Shown here: positions 1 to 38,103 of the stretch, piece after piece
Layout of the letters: each line of letters starts with the position of its first letter
Position numbering within the stretch: position 1 is the first letter of the stretch
Source: a virus
Virus record (IMG/VR): IMGVR_UViG_3300034375_000345
Location: 1-38,103 of that record
Strand: one strand, 5' to 3'
Length of the DNA stretch: 38,103 bases
The notes under the pieces: model-generated
The model's input: the letters and a program-made list of their open reading frames with translations, nothing else
Told to the model about the DNA's origin: nothing
Databases searched by the model: none
Program-made: the position numbers and the translations under genes

Positions 1-54
1 GTCTGCTCTTCGTTGTTGATTCTCTTGAATCTTTTTAAATATCTTCTTAAACAT
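1..54 (-). CDS. Partial small basic protein, running off the left edge
   Basis: Only the first 18 codons are visible (MFKKIFKKIQENQQRRAD). The ATG is at 54-52 and is preceded on the minus strand by a clear Shine-Dalgarno (AAGGAG). The N-terminus is strongly basic and probably helical. It continues the minus-strand gene row that starts near 3755. Too little is visible to name a family. The Shine-Dalgarno lies in one arm of an inverted repeat, described separately. Confidence 0.6.
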   Translation of the reverse strand, partial: MFKKIFKKIQENQQRRAD

Positions 55-57
55 AGC

Positions 58-86
58 ACTACTCCTTTTATTTGTGCAGGAGTAGT
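58..86 (-). promoter_or_regulatory. Inverted repeat covering the Shine-Dalgarno of the leftmost gene
   Basis: Perfect 9-bp arms (58-66 and 78-86, ACTACTCCT / AGGAGTAGT) are separated by 11 nt. In the minus-strand transcript the AGGAG ribosome site of the gene starting at 54 forms the distal arm, so folding would hide it. A plus-strand reading is followed by only four T, making a weak terminator. Translational control is an inference. Confidence 0.5.
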
Positions 87-139
87 TTTACATAAATAGT
101 TATATCATACTAGAGATAAGATTGCAACCCCGTTATGCA

Positions 140-505
140 TTAACGGTTAGGGTTGTAAAACTCTTTACCTGATAGGAAAACTTCTAAACTGCCACTAGCA
201 CCATCAAAGGCTGTAATCTTATCACCTGCATGTAAGTAAATCCTGTCTGAGGTTATGATGTTGTAGACATCTTTACCTGCTATAGACTTATCATTTAAGA
301 TGTGGTGATAGGTATTTGATTCTGCGTGATACCACTGTATGCTTACGTTTTGGGTAGATGAACTACCATTAGTAATATGTAAGAAGTCTAGCTCTGCATC
401 ATGCTTTGCAGGGCAAGTATATATAACATTTGAACTAGCACCGCCTGAAGTAGCAGTTACAGTTATTCCTTTTGTTACGGTGCTATATTCACGAGATGCT
501 ACCAT
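140..505 (-). CDS. Small beta-rich, probably virion-associated protein
   Basis: This is a 121-residue protein without a signal peptide or membrane segment. It is rich in Ser, Thr, Gly, Val and Ile in alternating hydrophobic-polar stretches, which suggests an all-beta fold. The C-terminal half (around DRIYLHAGDKITAFDGASG) reads like the edge strands of a beta sandwich. Its ATG overlaps the stop of the upstream gene (TAATG). It lies in the minus-strand lysis and structural block. I do not recognise a named family; a head or tail decoration role is inference from composition and position. Confidence 0.6.
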   Translation of the reverse strand: MVASREYSTVTKGITVTATSGGASSNVIYTCPAKHDAELDFLHITNGSSSTQNVSIQWYHAESNTYHHILNDKSIAGKDVYNIITSDRIYLHAGDKITAFDGASGSLEVFLSGKEFYNPNR

Positions 506-1416
506 TATTTTTTCTTTTTAAATTTTTTATTGTGTTCTGTTACAGTTTCTTCTTTATATCGAGTAGTATACTCTTTACCTTTCCAAGTAAAAGTATGTTT
601 TTTATTTGCCCTATTTCTAGCAAAAGCTTTACTAAAAGACTCGTTAGTTGCTGGACCTGTTGCAGGACGTTTTTTAGGTCTTACTCTAGTAGGTTCATCT
701 CTTTTATAGTTTTTATAGTCATCTCTACGAGTAGGTGTTTTACTAGGATCTTTTGCAGGTGTTGTCTTTTTTGTATCTTCTGTTTTTTTAGGTTTTGCTC
801 TAGTAGGTTCATTTCTTTTATAGTCATCTCTACGAGTAGGTGTTTTACTAGGATCTTTTGCAGGTGTTGTCTTTTTTGTATCTTCTGTTTTTTTAGGTTT
901 TGTTCTATTTTTTACAAGTGGTTTAGGTGCTGTCTTATCTATCTCTGGACCGGGATTAAGTGTAGAAGTTCTTAATCCACCCGAAGCTGCACTATTTTGA
1001 TTTTTCATTTGAGTATTCATTCTCGGTTTAAATGGAGAAGAATCTTTTGTTGAACTTGACTTAGGTTTAGCTACACTTGTAGTTACATTTGGCTTACTAA
1101 CAGTAGATGGGATATTTGGTTTAGATACGCTAGGCGCAGAGCTTGGTTTTTTAGGTGCTGCAGAACTTGGTTTAGGTTTAGTTATTGGACTTGACTTAGG
1201 TGTATTACTGGGCTTAACCCTAGTATCTTTTAATACCTTTGCTATATTTTGTACTGTAACTGTTACAGGACTTTTAGTTACTTTTTTAGCTGCTTGCTCT
1301 GTAACTTTTTTACCGCCTCTTTTTAAAAGTTGCTGTACTATTTTTTTACCTGCAGTTGTAGCGGCAATACGAAATGCTTGCCCCCCAACTACTACGAAAA
1401 TTAAAGGTAGTGCCAT
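505..1416 (-). CDS. Lys/Pro/Thr-rich protein with tandem 35-residue repeats
   Basis: This is a 303-residue, highly basic, low-complexity protein. The N-terminus (about residues 1-60) has a hydrophobic stretch (LPLIFVVVGG) then amphipathic Lys-rich sequence. The middle is Ser/Pro/Lys-rich and probably disordered. Residues about 165-250 carry two copies of a 35-residue unit containing KKTEDTKKTTPAKDPSKTP and RRDDYK. The C-terminal 40 residues look folded (FTWKGKEYTTRYKEE). An ATG at 1416 follows AAGGAG. The repeat is nearly exact at DNA level, so copy number could vary between strains. Function is unknown; a DNA-interacting or virion-internal role is possible. Confidence 0.65.
   Translation of the reverse strand: MALPLIFVVVGGQAFRIAATTAGKKIVQQLLKRGGKKVTEQAAKKVTKSPVTVTVQNIAKVLKDTRVKPSNTPKSSPITKPKPSSAAPKKPSSAPSVSKPNIPSTVSKPNVTTSVAKPKSSSTKDSSPFKPRMNTQMKNQNSAASGGLRTSTLNPGPEIDKTAPKPLVKNRTKPKKTEDTKKTTPAKDPSKTPTRRDDYKRNEPTRAKPKKTEDTKKTTPAKDPSKTPTRRDDYKNYKRDEPTRVRPKKRPATGPATNESFSKAFARNRANKKHTFTWKGKEYTTRYKEETVTEHNKKFKKKK
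711..902 (-). repeat. Two near-identical 87-bp units, period 105 bp, inside a coding region
   Basis: Positions 711-797 and 816-902 appear identical by eye. The 105-bp period keeps the reading frame and gives the 35-residue protein repeat. The flanking CTCTAGTAGGTTCAT is also repeated. Confidence 0.85.
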
Positions 1417-1418
1417 CG

Positions 1419-1592
1419 TTAGCTCCTTACTTTGCCATTAGGTTTCATAGAGGCACCGCAATTTGCCATACCGCCTTTGTTATAGGCCATCTTCTTTTTA
1501 GCCATACCACCATACTTGTAGCCCATTTTTTTAGCTACTGCTGGTGCTTTCTTTTTTAGTGCTGCCATTCCGGGATTCATTTTCTTTTGCAT
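1419..1592 (-). CDS. 57-residue basic GGM-motif peptide
   Basis: The ORF begins MQKKMNPGMAALKKKAPAVA and contains two GGM motifs (YKYGGMAKKK and NKGGMANCG). It ends with a TAA two bases before the ATG of the next gene, and that gene's AAGGAG lies inside it, so the two look translationally coupled. Small Lys/Gly/Met-rich peptides with GGM repeats are frequent in marine podoviruses and cyanophages, with no assigned function. A related tail (NKGGMVKGKKK) ends the protein encoded at 2668-2910. Confidence 0.7.
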   Translation of the reverse strand: MQKKMNPGMAALKKKAPAVAKKMGYKYGGMAKKKMAYNKGGMANCGASMKPNGKVRS

Positions 1593-1602
1593 AGTTTTTC
1601 CT

Positions 1603-1845
1603 TTAAGCTATAATAAAATCTACGATTTGTCCATCAGGAGTTCGTAACTTATTTGGGTTAGGGTTGTAAGCATACATTTGATTAACCAGCTTAAGATCTT
1701 CTACTGGTGTATCAGGGGTAACTCTTGTAGGTTCTTTTGTGTCTACATCTTTTCTTACAGGCTCACCTACACCATTTTCAAAGACTATGTTTACATGAGT
1801 TTGAAATGGCATATTGGGTAATGGTAGATGAGAGATAAGAGACAT
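1603..1845 (-). CDS. Hypothetical phage protein, 80 residues
   Basis: This is a soluble 80-residue protein, Pro-rich at the N-terminus, with a C-terminal part (NPNPNKLRTPDGQIVDFIIA) that could form a small beta hairpin. Its ATG at 1845 overlaps the stop of the upstream gene, typical of this tightly packed row. No catalytic motif, membrane segment or family is recognised. Confidence 0.6.
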   Translation of the reverse strand: MSLISHLPLPNMPFQTHVNIVFENGVGEPVRKDVDTKEPTRVTPDTPVEDLKLVNQMYAYNPNPNKLRTPDGQIVDFIIA

Positions 1846-2162
1846 TAAGAACCTTTAACCCACTTCTTAGAAGAGGACTTAGTTTTACTGCTGCTCCACT
1901 TAACCTTATCGGCCCAGTAAGCTGCAGACATTTTGCCCTTCTTGATGTTCTTAGCATGACGAGACTTAAAGGCTTCTCGTTGTCCTACAGTCTGGTTAGT
2001 CTTAACACCTTCCTGACCAAACTTAATATACTTATACTTACCACCTTCACTAGCCATAACGTGGTGAGACTTGTTAGTGCTATCGTTAAGTCGTTGTGGT
2101 TTATTCACAGACTTAAGTCCAACATCTTTCATCTTAGTCTTAACTCGTTCAGGTATACTCAT
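1845..2162 (-). CDS. Marine-phage conserved basic protein (DUF5872-like sequence)
   Basis: This is a 105-residue basic protein. Residues 42-92 contain KYKYIKFGQEGVK, then REAFKSRHAKNI and GKMSAAYWADKVKW. This pattern recurs in many marine phage proteins and resembles the YIKFG...RH...W signature of DUF5872 proteins of large DNA viruses. The Lys/Ser-rich tail (KTKSSSKKWVKGS) is probably disordered. The gene overlaps the endolysin gene at ATGA. Function is unknown. The family link is from memory of the motif and needs a profile search. Confidence 0.6.
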   Translation of the reverse strand: MSIPERVKTKMKDVGLKSVNKPQRLNDSTNKSHHVMASEGGKYKYIKFGQEGVKTNQTVGQREAFKSRHAKNIKKGKMSAAYWADKVKWSSSKTKSSSKKWVKGS

Positions 2163-2671
2163 CAGATCATACTCAATGCTTGGTCTAGGGTTTCTTTATT
2201 ACGACGAGTCCAACCACGACCAAAGGTTTCAAAGGTACGTAAGGACTCATAGAACTTCTGGCGTTGACTAAAGACACTCTCAATAATCATCTGAGGATCT
2301 TTGTTCATAATTGCTTGAAGGGTCATAGGACCAATAGCCCCATCTGCTGTTGCTCCTACAGCACGTTGAATAGCTTTAGCTGGACGGCCAGAACCACTAT
2401 TAACCCCCCAGTCAAAGGCACACCAGTCAACACCGCTAGGGAGATCATCGCCTTTTACCTTATCCCAGTAATTCTTCTTGTAAATAGGTGCTACATCTAT
2501 AAATGTTAAGTCTCGCATTTCTTGTTCAGTAGACTCACGACCAATCCATTTGTCATATACCGCTTTAGTAACACCGAGGTTAGTCATACCGCCCGGATCT
2601 TTAGGGTGATTTACAAACCCACCTTCATGGTGCAATAGCATTGATAAACATTTGTCAAAGTTTTTTTTCAT
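2162..2671 (-). CDS. GH108-type endolysin (N-acetylmuramidase)
   Basis: This 169-residue muramidase would cleave peptidoglycan glycan strands during host lysis. The N-terminal catalytic signature is present: HHEGGFVNHPKDPGGMTNLG, with the expected catalytic Glu at residue 16, followed by VTKAVYDKWIG. The C-terminal half carries the peptidoglycan-binding type 3 pattern (ATADGAIGPMTLQAI). Length fits the family. No signal peptide is visible, so export would rely on a holin. Candidate holins are the membrane proteins encoded just upstream at 2910-3263 and 3260-3505. The start ATG overlaps the stop of the preceding gene. Confidence 0.93.
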   Translation of the reverse strand: MKKNFDKCLSMLLHHEGGFVNHPKDPGGMTNLGVTKAVYDKWIGRESTEQEMRDLTFIDVAPIYKKNYWDKVKGDDLPSGVDWCAFDWGVNSGSGRPAKAIQRAVGATADGAIGPMTLQAIMNKDPQMIIESVFSQRQKFYESLRTFETFGRGWTRRNKETLDQALSMI

Positions 2672-2910
2672 TTCTTTTTACCTTTTACCATACCACCTTT
2701 ATTCAATAAGGCTCGTTTAAGTACACCTTTTTTATCCCGTAATTCTGGGCCGATAGAGTTTGGTTTGGTTTTTTTAGTTGGTGGTTTATAAAGATCTCTA
2801 AGTATTTTATCGAAATACACTGGATTATCTTTAAGGATTTTACGTAGTCTTATCTTTTCAGTCCCAGTAAATCTAGGTTTTTCTTCTTTACCTGTCCTAT
2901 TAATAGCCAT
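2668..2910 (-). CDS. Basic GGM-tail protein, 80 residues
   Basis: This strongly basic protein has a likely helical centre (TGTEKIRLRKILKDNPVYFDKILRDLYK) and the C-terminal tail LNKGGMVKGKKK. The tail is shared in style with the 1419-1592 peptide and with many marine phage small proteins. It overlaps both neighbours by ATGA/TAATG-type junctions within the lysis row. Function is unknown. Confidence 0.65.
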   Translation of the reverse strand: MAINRTGKEEKPRFTGTEKIRLRKILKDNPVYFDKILRDLYKPPTKKTKPNSIGPELRDKKGVLKRALLNKGGMVKGKKK

Positions 2911-3263
2911 TACTTTTTCCCAAAGAATTTACTTACGGATCTAATCCCGATACTTGCTGAAACAATCCCACCTAGTGAATATTGATACCATGCTGGCATA
3001 GTTTCTAGTGCAGCAAAGCCAGCTTGAACAATACTATTACCCCAATCACCACAGAATGCTAGAATCAATGGAATTGAAAAGAGTAAGGTAATCCATTCGT
3101 CTTTCCAAGAGTTCTGAGTAGCTTGAATAGCTGCTAGATCCCAGTCTATTTCACCAGTAGCTTGCTTAAGTTTAATTTCAGCGTTAGCTTTTTGTATTGC
3201 TACCTTACCATCTAGGTAAGAGGAGGCTAATCCACCAACTGCTCCTATAATTTGACCAATCAT
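2910..3263 (-). CDS. Holin-like membrane protein
   Basis: The protein has 117 residues. A Gly/Ala-rich N-terminus (IIGAVGGLASSYLDGK) is followed by an amphipathic helix (residues 20-50). Then come a transmembrane segment around residues 58-71 (ITLLFSIPLILAF) and a second hydrophobic helix around 95-110 (YSLGGIVSASIGIRS), ending in a basic FFGKK tail. Proteins with the signature WKDEWITLLFSIPLILAFCG are common beside endolysins in marine podoviruses and cyanophages. A holin role is inferred from topology and adjacency to the GH108 endolysin. It overlaps the next upstream gene by four bases. Confidence 0.7.
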   Translation of the reverse strand: MIGQIIGAVGGLASSYLDGKVAIQKANAEIKLKQATGEIDWDLAAIQATQNSWKDEWITLLFSIPLILAFCGDWGNSIVQAGFAALETMPAWYQYSLGGIVSASIGIRSVSKFFGKK

Positions 3264-3505
3264 TTGTTATAACTTTCTTCATGAACAACTCTAGTAGGTG
3301 TCACAGTTGTTTTAGATTCTTTACCCATCCAAATCCCAAAGCAACCAGTCAAAGCTCCCATACAAACGGAGACAAGACCTGATTGAGCTACACTAGGGTC
3401 AGGTAAAGACATGAACCAGTGTACTGCTTGGTAGGTAAGTATAGTAACTGCCAGCATCATTAGTCGTGGTAGCACTTTCCAATCGTCAAGAACAGTTTTT
3501 GCCAT
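3260..3505 (-). CDS. Two-helix membrane protein, second holin candidate
   Basis: I chose the ATG at 3505 (MAKTVLDDWK), four bases after the upstream stop. The longer ORF opens only with TTG at 3541 and would overlap the neighbour by 32 bases. The 81-residue product has two hydrophobic helices, at about residues 14-33 and 42-60, with a short loop (SLPDPSVAQ) and a charged tail, matching small class II holin topology. With the neighbouring 117-residue protein it could form a holin/antiholin pair. That is inference. Confidence 0.65.
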   Translation of the reverse strand: MAKTVLDDWKVLPRLMMLAVTILTYQAVHWFMSLPDPSVAQSGLVSVCMGALTGCFGIWMGKESKTTVTPTRVVHEESYNK

Positions 3506-3509
3506 AGGT

Positions 3510-3755
3510 TTATTCCCAATCTCTTTTTCTTCTAGGTTCAAACACGTCTGAAGCCTTAAGATGACCCTCTAAGTACATAGCTCTTTCAACTCTGTCTAGG
3601 GAATACTTAACGCCTGTGTCCTCTAATATTTTATTTCTGATATAGAACACATCTGATCTTGGGATGTGGACTCTACGGAGTCTGCCTTCATCCTCATCAG
3701 CTAGAGCTTTGTAAAATTCCTCTAGCACATTATCTGAAGAATACATTTTAGGCAA
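3510..3755 (-). CDS. Hypothetical acidic/basic helical protein, first gene of the left minus-strand row
   Basis: This is an 81-residue soluble, charged protein (EEFYKALADEDEGRLRRVHIP then VERAMYLEGHLKASDVF). Two starts are possible: TTG at 3755 with AAGGA well placed upstream, or ATG at 3746 with poorer spacing. The DVFYIRNKIL...VKYSLDRVERAMYLEGHL part could be a small helix-turn-helix-like bundle, but I cannot show DNA binding. It is the promoter-proximal gene behind the strong minus promoter at 3924-3951. Confidence 0.6.
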   Translation of the reverse strand: MPKMYSSDNVLEEFYKALADEDEGRLRRVHIPRSDVFYIRNKILEDTGVKYSLDRVERAMYLEGHLKASDVFEPRRKRDWE

Positions 3756-3831
3756 TTGATTGTCCTTAGTTATACTATTTTAAATTTGGAAGTCAATACT
3801 TTTTACCTACGACAGTAAAAAAATTACACCA

Positions 3832-3893
3832 TCCTTAAAGGATTTCCTTAAATATTAATTACTTACTATAATTATAATTAGTATTTAATATTT
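3832..3893. repeat. AT-rich inverted repeats in the minus-strand leader
   Basis: TCCTTAAAGGA (3832-3842) overlaps AAGGATTTCCTT (3838-3849). Next is a larger inverted repeat with 9-bp arms AAATATTAA (3850-3858) and TTAATATTT (3885-3893), helped by inner ACT/AGT pairs. All lie within about 85 bases downstream of the predicted transcription start of the minus promoter, so the leader RNA may be structured. Confidence 0.6.
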
Positions 3894-3923
3894 AAAGTAC
3901 TACTCTAAGTAATACTTTAAGTA

Positions 3924-3951
3924 ATTATACCGCACTCCAATTATTTGTCAA
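3924..3951 (-). promoter_or_regulatory. Near-consensus sigma-70 promoter for the leftward genes
   Basis: On the minus strand TTGACA (3951-3946) and TATAAT (3929-3924) are separated by 16 bp, both hexamers perfect. Transcription would start near 3917, leaving a leader of about 160 nt before the first gene at 3755. This is the strongest promoter-like sequence I see in the window and suggests host RNA polymerase drives this row. Confidence 0.75.
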
Positions 3952-4014
3952 CACTAAAAGTAAGAAATAATATTTAAATTAATTTAATTTTTCTTTACCA
4001 CCATTAAATTTCTA

Positions 4015-4047
4015 TATAAGTCCAGTTACCATAAAGTATAAGTCCAG
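4015..4047. repeat. Direct repeat TATAAGTCCAG x2
   Basis: Identical 11-mers lie at 4015-4025 and 4037-4047. The start-to-start spacing of 22 bp is about two helical turns, so a bound protein would sit on the same DNA face. Iteron or operator use is possible but unproven. Confidence 0.55.
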
Positions 4048-4163
4048 ATGTTCACAAATTGTTACAAACATTGCAACATACCTTACGTAATCCCCCAAGT
4101 ATTCTACAATAACCTTTGCCTTTCGTAGCAATATTAGGCTTAACCCCTTGTTTTTACTAGGGA

Positions 4164-4268
4164 ATACTATATATGGGCTGGTATTATTGTGGTTTCCAAC
4201 TGAAAATACCCCCCTCTGTCATTATGGGTATATAGTATCAGCGTACCCCCCTATGGCCCATGCCCCCC
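4164..4268. repeat. Inverted repeat ATACTATATA with three C6 runs
   Basis: ATACTATATA at 4164-4173 is mirrored by TATATAGTAT at 4229-4238. Runs of exactly six C lie at 4209-4214, 4246-4251 and 4263-4268, and a run of five at 4092-4096. The minus strand therefore carries closely spaced G-runs that could form a G-quadruplex. No function is shown by the sequence alone. Confidence 0.5.
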
Positions 4269-4558
4269 GTAGCCTAGATGGGGCTTGATCACGCCTATAA
4301 ATCCGTAGGATTCAGCAAGAATCAATGACAAGTCATTGAAATGTATTGTTTTTACAAACAATAAGGGATTCCCTTTATCAGATTACAAGGTAATCTCTTG
4401 GGAATTACAGGGCTTTGGTCTTTAGACCAAGATCATGGTCAAACCATAATATGGTTCAATCATCTGGGATCATGCTTGGGATCGGGATCACCTGCATAGC
4501 TTTTCCTTGCGCATAATGCTCACCAAAAGATCAAAAAGTTTCCCCTAAAGGGGAAGTT

Positions 4559-4580
4559 AATCACGGAAATTCCGAGAATA
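4559..4580 (+). repeat. Dispersed palindromic element, copy 1
   Basis: The sequence is AATCACGGAAATTCCGAGAATA with perfect core CGGAAATTCCG at 4564-4574. It lies in the 5' leader of the 4688 gene, about 110 bases before the start codon. It has the same orientation as all other copies. Confidence 0.9.
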
Positions 4581-4598
4581 GCCAACCCCCTAAAGGGG

Positions 4599-4628
4599 TT
4601 GACAATGGGATCGAATTAGGGTTACTTT
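4599..4628 (+). promoter_or_regulatory. Candidate weak promoter for the rightward early genes
   Basis: A perfect -35 hexamer TTGACA lies at 4599-4604, but the -10 region 17-18 bases downstream (TTACTT or TACTTT) is poor. The -35 overlaps the 3' arm of the 4583-4601 hairpin. It is about 60 bases upstream of the 4688 start codon. It would need an activator or be a chance match. Confidence 0.3.
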
Positions 4629-4670
4629 GTAAGGGCTTCATCGGCAAATCGATGAGGCAACAACCTTAAC

Positions 4671-4685
4671 TTAATCGGAGATTAA
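4671..4685 (+). promoter_or_regulatory. Shine-Dalgarno presented in a hairpin loop (gene at 4688)
   Basis: TTAAT-CGGAG-ATTAA: a 5-bp stem exposes the GGAG ribosome site in a 5-nt loop, two bases before the ATG at 4688. The arrangement repeats before the gene at 5377. Confidence 0.6.
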
Positions 4686-4687
4686 CG

Positions 4688-5302
4688 ATGACAAAATCAG
4701 CTACTTTACCTACGGTAACATTGAACAGCACTTTCAAATTAGGTCGTAAGACCTATACTTTGACTGATGGAATCAGTCATGCGGTAGCTTGTTATGACAA
4801 GCTTTATCTGATCCAAGAGGATCAGTTAGCTCTCTTTAGAGAGCTTGGAAACATCCTGCTTCAGATTGAAAATCTGTTCGGTGGTGACAAGAAAGCCTAC
4901 GGCTCCTTTATCAGTGGAACTGATATGTCGAATGAGAACATCAGCTCTGCTGATAAGTATGATGCCAAGTGGATTGCCACTCATTGGACTAAAGTCCAAC
5001 AGTTAAATAAAGCTGGTAAGCTTTCGGCTCTCGGCGTATCTTCGATACGGAAGATTGTTCTGGAAGCTCATCCTGAGCTTCGTAAGAAGCCTAAAGCTTC
5101 TTCAGCCGGTAACACTTCAAAGGGCAAGCCGAAGGCTTCTGAACAGCCTAATAAGGCTGAGGAAGTGATCAAGAACACTGTCTTTGAGACAGTGATTGCC
5201 AAGAACGAAAAAGAACTTGCAGAGCAAGTATTTGATGCTCTTCAAGCCGGAGGCTTTAAGAGATCTGAGTTCGCAAAAGAGCTTGCAAAGCTCTTTAAGT
5301 AA
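4688..5302 (+). CDS. First rightward gene: 204-residue early protein of unknown function
   Basis: Residues about 1-30 are beta-like (VTLNSTFKLGRKTYTLTDG). Residues 30-130 are helical and include FRELGNILLQIENLF and KWIATHWTKVQQLNKAGKL, which loosely recall the DUF3102 pattern, though I would not assign it. Residues 130-155 form a Lys/Ala/Ser/Pro linker. A C-terminal helix pair follows (EKELAEQVFDALQAGGFKRS). No membrane segment or catalytic motif is seen. It starts with a Shine-Dalgarno in a hairpin loop and ends at a UUCG-loop terminator. Its coding sequence contains 17 perfect hairpins with stems of at least 6 bp, so codon choice seems bound to nucleic acid structure. It could be a regulator or a host-takeover protein. 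Confidence 0.8.
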   Translation: MTKSATLPTVTLNSTFKLGRKTYTLTDGISHAVACYDKLYLIQEDQLALFRELGNILLQIENLFGGDKKAYGSFISGTDMSNENISSADKYDAKWIATHWTKVQQLNKAGKLSALGVSSIRKIVLEAHPELRKKPKASSAGNTSKGKPKASEQPNKAEEVIKNTVFETVIAKNEKELAEQVFDALQAGGFKRSEFAKELAKLFK

Positions 5303-5308
5303 ATCATT

Positions 5309-5330
5309 TAGCCCCCTTCGGGGGGCTATT
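5309..5330 (+). terminator. UUCG-loop hairpin terminator
   Basis: TAGCCCCC-TTCG-GGGGGCTA (5309-5328) is an 8-bp stem with a stable UUCG tetraloop starting six bases after the 4688 gene's stop. The downstream tract is TTTAAT, a short U-run, so termination may be partial. Confidence 0.75.
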
Positions 5331-5353
5331 TAATCTCGGAAATTCCGAGAATA
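5331..5353 (+). repeat. Dispersed palindromic element, copy 2
   Basis: TAATCTCGGAAATTCCGAGAATA. In this copy the usual A-A mismatch is replaced by a T-A pair, giving a perfect 15-base palindrome CTCGGAAATTCCGAG (5335-5349). It lies between the terminator and the 57-residue gene. Confidence 0.9.
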
Positions 5354-5355
5354 AC

Positions 5356-5374
5356 TTTAAATCGGAGATTTAAA
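5356..5374 (+). promoter_or_regulatory. Shine-Dalgarno presented in a hairpin loop (gene at 5377)
   Basis: TTTAAAT-CGGAG-ATTTAAA: a perfect 7-bp stem with the GGAG ribosome site in a 5-nt loop, two bases before the ATG at 5377. It uses the same CGGAGATT block as the 4671-4685 hairpin. Confidence 0.65.
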
Positions 5375-5376
5375 AT

Positions 5377-5550
5377 ATGAAATATCGTGGTGTCAGAGTA
5401 ATCAAAATCGACAGTGAAACCTACGGTTTCATTTATGATGGTTGTCCTGACAAGCTTTTAGATAATCACTATGGTGAATATCTAAGAATCGACAACATAG
5501 ATAAAGCCAAAGGCTTTATAGATTGTTTGATTCAGCTTGCTCAAATTTAA
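5377..5550 (+). CDS. 57-residue early protein
   Basis: The short ORF starts MKYRGVRVIKIDSETYGFIY and ends FIDCLIQLAQI. It looks like a small alpha/beta fold. It is bounded by a strong ribosome site in a hairpin loop and by a strong intrinsic terminator, so it is a self-contained expression unit. Three hairpins with 7- to 8-bp stems lie inside it (5415-5431, 5458-5485, 5501-5519). No family is recognised. Confidence 0.7.
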   Translation: MKYRGVRVIKIDSETYGFIYDGCPDKLLDNHYGEYLRIDNIDKAKGFIDCLIQLAQI

Positions 5551-5553
5551 AAG

Positions 5554-5580
5554 AAGCTCCCTTCGGGGAGCTTTTTTTTT
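5554..5580 (+). terminator. Strong intrinsic terminator
   Basis: AAGCTCCC-TTCG-GGGAGCTT (5554-5573) has an 8-bp stem and UUCG loop and is followed by a run of T. It starts four bases after the stop of the 57-residue gene. It is one of the clearest terminators in the window. Confidence 0.92.
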
Positions 5581-5605
5581 GCTTATACTTCTTTGAAGTA
5601 TAGTG

Positions 5606-5630
5606 GTATTCACGGAAATTCCGAGAATAC
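5606..5630 (+). repeat. Dispersed palindromic element, copy 3 (longest palindrome)
   Basis: The arms extend to GTATTC...GAATAC around the core (5613-5623). This gives a 25-base inverted repeat broken only by one symmetrical A-A mismatch. It lies between the terminator and the 51-residue membrane-protein gene. A separate 8-bp hairpin (5584-5602) precedes it. Confidence 0.9.
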
Positions 5631-5663
5631 TTTTGTAAGCATGCGGCAGAAGGAGATCACGTC

Positions 5664-5819
5664 ATGCAATTAGTAATATTCTTTGCTTGGTTATTAATAC
5701 TTGTATCTACTACAAGTATATTATTAATAGTAGCTTATACTACTATTAATCCTATAATATTATTATCATTACTACCTGTAGTAATATTACTTTCTGTTTT
5801 AGCTTTTGATCGGGGGTGA
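5664..5819 (+). CDS. 51-residue membrane peptide with two hydrophobic helices
   Basis: MQLVIFFAWLLILVSTTSIL is followed by a second hydrophobic stretch (INPIILLSLLPVVILLSVLA) and the end FDRG. It is almost entirely membrane-embedded. AAGGAG lies well placed upstream of the ATG. The gene contains three strong hairpins (9-, 11- and 8-bp stems), partly achieved through TTA, ATA and GTA codon choice. Small early phage membrane peptides can modify host envelope or block superinfection; that role is speculation here. Confidence 0.65.
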   Translation: MQLVIFFAWLLILVSTTSILLIVAYTTINPIILLSLLPVVILLSVLAFDRG

Positions 5820-5821
5820 TC

Positions 5822-5971
5822 ATGCGGGTATGTTTTTATGATGATGAAGGGTTTATGTTTTCTTATCTTACTTGTCGTGACATGCGGCAAGTATCGAAGA
5901 TACTGAAACGTTTCCCTAGTAATGCAAAACTAATCACGGAAAATCCGAGAATAAAAAGGAGAATTAAATGA
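5822..5971 (+). CDS. 49-residue peptide whose C-terminus is encoded by the repeated element
   Basis: MRVCFYDDEGFMFSYLTCRD is followed by a basic helix (MRQVSKILKRFPSNAK). The last residues, LITENPRIKRRIK, are translated from element copy 4 and the next ribosome site. It starts two bases after the previous stop and overlaps the next gene by ATGA. The small size lowers certainty, but spacing on both sides fits a real gene. Confidence 0.55.
   Translation: MRVCFYDDEGFMFSYLTCRDMRQVSKILKRFPSNAKLITENPRIKRRIK
5931..5953 (+). repeat. Dispersed palindromic element, copy 4 (variant)
   Basis: The core is CGGAAAATCCG (5937-5947), one substitution from the consensus. It lies inside the 3' end of the 49-residue ORF and is followed by AAAAAGGAG, the ribosome site of the next gene. 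Confidence 0.85.
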
Positions 5972-6204
5972 GTAACGTACCTTTAGATTTAGGTAATGGG
6001 TATACCTTATCCATTGTTGCCGATGCTGTTGGCCTAGTAGAGGTAGCACTAATACATGATGATCATGGGTTTATTAATACAAGTCTATGGTTTTATGATG
6101 TGACTGAGGCATCAGATTTTTATGATGATGTAGTAAGACACATGAATTCTGATCAATTAATAATTGCTTTGGTAAAAGCAAAAGCATATGCAAAAGGAGA
6201 ATGA
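5968..6204 (+). CDS. Hypothetical early protein, 78 residues
   Basis: This acidic, probably alpha/beta protein (MSNVPLDLGNGYTLSIVADA, then HDDHGFINTSLWFYDVTEASDFYDD) has no membrane segment. Its ATG overlaps the upstream stop and follows AAAAAGGAG. The gene ends one base before the next ATG (at 6206) and shares its AAGGAG with it. No family is recognised. Confidence 0.7.
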   Translation: MSNVPLDLGNGYTLSIVADAVGLVEVALIHDDHGFINTSLWFYDVTEASDFYDDVVRHMNSDQLIIALVKAKAYAKGE

Positions 6205-6205
6205 C

Positions 6206-6445
6206 ATGCGGATAGAACACATTGCAGAGAACAAAGTATTTGTTCACAAGAAGTCTATGCTTTCAGGTAAGGTAAACTCTATGGTTTTACCTACGACTCA
6301 AGGTAAGATAGAATACTGGCTACAATCAGGTGAACTGATTCAGAATGTAATGCCTGACTTAAATGCCGAGCAACGTGAGTTTATTAAGACAGGTATCAGC
6401 CCTGAAGAATGGAATGACATGTGTGGAGATAAGGATGAGGAGTAA
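6206..6445 (+). CDS. Hypothetical early protein, 79 residues
   Basis: I chose the ATG at 6206 (MRIEHIAENKVF) because AAGGAG lies at the correct distance; an upstream in-frame ATG at 6188 lacks one. The sequence is soluble with a C-terminal helical part (NAEQREFIKTGISPEEWNDM) and an acidic end. A 7-bp hairpin (6229-6245) lies near its start. Function is unknown. Confidence 0.7.
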   Translation: MRIEHIAENKVFVHKKSMLSGKVNSMVLPTTQGKIEYWLQSGELIQNVMPDLNAEQREFIKTGISPEEWNDMCGDKDEE

Positions 6446-6638
6446 ACGTAACAGACAATCACTACGTGCCGACAAATATTGGCGGTCTATATGGCATCGA
6501 CAAATGCTATTCAAAACAAAAGCCTTGACATCTGTTTCATCATGTGACAGAACTAAGGAAATTCATGGCAACAAGGAGTTAAGCCAATGTCCAGATCATA
6601 CCTCGTCTATCAATTCAGACCAGAAGTCTATGACATAA
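6435..6638 (+). CDS. Possible small basic protein overlapping both neighbours
   Basis: The ATG at 6435 has GGAG six bases upstream and overlaps the end of the previous gene. The product (67 residues, MRSKRNRQSLRADKYWRSIW) is basic at the N-terminus and Ser-rich at the end. It overlaps the next, well-supported gene by 52 bases, which is unusual here, so it may be only partly real. Without it, about 140 bases would be empty. Confidence 0.4.
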   Translation: MRSKRNRQSLRADKYWRSIWHRQMLFKTKALTSVSSCDRTKEIHGNKELSQCPDHTSSINSDQKSMT

Positions 6639-6985
6639 TCAATGAGAACCCTCAGTCAGAGATAGCAAGAATTGCTTTTGATCTGAGGCTTCTCAATGAG
6701 AAGTCTGCAGAGCAGAGTGTCAATGATGCTTTGTTTCATAACATGTATTACCCAACCAAGTTCCTGCATCTAGGTGTACTATCTGAATCTGTTGACCCAT
6801 TGGAAGCTGTCTTTGATGCAGGGAATGGCTATGGTAAAGCTAAGGTTACTACCCTTGCTAAGGGTGACACTAGCCTATCTGTAGGTAATATAATTGTACA
6901 CTTGCAGCAGAACAAGGCGTATCTATGTATGCCTACTGGATGGCATGAGCTATCACGAGAACTGGTACTAGGCATCAAATTGTAA
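6587..6985 (+). CDS. Hypothetical phage protein, 132 residues
   Basis: AAGGAG is well placed before the ATG. The protein has an N-terminal helical half (PQSEIARIAFDLRLLNEKSA) and a beta-rich C-terminal half with a Gly-rich segment (DAGNGYGKAKVTTLAKGDTS, then VGNIIV). Similar VFDAGNGYG...SVGNII patterns occur in other phage early proteins, without function. Its TAA is the first three bases of element copy 5. Confidence 0.75.
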   Translation: MSRSYLVYQFRPEVYDIINENPQSEIARIAFDLRLLNEKSAEQSVNDALFHNMYYPTKFLHLGVLSESVDPLEAVFDAGNGYGKAKVTTLAKGDTSLSVGNIIVHLQQNKAYLCMPTGWHELSRELVLGIKL

Positions 6986-7005
6986 TCACGGAAATTCCGA
7001 GAATG
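6983..7005 (+). repeat. Dispersed palindromic element, copy 5
   Basis: TAATCACGGAAATTCCGAGAATG. The core is at 6989-6999. The first three bases are the stop codon of the upstream gene, and the following GGAG is the ribosome site of the next gene. The element exactly fills the gene junction. Confidence 0.9.
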
Positions 7006-7014
7006 GAGAATCAA

Positions 7015-7407
7015 ATGAAGACCGAGATATATTATAACCTACACAAGCATGTCTTTTCTGTAAGGAAAAGAAACGGTAAGGTTCAATGGCATACTAATAG
7101 TATCATAGCACACAAGCCTGTCTTTGCAGTGCAACCTGCAGGGTGGGCAAAGACTCAGGATGAACAGGTTAAGAATGTACACGCATTCGTTAGACCTCAA
7201 GAGGTTGAGGTGGATGCTGACCTATGGTTTCAAGACCCTGACTATGCCTTGCCCTATGATGTAGCTAGGCTTGAACGTGTACGGTATAACCCATATCATG
7301 CAAACACATTTGTAGATGAGCACGATGAACCGATCTACCATGCCGAGGTTGCTTATTTGTATATTGACAAACAAAATAAACCTGTCATAAAGGTATTCAG
7401 AACTTAA
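7015..7407 (+). CDS. Hypothetical early protein, 130 residues
   Basis: I chose the ATG at 7015 (MKTEIYYNLHKHVFSVRKR) because GGAG (7005-7008) is six bases upstream. An in-frame ATG at 7003 lies inside element copy 5 without a ribosome site. The protein is beta-rich, with His- and Val-rich strands (HKPVFAVQPAGWAKTQ; VAYLYIDKQNKPVIKVF). Sequences of this style (FSVR..GKV..H...I......FAVQPAG...V..EK+VHAF.RG) are common in phage genomes with no known function. Confidence 0.75.
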   Translation: MKTEIYYNLHKHVFSVRKRNGKVQWHTNSIIAHKPVFAVQPAGWAKTQDEQVKNVHAFVRPQEVEVDADLWFQDPDYALPYDVARLERVRYNPYHANTFVDEHDEPIYHAEVAYLYIDKQNKPVIKVFRT

Positions 7408-7417
7408 ACGAAAATCT

Positions 7418-7439
7418 AATCACGGAGATTCCGAGAATG
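7418..7439 (+). repeat. Dispersed palindromic element, copy 6, acting as ribosome site and start
   Basis: The core is CGGAGATTCCG (7423-7433). The A-to-G change creates GGAG (7424-7427). The element's final AATG supplies the ATG at 7437 of the gp88-like gene, nine bases downstream. Confidence 0.88.
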
Positions 7440-8135
7440 ACTTTATCCACACAAGAACTTAATGATCTATTTAGAGAATGCAAAGACATAGGCATGGCTG
7501 CAACAGACAGACCGATAAATGATACCGAGAACCATACTGGCTCTTGTGACCACCGTACAGATTACTGTGATGACACTTGTTATAACGTTAAGTTATACAA
7601 GATGTACCCAAACATGGCTAAACGTGATGACAGGTGCGAGACTATCTGGCAAAAACTAAACAAGTCTAACTCTGACTTCACTAAATTCTTTAGTCGTAAA
7701 CGGTACGATACTAGTCGTGTTCGTCACATGACACGAGGCGAAGCCTTCAAAGATGTGATTGATGTGTACCGTGTCAAGACTATGTGCCTACTTAATCCAG
7801 ATACTACATGGTGGATTCCCACCAGAGCATGGCGTAATCCACGCCTCAAAGCTCTAATTGAGAAAGAGCTTATGCCTCTACCTAACTGTGCTATTAATGC
7901 ATCTCTTGACCCATCCAACAGCAAAGCTGAATGGAAGATGTTGATTGATGATGACTGGAATATTATGTTCTATGGTGATGATGACTTGACATCTGATCCT
8001 GTCTATGGAACAAGAATGTTCCTATGCCCTAAGACTCACAAGGATCTCAAGGGTCACTGCAAGGACTGCAAGGCAGGTTGCTTTGCACAAAAGACTATCA
8101 ACCGCACACAGATTGTGCATCTATCAGAGCATTAA
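7437..8135 (+). CDS. Cysteine-rich gp88-family protein (DUF7227-like)
   Basis: The 232-residue protein matches a phage family I know as gp88-like. An N-terminal Cys cluster lies at C37, C44, C48 and C67 (SCDHRTDYCDDTCYNVK). The centre reads TWWIPTRAWRNP and then LPNCAINASLDPSN. A C-terminal Cys cluster lies at C197, C208, C211 and C215 (GHCKDCKAGC). The paired clusters suggest metal or Fe-S binding. No catalytic role is established for the family. It is followed at 12 bases by a DUF932 gene. The family call is motif-based. Confidence 0.7.
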   Translation: MTLSTQELNDLFRECKDIGMAATDRPINDTENHTGSCDHRTDYCDDTCYNVKLYKMYPNMAKRDDRCETIWQKLNKSNSDFTKFFSRKRYDTSRVRHMTRGEAFKDVIDVYRVKTMCLLNPDTTWWIPTRAWRNPRLKALIEKELMPLPNCAINASLDPSNSKAEWKMLIDDDWNIMFYGDDDLTSDPVYGTRMFLCPKTHKDLKGHCKDCKAGCFAQKTINRTQIVHLSEH

Positions 8136-8146
8136 GGAGAAACAAA

Positions 8147-8986
8147 ATGCCATTTGATACAACAACATCATTCGTACCAGAGCACTTGGACTTCGAAGTA
8201 GAGTTCGAGGAAACTAAATTCAAAGACAAGAAGTATGTAATCAATACTAATACAGGTGAATACCTTGGTATTGTGGGCAAGGACTTTACCTGTGCCAATC
8301 ATGGTGACTTCTTTCGTAATGTCGTAGACACTGCCACTCAAGAGTTACAAGAGGGTGACTTACATGATGCAGACTTTAACTTCAGAACTGCCCGTGGTGG
8401 TGCTTGGGCTATGCTCGACATCACATTACCTAGCATGAAATCAGTTATAGAAACTGATCGACATCAGACTGAGGTAAAGAACCGTATCATATCATTACAT
8501 GGTATTGATGGGTCATGTAGTAACCAAGTATTCTTTGGTGCTATTGATAGCTTCTGCACTAATGGGTGCATCAGTGGTGAGCATGACAAGGTTCGGAGAA
8601 AGAACACCTCTAACTTCTCACTTAGCTCATTTATAAATGAACTGTCTAACCTACGGTCAGACTTCTATGAGCAAGCTATCAAGATGAAAACATGGGCACA
8701 GACTAGCCTAAAAAATGTAGATGTAGAGGCTTTGCTAGAAGCAATGATACCATCAGAACGTAAGGCAAAGAAGATGTATCAACTATACCGTACAGAGACA
8801 TGCATGAGAGGTGAAAACAAGTGGGCCTTGTACTCTGCCTTTACTAATTATGCTACTTATGCAGATGATCGTAATGGATTTAATCTACGTAAGACAGGTA
8901 ATGACACACAAGCTACCTCAATGTGGGGTAGAGAACAGGAGGTATCTAAGTGGGTCAGTGACAATCGTTTTTTATTAGCAGCTTAA
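8147..8986 (+). CDS. DUF932 family phage/plasmid protein
   Basis: The start is ATG at 8147 (MPFDTTTSFVPEHLDF) after AAGGAG; a longer in-frame ORF begins inside the previous gene. The 279-residue protein shows DUF932 features: a TGEYLGIVGKDFTCANHGDF block, an acidic helical part, then RGGAWAMLDITLPS and HGIDGSCSNQVFFGAIDSFC with conserved Cys. The C-terminus includes TETCMRGENKWALYSAFTNY. The family is widespread in phages and plasmids with unproven function, often beside DNA-metabolism genes. Its TAA is the first three bases of element copy 7. Confidence 0.82.
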   Translation: MPFDTTTSFVPEHLDFEVEFEETKFKDKKYVINTNTGEYLGIVGKDFTCANHGDFFRNVVDTATQELQEGDLHDADFNFRTARGGAWAMLDITLPSMKSVIETDRHQTEVKNRIISLHGIDGSCSNQVFFGAIDSFCTNGCISGEHDKVRRKNTSNFSLSSFINELSNLRSDFYEQAIKMKTWAQTSLKNVDVEALLEAMIPSERKAKKMYQLYRTETCMRGENKWALYSAFTNYATYADDRNGFNLRKTGNDTQATSMWGREQEVSKWVSDNRFLLAA

Positions 8987-9005
8987 TCACGGAAATTCCG
9001 AGAAT
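8984..9005 (+). repeat. Dispersed palindromic element, copy 7 (last)
   Basis: TAATCACGGAAATTCCGAGAAT. The core is at 8990-9000. It begins with the DUF932 gene's stop codon and is followed by AAAGGA, the ribosome site of the 9020 gene. I found no further perfect copy to the right. Confidence 0.9.
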
Positions 9006-9019
9006 GGAAAGGAACTACA

Positions 9020-9286
9020 ATGACTCCAGAAGAAATCGCAAAGAACCACCAAGAGTGGGCAGACAAACGGGAACAACATAGAATAGAGCTTGAAGAAAAG
9101 TGTAACAACCTGATGGACGAACAGGTTAAGGCAATCAAGTCTGCCTATGCTGCACTGCAAGAAGCAGATGGCAATCTTAGAGAAATGTTTGACATTACCA
9201 TAGAAGATGCTAGAGCTATATCTACTGCAGAAACTAAAATGAGGATGGCATTTCCTCATATCTGCATTCACCCTTACTGGTCTTAA
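9020..9286 (+). CDS. Helical hypothetical protein, 88 residues
   Basis: The sequence is nearly all alpha-helical with heptad-like spacing (residues 1-60: EEIAKNHQEWADKREQHRIE, EEKCNNLMDEQVKAIKSAYA), suggesting a coiled coil, and ends HICIHPYWS. It is the last gene preceded by the dispersed palindrome. Function is unknown. Confidence 0.7.
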   Translation: MTPEEIAKNHQEWADKREQHRIELEEKCNNLMDEQVKAIKSAYAALQEADGNLREMFDITIEDARAISTAETKMRMAFPHICIHPYWS

Positions 9287-9311
9287 TGATACAAACACAA
9301 AGGAGCTAAAC

Positions 9312-9530
9312 ATGTTTGTACTAGTAGCAACTAAACCACTCAATGACGGAACAAAAGGGTTTCGTTTCAACCTGTTAGGTAAGAAAGGACTATACCGTAA
9401 GCGTAGCCGTAGCTCTCGTGGTTGGTTAAAGTATGAACCACTTAGTACTATGAATGCCTATCACTTTGGTAAACGTAGTTTGTACATTCAACATGCTTAT
9501 GGACGTAAGCTGCATCACTTTGCAGGATAG
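9312..9530 (+). CDS. Basic hypothetical protein, 72 residues
   Basis: MFVLVATKPLNDGTKGFRFN is followed by an Arg/Lys/Ser/His-rich remainder (KRSRSSRGWLKY, RKLHHFAG), so the product is strongly basic and could bind nucleic acid. A Shine-Dalgarno (AAAGGAG) precedes the ATG. It ends three bases before the next gene. No family is recognised. Confidence 0.65.
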   Translation: MFVLVATKPLNDGTKGFRFNLLGKKGLYRKRSRSSRGWLKYEPLSTMNAYHFGKRSLYIQHAYGRKLHHFAG

Positions 9531-9533
9531 TAT

Positions 9534-9794
9534 ATGGATTATTATGTAGTAGAAATGTATGTCGATGAGTTGGAAGAGTGCCTCGTAATGAGGTGCTCGA
9601 CCATCGAAAGTGCTAGTCTTATCTGTGAAAAACTAGAAGAGGCATTTCCCAATGCTGTCTTTGACATCATGGACACAGAGCCTGTGATAAAAATGCGAGA
9701 CTACAATTTAGAAAGGTACGAAGAGTTGCGAAATGTTTTGACATCTAAACCAAGAAACCCACAACTAATTGTGATAGAAGGGGGTAAGCGTTAG
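9534..9794 (+). CDS. Hypothetical protein, 86 residues
   Basis: This is an acidic alpha/beta protein (MDYYVVEMYVDELEECLVMR; IESASLICEKLEEAFPNAVF; then a basic end). The beta-alpha-beta order resembles the 66-residue protein that follows, which also opens with a YYV strand, so the two may be distant duplicates. There is little ribosome site. Its ATG lies three bases after the previous stop, suggesting coupling. Confidence 0.65.
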   Translation: MDYYVVEMYVDELEECLVMRCSTIESASLICEKLEEAFPNAVFDIMDTEPVIKMRDYNLERYEELRNVLTSKPRNPQLIVIEGGKR

Positions 9795-9798
9795 TGTT

Positions 9799-9999
9799 AT
9801 GTATTACGTAGAAATTATCCATAAGGATGAAAAGGTTGCATCTACCTATCAAGATCTACTTTCGGATAGTGTAGACGTTGCTAACAGCCTGTCTTTTGCA
9901 GACTGTACTGTAACTATATACGAATGTATTAAAAGCTTATGCGATGTGGAAAAGATTGCAGAGGTTATGTCATGGAAAGATGACGGTTACAGACTATAA
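9799..9999 (+). CDS. Hypothetical protein, 66 residues
   Basis: MYYVEIIHKDEKVASTYQDL opens a small alpha/beta protein with three Cys residues. It is the last gene before a hairpin that separates this row from the integrase gene. No family is recognised. Confidence 0.65.
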   Translation: MYYVEIIHKDEKVASTYQDLLSDSVDVANSLSFADCTVTIYECIKSLCDVEKIAEVMSWKDDGYRL

Positions 10000-10003
10000 A
10001 CTG

Positions 10004-10034
10004 TAGTAGGGTATTGCTATGTAGTACCCTACTA
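10004..10034 (+). terminator. Long-stem hairpin ahead of the integrase, possible terminator
   Basis: Perfect 10-bp arms TAGTAGGGTA (10004-10013) and TACCCTACTA (10025-10034) flank an 11-nt loop. A T-rich stretch follows about 12 bases later rather than immediately, so it may be a weak terminator, an RNA processing site or an operator. Confidence 0.5.
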
Positions 10035-10079
10035 TGCTACTCTTACTTTTTAGTATTATTATAAGGATCATATATTACT

Positions 10080-11177
10080 ATGTATAAATATACAAAGAAA
10101 GGAAACTTAAAGGCTGGTACTGTATGGAGATTCACACCACCACAAGATGCTATTGATGCTGGTGTTGTACGAAGACAAACATTTAAAGATGGACGTGCAG
10201 CAAGGTATGAAATACCAAGGCTAGTAGAAAAGGTAGAGGCATTTAAACGTGGGGATATTGTCGCAGGAAATATTGGAGCCAACTCTACAATACTACACAT
10301 CTATAAATACTATGTTACAACTACACATTTTAAACAGTTGGCATATAGCTCACAGAAAACCTATGATAACACAATGAATGCTATAGCTAACACAAGTGTT
10401 GGTAGTAGGAAGTTAGGTCAGATTAAGATTAAAGATCTTACTGCAATGCACTGCACTGAAGCCTATGAGGAATGGTGTGAAGATGTGAGTGTGTCAAAAG
10501 GAAATCAGTGTGCAAGAATCTTTTCATTATTAATAAATTTTTGTATCTCTATTGATTTAATTAAGTATAACCCCATGTCTAAAGTTCGTAAAAGAAAACA
10601 TGAAACAAGGGATACAACATGGACAAAAGAACAAGTAGAAAAATTTCTTGATGTGGCATTCACTGACTTTGATTGGCGTAACGTGGGATTAATTGTACTA
10701 ATGTGCTATGAATGGGCACAAAGACCTACTGATATAAGATTATTAAAGTGGTCTTCAATTAATTTTAAAGAAAAGAAAGTAAAAATAAAACAAACTAAAC
10801 GTGGTGCAACAGTTGAGCTACCAATATCTGATGAGATTATGAACATGCTCACACAACAGAAGAAAGACTGGGACTTTCAAGAGTATGTAGTACCACATCA
10901 GAGGCCATCAGACGGTGCTTACAGGCCGCTAAACGTAGGTCAGGTATCGTGGTTAGCAAATCAAATAAAAGAAGCTGCAGACTTACCATCTAATTTACTT
11001 GTCGGAGATTTAAGAAAGAGTGCTATCGTAGAAATGATTGACTCAGAGGTAGATCATCTAGCTATAATGTCCGTGACAGGGCATCAGAATATCTCGTCAC
11101 TCAATCCATACCATAAGCATACTTATGCTGCAGCTAAGTCAGCATTAGATAGGAGAAAGGGTAATGAAAAAACCTAA
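10080..11177 (+). CDS. int: Tyrosine recombinase (phage integrase)
   Basis: The 365-residue protein would catalyse site-specific insertion of phage DNA. An SAM-like core-binding domain lies at about residues 70-170 (TILHIYKYYVTTTHFKQLAY). The catalytic domain lies at 178-355. Visible active-site residues are R215 (WAQRPTDIRLLKW), K240 (KQTKRG), R312 (GDLRKS), H335 (TGH) and nucleophile candidate Y344 (NPYHKH). The first His of the usual HxLR box is replaced by G309. It sits inside the replication-gene row, not at an edge, after a hairpin. No tRNA-like attachment site is evident nearby. Confidence 0.9.
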   Translation: MYKYTKKGNLKAGTVWRFTPPQDAIDAGVVRRQTFKDGRAARYEIPRLVEKVEAFKRGDIVAGNIGANSTILHIYKYYVTTTHFKQLAYSSQKTYDNTMNAIANTSVGSRKLGQIKIKDLTAMHCTEAYEEWCEDVSVSKGNQCARIFSLLINFCISIDLIKYNPMSKVRKRKHETRDTTWTKEQVEKFLDVAFTDFDWRNVGLIVLMCYEWAQRPTDIRLLKWSSINFKEKKVKIKQTKRGATVELPISDEIMNMLTQQKKDWDFQEYVVPHQRPSDGAYRPLNVGQVSWLANQIKEAADLPSNLLVGDLRKSAIVEMIDSEVDHLAIMSVTGHQNISSLNPYHKHTYAAAKSALDRRKGNEKT

Positions 11178-11289
11178 CCCAATGGCTAAAGATCTTAGAC
11201 AACCTAAGTATAAGCAACAGGTAATACCTGATAAGAAAAAACCTGTGCCTAAACGAAAAGAAAAACATAAAGGAAAAAATAATGGGTGA
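11164..11289 (+). CDS. 41-residue basic peptide following the integrase
   Basis: MKKPNPMAKDLRQPKYKQQV opens an extremely Lys/Pro-rich peptide. It overlaps the end of the integrase gene, has AGGAG upstream, and overlaps the next start. Small proteins with the MAKDLR.PKY(K/R)Q(R/Q)V pattern recur in marine phages; I recall no function. Nucleic acid binding is plausible from charge. Confidence 0.68.
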   Translation: MKKPNPMAKDLRQPKYKQQVIPDKKKPVPKRKEKHKGKNNG

Positions 11290-11368
11290 GGCATTGACAG
11301 CACTTTGTATCTTATTATTTTTAATCTGTGGTATTGTGTGGATAATAATAAGTGAGGTAAATAAATGA
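11282..11368 (+). CDS. 28-residue single-helix membrane peptide
   Basis: MGEALTALCILLFLICGIVW plus IIISEVNK: one hydrophobic helix with an acidic N-terminus. AAAGGA precedes it. It overlaps its upstream neighbour by eight bases and its downstream neighbour by ATGA, which supports translation despite its size. Confidence 0.55.
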   Translation: MGEALTALCILLFLICGIVWIIISEVNK

Positions 11369-11583
11369 AAGAACATAATCCAGAAACTGTAATAAGGACA
11401 TTAAAATATTTACTTGATGGTAGTAACGATGTTCTTAGTAGTAATGCCGTATCATCAACACATGGTTGTTTATATTATGATGTTCACAATAGTTTAATAG
11501 ATGCTGTAAATTTATTAGGTGGTGATACAAGTAATTATGAATACATTGATTCTGAGAATCCTGATATAGAAGGTAGAAATTAA
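11365..11583 (+). CDS. Hypothetical protein, 72 residues
   Basis: The protein is helical at the N-terminus (PETVIRTLKYLLDGSNDVLS) with acidic C-terminal residues. It abuts the thymidylate synthase start directly (TAAATG) and overlaps the tiny membrane peptide upstream. No family is recognised. Confidence 0.65.
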   Translation: MKEHNPETVIRTLKYLLDGSNDVLSSNAVSSTHGCLYYDVHNSLIDAVNLLGGDTSNYEYIDSENPDIEGRN

Positions 11584-12291
11584 ATGTTACAAACATTTTA
11601 CATAGATCACATGGGTACTGACTTGACAGTAGCTAATGCTGCACGAGTAAGTTTTGGTAAACGTAGTGAGATGGATACGAGTGATGTGTGGGGTCCACCT
11701 AAGTTGAAAGACAAGGACGCAAAGCTTATACGTTACCTTGCCAAGCACAAACACATCAGCCCATTTGGGCATTGCTTTGCCAGCTTCCATGTCAAGGCAC
11801 CTGTGTTTGTGGCACGTCAGCTAGTCAAGCATAAGTTCCTACGTTGGAATGAAATCAGCCGTAGGTATGTTGACCATGAGCCTGAGTTTTATCAGCCTAC
11901 AGAGTGGCGTGGACGTGCCAAAGATAAGAAGCAAGGATCTAGTGATGAAGTAATTACAGAACTAGAGGATGCTAGGTGGGAAGAATATGATCAGTTTGAA
12001 GTTGATAGGTACGACATACATAAAAGTATAACAGGTTGCTACGAGCAACACTTAAAGTTTTATGACTTATTAATACGCAATGATGTATGCCCAGAGCAAG
12101 CACGTATGGTACTGCCACAGAGCATGGTCACTGAGTGGTACTGGTCAGGTAGCTTAGATGCATTTGCAGACATGTGTAACCTGCGTTGCAAGCCTGACAC
12201 ACAGTACGAGACACAGGTTATAGCTGGACATATTGACACAGAAATGTTTAAGCTGTTTCCTGTATCATGGATGGCATTGAGGGAGAATTGA
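11584..12291 (+). CDS. thyX: Flavin-dependent thymidylate synthase ThyX
   Basis: The 235-residue enzyme makes dTMP from dUMP using FAD, NADPH and methylenetetrahydrofolate, feeding phage DNA synthesis. The ThyX motif region is [20 protein letters not shown]. The family signature RHR-x7-S is matched in spacing but reads K82-H83-K84...S92. The C-terminal part ([20 protein letters not shown], then [18 protein letters not shown]) matches the family's conserved second half. Length is normal. It lies just ahead of the replication genes, with RNR and MazG downstream completing a nucleotide-pool set. Confidence 0.92.
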
Positions 12292-12515
12292 TGGATAAAC
12301 TATACAACTTAGAACCAATGATAATGGACTGTTGGCAGGTCTGTAATGATCTTGAGACAGTATTTAAACAGATAGGTGATGGTGAACGTGAGCCTACGCA
12401 TGACGAGATGATGAACGCACTGATGGGTATGCAGCAGGTGTACCAGTGGAAGTTTGAGCAGTTATTCTTTAAGTATGAGCAAGCAATGGAAAGGGTCAAA
12501 GATAATGAGAGGTAA
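12291..12515 (+). CDS. Hypothetical helical acidic protein, 74 residues
   Basis: Start ATG at 12291 overlaps the thyX stop (TGATG) and has GGAG five bases upstream; the longer in-frame ORF lies inside thyX. The product is all-helical, Met-rich and acidic ([40 protein letters not shown]). Function is unknown. Confidence 0.7.
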
Positions 12516-12654
12516 TATCAATGGTGCAATCAAGGCGTCTGCTATTGTAGCTTTACTGATAGCTGCGCCACCTGTACTTATAGCCATGATGTATGATGAT
12601 TATCCAAAGTATTGTAAGCTGTCGATATTGCTACCTTGTATAGGGATAGAATGA
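12505..12654 (+). CDS. 49-residue small membrane protein
   Basis: ATG at 12505 ([20 protein letters not shown]) gives a product with one hydrophobic helix (residues 8-27) and a short Cys-containing tail. It overlaps neighbours on both sides (11 bases and ATGA), the standard junction style here. The short length makes it tentative. Confidence 0.5.
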
Positions 12655-12893
12655 TGGGTAGATATGCAATTCAGATTGAGATAGAAAATGGTGAGTACAC
12701 TTTAGTACGAAAAGAAAACCCTTGGACTTATGATTCAGAAGTTCTTTTATTTGAAACAAGAGCAGAAGCGGAGGATGAATTAACAAGATGGAACACAGGT
12801 ATTGTTGTAGATTACAAACGATACATAAGGCCCATGACTAAGGAAGAACGTACTAGATCTACTCAAAGGAATAGAACGTTTGTTACTAAGTGA
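12651..12893 (+). CDS. Conserved phage hypothetical, 80 residues
   Basis: [20 protein letters not shown] then FETRAEAEDELTRWNTGIVV and YKRYIRPMTKEERTRS. The RWNTGIVVDY...IRPMT.EER pattern is familiar from several phage early genes, without function. It likely forms a small alpha/beta domain. The start overlaps the preceding stop; a second ATG three bases later is equally possible. Confidence 0.7.
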   Translation: MMGRYAIQIEIENGEYTLVRKENPWTYDSEVLLFETRAEAEDELTRWNTGIVVDYKRYIRPMTKEERTRSTQRNRTFVTK

Positions 12894-13020
12894 GTACATA
12901 CCGTACATAATTTCTTTATCCGTTGTCGTAGGTAGTCTTGCATTCATTCCTCTTTGGCTGCTATACTTCGGTTTCAGAATTATAAAAACCTTTATCAAAG
13001 GAAAAACAAATGTCAGATAA
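12880..13020 (+). CDS. Possible 46-residue membrane peptide with TTG start
   Basis: An open frame fills the gap before the primase-helicase gene. It would start at TTG with AAAGGA eight bases upstream and encodes two hydrophobic stretches (YIISLSVVVGSLAFIPLWLL) and a basic tail. It overlaps both neighbours slightly. There is no ATG start, so it is uncertain. Confidence 0.38.
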   Translation: MLLSEYIPYIISLSVVVGSLAFIPLWLLYFGFRIIKTFIKGKTNVR

Positions 13021-14608
13021 TCCACATTCACCATGCCCTTATGAAGACTGTAGTTCTTCAGATGCATTCAACTGGAACGATGATGGCTACGGTCATTGTC
13101 ATTCATGCAGCAGGGCATACCCTATGAAAAACATGCCAGCAACTTTTGACTGGGTTAAACAGGAGTACCCCTTGAAAGAACGTATCCAACCACAAAACAT
13201 ACAAGTCACTGGTGTTAAGTATGATGGCATCAGAGGTATTGATGCTGATGTATGCAAACTTTATGGCATACAAATTCAGACAGGCCCGAATGGTGAGGAT
13301 GTGCGGTATGCATACAAGTACCCACACACTATTAAATATCGTATGTGTAATGACAAATCAAAGTCATGGGTCAAAGATCGTGGATTAGGTATGAACCACC
13401 TGTTTGGCCCTGAGTTCAATGCTGGTACAGGTAAACGCATCTACCTTACAGAAGGTGAGTTCGATGCAGCCAGCTTGTATCAGATTCTTGGCAAGACATT
13501 TCCTGTAAAGTCTTTACCTTCTGCATCTATTGGTGAAAAGTTTATCAAGCACAATCTAAAATACTTATCTTCATTCAAAGAGATTGTGTATGCAGGTGAG
13601 CTTGATGATGCTGGACGTAGGGCCGCTGATAAATTGTATCAGGCATTTCCTGAGAAGTTTTACTATGTGCCTATGACAGAGTGCAAGGACGCTAATGAGT
13701 TCCTTGAAACAGGCAAGCATGAGAAGCTTATGTGGGCAGCAAGATCACCACAAAGGTACACACCAGAGAACTTCTTTTGTTCTGATGCTGATGTAGAAGC
13801 AGCTATTAAGAACGAGAATCCATATGAGTATGTACCAACAGGTCACACTGGTTTGGATGAAAAGATTCGTGGTATGGTTAAGGGTGGATTGACATTCATC
13901 AAAGCCCCTCGTGGTACTGGTAAGACTGAGGTGATTAGGTACTTTGAAACAGGCTTACTTAACAATGGTGATACATCAGTAGCTATGCTACACATGGAAG
14001 AAATGAAGTCTACCACTTATCGTGCTATGGCTACATACCATCTGGGTATAAACGTTAGGACTAAAGAAGATGCTGCTAATAACAACGTGTCAGAACAGAA
14101 CGTTATTGAGGCAGCTAAGATTGCAACCAAGGGTGAAAATACAATCATCTTTGAAATGATGTCACACGATGATCCACTCAAGCTACTCGACTATGTACGT
14201 CTAGCTGTTACAGTCTATGGTGCTGGCTATATATTCATTGACCATGTACAACGCTTGGCCTACCTGTCTAATTCGGGTGTAGATGGTGCTACTAGTACAC
14301 TCACTACACTAGGTTCACGTATGGCTCAGTTAGCTAAGGAGCTAAACATTGGTGTTATATTTATCTCTCAGGTTAATGATGATGGACGCACCAAGTATGC
14401 TGCTTCACTTGAGGAAGAGGCAATTATATGTATCAAGCTAGAACGTACAGCAGAAAGTGAGGACGAAGTAGAACAGAACACAACAACCTTTATCGTAGAT
14501 AAGAACAGACCTTTTGCTAAGTTAGGTAGGGCAGGATCAGTGTACTATGATCCAACAACAACCATACTAAGAGAGGATTTGTTCACACAAGAATCACAGG
14601 TGGCATAA
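13010..14608 (+). CDS. Primase-helicase, T7 gp4-like
   Basis: This 532-residue bifunctional enzyme would prime and unwind DNA at the fork. The N-terminal zinc-binding site is C9, C14, C30 and C33. The TOPRIM region has YLTEGEFDAASLY (E148) and YAGELDDAGRRAADKL (D199/D200). The RecA/DnaB-type helicase domain has Walker A APRGTGKTE (residues 299-307) and a Walker B-like YIFIDHVQRL. An AAAGGA ribosome site precedes the ATG. The gene abuts the polymerase gene, overlapping by one base (TAATG), as expected for a T7-like replication module. Confidence 0.95.
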   Translation: MSDNPHSPCPYEDCSSSDAFNWNDDGYGHCHSCSRAYPMKNMPATFDWVKQEYPLKERIQPQNIQVTGVKYDGIRGIDADVCKLYGIQIQTGPNGEDVRYAYKYPHTIKYRMCNDKSKSWVKDRGLGMNHLFGPEFNAGTGKRIYLTEGEFDAASLYQILGKTFPVKSLPSASIGEKFIKHNLKYLSSFKEIVYAGELDDAGRRAADKLYQAFPEKFYYVPMTECKDANEFLETGKHEKLMWAARSPQRYTPENFFCSDADVEAAIKNENPYEYVPTGHTGLDEKIRGMVKGGLTFIKAPRGTGKTEVIRYFETGLLNNGDTSVAMLHMEEMKSTTYRAMATYHLGINVRTKEDAANNNVSEQNVIEAAKIATKGENTIIFEMMSHDDPLKLLDYVRLAVTVYGAGYIFIDHVQRLAYLSNSGVDGATSTLTTLGSRMAQLAKELNIGVIFISQVNDDGRTKYAASLEEEAIICIKLERTAESEDEVEQNTTTFIVDKNRPFAKLGRAGSVYYDPTTTILREDLFTQESQVA

Positions 14609-16437
14609 TGATATTTGATGTAGAAGCTGATGGCCTCTTGGATGAGGCCACTAAGATACACTGTATGTCGTTCACTAAGGATGGCTTACCTATGTGTTCG
14701 ACAAGTGACTACGATGCAATGAGAAACACACTACTTAATCAAAAAGTTTTGATAGGTCATAACATTGTACGTTATGATGTACCATTACTAGAAAAAATCT
14801 TAGGTATTAAGATTAAAGCTAAGTTGTATGATACATTACCTATGTCATGGGTAATTAATACTGATAGACCCAAGCATGGGCTTGAGTCTTTTGGTGAAGA
14901 CTTTGGTGTACCTAAACCTGAGATAACTGATTGGGTAAACCTATCTCAAGAAGAGTATCAGCATAGGTGTCAAGAAGATGTTAAGATAACTAAAAGACTC
15001 TGGGAAAATCTTACTCAAAGATTTATGATGGTTTATAAAGACAAATCTAATCTAGACAGGTTCTTGCAATACCTTACATTCAAAATGAAATGTGCTTATG
15101 CTGCAGAAGAAAGTGGTTGGAAGCTTGACATTAATCTTGCTAAAGATTGTGTAGCTAAACTAAAAGCTGAACAGGACGAAAAGATTACTGAATTAAAAAC
15201 AGTAATGCCAATGCGTACTTTGTTTAGAAAAAAGTCAAAGCCAAAAGTAATGCACAAGAAAGATGGATCACTGTCTAAGCAGGGTGCTGAATGGAATGCT
15301 TTACTTCTAGAGCATATGCATCCCTCTAACTATATCGGTGAAATAGAAATAGTAAAAGGAGTTGAAGAGCCTAACCCTAAGTCGAGTGACCAAGTAAAAG
15401 CATGGCTGTTTGATCTAGGTTGGAAGCCCTGTACATTTAAGTTTGTTGAAGATCGTAAGATCCCACAAGTACGAAAGAATGGTGAGCTTACTAACTCAGT
15501 TAAGTTGTTGATTAATAGTAATCCTACGGTAGGTGTACTTGATGGGCTTACCGTTATTCAGCACAGACTAGGTATCTTTGAAGGTATGCTTGATTGTGAA
15601 GTTAATGGTTACGTTAAGGCAGAGATTGATGGTCTTACTAATACACTAAGATTCAAACACAGAAAGCCTCTAGTAAATCTTCCCGGTATAGATAAACCTT
15701 GGGGTAAAGAAATACGTGGTTGTCTTGTAGCACCAGAAGGTTATGTATTATGTGGTGCTGATATGACATCACTTGAAGACACAACTAAACGGCACTATAT
15801 GAAACCTTACGATCCTAAGTATGTGGAAGAGATGTCAAAGGATGGGTTTGATCCACACTTAGACTTAGCCAAACATGCTGGTGCGGTAACACAGGCTGAT
15901 ATAGATAAACACAACTCAGGTCAGGTTAGTTTGAAGTCACTACGAAAAAACTATAAGGTTGTTAATTACTCAGCTACTTATGGTGTTGGCGCTGCAAAAT
16001 TATCCAGAGAAACTGGTATGACAGAGGCAGAAGCTAGGAAACTTTTAGATGCGTACTGGAAACGTAACTGGTCTGTCGCAGAGTTTGCTTTAGATAACTT
16101 GAAGAAAGTAAAACGTATTAATGGGCAAATGTGGGTACAGAATCCTGTCAGCAAGTTCTGGCATACTCTTAGATATGAGAAAGATATATTCTCTACACTC
16201 AACCAATCTACAGGTGCTTACTGTTTTGATAAGTGGGTAGCTTACTATCGTATAGCAAGACCCAATATTGTAGGTCAGTTCCATGATGAATCAATTAATC
16301 TTGTTAAGAAAGGGCATGAAGAACATCACCAACGTAGGCTTGTTAATGCTATTAATAAATTAAACAAGGAGTTAAATCTTAATGTTGATCTAGGTATTGA
16401 TGTACAGTTCGGAAATAAATATTCCGAAATACATTAA
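14608..16437 (+). CDS. Family A DNA polymerase with 3'-5' exonuclease domain
   Basis: The 609-residue replicative polymerase has an N-terminal proofreading exonuclease starting at once (D4, E6 in IFDVEADGL). The polymerase domain has motif A around D385 and E390 (GADMTSLED). Motif B is R446-x3-K450-x3-Y454 followed by Y458-G, and motif C is H559-D560-E561. Spacing matches Pol I/T7 polymerase. Tyr454 corresponds to E. coli Phe762 and T7 Tyr526. There is no 5' nuclease domain. It ends before a 66-base gap holding an inverted repeat and a promoter. Confidence 0.96.
   Translation: MIFDVEADGLLDEATKIHCMSFTKDGLPMCSTSDYDAMRNTLLNQKVLIGHNIVRYDVPLLEKILGIKIKAKLYDTLPMSWVINTDRPKHGLESFGEDFGVPKPEITDWVNLSQEEYQHRCQEDVKITKRLWENLTQRFMMVYKDKSNLDRFLQYLTFKMKCAYAAEESGWKLDINLAKDCVAKLKAEQDEKITELKTVMPMRTLFRKKSKPKVMHKKDGSLSKQGAEWNALLLEHMHPSNYIGEIEIVKGVEEPNPKSSDQVKAWLFDLGWKPCTFKFVEDRKIPQVRKNGELTNSVKLLINSNPTVGVLDGLTVIQHRLGIFEGMLDCEVNGYVKAEIDGLTNTLRFKHRKPLVNLPGIDKPWGKEIRGCLVAPEGYVLCGADMTSLEDTTKRHYMKPYDPKYVEEMSKDGFDPHLDLAKHAGAVTQADIDKHNSGQVSLKSLRKNYKVVNYSATYGVGAAKLSRETGMTEAEARKLLDAYWKRNWSVAEFALDNLKKVKRINGQMWVQNPVSKFWHTLRYEKDIFSTLNQSTGAYCFDKWVAYYRIARPNIVGQFHDESINLVKKGHEEHHQRRLVNAINKLNKELNLNVDLGIDVQFGNKYSEIH
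16408..16428 (+). repeat. Inverted repeat TTCGGAA/TTCCGAA at the polymerase 3' end
   Basis: Arms 16408-16414 and 16422-16428 with a 7-nt AT spacer lie in the last polymerase codons. The half-sites CGGAA and TTCCG equal those of the dispersed palindromes upstream, but with wider spacing. It could also be a weak transcription terminator. Confidence 0.55.
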
Positions 16438-16444
16438 AAAGTTC

Positions 16445-16474
16445 TTGCATGTACTTTTCAACACATGCTACAAT
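16445..16474 (+). promoter_or_regulatory. Candidate promoter with dyad operator upstream of the SSB gene
   Basis: -35 TTGCAT (16445-16450) and -10 TACAAT (16469-16474) are 18 bp apart. GCATGT (16447-16452) and ACATGC (16463-16468) form a dyad over the -35 and spacer. It is about 30 bases ahead of the SSB-like gene, in one of the few gaps of this block, and probably drives the recombination and nucleotide genes. Confidence 0.55.
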
Positions 16475-16503
16475 TCAATTCTAGTCTTTAAAGGAGTTAG
16501 CAA

Positions 16504-17043
16504 ATGGCTAAAATAACAGTAACAGGTATTGCTCAGTGGGCAAAAGTATTTGAAGAAAACCGTGACCTTGATGGGTATCAGGGTCAGTGGCAAGACACTA
16601 ACGGACGTTGTACTATTGAGATGATTCTTGATGAAGACAACACCGCCCGTGTCAAAGCGTCTGGATGTATGTCATCAGGTAAGGATGATCCAGAAGGACG
16701 AGGACGTGCCTTTAAGTTTACACGTAAGTTTGAAACCCCCAACGATTGGGATGGTGGAGCACCTACAGTGTATAAACCAGATGGTTCAGAGTGGAGCTTT
16801 GAATCTGATGGACCAATTGGTAATGGTTCAGAGGTTCTAGTAGAGTTAGACATCTACAAGAACAAGCAGTATAGCACTGTAACTACACGACTTGAACGTG
16901 TTAAGGTTATGAAACATGTATCATATGATGGTGCAGGTGGTAGCTCTGGGCCTGATCCTTTTACTAAGGATGTAACATCAGGCAGTGTAGCTGCATCAGC
17001 AGCACCACAAGCTGAACTTGTGTCAGAAGAAATCCCGTTTTAA
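16504..17043 (+). CDS. Probable single-stranded DNA-binding protein
   Basis: The 179-residue protein is beta-rich with an OB-like composition (residues 5-130) and many Lys, Arg and aromatic residues. A Gly/Ser/Ala linker follows, then the acidic C-terminal tail ELVSEEIPF, typical of SSB and T7 gp2.5 interaction tails. Position between polymerase and exonuclease matches gp2.5-type genes. It follows a strong ribosome site (AAAGGAG) and a candidate promoter. The call rests on tail and context, since sequence identity to gp2.5 is not obvious by eye. Confidence 0.75.
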   Translation: MAKITVTGIAQWAKVFEENRDLDGYQGQWQDTNGRCTIEMILDEDNTARVKASGCMSSGKDDPEGRGRAFKFTRKFETPNDWDGGAPTVYKPDGSEWSFESDGPIGNGSEVLVELDIYKNKQYSTVTTRLERVKVMKHVSYDGAGGSSGPDPFTKDVTSGSVAASAAPQAELVSEEIPF

Positions 17044-17053
17044 GGAGTAGCTT

Positions 17054-17908
17054 ATGCCTAAGATAGATACATTAGTCGAAGATATTTATTCTGTAATTGA
17101 AGGAAAGGGTGGGTGGGATAGAACAATTACGGAATACTTAGCACGTAATATAGCTGACGTTGCACACGATAGGTTTAAGGAACCTCAGAAGCCCAGAGGA
17201 TATTTAAGTTTATCCTCTGTGGGTTCACCCTGTAAAAGAAAGACTTGGTATAGAATAAATAAAACAGAGGAAGCTGCACCATTAAAGCCCCAGTTACTGG
17301 GTCTTTTCTTTTACGGGGATCTTTTAGAAACTCTTGTCCTTGCCCTAGCAAGGGCAGCAGGGCATGATGTACAGGGAGAGCAGGACAGACTCTCTGTTCA
17401 TGGCATTAAAGGTCACAGAGATGCAGTCATTGACGGTGTAACAATAGATGTTAAGTCTGCATCACGATATGGAATGCAGAAGTTTAAGAACCATGTGTTA
17501 CGTGATGACGATCCATATGGTTACATCAGTCAGTTAAGTTCATACGTTTACGCAGGTAAGGATGATCCACTTGTAACAGATAAAAAACATGGTGCTTTTC
17601 TTGTCGTACAGAAAGATACCTTTGAACTTTGTTTAGATACTTACGACTTTACTGAGGAGTTAAAAAATAAAGAGCAAGAGGTTAAGAAAGTAAAAGAGGT
17701 TGTGTCAGGTGAGTTACCAGAAGAACGTATTGCACCTGTACCACAGTCAGACACATCTGAAAATACTAAGCTTACATTTGCTTGTTCAGGTTGTGAATAC
17801 AGAAAGATCTGCTGGCCTGAAGCAAGGGTATTTCAATATGCTGGTGGACGTAAGGAGTATTTAATTGATGTGGTTAAGAAACCTAAAGTACCTGAGTTAA
17901 TAGATTGA
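17054..17908 (+). CDS. Cas4/RecB-like PD-(D/E)XK exonuclease with Fe-S cysteines
   Basis: The 284-residue nuclease has a core motif around D123, D132 and K134 (GHRDAVIDG, IDVKSAS). Four cysteines are arranged as in Cas4 and AddB: C60 (GSPCKRKTWYR) near the N-terminus and C244-x2-C247-x5-C253 near the C-terminus (CSGCEYRKICW). This predicts a 4Fe-4S-stabilised exonuclease acting in recombination or genome processing, equivalent in position to T7 gp6. There is no CRISPR array in the window, so a spacer-acquisition role is unlikely. Its stop overlaps the next gene's TTG start. Confidence 0.88.
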   Translation: MPKIDTLVEDIYSVIEGKGGWDRTITEYLARNIADVAHDRFKEPQKPRGYLSLSSVGSPCKRKTWYRINKTEEAAPLKPQLLGLFFYGDLLETLVLALARAAGHDVQGEQDRLSVHGIKGHRDAVIDGVTIDVKSASRYGMQKFKNHVLRDDDPYGYISQLSSYVYAGKDDPLVTDKKHGAFLVVQKDTFELCLDTYDFTEELKNKEQEVKKVKEVVSGELPEERIAPVPQSDTSENTKLTFACSGCEYRKICWPEARVFQYAGGRKEYLIDVVKKPKVPELID

Positions 17909-18255
17909 GTAAGCAGGGTAAACAGAAAGGCAGGTTAGGCCAGCAAGAGATCAGGGATGCTTTACTAGAAGCTTTCCCTGAGCTTGAGCCTGATGATGTT
18001 AAGTCTACTATTATGGGTGACACTGGTGCAGATATACAACTATCACCTGCAGCACGTAAGTTGATACCTATATCAATAGAAGTTAAACGTAGGAAATCAG
18101 GTTTAAAAACTGCGTATGACTGGATGAAACAAGCCGACAATCACACAAAGAATCCACCTGTTGTTTTCTATCGAAGTGACAGACAGAAGTGGTTAGTTAT
18201 AACAGAGCTAGATCATTACATACAATTGCTCAGAGGTGACAATGACAAACAGTGA
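17905..18255 (+). CDS. Small PD-(D/E)XK endonuclease, possible resolvase
   Basis: The 116-residue protein starts at TTG overlapping the upstream TGA, so translation is probably coupled. Residues 36-62 show the nuclease pattern G-D-x-G-A-D43...E59-V-K61 (MGDTGADIQLS, SIEVKRRKSG). This is followed by a helical AYDWMKQADNHTKNPPVVFY and a WLVITELDHYI strand-helix. Proteins of this size and motif occur in phages as putative PDDEXK or Holliday-junction endonucleases. The Lys/Arg-rich N-terminus may contact DNA. Confidence 0.72.
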   Translation: MSKQGKQKGRLGQQEIRDALLEAFPELEPDDVKSTIMGDTGADIQLSPAARKLIPISIEVKRRKSGLKTAYDWMKQADNHTKNPPVVFYRSDRQKWLVITELDHYIQLLRGDNDKQ

Positions 18256-18475
18256 CATAAAAGATAAGACTGTAAAAATTTGGGATGTAATATCAGGGCC
18301 ATATCCTTGTGACATTCCTGACGCAGAAGATGTGCATTTTAATCTATGTAAAATAGAAGTAGATGGCAAGATAGAATCTATAGAGTATTTTTTTGATAGT
18401 TTTAACGAGGCATACGAAATGATAAAGTACTTTCAAAAGAACATTGAACCTATTGAGATTGAATATGGTGATTGA
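18242..18475 (+). CDS. Hypothetical acidic protein, 77 residues
   Basis: ATG at 18242 (MTNSDIKDKTVKIWDVISGP) with GAGG four bases upstream; GTG at 18236 is the alternative. The product is acidic, with a helical C-terminal half (FDSFNEAYEMIKYFQKNIEP). It overlaps the upstream nuclease gene by 14 bases. No family is recognised. Confidence 0.62.
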   Translation: MTNSDIKDKTVKIWDVISGPYPCDIPDAEDVHFNLCKIEVDGKIESIEYFFDSFNEAYEMIKYFQKNIEPIEIEYGD

Positions 18476-18499
18476 CATGACATGTTTGTTGAGTATAAC
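18472..18499 (+). promoter_or_regulatory. Near-consensus promoter upstream of the MazG-RNR genes
   Basis: TTGACA (18472-18477) and TATAAC (18494-18499) are separated by 16 bp. A palindrome ACATGACATGT (18475-18485) overlaps the -35, recalling the CATGT dyad at the 16445 promoter. It precedes a short gene, MazG and the ribonucleotide reductase, in a 38-base gap between genes. Confidence 0.6.
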
Positions 18500-18513
18500 T
18501 AGGAGTTTCCACC

Positions 18514-18678
18514 ATGAAGTATGAGGTCACTTTAAATATTGATGTAGATCCAGCGGCAAACTTTTTTGAATCAGACCCCAGATTTAACTTGAACGTAATC
18601 CAAGAACTTATACAGGGAATATTATATGACTTAGATGATATAGTTGTAACAAACTGTGAAGTAAAAACAGATGACTAG
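18514..18678 (+). CDS. 54-residue hypothetical protein
   Basis: MKYEVTLNIDVDPAANFFES opens an acidic alpha/beta peptide with a central helix (LNVIQELIQGILYDL). GGAG lies eight bases upstream and a promoter sits directly before it. It ends 23 bases before the MazG start. Function is unknown. Confidence 0.65.
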   Translation: MKYEVTLNIDVDPAANFFESDPRFNLNVIQELIQGILYDLDDIVVTNCEVKTDD

Positions 18679-18701
18679 ACTAACATTAGAAGGTGATAAG
18701 G

Positions 18702-19088
18702 ATGATCAATCGAAGTGATCTAGAGGCGTTTGGATATTTTGATATGTTTCAAAACAGTCCAGACTATGAGAAAGATCCTGTACGTTTCTATAGCCAGTTT
18801 GTAGAGGATAAGATATTAACTAAAGGGCGTGATCGTCTTATAGAAAATACCCTCGGTCTTGCTGGTGAAGCGGGTGAGGTATCTGAAAAGATAAAGAAAC
18901 TCTTTCGTGACAAGAATAGATTTAGTGATGAAGATATATTAAAAGAGTTAGGTGATGTGTTGTTCTACACAGTAGCTTTGGCAAACATCTTCGGTGGTAA
19001 TCTGCGTAAGGTTATGGAGATGAACATGGCAAAGCTAGATGACAGAGAGCAACGTGGTGTACTAAAGGGAAGCGGAGATAATAGATGA
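18702..19088 (+). CDS. mazG: MazG-like nucleotide pyrophosphohydrolase
   Basis: ATG at 18702 (MINRSDLEAFGYFDMF), chosen over GTG at 18693 because AAGG is well spaced. The 128-residue all-alpha enzyme has the MazG metal motif E56-x2-E59 (GLAGEAGEVSEKIKK) and E82-x2-D85 (KELGDVLFYTVALA). It would hydrolyse NTPs or dNTPs, or lower alarmone levels, in the infected cell. Single-domain MazG is typical for marine phages. It overlaps the ribonucleotide reductase gene at ATGA, implying co-translation. Confidence 0.92.
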   Translation: MINRSDLEAFGYFDMFQNSPDYEKDPVRFYSQFVEDKILTKGRDRLIENTLGLAGEAGEVSEKIKKLFRDKNRFSDEDILKELGDVLFYTVALANIFGGNLRKVMEMNMAKLDDREQRGVLKGSGDNR

Positions 19089-20989
19089 ATAACTACCTAC
19101 CAACAGACTATCAATCCTTCATTCATACTTCACGGTATGCACGATGGCTTGAAGACGAAGGGCGACGAGAGTCTTGGGGCGAAACAGTACAACGGTATAT
19201 AGAAAATGTCGTGAGTAAATTACCTGAAGTGGATACAGAGACTGTACACGAAATATCTCAATCTATTTTTGGTTTAGAGGTTATGCCCTCTATGCGAGCC
19301 ATGATGACTGCTGGTCCTGCTGCTGATCGTGACAATACTTGTATGTACAACTGCAGCTACCTACCCGTAGATGACCCTAAGTCCTTCGATGAGGCTATGT
19401 TTATCCTCTTGTGTGGTACTGGTGTCGGCTTCAGTGTTGAAAGGCAGTTCATTAGTAAGCTCCCTGAGATCCCGGAGTTGTTTAATAGTGACACTACTGT
19501 CGTAGTCAAAGACAGTAAGGAAGGTTGGGCTAAAGCTCTTCGTCAAGTTCTTGCTCTCCTTTGGGCTGGTGAAATCCCTAAGTGGGATGTAAGTTTGGTA
19601 CGTCCCGCAGGTGCGAAGCTCAAGACCTTTGGTGGTCGAGCATCAGGTCCAGCACCTCTTGTTGAGTTGTTCAACTTTGTTATTACTACCTTCAAAAATT
19701 CACAAGGACGTAAGCTATCTAGCATTGAGTGCCATGACATTATGTGTAAGATTGGTGAGGTAGTTGTTGTAGGTGGTGTACGTAGATCAGCTATGATCAG
19801 TTTGTCTAACTTGTCAGATGATCGGATGCGTCACGCTAAGTCAGGTGCATGGTGGGAGAATGATCCACAACGTGCCTTAGCTAATAACAGTGTTAGTTAT
19901 ACAGAAAAACCAGATGCTGTTTCATTCATGAGAGAGTGGATGGCATTAGTAGAATCAGGGAGTGGAGAACGTGGTGTATTCAATCGTCAAGCAAGTAAGA
20001 AGCAAGCTGAAAAAAATGGTAGGCGTGATCCTAACTACGAGTTTGGAACTAACCCATGCAGTGAAATCATCTTGCGTCCTAATCAGTTCTGTAATCTTAC
20101 AGAAGTTGTTATCCGTGCCACAGATAGTCTCAAAGATCTGGAACGAAAAGTCCGTATGGCAACTATTTTGGGAACCATACAGTCTACATACACAAAGTTC
20201 CCCTATCTGCGAAAAGTGTGGTCTAGAAATACAGAAGAAGAACGACTGCTTGGTGTGTCACTCACAGGGATAATGGACAATCCTTTAATGACACTAAAGA
20301 ATAAAGGTTTGGAGAAGACTCTTGAACATCTACGTGGGATCGCTGTATCTACTAATGCTGAATGGGCTGATCGTCTTGGTATACCTGTTGCTGCTGCAAT
20401 TACGTGCATTAAACCATCGGGAACAGTTTCGCAACTGGTGGATAGTGCCTCTGGCATACATGCTCGCCATAGCCCCTATTATATCCGCACTGTGCGTGGT
20501 GATAATAAAGATCCGCTAACACAATTTATGATTGATCAGAGAATACCTAGTGAGCCTTGTGTTATGAAGCCAGATCAAACCACAGTGTTTAGCTTTCCTG
20601 TTCAATCTCCTAAAGGATCTGTAGTTACAAAAGATATGACTGCGATAGAACAGCTAGAAATATGGCTTGCATATCAACGACATTTTTGTGAGCATAAACC
20701 TAGCGTTACAATAAATGTCCGAAAGGATGAGTGGTTTGAAGTAGGTGCATTTGTTTACAAACACTTTGATGAGATGTCAGGTGTATCGTTCCTACCTTAT
20801 AACGAACATACTTATCAGCAAGCACCCTATCAAGATATAGGCAAGCATGATTATAAAACTTTGTTATCCTGTATGCCAGATACTATTGATTGGACTAAGC
20901 TTGCTTCGTATGAAAGTGAAGATAACACTGTAGCAATGCAAACTATGGCTTGCTCTGGTGACGTGTGTGAAATAGTAGACATAACATAA
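19085..20989 (+). CDS. nrdJ: Adenosylcobalamin-dependent (class II) ribonucleotide reductase
   Basis: The 634-residue enzyme converts ribonucleotides to deoxyribonucleotides using vitamin B12 coenzyme and no oxygen. Visible are an N-terminal Cys region (DNTCMYNCSY, C86/C90), the radical-site box NPCSE (residues 323-327, thiyl Cys 325), and KPSGTVSQLVDSASGIHARH typical of monomeric RTPR-like class II enzymes. The C-terminal redox pair C623-x4-C628 (ACSGDVCEI) is present. It is shorter than the about 740-residue Lactobacillus enzyme. The host must supply cobalamin. No nrdB-like gene is present, as expected for class II. Confidence 0.93.
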   Translation: MNNYLPTDYQSFIHTSRYARWLEDEGRRESWGETVQRYIENVVSKLPEVDTETVHEISQSIFGLEVMPSMRAMMTAGPAADRDNTCMYNCSYLPVDDPKSFDEAMFILLCGTGVGFSVERQFISKLPEIPELFNSDTTVVVKDSKEGWAKALRQVLALLWAGEIPKWDVSLVRPAGAKLKTFGGRASGPAPLVELFNFVITTFKNSQGRKLSSIECHDIMCKIGEVVVVGGVRRSAMISLSNLSDDRMRHAKSGAWWENDPQRALANNSVSYTEKPDAVSFMREWMALVESGSGERGVFNRQASKKQAEKNGRRDPNYEFGTNPCSEIILRPNQFCNLTEVVIRATDSLKDLERKVRMATILGTIQSTYTKFPYLRKVWSRNTEEERLLGVSLTGIMDNPLMTLKNKGLEKTLEHLRGIAVSTNAEWADRLGIPVAAAITCIKPSGTVSQLVDSASGIHARHSPYYIRTVRGDNKDPLTQFMIDQRIPSEPCVMKPDQTTVFSFPVQSPKGSVVTKDMTAIEQLEIWLAYQRHFCEHKPSVTINVRKDEWFEVGAFVYKHFDEMSGVSFLPYNEHTYQQAPYQDIGKHDYKTLLSCMPDTIDWTKLASYESEDNTVAMQTMACSGDVCEIVDIT

Positions 20990-21000
20990 AGGAGAAAAAT

Positions 21001-21093
21001 ATGTTTGAAGTAATGACATTTATTGCAGGTGCAATAGTAGTAGCAGATCTTGTTATCCCACTAGCAGTGGATATGATCTCAGGTCTGTTCTAA
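21001..21093 (+). CDS. 30-residue membrane peptide
   Basis: MFEVMTFIAGAIVVADLVIP plus LAVDMISGLF: one hydrophobic helix interrupted by Asp. It has an excellent ribosome site (AAAGGAG) and its stop overlaps the next start (TAATG). Too small for family assignment. Confidence 0.55.
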   Translation: MFEVMTFIAGAIVVADLVIPLAVDMISGLF

Positions 21094-21281
21094 TGTATGT
21101 GCTAGTGCTCATCATGACCTTTCAAGGGAATATGAAAGTACAAGCTTTTCACTCTCTGTTTCCAGATTATGAAACTTGTATACAAGTAGCTACAACAATG
21201 GAAGATAGATTGGTGAGCACTAAGCCATCACCAGATGCTACAGCAAATACATATTGTTTTGAAATACCTAAAGGTGTCTAA
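21093..21281 (+). CDS. Small hypothetical protein with hydrophobic N-terminus
   Basis: 62 residues: MYVLVLIMTFQGNMKVQAFH, then a Cys-containing segment (YETCIQVATTMEDRL) and NTYCFEIPKG. The N-terminus could be a short signal or a beta strand. Similar LVLIMTFQG...F.S...C proteins occur in other marine phages. Overlaps at both ends suggest coupling with the endonuclease VII gene. Confidence 0.6.
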   Translation: MYVLVLIMTFQGNMKVQAFHSLFPDYETCIQVATTMEDRLVSTKPSPDATANTYCFEIPKGV

Positions 21282-21661
21282 TGCAACTAGAATTATTCCC
21301 CATAGTTGAGAGTAAATCAGATGGAGATGTTCAATGTAGAAACTGTAAAAAGTATTTACCCCTGAGTAACTTTAGACACAGGTCAGACAGAGTAAATAAC
21401 TACAGGGTTAAGTCTTGTAAGACGTGTGAAAAAGAGGAGAACTTAATACTAAAAAATCTTCACGATACTGCACCAAAGAAGCTTGGTTTTTGTGAGTGTT
21501 GCAGAGAAGATTTTGATAATAAAGACTTGAACTTAGATCATTGTCATGATACACTTTCATTCAGAGGTTGGCTCTGCGGTAAATGTAATTCTGGTATTGC
21601 ATTACTAGGTGACAATAAAGAAGGGGTTCAAAGAGCACTTAAATACTTAACTGGTAAATAA
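21281..21661 (+). CDS. Recombination endonuclease VII (T4 gp49-like)
   Basis: This 126-residue nuclease resolves branched DNA. The C-terminal core has zinc ligands around C71/C74 and C99/C102 (GWLCGKCNSGIALLGDN) and the catalytic LDHCHDT box (D87-H88-C89-H90). An N-terminal extension carries a second Cys4 site (C19, C22, C46, C49), seen in many phage endonuclease VII variants. It would trim replication and recombination junctions before packaging. Confidence 0.93.
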   Translation: MQLELFPIVESKSDGDVQCRNCKKYLPLSNFRHRSDRVNNYRVKSCKTCEKEENLILKNLHDTAPKKLGFCECCREDFDNKDLNLDHCHDTLSFRGWLCGKCNSGIALLGDNKEGVQRALKYLTGK

Positions 21662-21675
21662 TAAGGATACTAAAA

Positions 21676-22122
21676 ATGGCAGTAAGAAAAAAGTTTAATC
21701 GTTCTCTTTACAAAGCCTACGATGGCAAAGCTAAAGAAGCTCTGGTCAAACACTTAGAATCTAAAGGTCATACAATTCTTCAAGATAAAGAAGACTATTA
21801 CGCTGATGTAGTTTCAGAAAAAGATGGATATACTTACTTCAACGAAGCGGAAGTAAAGGTAGCATGGGATGAGGATTGGCCTGAGCATTGGGCTGAGATT
21901 AGAATACCAGAAAGAAAACAAAGACTACTAGATAAATACGAGGGAACAAATGGGGTTCTTAATTTCTATGTGTTTCGTAGTGACATGAAACAAGCTTGGC
22001 GTATTAAAGATACCAAGCTAACACAAGAAAGTTTAGGAGAAGCAAAAGGTAGATACATACGAAAAGGAGAATTGTTCTTTCACATTCCTTATACAGAAGC
22101 GGAGCTAGTAGAAATACGATGA
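21676..22122 (+). CDS. Possible PD-(D/E)XK-type phage protein, 148 residues
   Basis: The protein starts MAVRKKFNRSLYKAYDGKAK. The central YYADVV...FNEAEVKVAW has the D...E-x-K spacing of restriction-like nucleases. An ERKQRLLDKYEG helix, an FYVFRSDMKQAWRI strand-helix and a C-terminal FHIPYTEAELV follow. It may be a nuclease-fold protein with unknown target. It is widespread in marine phages as far as I recall. It overlaps the DUF3310 gene at ATGA. Confidence 0.6.
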   Translation: MAVRKKFNRSLYKAYDGKAKEALVKHLESKGHTILQDKEDYYADVVSEKDGYTYFNEAEVKVAWDEDWPEHWAEIRIPERKQRLLDKYEGTNGVLNFYVFRSDMKQAWRIKDTKLTQESLGEAKGRYIRKGELFFHIPYTEAELVEIR

Positions 22123-22352
22123 GTTATGATGCGGTAAATAATCCTGCCCACTATAAACTAGGTGATGGCATTGAGTGTATTGATTACATTAAACAGGTAC
22201 TTACACCTGAAGAGTTCAAGGGTTACTGTCATGGTAATTTAATTAAGTATCAACACCGTCATGGGTACAAAGGTAATCCTGTTGAGGATATAGAAAAAGC
22301 TGAGTGGTACTTACGTAAGATGCTAGAAACTATGAAGGAGATTCATAAATGA
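22119..22352 (+). CDS. DUF3310 (SaV-like) protein
   Basis: The 77-residue protein has the family's full signature: NPAHYKLGDGIECIDYIKQV, then YCHGNLIKYQHRHGYKGNP and EDIEKAEWYLRKML. The family is common in phages and sometimes labelled nucleotide kinase, without firm proof. It overlaps both neighbours at ATGA, and its 3' end carries the AAGGAG for the RMF-like gene. Confidence 0.9.
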   Translation: MSYDAVNNPAHYKLGDGIECIDYIKQVLTPEEFKGYCHGNLIKYQHRHGYKGNPVEDIEKAEWYLRKMLETMKEIHK

Positions 22353-22519
22353 AACCTTTTCAAAGAGGTATAGAAGCATTTAAAAAAGGACGGTTAGGGA
22401 ATCCCTACCGTCCTAATACTAAAGATAATCGTGATTGGGAGTTTGGTTTCAACAGAGCCTACTTTGCAAATCTAGAAAAAGTTTTAGAGAATGAAAACAA
22501 AATTAGAAACAGAAGCTAA
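22349..22519 (+). CDS. RMF-like protein (ribosome modulation factor family)
   Basis: The 56-residue basic protein reads FQRGIEAFKKGRLGNPYRPN then RDWEFGFNRAYF. Bacterial RMF proteins share the order G-x-x-A...G...NPY/CPY...W-x-x-G(F/W). RMF binds the ribosome near the anti-Shine-Dalgarno and promotes 100S dimers. A phage copy could redirect or stall host ribosomes, but that is inference. AAGGAG is well placed. A long hairpin (22388-22413) lies within the gene. Confidence 0.72.
   Translation: MKPFQRGIEAFKKGRLGNPYRPNTKDNRDWEFGFNRAYFANLEKVLENENKIRNRS
22388..22413 (+). repeat. Hairpin within the RMF-like gene
   Basis: GGACGGT pairs with ACCGTCC and, after one bulged base, AGGG pairs with CCCT around a 3-nt loop. 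It spans the GRLGNPYRP codons and is followed by TAAT rather than a T-run. Confidence 0.55.
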
Positions 22520-22697
22520 GAAGTACGTACAAAGTAAACGTACTCCCAAAGACACTAAGCCTTTGACTGCAAGACGTTACCTAGCTGGGCAAGCCCTAGC
22601 TGGGTTACTTGTTAATAGTAGAGGTGCACAAATGATAGATATAAAGAAGGCTGCATATGAGTGGGCAGACTACATGCTAGATGACGATACTAGTTAA
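22491..22697 (+). CDS. Last rightward gene: hypothetical protein, 68 residues
   Basis: MKTKLETEAKKYVQSKRTPK is a basic helix, then RRYLAGQALAGLLVNSRGAQ and an acidic helical end (KKAAYEWADYMLDDDTS). LAGQALAGLL proteins occur in other phages beside DUF3310 genes. It overlaps the preceding gene by 29 bases with a weak ribosome site, and its stop overlaps the stop of the convergent virion gene. Confidence 0.65.
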   Translation: MKTKLETEAKKYVQSKRTPKDTKPLTARRYLAGQALAGLLVNSRGAQMIDIKKAAYEWADYMLDDDTS

Positions 22698-25600
22698 TAC
22701 CTTTTGGATTCATAGCTTGTGTTCTAAACATTAATATTTGACGTCTTTCTAATTCATTTGCAACGCTTTCAGCGTCAGCAATATAGTCTTGAGATGTGCT
22801 ATATTTACCGTTGGTCTGAGCAGAAGCTGCCTCATTAAATTTTTCTGCTCCATATTCTGCACGTTTAAGATAGTAGACATTTCTTAAATAACCTGCAGCT
22901 TTAACTGGATTTTTTGCTAACATATTAGACAACATATCTGTCGCAAGATTAACTTCTCTTTTAATTTCGTTGTTAATAAAAGCTTTAAAATATTCTCTTT
23001 TTTCATCTATGTCTGTTATTTCATCATAGACTTTTTGAGTTGCTTTTGCACGAGTAGGTACTTGTTCTGATCTAAAGTTTTCAAACTTTAAGTGTAAGTT
23101 TTGAGACAGTCTTGCACGAACAAAGTAATCAATGACAGGATTATCAACTCTACTGCTACCATACAGTTGATACTCTTTTAAACCTAGTTTATTTATTTCT
23201 TTTTCTATTTCTGTTTTAGGTGGTGAAGAAGACAAGCCAGTAAAAGTTTTCTTTAGTGGATTCATTTTACCAATAGCATTAGGATTAAAGATACCATAGT
23301 AAGGTACGTCATATCCTTTTGCAGAACCTTCCTGCGAATACTGAAGCTTTGTACCATCTAGCATGGTAGCATAGTCTGGTAGAAACCTAGTTGCCCTACT
23401 TAAAAAAGTTCCTTGAGGTGTTTCAAAAGAACTGACATCAGTTCCTTTAGCTAAGTCTCTTGTGTATGGAGCACCAGCAGATTCATAAGTTGTTTGACCT
23501 TTAATATCTTTAGCCAACTGAAAAGGTATCGGATAGGTAAACGTAGATACAATGTTACCAGCTATTTTTTCTAGCTCTTCTGTTACTCCATCCTCTTCCC
23601 ATGATTTATAAAGTTCTCTGAGTCCAGATATATCTGCACCCATATCATTTAACCCACCCATAACAGATCCAACTTCACCAAGCATTCCAAAATCTCCTTG
23701 ATCCATAAGGCCAAGGTTATTGTTGTATCTGTACCATTGATCACCAATAAATATTGGTGCGATTATAAAACCTAATGACGATGAAATATCTTCATCACCT
23801 TTAATCTCATTTTCAAGAGACTTGTAATCTACTTTACCTTCTTTACTTTTAGCAAGTACATATCCAAGTGCTATTAGACTAGCCCCAGTTACTTGTCTTA
23901 CCCTTCTATCTTCTAAAGATTTATAAGGATCACCAGTAACATACTTTATTCTTCCCTTACCCACATTTACTTTTTCTAGTTTGTTAGTAATTTCACCTAA
24001 TAGTGGGGTATAGTCTGCAATCATTTCAATATGATTAGCTACATATCTAGGAAAAGGTACGCCAAAAACTCCTGACATTACAAAAGGAAGTTTTTTATTT
24101 ACATCGGAAGCCATTCTAGCACCTGCCCCAAAAATAGACTCATCTCCCATATATGTTCTTTGCATTGTAAATCTGTTAGCATCATCTAACGCTTTATCCA
24201 CAATGCTTTTATCTAGTTTATCTAGTTTACCTTTATTAATAATAAAATCTTTTACATTCGTACCTAACTCTTTATTATTTAATGTACGTAACTGCCTATC
24301 TAAACTTCCAAAAAATGCAGCCTCTTTAAACACAGTATCTGTAGCAGTGTTTAATATGTTTACAAACCTACCTGCCTTAGCAAAAGCAGATTGACTTTGA
24401 CCAGACATCTCAGACCTCATAGTCTCATGAAATGTTCTGGCATAAGAGTCAGGCATCTCTATCTCTAACATTTCCCTTGCCACTTGTGCAGTTCCACTAT
24501 CCATAGACATACCACGAAGTGTAGCAGTCATATTACGAACAGTATTACCTAGTCCACCACCCTCTTGCCGCCTAACTGTCTTATACATTCCTCTGTAAAA
24601 CTCATCTAATATTTCAACCGTAGCCAATAAAGCAGTAGAAGTAACGTTACGTGATGTAGTTGCTGGCTGAGATGTCATAAATGCAATACGCATCTGATCT
24701 GTTTCTTGTAAAGTATTATAAGCATATTTAACTGGCTTACTAATACCACTAGTAACTGCAGAATTTTTAATTACATTTGCAGTTATTTCTGCAGCTTTTA
24801 AATCATCTATTGTAGACAATCCTCTTGAAGATAGTGTATTTAAACTTGCATTTAAAGTGTCTGATGCCGATACCTCTGGAGTCTTACCTACTGCCCTAGA
24901 TACCTTAGAAGCTTCAGCGAGTTTTTTACCTGCTTCAGAAAGATCAGCTAAGTAAATTAAAGAAAACTGTTCGTTAGTTAAATCATATTTTTCCATTAAC
25001 TCTGGTACAATTTTCGTTACATCTATATCTCCACCATCTATTAACGAAGATATCTTAGACGTAATTCTTTCATTTGGTTTTAAATCAATTGTCTCTGCTA
25101 ACTCTATTGTTGCTGCGGTAATAGATCTAAGAGTAGTTAAATCTAAACCAGAACTAAGAGAAGATTCGACAGAAGTATCAAGCAAAGATCGTTTAAGTGC
25201 TTCACCCTGCTTAACTTTATCTGGATCTAGTGCATCTTTTAATACACCCTTAGTCCTGTCACCTTTCCTAGCAGCTAAGGTAGCTTCCATATCTAATGTT
25301 CTATTAACTGCGAAGTCACTTCTTTCAGCACTTGCATTTTCTAAAGTTTCTTTAGACTTAGCATTAGCTTTTTTAGCATTAGCTGCATTAGTTTTTTGTT
25401 GTTGACTAATTAACTCTTCAACATTAATTGCTTTTTTCTTTGTTAGTAACGCACCTAAGCTACCACCTGCAGCACCCAGAGTAGCACTAATCGCTGCATC
25501 TTTAGCTAGATCTGATGTCGTGTAGTCGTAGCCTTCTGTGTAAGCTCCCATATCCGACAGATCTTCACGAGCCTCTCCTGCTGCACCAGCGGTAGCTGCA

Positions 25601-26139
25601 CCAATAGCACCCTCTGTTACAGCACCAGTGGCAGCACCTTTAATCATTACATTCTTAGTAAAGTAATCTTTTAATTGTTTACGTACTAGTATTTGAGTAC
25701 CTTTTGTAGCTGCTTTAGCTGCTGCCTTAGATAGACCAAAGCTACCCATACCTAAAAATGTAGATGGAGATTTAATTATTGCCTCTGCATAGTCAGCTGT
25801 AGCAGTATCTCTCCACCCAGCAGTTTCTGTTTTACCTACAGACTCTACATTATCCCAAGCTTGAATAAGATTACCAAAGGATTGCTTACCTAAAATGTTT
25901 GCACCCTTATCTCTTACATAGTTTAAATCTTTTAATGCAGTTGCATCATGTGCAGATTGAAATCGCATATGTTCAGCAAACTTTTGAGCAAGCTTTTCAA
26001 AACCTTGTTCTTTCATTTCTGCTTTGGACATATTATATCTGCCACCAGAAAAAAATCTGACAAGATCCACTTTAAAATCATCTTCTTTAACAAGATCCAT
26101 AAAGTTTTTTTCTTCTATGTTTTCTAAATAAGAAGTCAC
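22690..26139 (-). CDS. Large internal virion / DNA-ejection protein
   Basis: 1149 residues, starting at GTG (26139) seven bases after AAGGA. It is mostly helical, with Gly/Ala-rich hydrophobic stretches at about residues 125-225 (GAATGAVTEGAIGAATAGAA and SATLGAAGGSLGALL). Size, composition and position at the end of a row with a transglycosylase gene match T7 gp16-type core proteins that enter the host envelope during DNA ejection. The lytic transglycosylase domain usually fused to gp16 is instead a separate gene (27605-28417). No enzymatic motif is seen. Function is inferred. Confidence 0.72.
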   Translation of the reverse strand: MTSYLENIEEKNFMDLVKEDDFKVDLVRFFSGGRYNMSKAEMKEQGFEKLAQKFAEHMRFQSAHDATALKDLNYVRDKGANILGKQSFGNLIQAWDNVESVGKTETAGWRDTATADYAEAIIKSPSTFLGMGSFGLSKAAAKAATKGTQILVRKQLKDYFTKNVMIKGAATGAVTEGAIGAATAGAAGEAREDLSDMGAYTEGYDYTTSDLAKDAAISATLGAAGGSLGALLTKKKAINVEELISQQQKTNAANAKKANAKSKETLENASAERSDFAVNRTLDMEATLAARKGDRTKGVLKDALDPDKVKQGEALKRSLLDTSVESSLSSGLDLTTLRSITAATIELAETIDLKPNERITSKISSLIDGGDIDVTKIVPELMEKYDLTNEQFSLIYLADLSEAGKKLAEASKVSRAVGKTPEVSASDTLNASLNTLSSRGLSTIDDLKAAEITANVIKNSAVTSGISKPVKYAYNTLQETDQMRIAFMTSQPATTSRNVTSTALLATVEILDEFYRGMYKTVRRQEGGGLGNTVRNMTATLRGMSMDSGTAQVAREMLEIEMPDSYARTFHETMRSEMSGQSQSAFAKAGRFVNILNTATDTVFKEAAFFGSLDRQLRTLNNKELGTNVKDFIINKGKLDKLDKSIVDKALDDANRFTMQRTYMGDESIFGAGARMASDVNKKLPFVMSGVFGVPFPRYVANHIEMIADYTPLLGEITNKLEKVNVGKGRIKYVTGDPYKSLEDRRVRQVTGASLIALGYVLAKSKEGKVDYKSLENEIKGDEDISSSLGFIIAPIFIGDQWYRYNNNLGLMDQGDFGMLGEVGSVMGGLNDMGADISGLRELYKSWEEDGVTEELEKIAGNIVSTFTYPIPFQLAKDIKGQTTYESAGAPYTRDLAKGTDVSSFETPQGTFLSRATRFLPDYATMLDGTKLQYSQEGSAKGYDVPYYGIFNPNAIGKMNPLKKTFTGLSSSPPKTEIEKEINKLGLKEYQLYGSSRVDNPVIDYFVRARLSQNLHLKFENFRSEQVPTRAKATQKVYDEITDIDEKREYFKAFINNEIKREVNLATDMLSNMLAKNPVKAAGYLRNVYYLKRAEYGAEKFNEAASAQTNGKYSTSQDYIADAESVANELERRQILMFRTQAMNPKGIN

Positions 26140-26149
26140 AACAAGTCCT

Positions 26150-27088
26150 TTATTGGTTTAGTGCGTTATCTAATATATCATCTTCATTTTCAAAAGGGTT
26201 ATCTGATGTATCATCTTCATTTTCAAAAGGGTTATCTATACGGGGAGAAGGTGTGGGTATAGGATCTAAAGAAACTACGACATCAGCAAGTTGATTACCC
26301 CCACTTCGTATTTGATCACTAACATTATTAATAACATCACTTAAAATATCTAAAGGATTTCCAGAATAAGTTGTATCAGAGTAAGCTGTTCGATAAACAT
26401 CTTGAAGTTCTCTTATTATTCTATTCCCATTATCTGGGTCATTCCAAACCCATCTATTTGTATCAGATTGAAAGTCTCCTATAATACCATTTAATGAACT
26501 GTTAATAAGTTTATTTACGGTGTTCATTTCTGTGGGTGGTATATTTATAGCACTTCTTAATGGTACATTAGCTGAAGGTATTCTAATACTACTATCATCA
26601 GAAGGTATTTGACCATATATTTTTTTAATATCCTCTAGCGTTTGATCTGGATCAAATGCAGCCATTGCAAGCTGCATTCCTAAATCTGCAGGATCAAAGT
26701 CTGTTCCTAATAATAAACTATTGGCTAAGATTTTAGATTTAACTTCTTCTGGATAACTAGATAAAACAGTCTCACTTATAGCCTTAATATTATCTTTGTT
26801 TATTTCTGTAGGTTTTAATTTACTAAGGTGATTTAAAGCTATATCTAAATCTCCACTTGCATCCATTACAACTGCAGCTTCTTTAGAAATACCAAAGTTA
26901 CCAGCTAATTGTATCTTAGACATTCTTTCTGAACGTCTTTTTCTAATAGATTCTAGTTTTTCTACACCACTTTCCATAAGATATTTTCTGCTAGTAAGAG
27001 ACATCTCTTTAGTGAATGCATCTCTAGCATCTTTTATTTCCATATCTCTTTCAGCATATCCTGCCGCAACTTGTTTCCAATTAAACAT
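26150..27088 (-). CDS. Probable internal virion protein, 312 residues
   Basis: The N-terminal half is helical (FNWKQVAAGYAERDMEIKDA; VEKLESIRKRRSERMSKIQL), followed by mixed sequence and a tail with two NPFENEDD repeats ending ILDNALNQ. The start overlaps the upstream gene by eight bases. Placed between a small acidic protein and the 1149-residue protein, it probably belongs to the ejection complex (T7 gp14/gp15 position). No family is recognised. The acidic repeat is exact at DNA level. Confidence 0.62.
   Translation of the reverse strand: MFNWKQVAAGYAERDMEIKDARDAFTKEMSLTSRKYLMESGVEKLESIRKRRSERMSKIQLAGNFGISKEAAVVMDASGDLDIALNHLSKLKPTEINKDNIKAISETVLSSYPEEVKSKILANSLLLGTDFDPADLGMQLAMAAFDPDQTLEDIKKIYGQIPSDDSSIRIPSANVPLRSAINIPPTEMNTVNKLINSSLNGIIGDFQSDTNRWVWNDPDNGNRIIRELQDVYRTAYSDTTYSGNPLDILSDVINNVSDQIRSGGNQLADVVVSLDPIPTPSPRIDNPFENEDDTSDNPFENEDDILDNALNQ
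26177..26237 (-). repeat. 33-bp tandem repeat encoding NPFENEDD
   Basis: Two 28-bp identical blocks (26177-26204 and 26210-26237) with a 33-bp period lie at the 3' end of the 312-residue gene. Asn-Pro-Phe motifs recur in disordered, partner-binding tails, so this may be a docking site. Confidence 0.75.
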
Positions 27089-27605
27089 CAGAACTTCCTC
27101 TACTCATTAAACCTTTTGGTTTTTGATCTACAACTTTTTCTGATACAGGTTTCTCTTTAATAGCCTCAGACATTTTTTGTACTAATTCATAACCAGAATC
27201 TTGCTCATCTTCAGGGGTTTCTTTTAAAGATTTTTTAAGAAGAAGGTCTACCTTACTATTTATCTTACCTTCTTCATCTTCAGAAAAGAACTCTTTAAAA
27301 TCAATATTAGAACTTTCTGCAATGTTTACTACATATTCATGTAGCACTGGTGCGACAAGCATACTTACATCAATAGTATGAAGACCAGTCATTACAGCAC
27401 TGGTTAAAAATATTTCAACAAAAGTATTAACAGGCATACCTGACTCAAGTAAAAGTAGGATATTATCTAAAGATTTTTCTTCAGTTAGTTTGTTTAAATG
27501 AAAGCCAACAACCTCATCTACATCTACCATTTCTGGGGGTTTTTCCCAAGGGTAGTTTTTAGGTTCTTTTGTTAAAGACTGTCCGGGTATAGGTGCCTCA
27601 AACAT
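27081..27605 (-). CDS. Hypothetical virion-module protein, 174 residues
   Basis: MFEAPIPGQSLTKEPKNYPW has a Pro-rich N-terminus. A helical hydrophobic core follows at about residues 30-110 (LDNILLLLESGMPVNTFVEI, FLTSAVMTGLHTIDVSMLVA), then a charged acidic C-terminus. The first sequence segment resembles small chaperone-like or structural proteins beside ejection proteins in marine podoviruses. It overlaps both neighbours. Function is unknown. Confidence 0.6.
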   Translation of the reverse strand: MFEAPIPGQSLTKEPKNYPWEKPPEMVDVDEVVGFHLNKLTEEKSLDNILLLLESGMPVNTFVEIFLTSAVMTGLHTIDVSMLVAPVLHEYVVNIAESSNIDFKEFFSEDEEGKINSKVDLLLKKSLKETPEDEQDSGYELVQKMSEAIKEKPVSEKVVDQKPKGLMSRGSSDV

Positions 27606-28417
27606 TATTTATTTCTCCTGTAATACGCATCAATACTTTCTTTAGTTATGTTACCAGTTTCTTTATCTCTCCAACCCGGATTTTTATTCCAAGCATCTGA
27701 ACCTTTTTTGTAAATAATTGTGTTAGGAGAGGCGTTTCTTTTCCCCGGTGCAGCTTGAAGTAATCCTAAACTATAAGTACCATCGTACTTCCATTTTTTT
27801 AAATAGTTTTTATAAACTAATAACTGTGAAGATGGTGGCATATCTCTAATTTCTTCTGGGGTAAACCCTAATTCAGCAGCAACTTTAGGTATAAATTGAA
27901 AAAGACCAGATGCATTTGTATCTTCATTCCTAGCTTTTGGATTAAAGTTAGATTCACCATCCATAATTCTAAGTAGTTCATACTTACTTATACTTGGATA
28001 CTCTTGTAAAATAGAATCAAAATTTTCTTTAAAGGTAGGGTCGCTAAACAATTCTTTAGACTGTTCATCCAAACTAGGATCTAGACCACCCTCATCTCTA
28101 GATCTAGGACGAATCTCCCCTAAGTCTTTTTTAGAGTTCAGTTTAGAGACTTCAGCTATTGCTTCTTCCCGTGCATTATACAGACTTTCTAACCAATTGT
28201 CTATTTTTTTATTAGGTCTTTCATTTTTAATTTCTTCAAAACCTTCTTGTAAAGCAGCATCCATATTTTTTTGCATAAGTCCTGTAGATATTTCAGACCG
28301 TTCTTTTATACCAGATGTACGAACTCTACGTTTGTCTTGCTTCATTTTAGCAAGTCTATAGGCTGCTCTTTTTTGTTCAATAACTTTAGGATTGTATAGT
28401 TGTTTTGTATTTTGCAT
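27605..28417 (-). CDS. Virion lytic transglycosylase
   Basis: 270 residues. Residues 1-120 are charged and helical. Residues about 135-225 form an SLT/lysozyme-like domain: ELLRIMDGESNFNPKARNED with catalytic Glu155, then ASGLFQFIPKVAAELGFTPE and YKNYLKKW. It would locally open peptidoglycan for DNA entry, as the SLT domain of T7 gp16 does. It is encoded apart from the large ejection protein, an arrangement seen in marine podoviruses. Its stop overlaps the next gene's start. Confidence 0.85.
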   Translation of the reverse strand: MQNTKQLYNPKVIEQKRAAYRLAKMKQDKRRVRTSGIKERSEISTGLMQKNMDAALQEGFEEIKNERPNKKIDNWLESLYNAREEAIAEVSKLNSKKDLGEIRPRSRDEGGLDPSLDEQSKELFSDPTFKENFDSILQEYPSISKYELLRIMDGESNFNPKARNEDTNASGLFQFIPKVAAELGFTPEEIRDMPPSSQLLVYKNYLKKWKYDGTYSLGLLQAAPGKRNASPNTIIYKKGSDAWNKNPGWRDKETGNITKESIDAYYRRNK

Positions 28418-28424
28418 TTTTCAC

Positions 28425-31400
28425 CTATGTAAAAATAATATCTCTGACCCAGCTACCAATTGTTGAATCAGCTTCCATATCTGCCTTTAATTTTGCAGCG
28501 TCTAAAGTTGCATCAGCAGAGATTTTTTGCAGAACAACATTGTTAATTCTATCTTGCTCACTTTCAGAGGCTGTAAAAGCAAAGTCCATAAGGTCACGTT
28601 CACGTTGCCATACCTCGTCCATTGTTGTAGAAGTAAAAGCATTAGCAGCCGCTGCATCTGCAGCATTAGCTTCATTCTGAGCAGCTGTATTTATTGTAGC
28701 TACATTTTGTTTCCACTGCGCATTAGCTTGAGCTATAACAAGAGAATTAGAAGCATTAAATTGTTCTCGATTATTTTTAATATTAGCATTAAATTCTAGT
28801 GCAGCATTTTCTGCGTTGACATTAGCTTGTTCCATAGCATTAGCTTGAGCAGCATTAAACTGATTGTTTTGTTGTGCAAGGTTATCATAAAACTGATTAA
28901 CTTGATTTTGAGATGTTGCATTAAATTGTTTAGCAGCATTCTCTGCAGCTTGATCAGAAAACAATGCTTGTTGTGTAGCCTGTGCTTTAAATACTGCAAT
29001 TTGTTGCTCGTTACTCAGATTAGTCATGTCTTTTTGTAGGAACGATTTAGCATTTTGTACTGCAGCTTGCTGCCGATTGTTTAGATTTGTGATATCCATA
29101 TTAGCAACGGTTGCAGCATTTTGTAAAGTAGCGGCTTGAGTTGCATTTAACTCAGCTAAACCTATGGATGACATTAACTTAGAGTTATGCAATGCATTTT
29201 GTTGTTCTGCAGTAAACTCTATGTTAGCAGCTTCTGAATATCTTGCAGCATTAACGATAGATACTTGTTGATCATTAGAAAGAACTTGACCTTGCAGTGC
29301 GGCTGCAGCATTGGCACTATTAATATACGCACTTTGTTCAGAAGATAGTTCAGCTAAGTTAGTCTGCAAAGCATTTGAATTATCTTGCATTGCTGCTTGC
29401 TGTTTATTATTTAAGTTAATATTAGCTGCTTCTGCGTATCTAGCTGCTTCAGCAATATTAGTTTGCTGTCTATTACTTAAGTTTTGCCCTTGCAAAGTAG
29501 CACGAATTTGTGCGTTTGCCACTTCAGCAGCTTGACGATTGGACAAGTTTTGTGTTTGCAAACTAAAAGCATTAACACTTTTTTGTAGGTTAGCTTTTTG
29601 CTGATTGTCTAAGTTTTGTAATTGCAAGCCTTGTTGTGCAGCAGCGTTAGCAATAGCAACTTGCTGACGATTATTTAGGTTTTGCATACCCATTTGTGCA
29701 AAAGTGTTAGCATCTTGTTGAGCAATAGGTAACGCAGATTCCATAGCTGCCTGTAGGATAGCCGCACCTGCCATAGAGGATGCACCTAGACCCCGTGAGG
29801 ACATAGCTGCATTAGCTGCACGAATAGCCCCTGCAGACCATGCAGGTGTACCATCGTCAAACTGTTTCATTAGCTTACCAAGCTGACCTTCTACTGTAGC
29901 AAGTGAATCTACATCACCTTGTGCAGCCTTAGCTAATGTACCATTATCTACAGAGAAGCTTGCCATTTTTGCAGCAATAGGGATAGCATCTTTGTCTAAC
30001 CCTGTGTCAGTCATAGCTTTAGCTTGCGCCATGTCCTCTTCAGCAATAAGCTGTGGAGTAGGAAGCTCATTAGGTTGAACTACATGTGCTGCTGCTATTG
30101 CATCTAGTAAAGCAGAAGACTTTGCTACTTTTGTTTGTATAGCTTTTAGGTTTTTACCTTTTGCTTCTGCTAGTTGTTGTTTAGTAACTTCTAGGTCTAC
30201 CTTTTCGTTGACCTTTTGGATACGATCTGCAGCTACTTTTAATGCCTCATCAGCATAAGCACCCTCTGATAGCTCCCCTTGTTCCCCTTCAAATGTAACA
30301 CCTTTAGAAAACTCATCTAGTGTTGCAGCTTCAACTTTATCTAACTCTTCTTTAGCTTTACCTGAAACAGTAGTAGCATCATATGTTGCAGCATCTGCTT
30401 TTTCTACACCTTCTGATGTAGTAACTACTCCTTTTACAGGATCATACGAAATATCACCTTTCAATTGACCTGTATCTTCAGGTATAATTGTACCAGCAGT
30501 CTCAGGATCTATAGTATCTACTTTAGTTTTAGTAACTAGAGAAGCAGGATCTTTAGCCTTCTCTATCATTATATCTGAGATTGTTTTTTGTGACTCCTTA
30601 AATGTAGGTTCAAGTTGTTTAATACGAGCAGAAAGATCTGTTACTGTTTTTTCTTTTTCTTCTACAAGCCCTTTTAAATAAGGATCATTTGGATTAGCCT
30701 CTGCCTGTGCTTTTAGCCTTTGTAATTCTAGCTCTTCTTGTTTGTAAGCACTTTGAGCTTTATTGTATTCTTCTTCAATGTTTTTAATGTCACCAGTTAC
30801 ACCACCTGCAGTTTTATCTGATATGTACTTACGATATGCTTCTTCTTGGTTTTTAAACTGTTGATTTTTTTCTTCAAAACCCCTCTCTTTTAATTTAGAT
30901 ATAACAGGAGTAATTTCTTCAGCAAGTGTTTTCTTAGCCTTATCTAAGTCGTACCTATTAACAACCGTAGATGTACCATCTTCAAAAGTAAATATCCAAT
31001 TTTCTCTGCCCCCAGATACTTCATATTTATCTGGATTAGGAACTAATTTTTCTGTACCATCAAGACCTATTAACTTGTTAAACATTTCATCACTAGGTAA
31101 CTTACCTGATTCCAAAAGCATATCAATGCCTTTTTGAGAATGAGGATTCCAAGAAAGACCCTCAAGCATTTTATCAGTATTAACTTTTTCAGGCATACCT
31201 TGTGCAGGATCATAGCCACCTAAGTCTGGCTCTGGCTCTGGCGGTAATGGAGGCTGTATAGGATCAATTGGCTCTGGCGTTAATGGAGGCTGTATAGGAT
31301 CAATTGGCATTGGTAATACAGGACCACCAGTCTCAGGTGGTCTTCCTGTATCAGGATCAATTACTTTAGGTATTGTAAATTGTGGCTGTGTTTGTGTAGG

Positions 31401-31739
31401 TTGTTGTTGTGCTGCCATTTGTTCAGGTGTAACTTGTGTGGCAAACTGCGTAGGTTGTTGGTTAGTTGCTGCTGGTCCTAAACTAGCTTGGTATGTAGCA
31501 CTTTGAGGATTGCCTGTTCCCATTTGCATTGCATTTTGATTAGCCTGATTGGGCATCTTCATCTGTTCTTCTTGTGGATTGGGTACACCTCCAGCTTGAA
31601 AGCCTACAACACCACCTTTGTTAAGTTTCCTTAACTCTTCAGCATTACGCATAATGTTTTGTAACTGAGATGTAGCGAGCTTACCTTCTTCAGTCATTTT
31701 ACGTAGAGTTTCTTTTTGTGCCGTACTAAATCTTGCCAT
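28425..31739 (-). CDS. 1104-residue repetitive virion protein
   Basis: The N-terminus (1-50) ends in LNKGGVVGFQAGG, a motif common to marine phage virion proteins. Residues 51-185 are Gln/Pro-rich with PIDPIQPPL repeats. Residues about 290-420 form a charged coiled coil (EEYNKAQSAYKQEELELQRL). Residues about 690-960 contain many NLSNRQQ/NLNNRQQ-containing repeats rich in Ala, Asn and Gln. The C-terminus ends IGSWVRDIIFT. Such proteins occur next to ejection proteins in cyanophages and pelagiphages. It may form a long helical or tubular assembly. No enzymatic motif is seen. Confidence 0.7.
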   Translation of the reverse strand: MARFSTAQKETLRKMTEEGKLATSQLQNIMRNAEELRKLNKGGVVGFQAGGVPNPQEEQMKMPNQANQNAMQMGTGNPQSATYQASLGPAATNQQPTQFATQVTPEQMAAQQQPTQTQPQFTIPKVIDPDTGRPPETGGPVLPMPIDPIQPPLTPEPIDPIQPPLPPEPEPDLGGYDPAQGMPEKVNTDKMLEGLSWNPHSQKGIDMLLESGKLPSDEMFNKLIGLDGTEKLVPNPDKYEVSGGRENWIFTFEDGTSTVVNRYDLDKAKKTLAEEITPVISKLKERGFEEKNQQFKNQEEAYRKYISDKTAGGVTGDIKNIEEEYNKAQSAYKQEELELQRLKAQAEANPNDPYLKGLVEEKEKTVTDLSARIKQLEPTFKESQKTISDIMIEKAKDPASLVTKTKVDTIDPETAGTIIPEDTGQLKGDISYDPVKGVVTTSEGVEKADAATYDATTVSGKAKEELDKVEAATLDEFSKGVTFEGEQGELSEGAYADEALKVAADRIQKVNEKVDLEVTKQQLAEAKGKNLKAIQTKVAKSSALLDAIAAAHVVQPNELPTPQLIAEEDMAQAKAMTDTGLDKDAIPIAAKMASFSVDNGTLAKAAQGDVDSLATVEGQLGKLMKQFDDGTPAWSAGAIRAANAAMSSRGLGASSMAGAAILQAAMESALPIAQQDANTFAQMGMQNLNNRQQVAIANAAAQQGLQLQNLDNQQKANLQKSVNAFSLQTQNLSNRQAAEVANAQIRATLQGQNLSNRQQTNIAEAARYAEAANINLNNKQQAAMQDNSNALQTNLAELSSEQSAYINSANAAAALQGQVLSNDQQVSIVNAARYSEAANIEFTAEQQNALHNSKLMSSIGLAELNATQAATLQNAATVANMDITNLNNRQQAAVQNAKSFLQKDMTNLSNEQQIAVFKAQATQQALFSDQAAENAAKQFNATSQNQVNQFYDNLAQQNNQFNAAQANAMEQANVNAENAALEFNANIKNNREQFNASNSLVIAQANAQWKQNVATINTAAQNEANAADAAAANAFTSTTMDEVWQRERDLMDFAFTASESEQDRINNVVLQKISADATLDAAKLKADMEADSTIGSWVRDIIFT

Positions 31740-31744
31740 ATTGT

Positions 31745-32212
31745 TTATCCATTTACTGCTTCGTTAAGACCCCAGATCATTACTGCTAAACCACCTACGA
31801 ATATTACTACTCCTAGTCCTAGTGATAAGCCCCAGAACAATCTGTCTCTTTGCTTTGCTTGTAATTCTAACGCTTCTTTGTGCCTTTGTCTAGCCGCTGC
31901 TTGTTCTTTTACAACTAAATCCCACATACCGGGAGGTCCATACAACTGACAAGCTGACCTTAACTCGTCCATGCACTCTTTATGTTTCATCTTAGCTTGT
32001 GCTATTGCAAAGCCTTCTTCTTCAGATGAACTCAGTCTACCTAGTGGGCCTTTATGTGCACCCTTTTCAGCTAACTGTATCTCACTATCTAGTTTTGCTA
32101 ACTTACCAAAGTGAGGCAGTAAGTCTGCTACATCACTACCAGCTTTAACTGCAGAGCTAACTGCACCAGCTATCTTAGTAACTGCACCTGCTAAAGCTAA
32201 TACTTCTATCAT
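31745..32212 (-). CDS. Membrane-anchored marine phage protein, 155 residues
   Basis: An Ala/Val-rich N-terminal helix (VLALAGAVTKIAGAVSSAVK) precedes a soluble centre with LRSACQLYGPPGMWDLVV and a long basic helix (KEQAAARQRHKEALELQAKQ). One transmembrane helix follows near residues 128-150 (LSLGLGVVIFVGGLAVMIWG). The order resembles a hypothetical family often found in cyanophage tail modules. Position just after a coiled-coil membrane peptide hints at an envelope role. Function is unknown. Confidence 0.62.
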   Translation of the reverse strand: MIEVLALAGAVTKIAGAVSSAVKAGSDVADLLPHFGKLAKLDSEIQLAEKGAHKGPLGRLSSSEEEGFAIAQAKMKHKECMDELRSACQLYGPPGMWDLVVKEQAAARQRHKEALELQAKQRDRLFWGLSLGLGVVIFVGGLAVMIWGLNEAVNG

Positions 32213-32223
32213 TGTGGCAAATC

Positions 32224-32490
32224 CTATTGGTCATTGTTCGCCATCTTTTCTACTGATGATCTTATTGCTTTTATGTTTTCGTCTATACGGGCAAGTGATA
32301 CTGCTTGGTTATGTACAGATGTCTCTAGCCTACCCATACGTTCTTCTAATGCTATAATTTCTTCTGAATTATCTTGAATGTCAGACATCATCATAGAGAC
32401 TGTCCATACAATAGCTGCACCCTGAACAATTAACCCAAAGATTAATGTAATTGGTACAGACTTATTTAAGTGCCAGCTATCATCAGTCAT
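32224..32490 (-). CDS. Small membrane protein with coiled coil, holin- or spanin-like
   Basis: 88 residues: one transmembrane helix at about residues 12-33 (VPITLIFGLIVQGAAIVWTV) and then a coiled coil (EEIIALEERMGRLETSVHNQ...ARIDENIKAIRSSVEKMA). Proteins of this style (WHL.KSVP...) are widespread near phage tail genes and have been labelled DUF2730-like or holin-like. A third lysis candidate, but unproven. Confidence 0.6.
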   Translation of the reverse strand: MTDDSWHLNKSVPITLIFGLIVQGAAIVWTVSMMMSDIQDNSEEIIALEERMGRLETSVHNQAVSLARIDENIKAIRSSVEKMANNDQ

Positions 32491-32504
32491 TCTTTATGTC
32501 CTTG

Positions 32505-34451
32505 TTATGCTATTGCGTAGAAGATGTAGTTAACAGTGTTTGCATTCACCATGCCAACACCGTTTAAAGTAAACCCTGCTGAATACGGGTCTATCAAGTC
32601 ATCATACGCTTCTTCTGCGTCAGTGGTGTTTAGGCTTAAAACAGGGTCATTACCTGCAACAATACCTCTTGCAGTATCTAGTACATACCACGACCCAGAA
32701 GTACTCACAGCCTTAATCAGCACAAACCTAGCACCTGACGTAAAGCCACAGTCAATGTTTAACGTAGAACCGTTACCAGTGTAGCTCCCCACCTTGGATA
32801 TACCGGGGAGGCTTGCGAAGAGGTAGGCTATTTGGTTCTTCTCAAACCCATTTACAACACCTTGCTGCCCAACCGTAAATTGAGTATCTGTCGGCTCAGT
32901 GTCATTCCATATCTCATTGTAGTCTGTTTCAGCATTCGTATCATTTAGCTTTAAGAAGTAATGAGAAGGGTTTGTGCCACCATTTAAGTCTTTATGATAT
33001 ACTGCCCAGTATTCTGATGCACTTCTATTCTTTACCCATATCATTTCTGGTACAACGCCAAGGTTGTGATTTATGGTTAAACCAGCAACATTCGTACCCG
33101 TGTAAGCAACGACATCGAAAAAGCCCGGCGCACGTTTCCACATGTAATTTACATGACTGTTGCCGCTGGTGTAAAAATACGGCATCACCTTACCATTAAA
33201 ATCATATTTAACATCGTTAGGTGAATTGCTTTCAGCGTTTGTTGAGTCTGTAAACATCCATTTAGAGCCAGTGAGTCGGTTATGCAAAAACGCCTGACCA
33301 GATGTGCGAACACGATTTATAGTTGCGTCCACATAATTTAATGATGTCGTAACACTGTAGGGTTGAGATGCTGTTGAAACGTCAATATCAAACACCTCAG
33401 TCGCACTCTCAGGCACAGCAGTACCACGGCGAATGGCGATGTAGATGTAGTTTTCACCGTTCCCATTTATGTGGTTGGACGTTTGCTTCGGTTGAAACCC
33501 TGTGCTTGTTAAATCAAGCCAATTTCTGTCTGTGTTTTCAGCATTACTTTGCGCAGGGCGTAGGTCAGGATCATAGCCGCCTGTTGGAATGCCCCGCATG
33601 ACATCAAATAATAGCCATTCTTCAGACCCGCTTGTTCTCTTTATAAGCAACCACTGAGGCTCAAACCCTGAGTCAATCTCTGGGCCAGTAGTAGAACCGT
33701 TCCCAGTATAGCTCCCACACTTAATAATATCAGCATCGCCATCAGGCCCAAACTCACCGTCACCATCATTGTGGGCGAATAGGTAGGCAACGTGTGTTTG
33801 TCCGTTTTCATTTGCTGCGCTATCCCCTAAGAAGAACTGAGTGCTTGTTGGGGCCGTGTCTTGAAAGTATAGATTATCGTTTTGCGCACTGGTAGTATTT
33901 AAGAATAGTGCATAATCCTCTGGGTTAACACCGCCGTTGACACCTCTATGGTAAACTACCCAAGACTTTACAGCACTGGTACACTTAATAATTATACAGC
34001 CCGGGACTGAGCCTAAGTTATGGTTTATGGTAAGGTTGGAACCCGTGCCAGTATAAGTCACCACATCAAAGAACTTAGGGGCTTTGCGGAATGTCCAAGA
34101 GGCGTATTGTGCGTCACTATATGTACCGTTTGTGTCGTTATCGCCACCTAATGTAAACCCAGTACTACTGAAAGCAGTCAAGCCAGTAGACAAAGTGCTT
34201 TCCGCAACAGTGCTTGCTGACTTTAACCTTTTTGTGGCACCTCTTTCTGTATCGTATAAGTTATGTGGATATGAATGGCTTCTACTTTTAATCCAAACTA
34301 AACCACCTTCGCCATCAAGATCAATACCGTTGGTAATCGTTTGAGTAGAACCATTCCCAATATACAAATAAGTGCTGAACACACCCTCTACGTTCAGAGC
34401 ATCACCACCAGCACCTGATGCAGATTGCATATATTTATTAGCTGTACTCAT
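32505..34451 (-). CDS. Tail fibre protein A (repeat beta-sandwich, DUF7483-like)
   Basis: 648 residues, all-beta in appearance. It has successive homologous blocks built from LTINHNLGSVPGCIIIK, SWVVYHRG, TSTQFFLG, VAYLFAHNDGDGEFGP and KCGSYTGNGST...GFEPQWLLIKR. The block is repeated near residues 110-250 and 430-560. The start reads MSTANKYMQSASGAGGDALN. It is a paralogue of the protein at 36154-38097, with nearly superimposable order. The role is most likely receptor binding or side-tail fibre. Base composition is richer in G+C than neighbours, suggesting recent transfer. Confidence 0.82.
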   Translation of the reverse strand: MSTANKYMQSASGAGGDALNVEGVFSTYLYIGNGSTQTITNGIDLDGEGGLVWIKSRSHSYPHNLYDTERGATKRLKSASTVAESTLSTGLTAFSSTGFTLGGDNDTNGTYSDAQYASWTFRKAPKFFDVVTYTGTGSNLTINHNLGSVPGCIIIKCTSAVKSWVVYHRGVNGGVNPEDYALFLNTTSAQNDNLYFQDTAPTSTQFFLGDSAANENGQTHVAYLFAHNDGDGEFGPDGDADIIKCGSYTGNGSTTGPEIDSGFEPQWLLIKRTSGSEEWLLFDVMRGIPTGGYDPDLRPAQSNAENTDRNWLDLTSTGFQPKQTSNHINGNGENYIYIAIRRGTAVPESATEVFDIDVSTASQPYSVTTSLNYVDATINRVRTSGQAFLHNRLTGSKWMFTDSTNAESNSPNDVKYDFNGKVMPYFYTSGNSHVNYMWKRAPGFFDVVAYTGTNVAGLTINHNLGVVPEMIWVKNRSASEYWAVYHKDLNGGTNPSHYFLKLNDTNAETDYNEIWNDTEPTDTQFTVGQQGVVNGFEKNQIAYLFASLPGISKVGSYTGNGSTLNIDCGFTSGARFVLIKAVSTSGSWYVLDTARGIVAGNDPVLSLNTTDAEEAYDDLIDPYSAGFTLNGVGMVNANTVNYIFYAIA

Positions 34452-34454
34452 GTA

Positions 34455-35615
34455 TTAGCCCATTGCCTGACCAGCAGTAAATCCATAATATGTAGTTCCA
34501 CCATCATATGTTGTAAATACAAACACATCAACACCACCTGAAGTGGCAGTTATTGTTGGAGCAGTAGCTGCTGCCCAATCCACACTAGAGGGCCACGTAA
34601 TTGTCCTTGCAGAAGAATCTTGTATTACTTTAAGTGTAAATGCAGATACCTTACCAGAAGCTGCAGGATTACTAAATGTGTATGTCACATTCTCACTTAA
34701 CGTATGGGTAAAGTTATCACCGTTACGTAGGTTAATTGTGGCTGCATTACTTGAAGATGTAACTGCAGTGCTCTCTTCTATCTTACCATTATCAAATGTT
34801 ACAACACCATTACTATCTGCAGTTACAACTTTACTAGCCTCTGTTGTTCCCTCAGTAGTTACATCAGTTCTGTTAAGGTCTGCTACTGCACCTGTAAAGC
34901 CATCTAACTTATTTAACTCTGCCGTAGTACTTGTAACACCGTCAAGGATGTTCAGTTCTGCTGTGGTTGAAGTAACACCATCTAAAATATTCAACTCTGC
35001 TGCAGTTGAGGTAACTCCATCTAATATGTTTAACTCAGTAGAAGTAGAAGTAACACCCAAGTCTGACAGTTTAGAGATTGTCTTGTTTGCTTCACCACCC
35101 ATACCAGAATGATTTACACAGTAGTAATACAAAGGACTTGGCGTATCTTGTTCTAGCTTGATCTGTGTATAAGCACCTGCACTACCTGCTGTTCCTACTG
35201 AAGTAACACCTGTAGTAAATGCACTACCACCACCATGTGTACCATTTGAAGTTGTACTAAATAGTAATGGATGTCCTGAGTTAGAAGAGTCAGACTGATC
35301 AAACCTATATGTTACAGAAGGAGTAAGTAAAGCAAGCTGTTGTACAGTACCATCAAGTGCATACTTGTTGCCACCAGAGTCAACTACAGTAACTGCAATT
35401 GTGGCATATGGTTGTTTGGCATCTACCTGTGTTTGAACATTAGATGTAACACCATCAACAAAGTTTAACTCTGCAGCAGTAGCAGTAACACCATCCATAA
35501 TATTTAACTCAGCAGCCGTAGCTGTTAAGTCATTTATTTCAGCAACACTAATGTCTCCATCTGCCAACTCATTGCCAGTTGACATCAAGTTGGCTAAATC
35601 TCTTGCTTTACTCAT
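34455..35615 (-). CDS. Repeat tail fibre with cupredoxin-like insert
   Basis: 386 residues. The N-terminal MSKARDLANLMSTG is typical of marine phage fibres. TAAELNILDGVT repeats lie at about residues 32-58 and 190-240. Between them residues 100-175 form an inserted domain: YRFDQSDSSNSGHPLLFST and YYYCVNHSGMGG, with H115, C166, H169 and M172 placed like cupredoxin copper ligands. The C-terminal 130 residues are beta-rich (FTLKVIQDSSARTITWPSSV), a common fibre tip. It lies between the two paralogous fibres. Confidence 0.78.
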   Translation of the reverse strand: MSKARDLANLMSTGNELADGDISVAEINDLTATAAELNIMDGVTATAAELNFVDGVTSNVQTQVDAKQPYATIAVTVVDSGGNKYALDGTVQQLALLTPSVTYRFDQSDSSNSGHPLLFSTTSNGTHGGGSAFTTGVTSVGTAGSAGAYTQIKLEQDTPSPLYYYCVNHSGMGGEANKTISKLSDLGVTSTSTELNILDGVTSTAAELNILDGVTSTTAELNILDGVTSTTAELNKLDGFTGAVADLNRTDVTTEGTTEASKVVTADSNGVVTFDNGKIEESTAVTSSSNAATINLRNGDNFTHTLSENVTYTFSNPAASGKVSAFTLKVIQDSSARTITWPSSVDWAAATAPTITATSGGVDVFVFTTYDGGTTYYGFTAGQAMG

Positions 35616-35625
35616 CTGTTAATCC

Positions 35626-36123
35626 TTACGGTTTTGTAGGCCAATCACTGTCTTCAAGATCAGGCCAATTGCTGTGTGATGGTAGATCACGTAGAGCCTG
35701 ACGATATGCTGTCATAGCATCTGCCATTGTTACATCTGACAGAGCATAGAAGTCTGTCTCAGCTAGTAAACTAGCTCTTGTGTTACGATGTCCTTTAGCA
35801 GTGCTGGCATCTAGTGTAGCTTGATATGCAGCTTCATGTTCTGCTTTGGTGGTTGTAACACCGTCTTCTGTGGTGTCAGCAAACATGTCACGAGCAACAT
35901 ACTTTTCTACCCAGTTACCATTACTGTCCTGCTCAACACCATCACGTACAGATGTTTGATATGCTGTAGTGGTAGCAGCAGGACTACGTAGCACTGCATC
36001 TATATTAAGTGCATCTAGTACATTACTGTTCCACACTTTAGGTAAAGACATGTTGGGGTTAGCTGCTCGCCATTGCCCTTGTGTTTTTACTTCACCTGTT
36101 GTTCTGTTTCTGTATTCACTCAT
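35626..36123 (-). CDS. Tail fibre assembly chaperone-like protein
   Basis: 165 residues. The C-terminus shows the pattern of phage tail assembly chaperones: RASLLAETDFYALSDVT, then AYRQALRDLPSHSNWPD and a Trp-Pro ending (DWPTKP). The N-terminus starts MSEYRNRTTGEVKTQGQWRA and the middle is helical. It lies between the two fibre genes, where an assembly factor is expected. Family call is by motif. Confidence 0.72.
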   Translation of the reverse strand: MSEYRNRTTGEVKTQGQWRAANPNMSLPKVWNSNVLDALNIDAVLRSPAATTTAYQTSVRDGVEQDSNGNWVEKYVARDMFADTTEDGVTTTKAEHEAAYQATLDASTAKGHRNTRASLLAETDFYALSDVTMADAMTAYRQALRDLPSHSNWPDLEDSDWPTKP

Positions 36124-36153
36124 TTGATTGATCCTTTCGTCTGAGTTTGATTG

Positions 36154-38097
36154 TTACGCTATTGCGTAGAAAATGTAAGTGTCACTAGAGCCGTTTATTA
36201 AGCCATTTTGCGTCAGAGCAAACCCACTATTATCAGGGTCCATATAATCAGTGGTACTGTTTTGGGTTGCTGTTTCATTTAATTCTAAGTAAGGGTCATT
36301 GCCTGATACAATCCCCCTTTCTGTATCAAATACTAACCAGCTTCCTGATCCATTAGTCTTTTTGATAAGAACAAACCTAGCACCTGCACTAAACCCACAA
36401 TCTATTGTTTGCGTGGAGCCGTTGCCTGTATAGCTCCCCACCTTAGACACACCATCTAGGCTTGCGAAGAGGTAGGCGATGTAAGTAGAGCCAGAGGCAT
36501 TTACATTACTACTTGTTCCAAGGGGAAATGTAGTGCTTGTTGGATTTTGGCTGTTCCAATACTCAGAGGCGTAAGTGCCAGAGTTAGATTGTAATACTAA
36601 ACCTCTATTACCAATCGAAAGGTCTTTATGGTAAACAGGCCATTCTCCAGTGGAGTTTCTCCGCTTTACCCACATCATCTCAGGTGCAACGCCAAGGTTA
36701 TGAGCTACGGTTCTTGCACTTCCCGTACCCGTGTATGCAACGACATCAAAAGCGCCCTTGGCCCTTTTCCAATGCCATGACATCCAATCTGTCGTTGAGC
36801 CAGAGGACGCATAGAAGCCGTTTTGAAAGTCAAACCGAGCAGAGCTGTTTGGTTGTTCTGCACCAGTGCTATTTGTATTTAAATCATTTGGGCCTGTTAG
36901 TCGGCTTGCAATGCTCCAATTTCCAGTGCCAGTTACTCTTTTGTACAGCGCCATGTCGGGTGGAAACGAGGATTTAAACCACGGTTGAGGTGACGCCGAC
37001 CCAAATTGATTTGCATACACCTCAGTCGCACTCTCAGGCACAGCAGTACCACGGCGAATGGCTATGTAGATGTAGTTGCCACCAGAGGCGTTATGACTAC
37101 CCGAAGCACTATCCATAACAAACCCAGTTGGTGTTATGTGCTGCTGCCAATAAGCGCCGCCCAATTCTTGGTTTTCAGAGTCCGATGAATTAGGTCTTAA
37201 AATAGAACTATATGAGGTAGCAGGGTACGCTGTAAATCCACGCATATTGTCTACAATATACCAAGAACCAGTGCTGTCTGCTCGTTTAGTTAGTAGCCAC
37301 TGAGGCTCAAAACCAATGTCAACCTCATGACCACCAGCACCCGTCCCAGTATAACTACCACACTTGATAATATCAGCATCAGCATCAGGGCCAAACTTAC
37401 CGTCACCATCGTTGTGTGCGAATAGGTAGGCAACATAATTAGTTCCTGCTCTATTAGCTGCGTCTCTTGCTCCTAGCTGAAACTGCGTGGCTGTTGGAGC
37501 AAAATCGTTCCACATTGTATCATTGGAAAATGCCGCAGTATCGTTTAAACTTGCCTTGTAATCTTCTGGAGCAGAGGCATTAGATCCTCTATGATAGACT
37601 TGAAAACCATCTCCTGCATCAAGGCGTTTAACCCAGATGCAGCCTGGAACAGACCCTAAATTATGGTTAACCGTTAATCCTGCAGAACCTGTACCGCTAT
37701 AGGTCACCACATCAAAGAACTTAGGGGCCTTGCGAAATGTCCATGAGGCGTAGTCGGTTGCATTCTGCGTGAAATGAATACTGTTAGGCGCAGTATAACC
37801 AGAAGAACTAAACCCCAGAGACGAATCTTGAAACTGTGCGTTTGTTAAATTAGACCGCAACCCATAGCTATCCCCCCTTTCACTATCTACCAACCAATGA
37901 TCTGAGTAACTACTATTGCCCCCTGCTCTGCGTTTTGTCCAAACCAAACCACCTTCGCCACTAAGGTCAATGCCGTTGGCAATCGTCTGTGCAGACCCCG
38001 TACCAGTATACAAAAACGTGCTGAACACCTCTTCTACGTCAAGGCCAGCACCACCTACACCAGAGGCAGCATTTAATACAATTTTACTAGCAGTCAT
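36154..38097 (-). CDS. Tail fibre protein B (paralogue of fibre A)
   Basis: 647 residues, nearly the same length and block order as fibre A: MTASKIVLNAASGVGGAGLD, EGGLVWTKRRAG, FRKAPKFFDVVTYSGTG, VNHNLGSVPGCIWVKR, KCGSYTGTG, WLLTKR, YIYIAIRRGTAVPESATEVY, KVGSYTGNGSTQTIDCGFSA and a YIFYAIA end. The central part differs most. At DNA level 37017-37062 is identical to 33392-33437. It starts six bases from the right edge; its ribosome site is outside. Likely a receptor-binding fibre under diversification. Confidence 0.82.
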   Translation of the reverse strand: MTASKIVLNAASGVGGAGLDVEEVFSTFLYTGTGSAQTIANGIDLSGEGGLVWTKRRAGGNSSYSDHWLVDSERGDSYGLRSNLTNAQFQDSSLGFSSSGYTAPNSIHFTQNATDYASWTFRKAPKFFDVVTYSGTGSAGLTVNHNLGSVPGCIWVKRLDAGDGFQVYHRGSNASAPEDYKASLNDTAAFSNDTMWNDFAPTATQFQLGARDAANRAGTNYVAYLFAHNDGDGKFGPDADADIIKCGSYTGTGAGGHEVDIGFEPQWLLTKRADSTGSWYIVDNMRGFTAYPATSYSSILRPNSSDSENQELGGAYWQQHITPTGFVMDSASGSHNASGGNYIYIAIRRGTAVPESATEVYANQFGSASPQPWFKSSFPPDMALYKRVTGTGNWSIASRLTGPNDLNTNSTGAEQPNSSARFDFQNGFYASSGSTTDWMSWHWKRAKGAFDVVAYTGTGSARTVAHNLGVAPEMMWVKRRNSTGEWPVYHKDLSIGNRGLVLQSNSGTYASEYWNSQNPTSTTFPLGTSSNVNASGSTYIAYLFASLDGVSKVGSYTGNGSTQTIDCGFSAGARFVLIKKTNGSGSWLVFDTERGIVSGNDPYLELNETATQNSTTDYMDPDNSGFALTQNGLINGSSDTYIFYAIA

Positions 38098-38103
38098 AGT
38101 TTA

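Follow-up and report, generated by a model that had tools for sequence, protein, structure and literature searches.

The stretch of viral DNA analyzed here, called the window, spans 38,103 nucleotides (IMG/VR record IMGVR_UViG_3300034375_000345) and encodes proteins related to those of the dsDNA phages HMO-2011 and the CRP phages. On the minus strand of its divergent early region, a leftward sigma-70-like promoter (TTGACA-16 nt-TATAAT, 3924–3951) matches the consensus at 12 of 12 positions, and this leftward side carries no hairpin tract. All rightward features lie on the plus strand, beginning with a putative early promoter (TTGTTT-16 nt-TATATG, 4148–4175) that was recognized by eye in an alignment block conserved among relatives, is absent from the matches of our consensus scan, and would place the start site at ~4.18 kb. 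A putative 5′-terminal hairpin (GGTATT...AATACC, 4180–4210), seen in both alignment and fold, follows; in a relative, L012, other bases form the pairing (GGTGGTA...TACCACC). The non-coding leader (4300–4687) is tiled with hairpins and includes a further promoter-like sequence, found by eye and not among the scan matches (TTGACA-N17-TTACTT, 4599–4627); the hairpins at 4322–4456 would be transcribed only if the putative upstream promoter is real. A hairpin displaying the Shine-Dalgarno GGA(G) in its loop (TTAATC-GGA-GATTAA, 4671–4685) ends 2 nt before the start codon of the first rightward gene (4688–5302, 204 aa). On the 3′ side of this gene are a GC-rich, terminator-like hairpin with a TTCG loop (5309–5328), a hairpin (TTTAAATC-GGA-GATTTAAA, 5356–5374) whose loop is the Shine-Dalgarno of a 57-aa ORF (5377–5550), and a second terminator-like hairpin with a TTCG loop and a T run (5549–5578), which is present in 8/8 aligned sequences and is the putative end of the first transcript. 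The fading part of the tract (5584–5914) includes a 51-aa ORF (5664–5819). A sigma-70 scan of the region gave 18 matches, not above chance (16.4), while terminator-like sites numbered 16 vs. 3.6 expected. Rfam returned no match above the gathering score in 3700–6300 on either strand; the hairpin tract matches no known family, and we found no description of such a tract in the literature searched.

To quantify the hairpins, we counted perfect stems of at least 6 bp with loops of 3–6 nt. The whole tract (4300–5914) contains 37, vs. 1.91 ± 1.25 in dinucleotide shuffles (maximum 5, n = 300). The first gene alone holds 17, with stems of 6–9 bp, exactly the count given in the original prediction, vs. 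1.59 ± 1.18 in codon-preserving shuffles with the same loops (maximum 6, n = 200; z 13); with loops of 3–8 nt, synonymous-codon shuffles gave 1.81 ± 1.23 (maximum 7, n = 1,000). The leader (4182–4687) has 9 hairpins vs. 0.64 in shuffles, and the stretch 5303–5914 has 11 vs. 0.83. The pattern had been said to continue through the small genes, and each does exceed expectation (57-aa ORF, 2 vs. 0.48; 51-aa ORF, 3 vs. 1.03; ORF 5816–5971, 1 vs. 0.14), an excess that is suggestive and not strong when the ORFs are taken singly. The tract starts abruptly, since the AT-rich block directly 5′ of it (3756–4181) has 1 hairpin vs. 1.30 expected, and 500-bp bins from 4001 onward hold 5, 13, 12, 7, 4, and 2 hairpins, which bears out the fading originally placed at 5.9–6.25 kb. 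The densest 1 kb within the tract contains 26 hairpins and the densest in the remaining window 7 (near 14.2 kb), in agreement with the earlier remark that no comparable tract lies elsewhere. A mild general excess also exists in genes outside the tract (52 hairpins vs. 35.1 expected in 33 genes, that is, 37 hand-picked from the ORF table minus the 4 inside the tract); the strong excess is confined to ~4.2–5.9 kb of the 38 kb and is not genome-wide. The observation of a hairpin-tiled tract is thus confirmed and very strong.

Relatives carry the same tract at the start of their rightward early operon. It is clear in the cultured phages HMO-2011 and CRP-1, with only weak enrichment in the CRP-1 leader, and weak in CRP-345 (7 hairpins per kb, no denser than the best kb of N4). 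In 8/8 window-like and 16/22 CRP-like genomes, the first gene has more hairpins than any of its codon shuffles (24/30 together; the CRP-like set comprises 22 of 40 candidates after removal of near-duplicates and short pieces). The 6/22 CRP-like first genes that lie within the shuffle range count against the explanation we favor below, as do the weak cases of CRP-345 and the CRP-1 leader. In the window-like genomes (n = 8), density is 18 and 15.5 hairpins/kb in the last 500 bp 5′ of the first gene, 22–27.5 in the first kb from that gene on, then 9.5, 6, and 4.5, and 0.6–4.6 past 4 kb; the corresponding values for the CRP-like genomes (n = 22) are 8.2 and 6.7 before the first gene, then 8.5, 10.2, 9.3, and 6.2, and 0.4–3.1 past 4 kb. 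From −2.5 to −1 kb relative to the first gene, the two groups have 0–2.5 and 0.2–0.7 hairpins/kb, respectively. Density therefore rises steeply close to the first gene (within ~0.5 kb) and falls off over ~4 kb, with nothing similar on the leftward side; this one-sided gradient along the rightward operon is as expected of a transcript.

Among the best 80 of 222 DUF932 loci, 32 extend 4 kb or more upstream. In 32/32 of these, the densest 1 kb is located 3.4–6.7 kb upstream, and in 29/32 it holds at least 6 hairpins (some contigs recur from an earlier search, and some begin at the dense kb). Among the 80 best of at least 600 RNR loci (857 kb), which mostly end short of the early-operon start and serve as background only, the densest kb has 6 hairpins, and the maxima per kb are 3 in T7, 6 in lambda, 7 in N4 (first 50 kb), 6 in SIO1, and 6 in HTVC010P. 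Four related isolates examined are without the tract; a packaging role, one of the causes first suggested, is unlikely on this ground, and we rejected it.

The original prediction also proposed that the first rightward gene may encode a protein cognate to the hairpins. At a cut-off of E ≤ 0.01 for Pfam and PHROG, no family was assigned to this protein; no Pfam profile scored above its threshold, and PHROG gave nothing better than E 0.004. Its AlphaFold model (mean pLDDT 64) has no PDB fold match at E ≤ 0.001, and residues 134–175, modeled at low confidence and rich in Lys, are probably disordered. Two first-gene families co-occur with the tract, and the 4 isolates lacking it yielded no member of either. 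The CRP-type family includes HMO-2011 gp74 (E 4.7e-11); profile comparison did not show homology between this family and that of the window, and rescanning with the protein alignment recovered only contigs found before. Because the first gene itself lies inside the tract, such co-occurrence would be weak support for a cognate role.

We then compared stems among relatives. Silent third positions in close pairs are 8.2% diverged in stems vs. 18.7% elsewhere, a 2.3-fold difference. Among close relatives, 362/806 changed stem positions (45%) are restored by the partner, vs. a fraction of 0.034 expected (counted over ordered pairs of 7 related sequences, hence not independent; 8 were aligned, and L010, identical there to L009, was dropped), and in coding DNA 53/121 silent stem changes in close pairs are compensated with amino acids unchanged. 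Compensation combined with silent-site constraint on pairs, the signature of selected mRNA secondary structure, is therefore present. The constraint had been assigned to the nucleic acid, as it crosses gene boundaries, and this assignment is upheld by the synonymous shuffles, the slow divergence of silent sites in stems, and the compensation. The excess, its position and gradient, the purifying selection on stems, and the compensation are in our view demonstrated.

Individual hairpins turn over. In a homologue with ~70% identity at the protein level, the density is retained but the hairpins are largely different ones, and the hairpins of L012 have turned over; insertions have created hairpins between relatives (alignment columns 430–458, 1037–1053, and 1187–1202), and some loops differ by inversion (TTT/AAA, GTA/TAC). 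The Shine-Dalgarno of the first gene lies in a hairpin loop in 7/8 window-like genomes, on a stem that changes in pairs across relatives (TTAATC/GATTAA, TTAATTC/GAATTAA, GTAATC/GATTAC, CAAATC/GATTTG); in the CRP-like genes listed, it is not in such a loop (judged by eye), which we count against our preferred explanation. The constraint is on hairpin density more than on particular hairpins, at the nucleic-acid level. A binding array for one sequence-specific protein, also among the causes first listed, is unlikely and was rejected, since stems and loops vary between hairpins and turn over between relatives.

To characterize the folding, we computed the energy excess per 120 nt, which is −9.4 kcal/mol for the tract (z −9.7), close to MS2 (−9.4) and Qbeta (−9.2), vs. 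−3.3 for E. coli 16S and −3.0 for window positions 8000–9700. The first gene likewise folds more stably than its synonymous shuffles (z −7.5, 60 codon shuffles). The minimum-energy fold of 4182–5582 has −0.345 kcal/mol per nt vs. −0.221 to −0.298 in other segments, and its paired fraction (0.651) is not higher than in 8 other segments (0.578–0.657); the distinctive feature of the tract is perfect, tight, stable hairpins, not paired fraction. The mean probability of an unpaired 8-mer is 0.042 vs. 0.059–0.105 in the 8 other segments. Accessible RNase-E-like sites are not clearly depleted (4.84 vs. 2.88–6.65 in the 8 other segments and 5.5–10.2 in 4 shuffles), and avoidance of RNase E sites was set aside as an explanation; this result and the unremarkable paired fraction count against the explanation we favor below. 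Of the causes first suggested, the best fit is an early transcript that folds as a hairpin chain, for which nuclease protection or a decoy function would be conceivable purposes.

Several comparisons say little about whether the folded molecule is RNA or DNA. The folding excess per 200 nt is nearly equal on the two strands (−11.4 and −10.9, mean of 22 tracts) and leans to the sense strand in E. coli 16S and 23S; strand symmetry neither excludes nor supports RNA, because MS2 and Qbeta show the same symmetry. Single stem mismatches in one count are G.T 12 vs. A.C 3 (44 vs. 32 in the rest of the genomes), whereas the CRP-like set is balanced (11 vs. 11); between close relatives, changes on one side of a stem show no G.U lean (88 vs. 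77), and neither do ssRNA phages (15 vs. 16). We dropped this discriminator. The preference of ssRNA phages for loops of 3–4 nt is shared by the few hairpins of the two ssDNA phages (n = 18), and loop size was therefore not counted as a sign of RNA. The 3-nt loops are closed pyrimidine-purine in 135 cases vs. 14, an arrangement only slightly favored by the RNA energy model, which counts against the explanation we prefer; comparison of DNA and RNA energy models for loop closing gave a weak, slight RNA lean, with DNA parameters seemingly lacking special-triloop terms. Loop composition, tallied over 444 unique hairpins from 32 phages, several of them close relatives, is asymmetric between strands (A 575 vs. 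T 392; GNA 50 vs. TNC 16; AA 46 vs. TT 24). An RNA-level constraint is favored by these A-rich sense-strand loops, the one-sidedness of the tract, its abrupt start near the putative promoter, the Shine-Dalgarno sequences in loops, and the MS2-like folding excess, and we infer that the folded molecule is RNA rather than DNA.

We propose, with a probability of roughly 45%, that the tract is the 5′ part of an immediate-early rightward transcript selected for many short, tight hairpins. This transcript would start at ~4.18 kb and end at the putative terminator (5549–5578), and its leader and coding parts would be selected to form as many hairpins as the proteins permit. The target of selection would be density and perfect pairing instead of a fixed structure, such that hairpins may be lost, gained, and re-made via paired changes while their total is maintained. 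That the phage benefits from the tract is a weaker supposition. As the earliest phage message, produced with the turnover enzymes and defences of the host still intact, the transcript might be kept free of the accessible unpaired stretches needed by endonucleases, Rho, R-loop formation, or RNA-targeting defences, and the fall in density with distance from the promoter would mirror expression order. Protection from such agents is the benefit we consider most likely. The full proposition, that a dsDNA phage armours its immediate-early mRNA with density-selected perfect mini-hairpins to escape an early host RNA-degrading or RNA-sensing system, is tentative and, as a whole, somewhat unlikely.

A role at the DNA level, which we judge unlikely, would have one strand of the region become single-stranded (at a replication origin, as the displaced strand of an R-loop, or in cruciforms), with the hairpins acting in DNA form, for instance to offer sites for priming or protein loading or to hold the region open. 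The strand-symmetric excess, the lack of a clear G.U preference between relatives, and the adjoining AT-rich divergent promoter region are consistent with such a role. GNA 3-nt loops are unusually stable in DNA, and their frequency (50/149 3-nt loops; 22/59 and 25/60 here vs. 2/16 in ssRNA phages) is therefore counted for DNA and against our preferred explanation. On the other hand, the tract is one-sided, along the rightward operon only, and it occurs with unlike replication proteins: neither the DNA polymerase nor the primase-helicase of the window is matched in HMO-2011 or CRP-1 (E ≤ 1e-4), although the window and both of these phages carry the tract, whereas CRP-13, which has the primase-helicase (66% aa) and exonuclease (56%) in common with the window and not the polymerase, is without it. 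Furthermore, the ssDNA phages phiX174 and M13 are hairpin-poor (1.5 unique perfect hairpins per kb), and the loops of the window-like group present Shine-Dalgarno sequences.

It is quite improbable that the tract is a functionless hot spot in which fold-back template switching perfects quasi-palindromes. The paired changes, the insertions that create whole hairpins, the loop inversions, and the turnover in L012 are compatible with this mechanism; however, a hot spot should change more, and the slow change of the stems leaves focused quasipalindrome mutagenesis, as first suggested, inadequate on its own. The compensated silent changes in coding DNA, which leave the amino acids intact, also argue against mutational bias, as does the presence of the tract alongside unlike polymerases (window vs. 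HMO-2011 and CRP-1), a contrast limited by the different polymerase of the tract-less CRP-13. We assign the same low likelihood to a transcript-level role besides stability, in which a nascent chain of hairpins would act on RNA polymerase or Rho or be bound by the first-gene protein. The promoter-proximal maximum with decay over distance, the long untranslated leader (4182–4687), and the Lys-rich, probably disordered stretch of the first-gene protein would suit this role, but the model of that protein matches no PDB fold at the threshold given above, the densest part of the tract is coding, and put RNA is a specific element, whereas tract sequences turn over freely. Chance, composition, or an annotation artefact, for which only the mild excess in other genes could speak, is already refuted by the shuffles in the window and in the 24/30 related first genes, and its likelihood is negligible.

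The tract is a very dense second layer of information over the coding sequence of a DNA virus, at a fixed place, and is maintained by selection even as its details change, which suggests that folding itself helps the phage early in infection. The marine phage group concerned is described in PMC9038755 as dominant and broadly distributed. If the folded molecule is RNA, a DNA-phage mRNA would have a folding excess like that of RNA-phage genomes, pointing to an unnamed early host pressure on phage RNA; if it also serves as armour, protection common to widespread marine phages would be written in nucleic acid and not in an anti-defence protein; and if the hairpins act as DNA, they would represent a type of origin or entry structure not known so far. 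The cultured carriers HMO-2011 and CRP-1, in which the tract is clear, and CRP-345, in which it is weak, make these ideas directly testable.

Hairpins in early phage transcripts have precedents. HK022 put and lambda nut/boxB are anti-termination elements with hairpins in the early transcript near the promoter, and put RNA, with two hairpins, acts against pausing and termination; these are few, specific hairpins of fixed sequence, whereas the tract has dozens of unlike ones. The N4 hairpin promoters are few and short, with 3-nt loops, lie in the early region, and are used by a giant virion RNA polymerase. The densest hairpin kb of N4 (7) is also near the early end, but the N4 vRNAP CDS is 10.5 kb, and the largest annotated CDS of the complete HMO-2011 genome is 3387 bp, so no protein of that size is annotated in HMO-2011. 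REP, MITE, and Rickettsia palindromic elements place hairpins in coding and intergenic DNA as copies of one sequence, whereas the loops and stems of the tract differ between hairpins, and among the 20 repeat families listed, of at least 60, only a 7-copy CGGAAATTCCG element has several copies in the tract. GORS, as cited in PMC11409064, resembles the tract as pervasive local structure in coding and noncoding RNA beyond shuffled controls, and the tract does exceed order-randomized controls in folding energy. GORS differs in being genome-wide and in belonging to positive-strand RNA virus genomes, whereas the tract occupies ~1.7 kb at one operon start of a genome with dsDNA phage proteins, with a gradient and perfect short stems. 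The ssRNA phages MS2, Qbeta, PP7, and AP205 share with the tract a strand-symmetric excess and a preference for C-G closing, and for MS2 and Qbeta the magnitude of the excess is similar. The spacer peak is 3 nt in the tract and 4 in these phages, GNA loops mark the tract, and its RNA would be a DNA-phage mRNA. Unique perfect hairpins are ~2.6 times as dense in the tract (14.1 per kb) as in the 4 ssRNA phages (5.4).

The whole window was scanned for perfect stems (6 or more Watson-Crick pairs, short loops), and the hairpin-tiled tract at 4300-5914 (+) holds 37 of them vs 1.91 expected (maximum 5 in 300 dinucleotide shuffles), with stems of 6-11 bp. The first gene within it (4688-5302, +), which encodes a 204-aa protein, had been credited with 17 stems; the recount returned the same number, and the excess withstood codon-preserving comparison (mean 1.81, maximum 7 in 1,000 synonymous-codon shuffles). 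The original prediction had also noticed no comparable tract elsewhere, which holds for the window: the densest 1 kb carries 26 hairpins within the tract and 7 in the remaining sequence. The onset is abrupt, since 3756-4181, directly upstream, has 1 hairpin vs 1.30 expected. The 33 other tested genes show a mild excess (52 hairpins vs 35.1 expected); the rest of the genome is therefore slightly hairpin-rich, a different class from the tract. A second, weaker cluster at 14200-15300 (7 in its best kb) falls mostly within the DNA polymerase gene at 14608-16437 (6 vs 2.43 expected, z 2.4).

Relatives of the 204-aa protein are encoded at 11 viral loci, and the tract is present in 11/11 as far as their sequence reaches. 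Using the nearby DUF932 gene, we fetched the best 80 of 222 loci, 32 of which extend 4 kb or more upstream; in these 32, some of whose contigs are shared with the 11-locus set and some of which start at the density peak, the densest 1 kb always lies 3.4-6.7 kb upstream of the DUF932 gene and contains 3-28 hairpins (at least 6 in 29/32). At the tract position, the cultured phages HMO-2011, CRP-1, and CRP-345 have 14, 12, and 7 hairpins per kb, the last of which does not exceed the N4 maximum (7). Maxima in the comparison phages T7, lambda, N4, SIO1, and HTVC010P are 3-7 per kb, and those of 80 RNR loci, whose stretches mostly stop short of the operon start, reach 6. The densest kb of N4 (about 300-1300) likewise sits at its early end. 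In the stretches examined of CRP-13, CRP-738, CRP-212, and CRP-3 there is no tract (at most 4 hairpins per kb), and neither first-gene family was found in these phages.

Two families occupy the first slot of the early operon: a window type, which also includes proteins at the related loci L031 (E about 1e-49) and L040 (4e-50), and a CRP type, which includes HMO-2011 gp74 (E 4.7e-11); comparing the two did not show them to be related. The structure predicted for the window protein consists mostly of helices, with low confidence over 134-175, and has no PDB match at E ≤ 0.001. Aligned on the first-gene start, hairpin density sets in ~1 kb before, climbs steeply over the last 500 bp, peaks over the first kb (8 window-like genomes, 22-27.5 per kb; 22 CRP-like genomes, 6.2-10.2), and falls away over ~4 kb; between -2.5 and -1 kb the two groups have 0-2.5 and 0.2-0.7 per kb, respectively. 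Window-like first genes exceed all 200 codon shuffles in 8/8 cases (11-17 hairpins vs means of 0.8-1.5) and CRP-like ones in 16/22; the six that do not (L207, L213, L215, L216, L221, and L055) make the trait a graded one.

Selection acts on the base pairs. At third codon positions encoding the same amino acid, stem sites differ less than other sites, both among close relatives (8.2% vs 18.7%) and in distant pairs (29.0% vs 38.1%). The predicted compensatory changes are present: among close relatives a partner change restores pairing at 362/806 changed stem bases (45%) vs 3.4% for same-base stem positions, and in distant pairs at 972/3160 (31%) vs 11%. At 23 alignment start columns, a figure that in some cases includes the same hairpin counted one column apart, hairpins have undergone one or more double changes and remained perfect; 8 of these columns are in the leader (4182-4687). 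One hairpin reads AGATTAC-AAG-GTAATCT, AAAATAC-AA-GTATTTT, or AAATAT-CAAG-ATATTT in different relatives, and a stem in coding DNA reads CACTGTC-GACAGTG or TACAGTC-GACTGTA. The homologue at locus L012 (71% protein identity) matches the window in the number of hairpins for this gene (16-17), many of them at different places; together with the paired changes, this indicates that density and pairing are maintained, and particular hairpins much less so.

We infer that the folded molecule is RNA. The rightward early operon opens with the tract, which adjoins a divergent, AT-rich stretch containing a leftward promoter of perfect consensus. Several features count for RNA: the tract runs one-sidedly along this operon and begins close to a putative promoter, and the end of its densest part lies close to a terminator-like hairpin shared by 8/8 aligned sequences. 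So does the first-gene Shine-Dalgarno, which lies in a hairpin loop in 7/8 window-like genomes, with stem changes occurring in pairs; by eye, the CRP-like genes compared alongside do not have it in such a loop. Sense-strand loops are A-rich (A 575, T 392; GNA 50, TNC 16; AA 46, TT 24), per 120 nt the tract shows the same folding excess as MS2 and Qbeta, and the tracts carry 14.1 hairpins per kb vs 1.5 in two ssDNA phages, which likewise argues for RNA. Expressed relative to native energy, the folding excess amounts to about 29% for the tract and 23% for MS2; for natural phage genomes, one survey gives a median MFED of 0.0324 by its own method (PMC11409064). In pooled tracts from 32 phages, 3-nt loops have a 5'-pyrimidine/3'-purine closing pair in 135/149 unique hairpins, a bias poorly explained by either energy model used.

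The tract might instead serve a DNA-level role, for which the strand-symmetric folding excess and the lack of a clear G.U preference (mixed counts) would speak, although ssRNA phages share both features. GNA loops also favor this alternative, being stable in DNA and atypical of the ssRNA phages compared. A tie to one replication machinery fits poorly with the genomes. The phage of the window (a 38-kb virus record) has an HMO-2011-type early region and is a mosaic: its DUF932 protein shares 67% identity with the counterparts in Roseobacter phages CRP-1 and CRP-345 and 58% with the one in HMO-2011, and its DNA polymerase has no close match in the six compared genomes (best SIO1, 24%; CRP-13, 26% over 100 aa). 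The tract accompanies unlike polymerases and primases in the window vs HMO-2011 and CRP-1, and CRP-13 lacks it while sharing the window's primase-helicase (66%) and exonuclease (56%), though not its polymerase. Across 7003-20989, early proteins including DUF932 resemble those of CRP-1/HMO-2011, and the primase-helicase and exonuclease resemble those of CRP-13. A 92-nt direct repeat (711-907; 99% identical, 105 bp apart) lies inside the leftward ORF 505-1416.

Alternatively, a mutational hot spot could create hairpins by fold-back template switching; whole-hairpin insertions and inverted loops are seen between relatives. At two places in the alignment (columns 1539-1557 and 130-144), conserved hairpins have loops that are exact inversions of each other in different relatives (TTT/AAA, GTA/TAC), which is what such switching would leave. 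An action of the tract on RNA polymerase or Rho is a further alternative.

We favor the view that an immediate-early mRNA has been selected for maximal local hairpin formation. The data show the hairpin excess, its location, its gradient, and selection on the pairs. A weaker step than the identity of the molecule is that folding may protect this mRNA from host turnover or a defense targeting unpaired RNA: the chance of unpaired 8-mers is lower in the tract (0.042 vs 0.059-0.105 in 8 other segments), but accessible RNase-E-like sites in the tract are not clearly depleted, its paired fraction is ordinary, and the CRP-1 leader is only weakly enriched in hairpins, all of which count against protection.

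The early region also carries 7 copies of an intergenic hairpin element between or before early genes (4543-9005); its sequence is TCACGGAAATTCCGAGAAT or nearly so, and it may serve as an operator, a processing site, or another regulatory element. Its loop and flanking pairs differ among relatives, sometimes in a matched way, and HMO-2011 has a repeated hairpin of its own, AGTCCG-ACAG-CGGACT. The peptide SNVG recurs in different CRP-type early proteins (loci L064, L067, L068, L072, L111, and others), perhaps because a palindromic DNA element inserted in frame.

We found no description of such a tract in the literature searched, with subscription literature and preprints outside the search, and the words "hairpin" and "inverted" are absent from the main text of the HMO-2011-type genome paper (PMC9038755). 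GORS and ssRNA phage genomes resemble the tract in look but fail as its family. We know of no comparable DNA-phage element and therefore regard the tract as new in kind; if the folded molecule is indeed RNA, a more modest view would be that it is a further form of selected mRNA structure.
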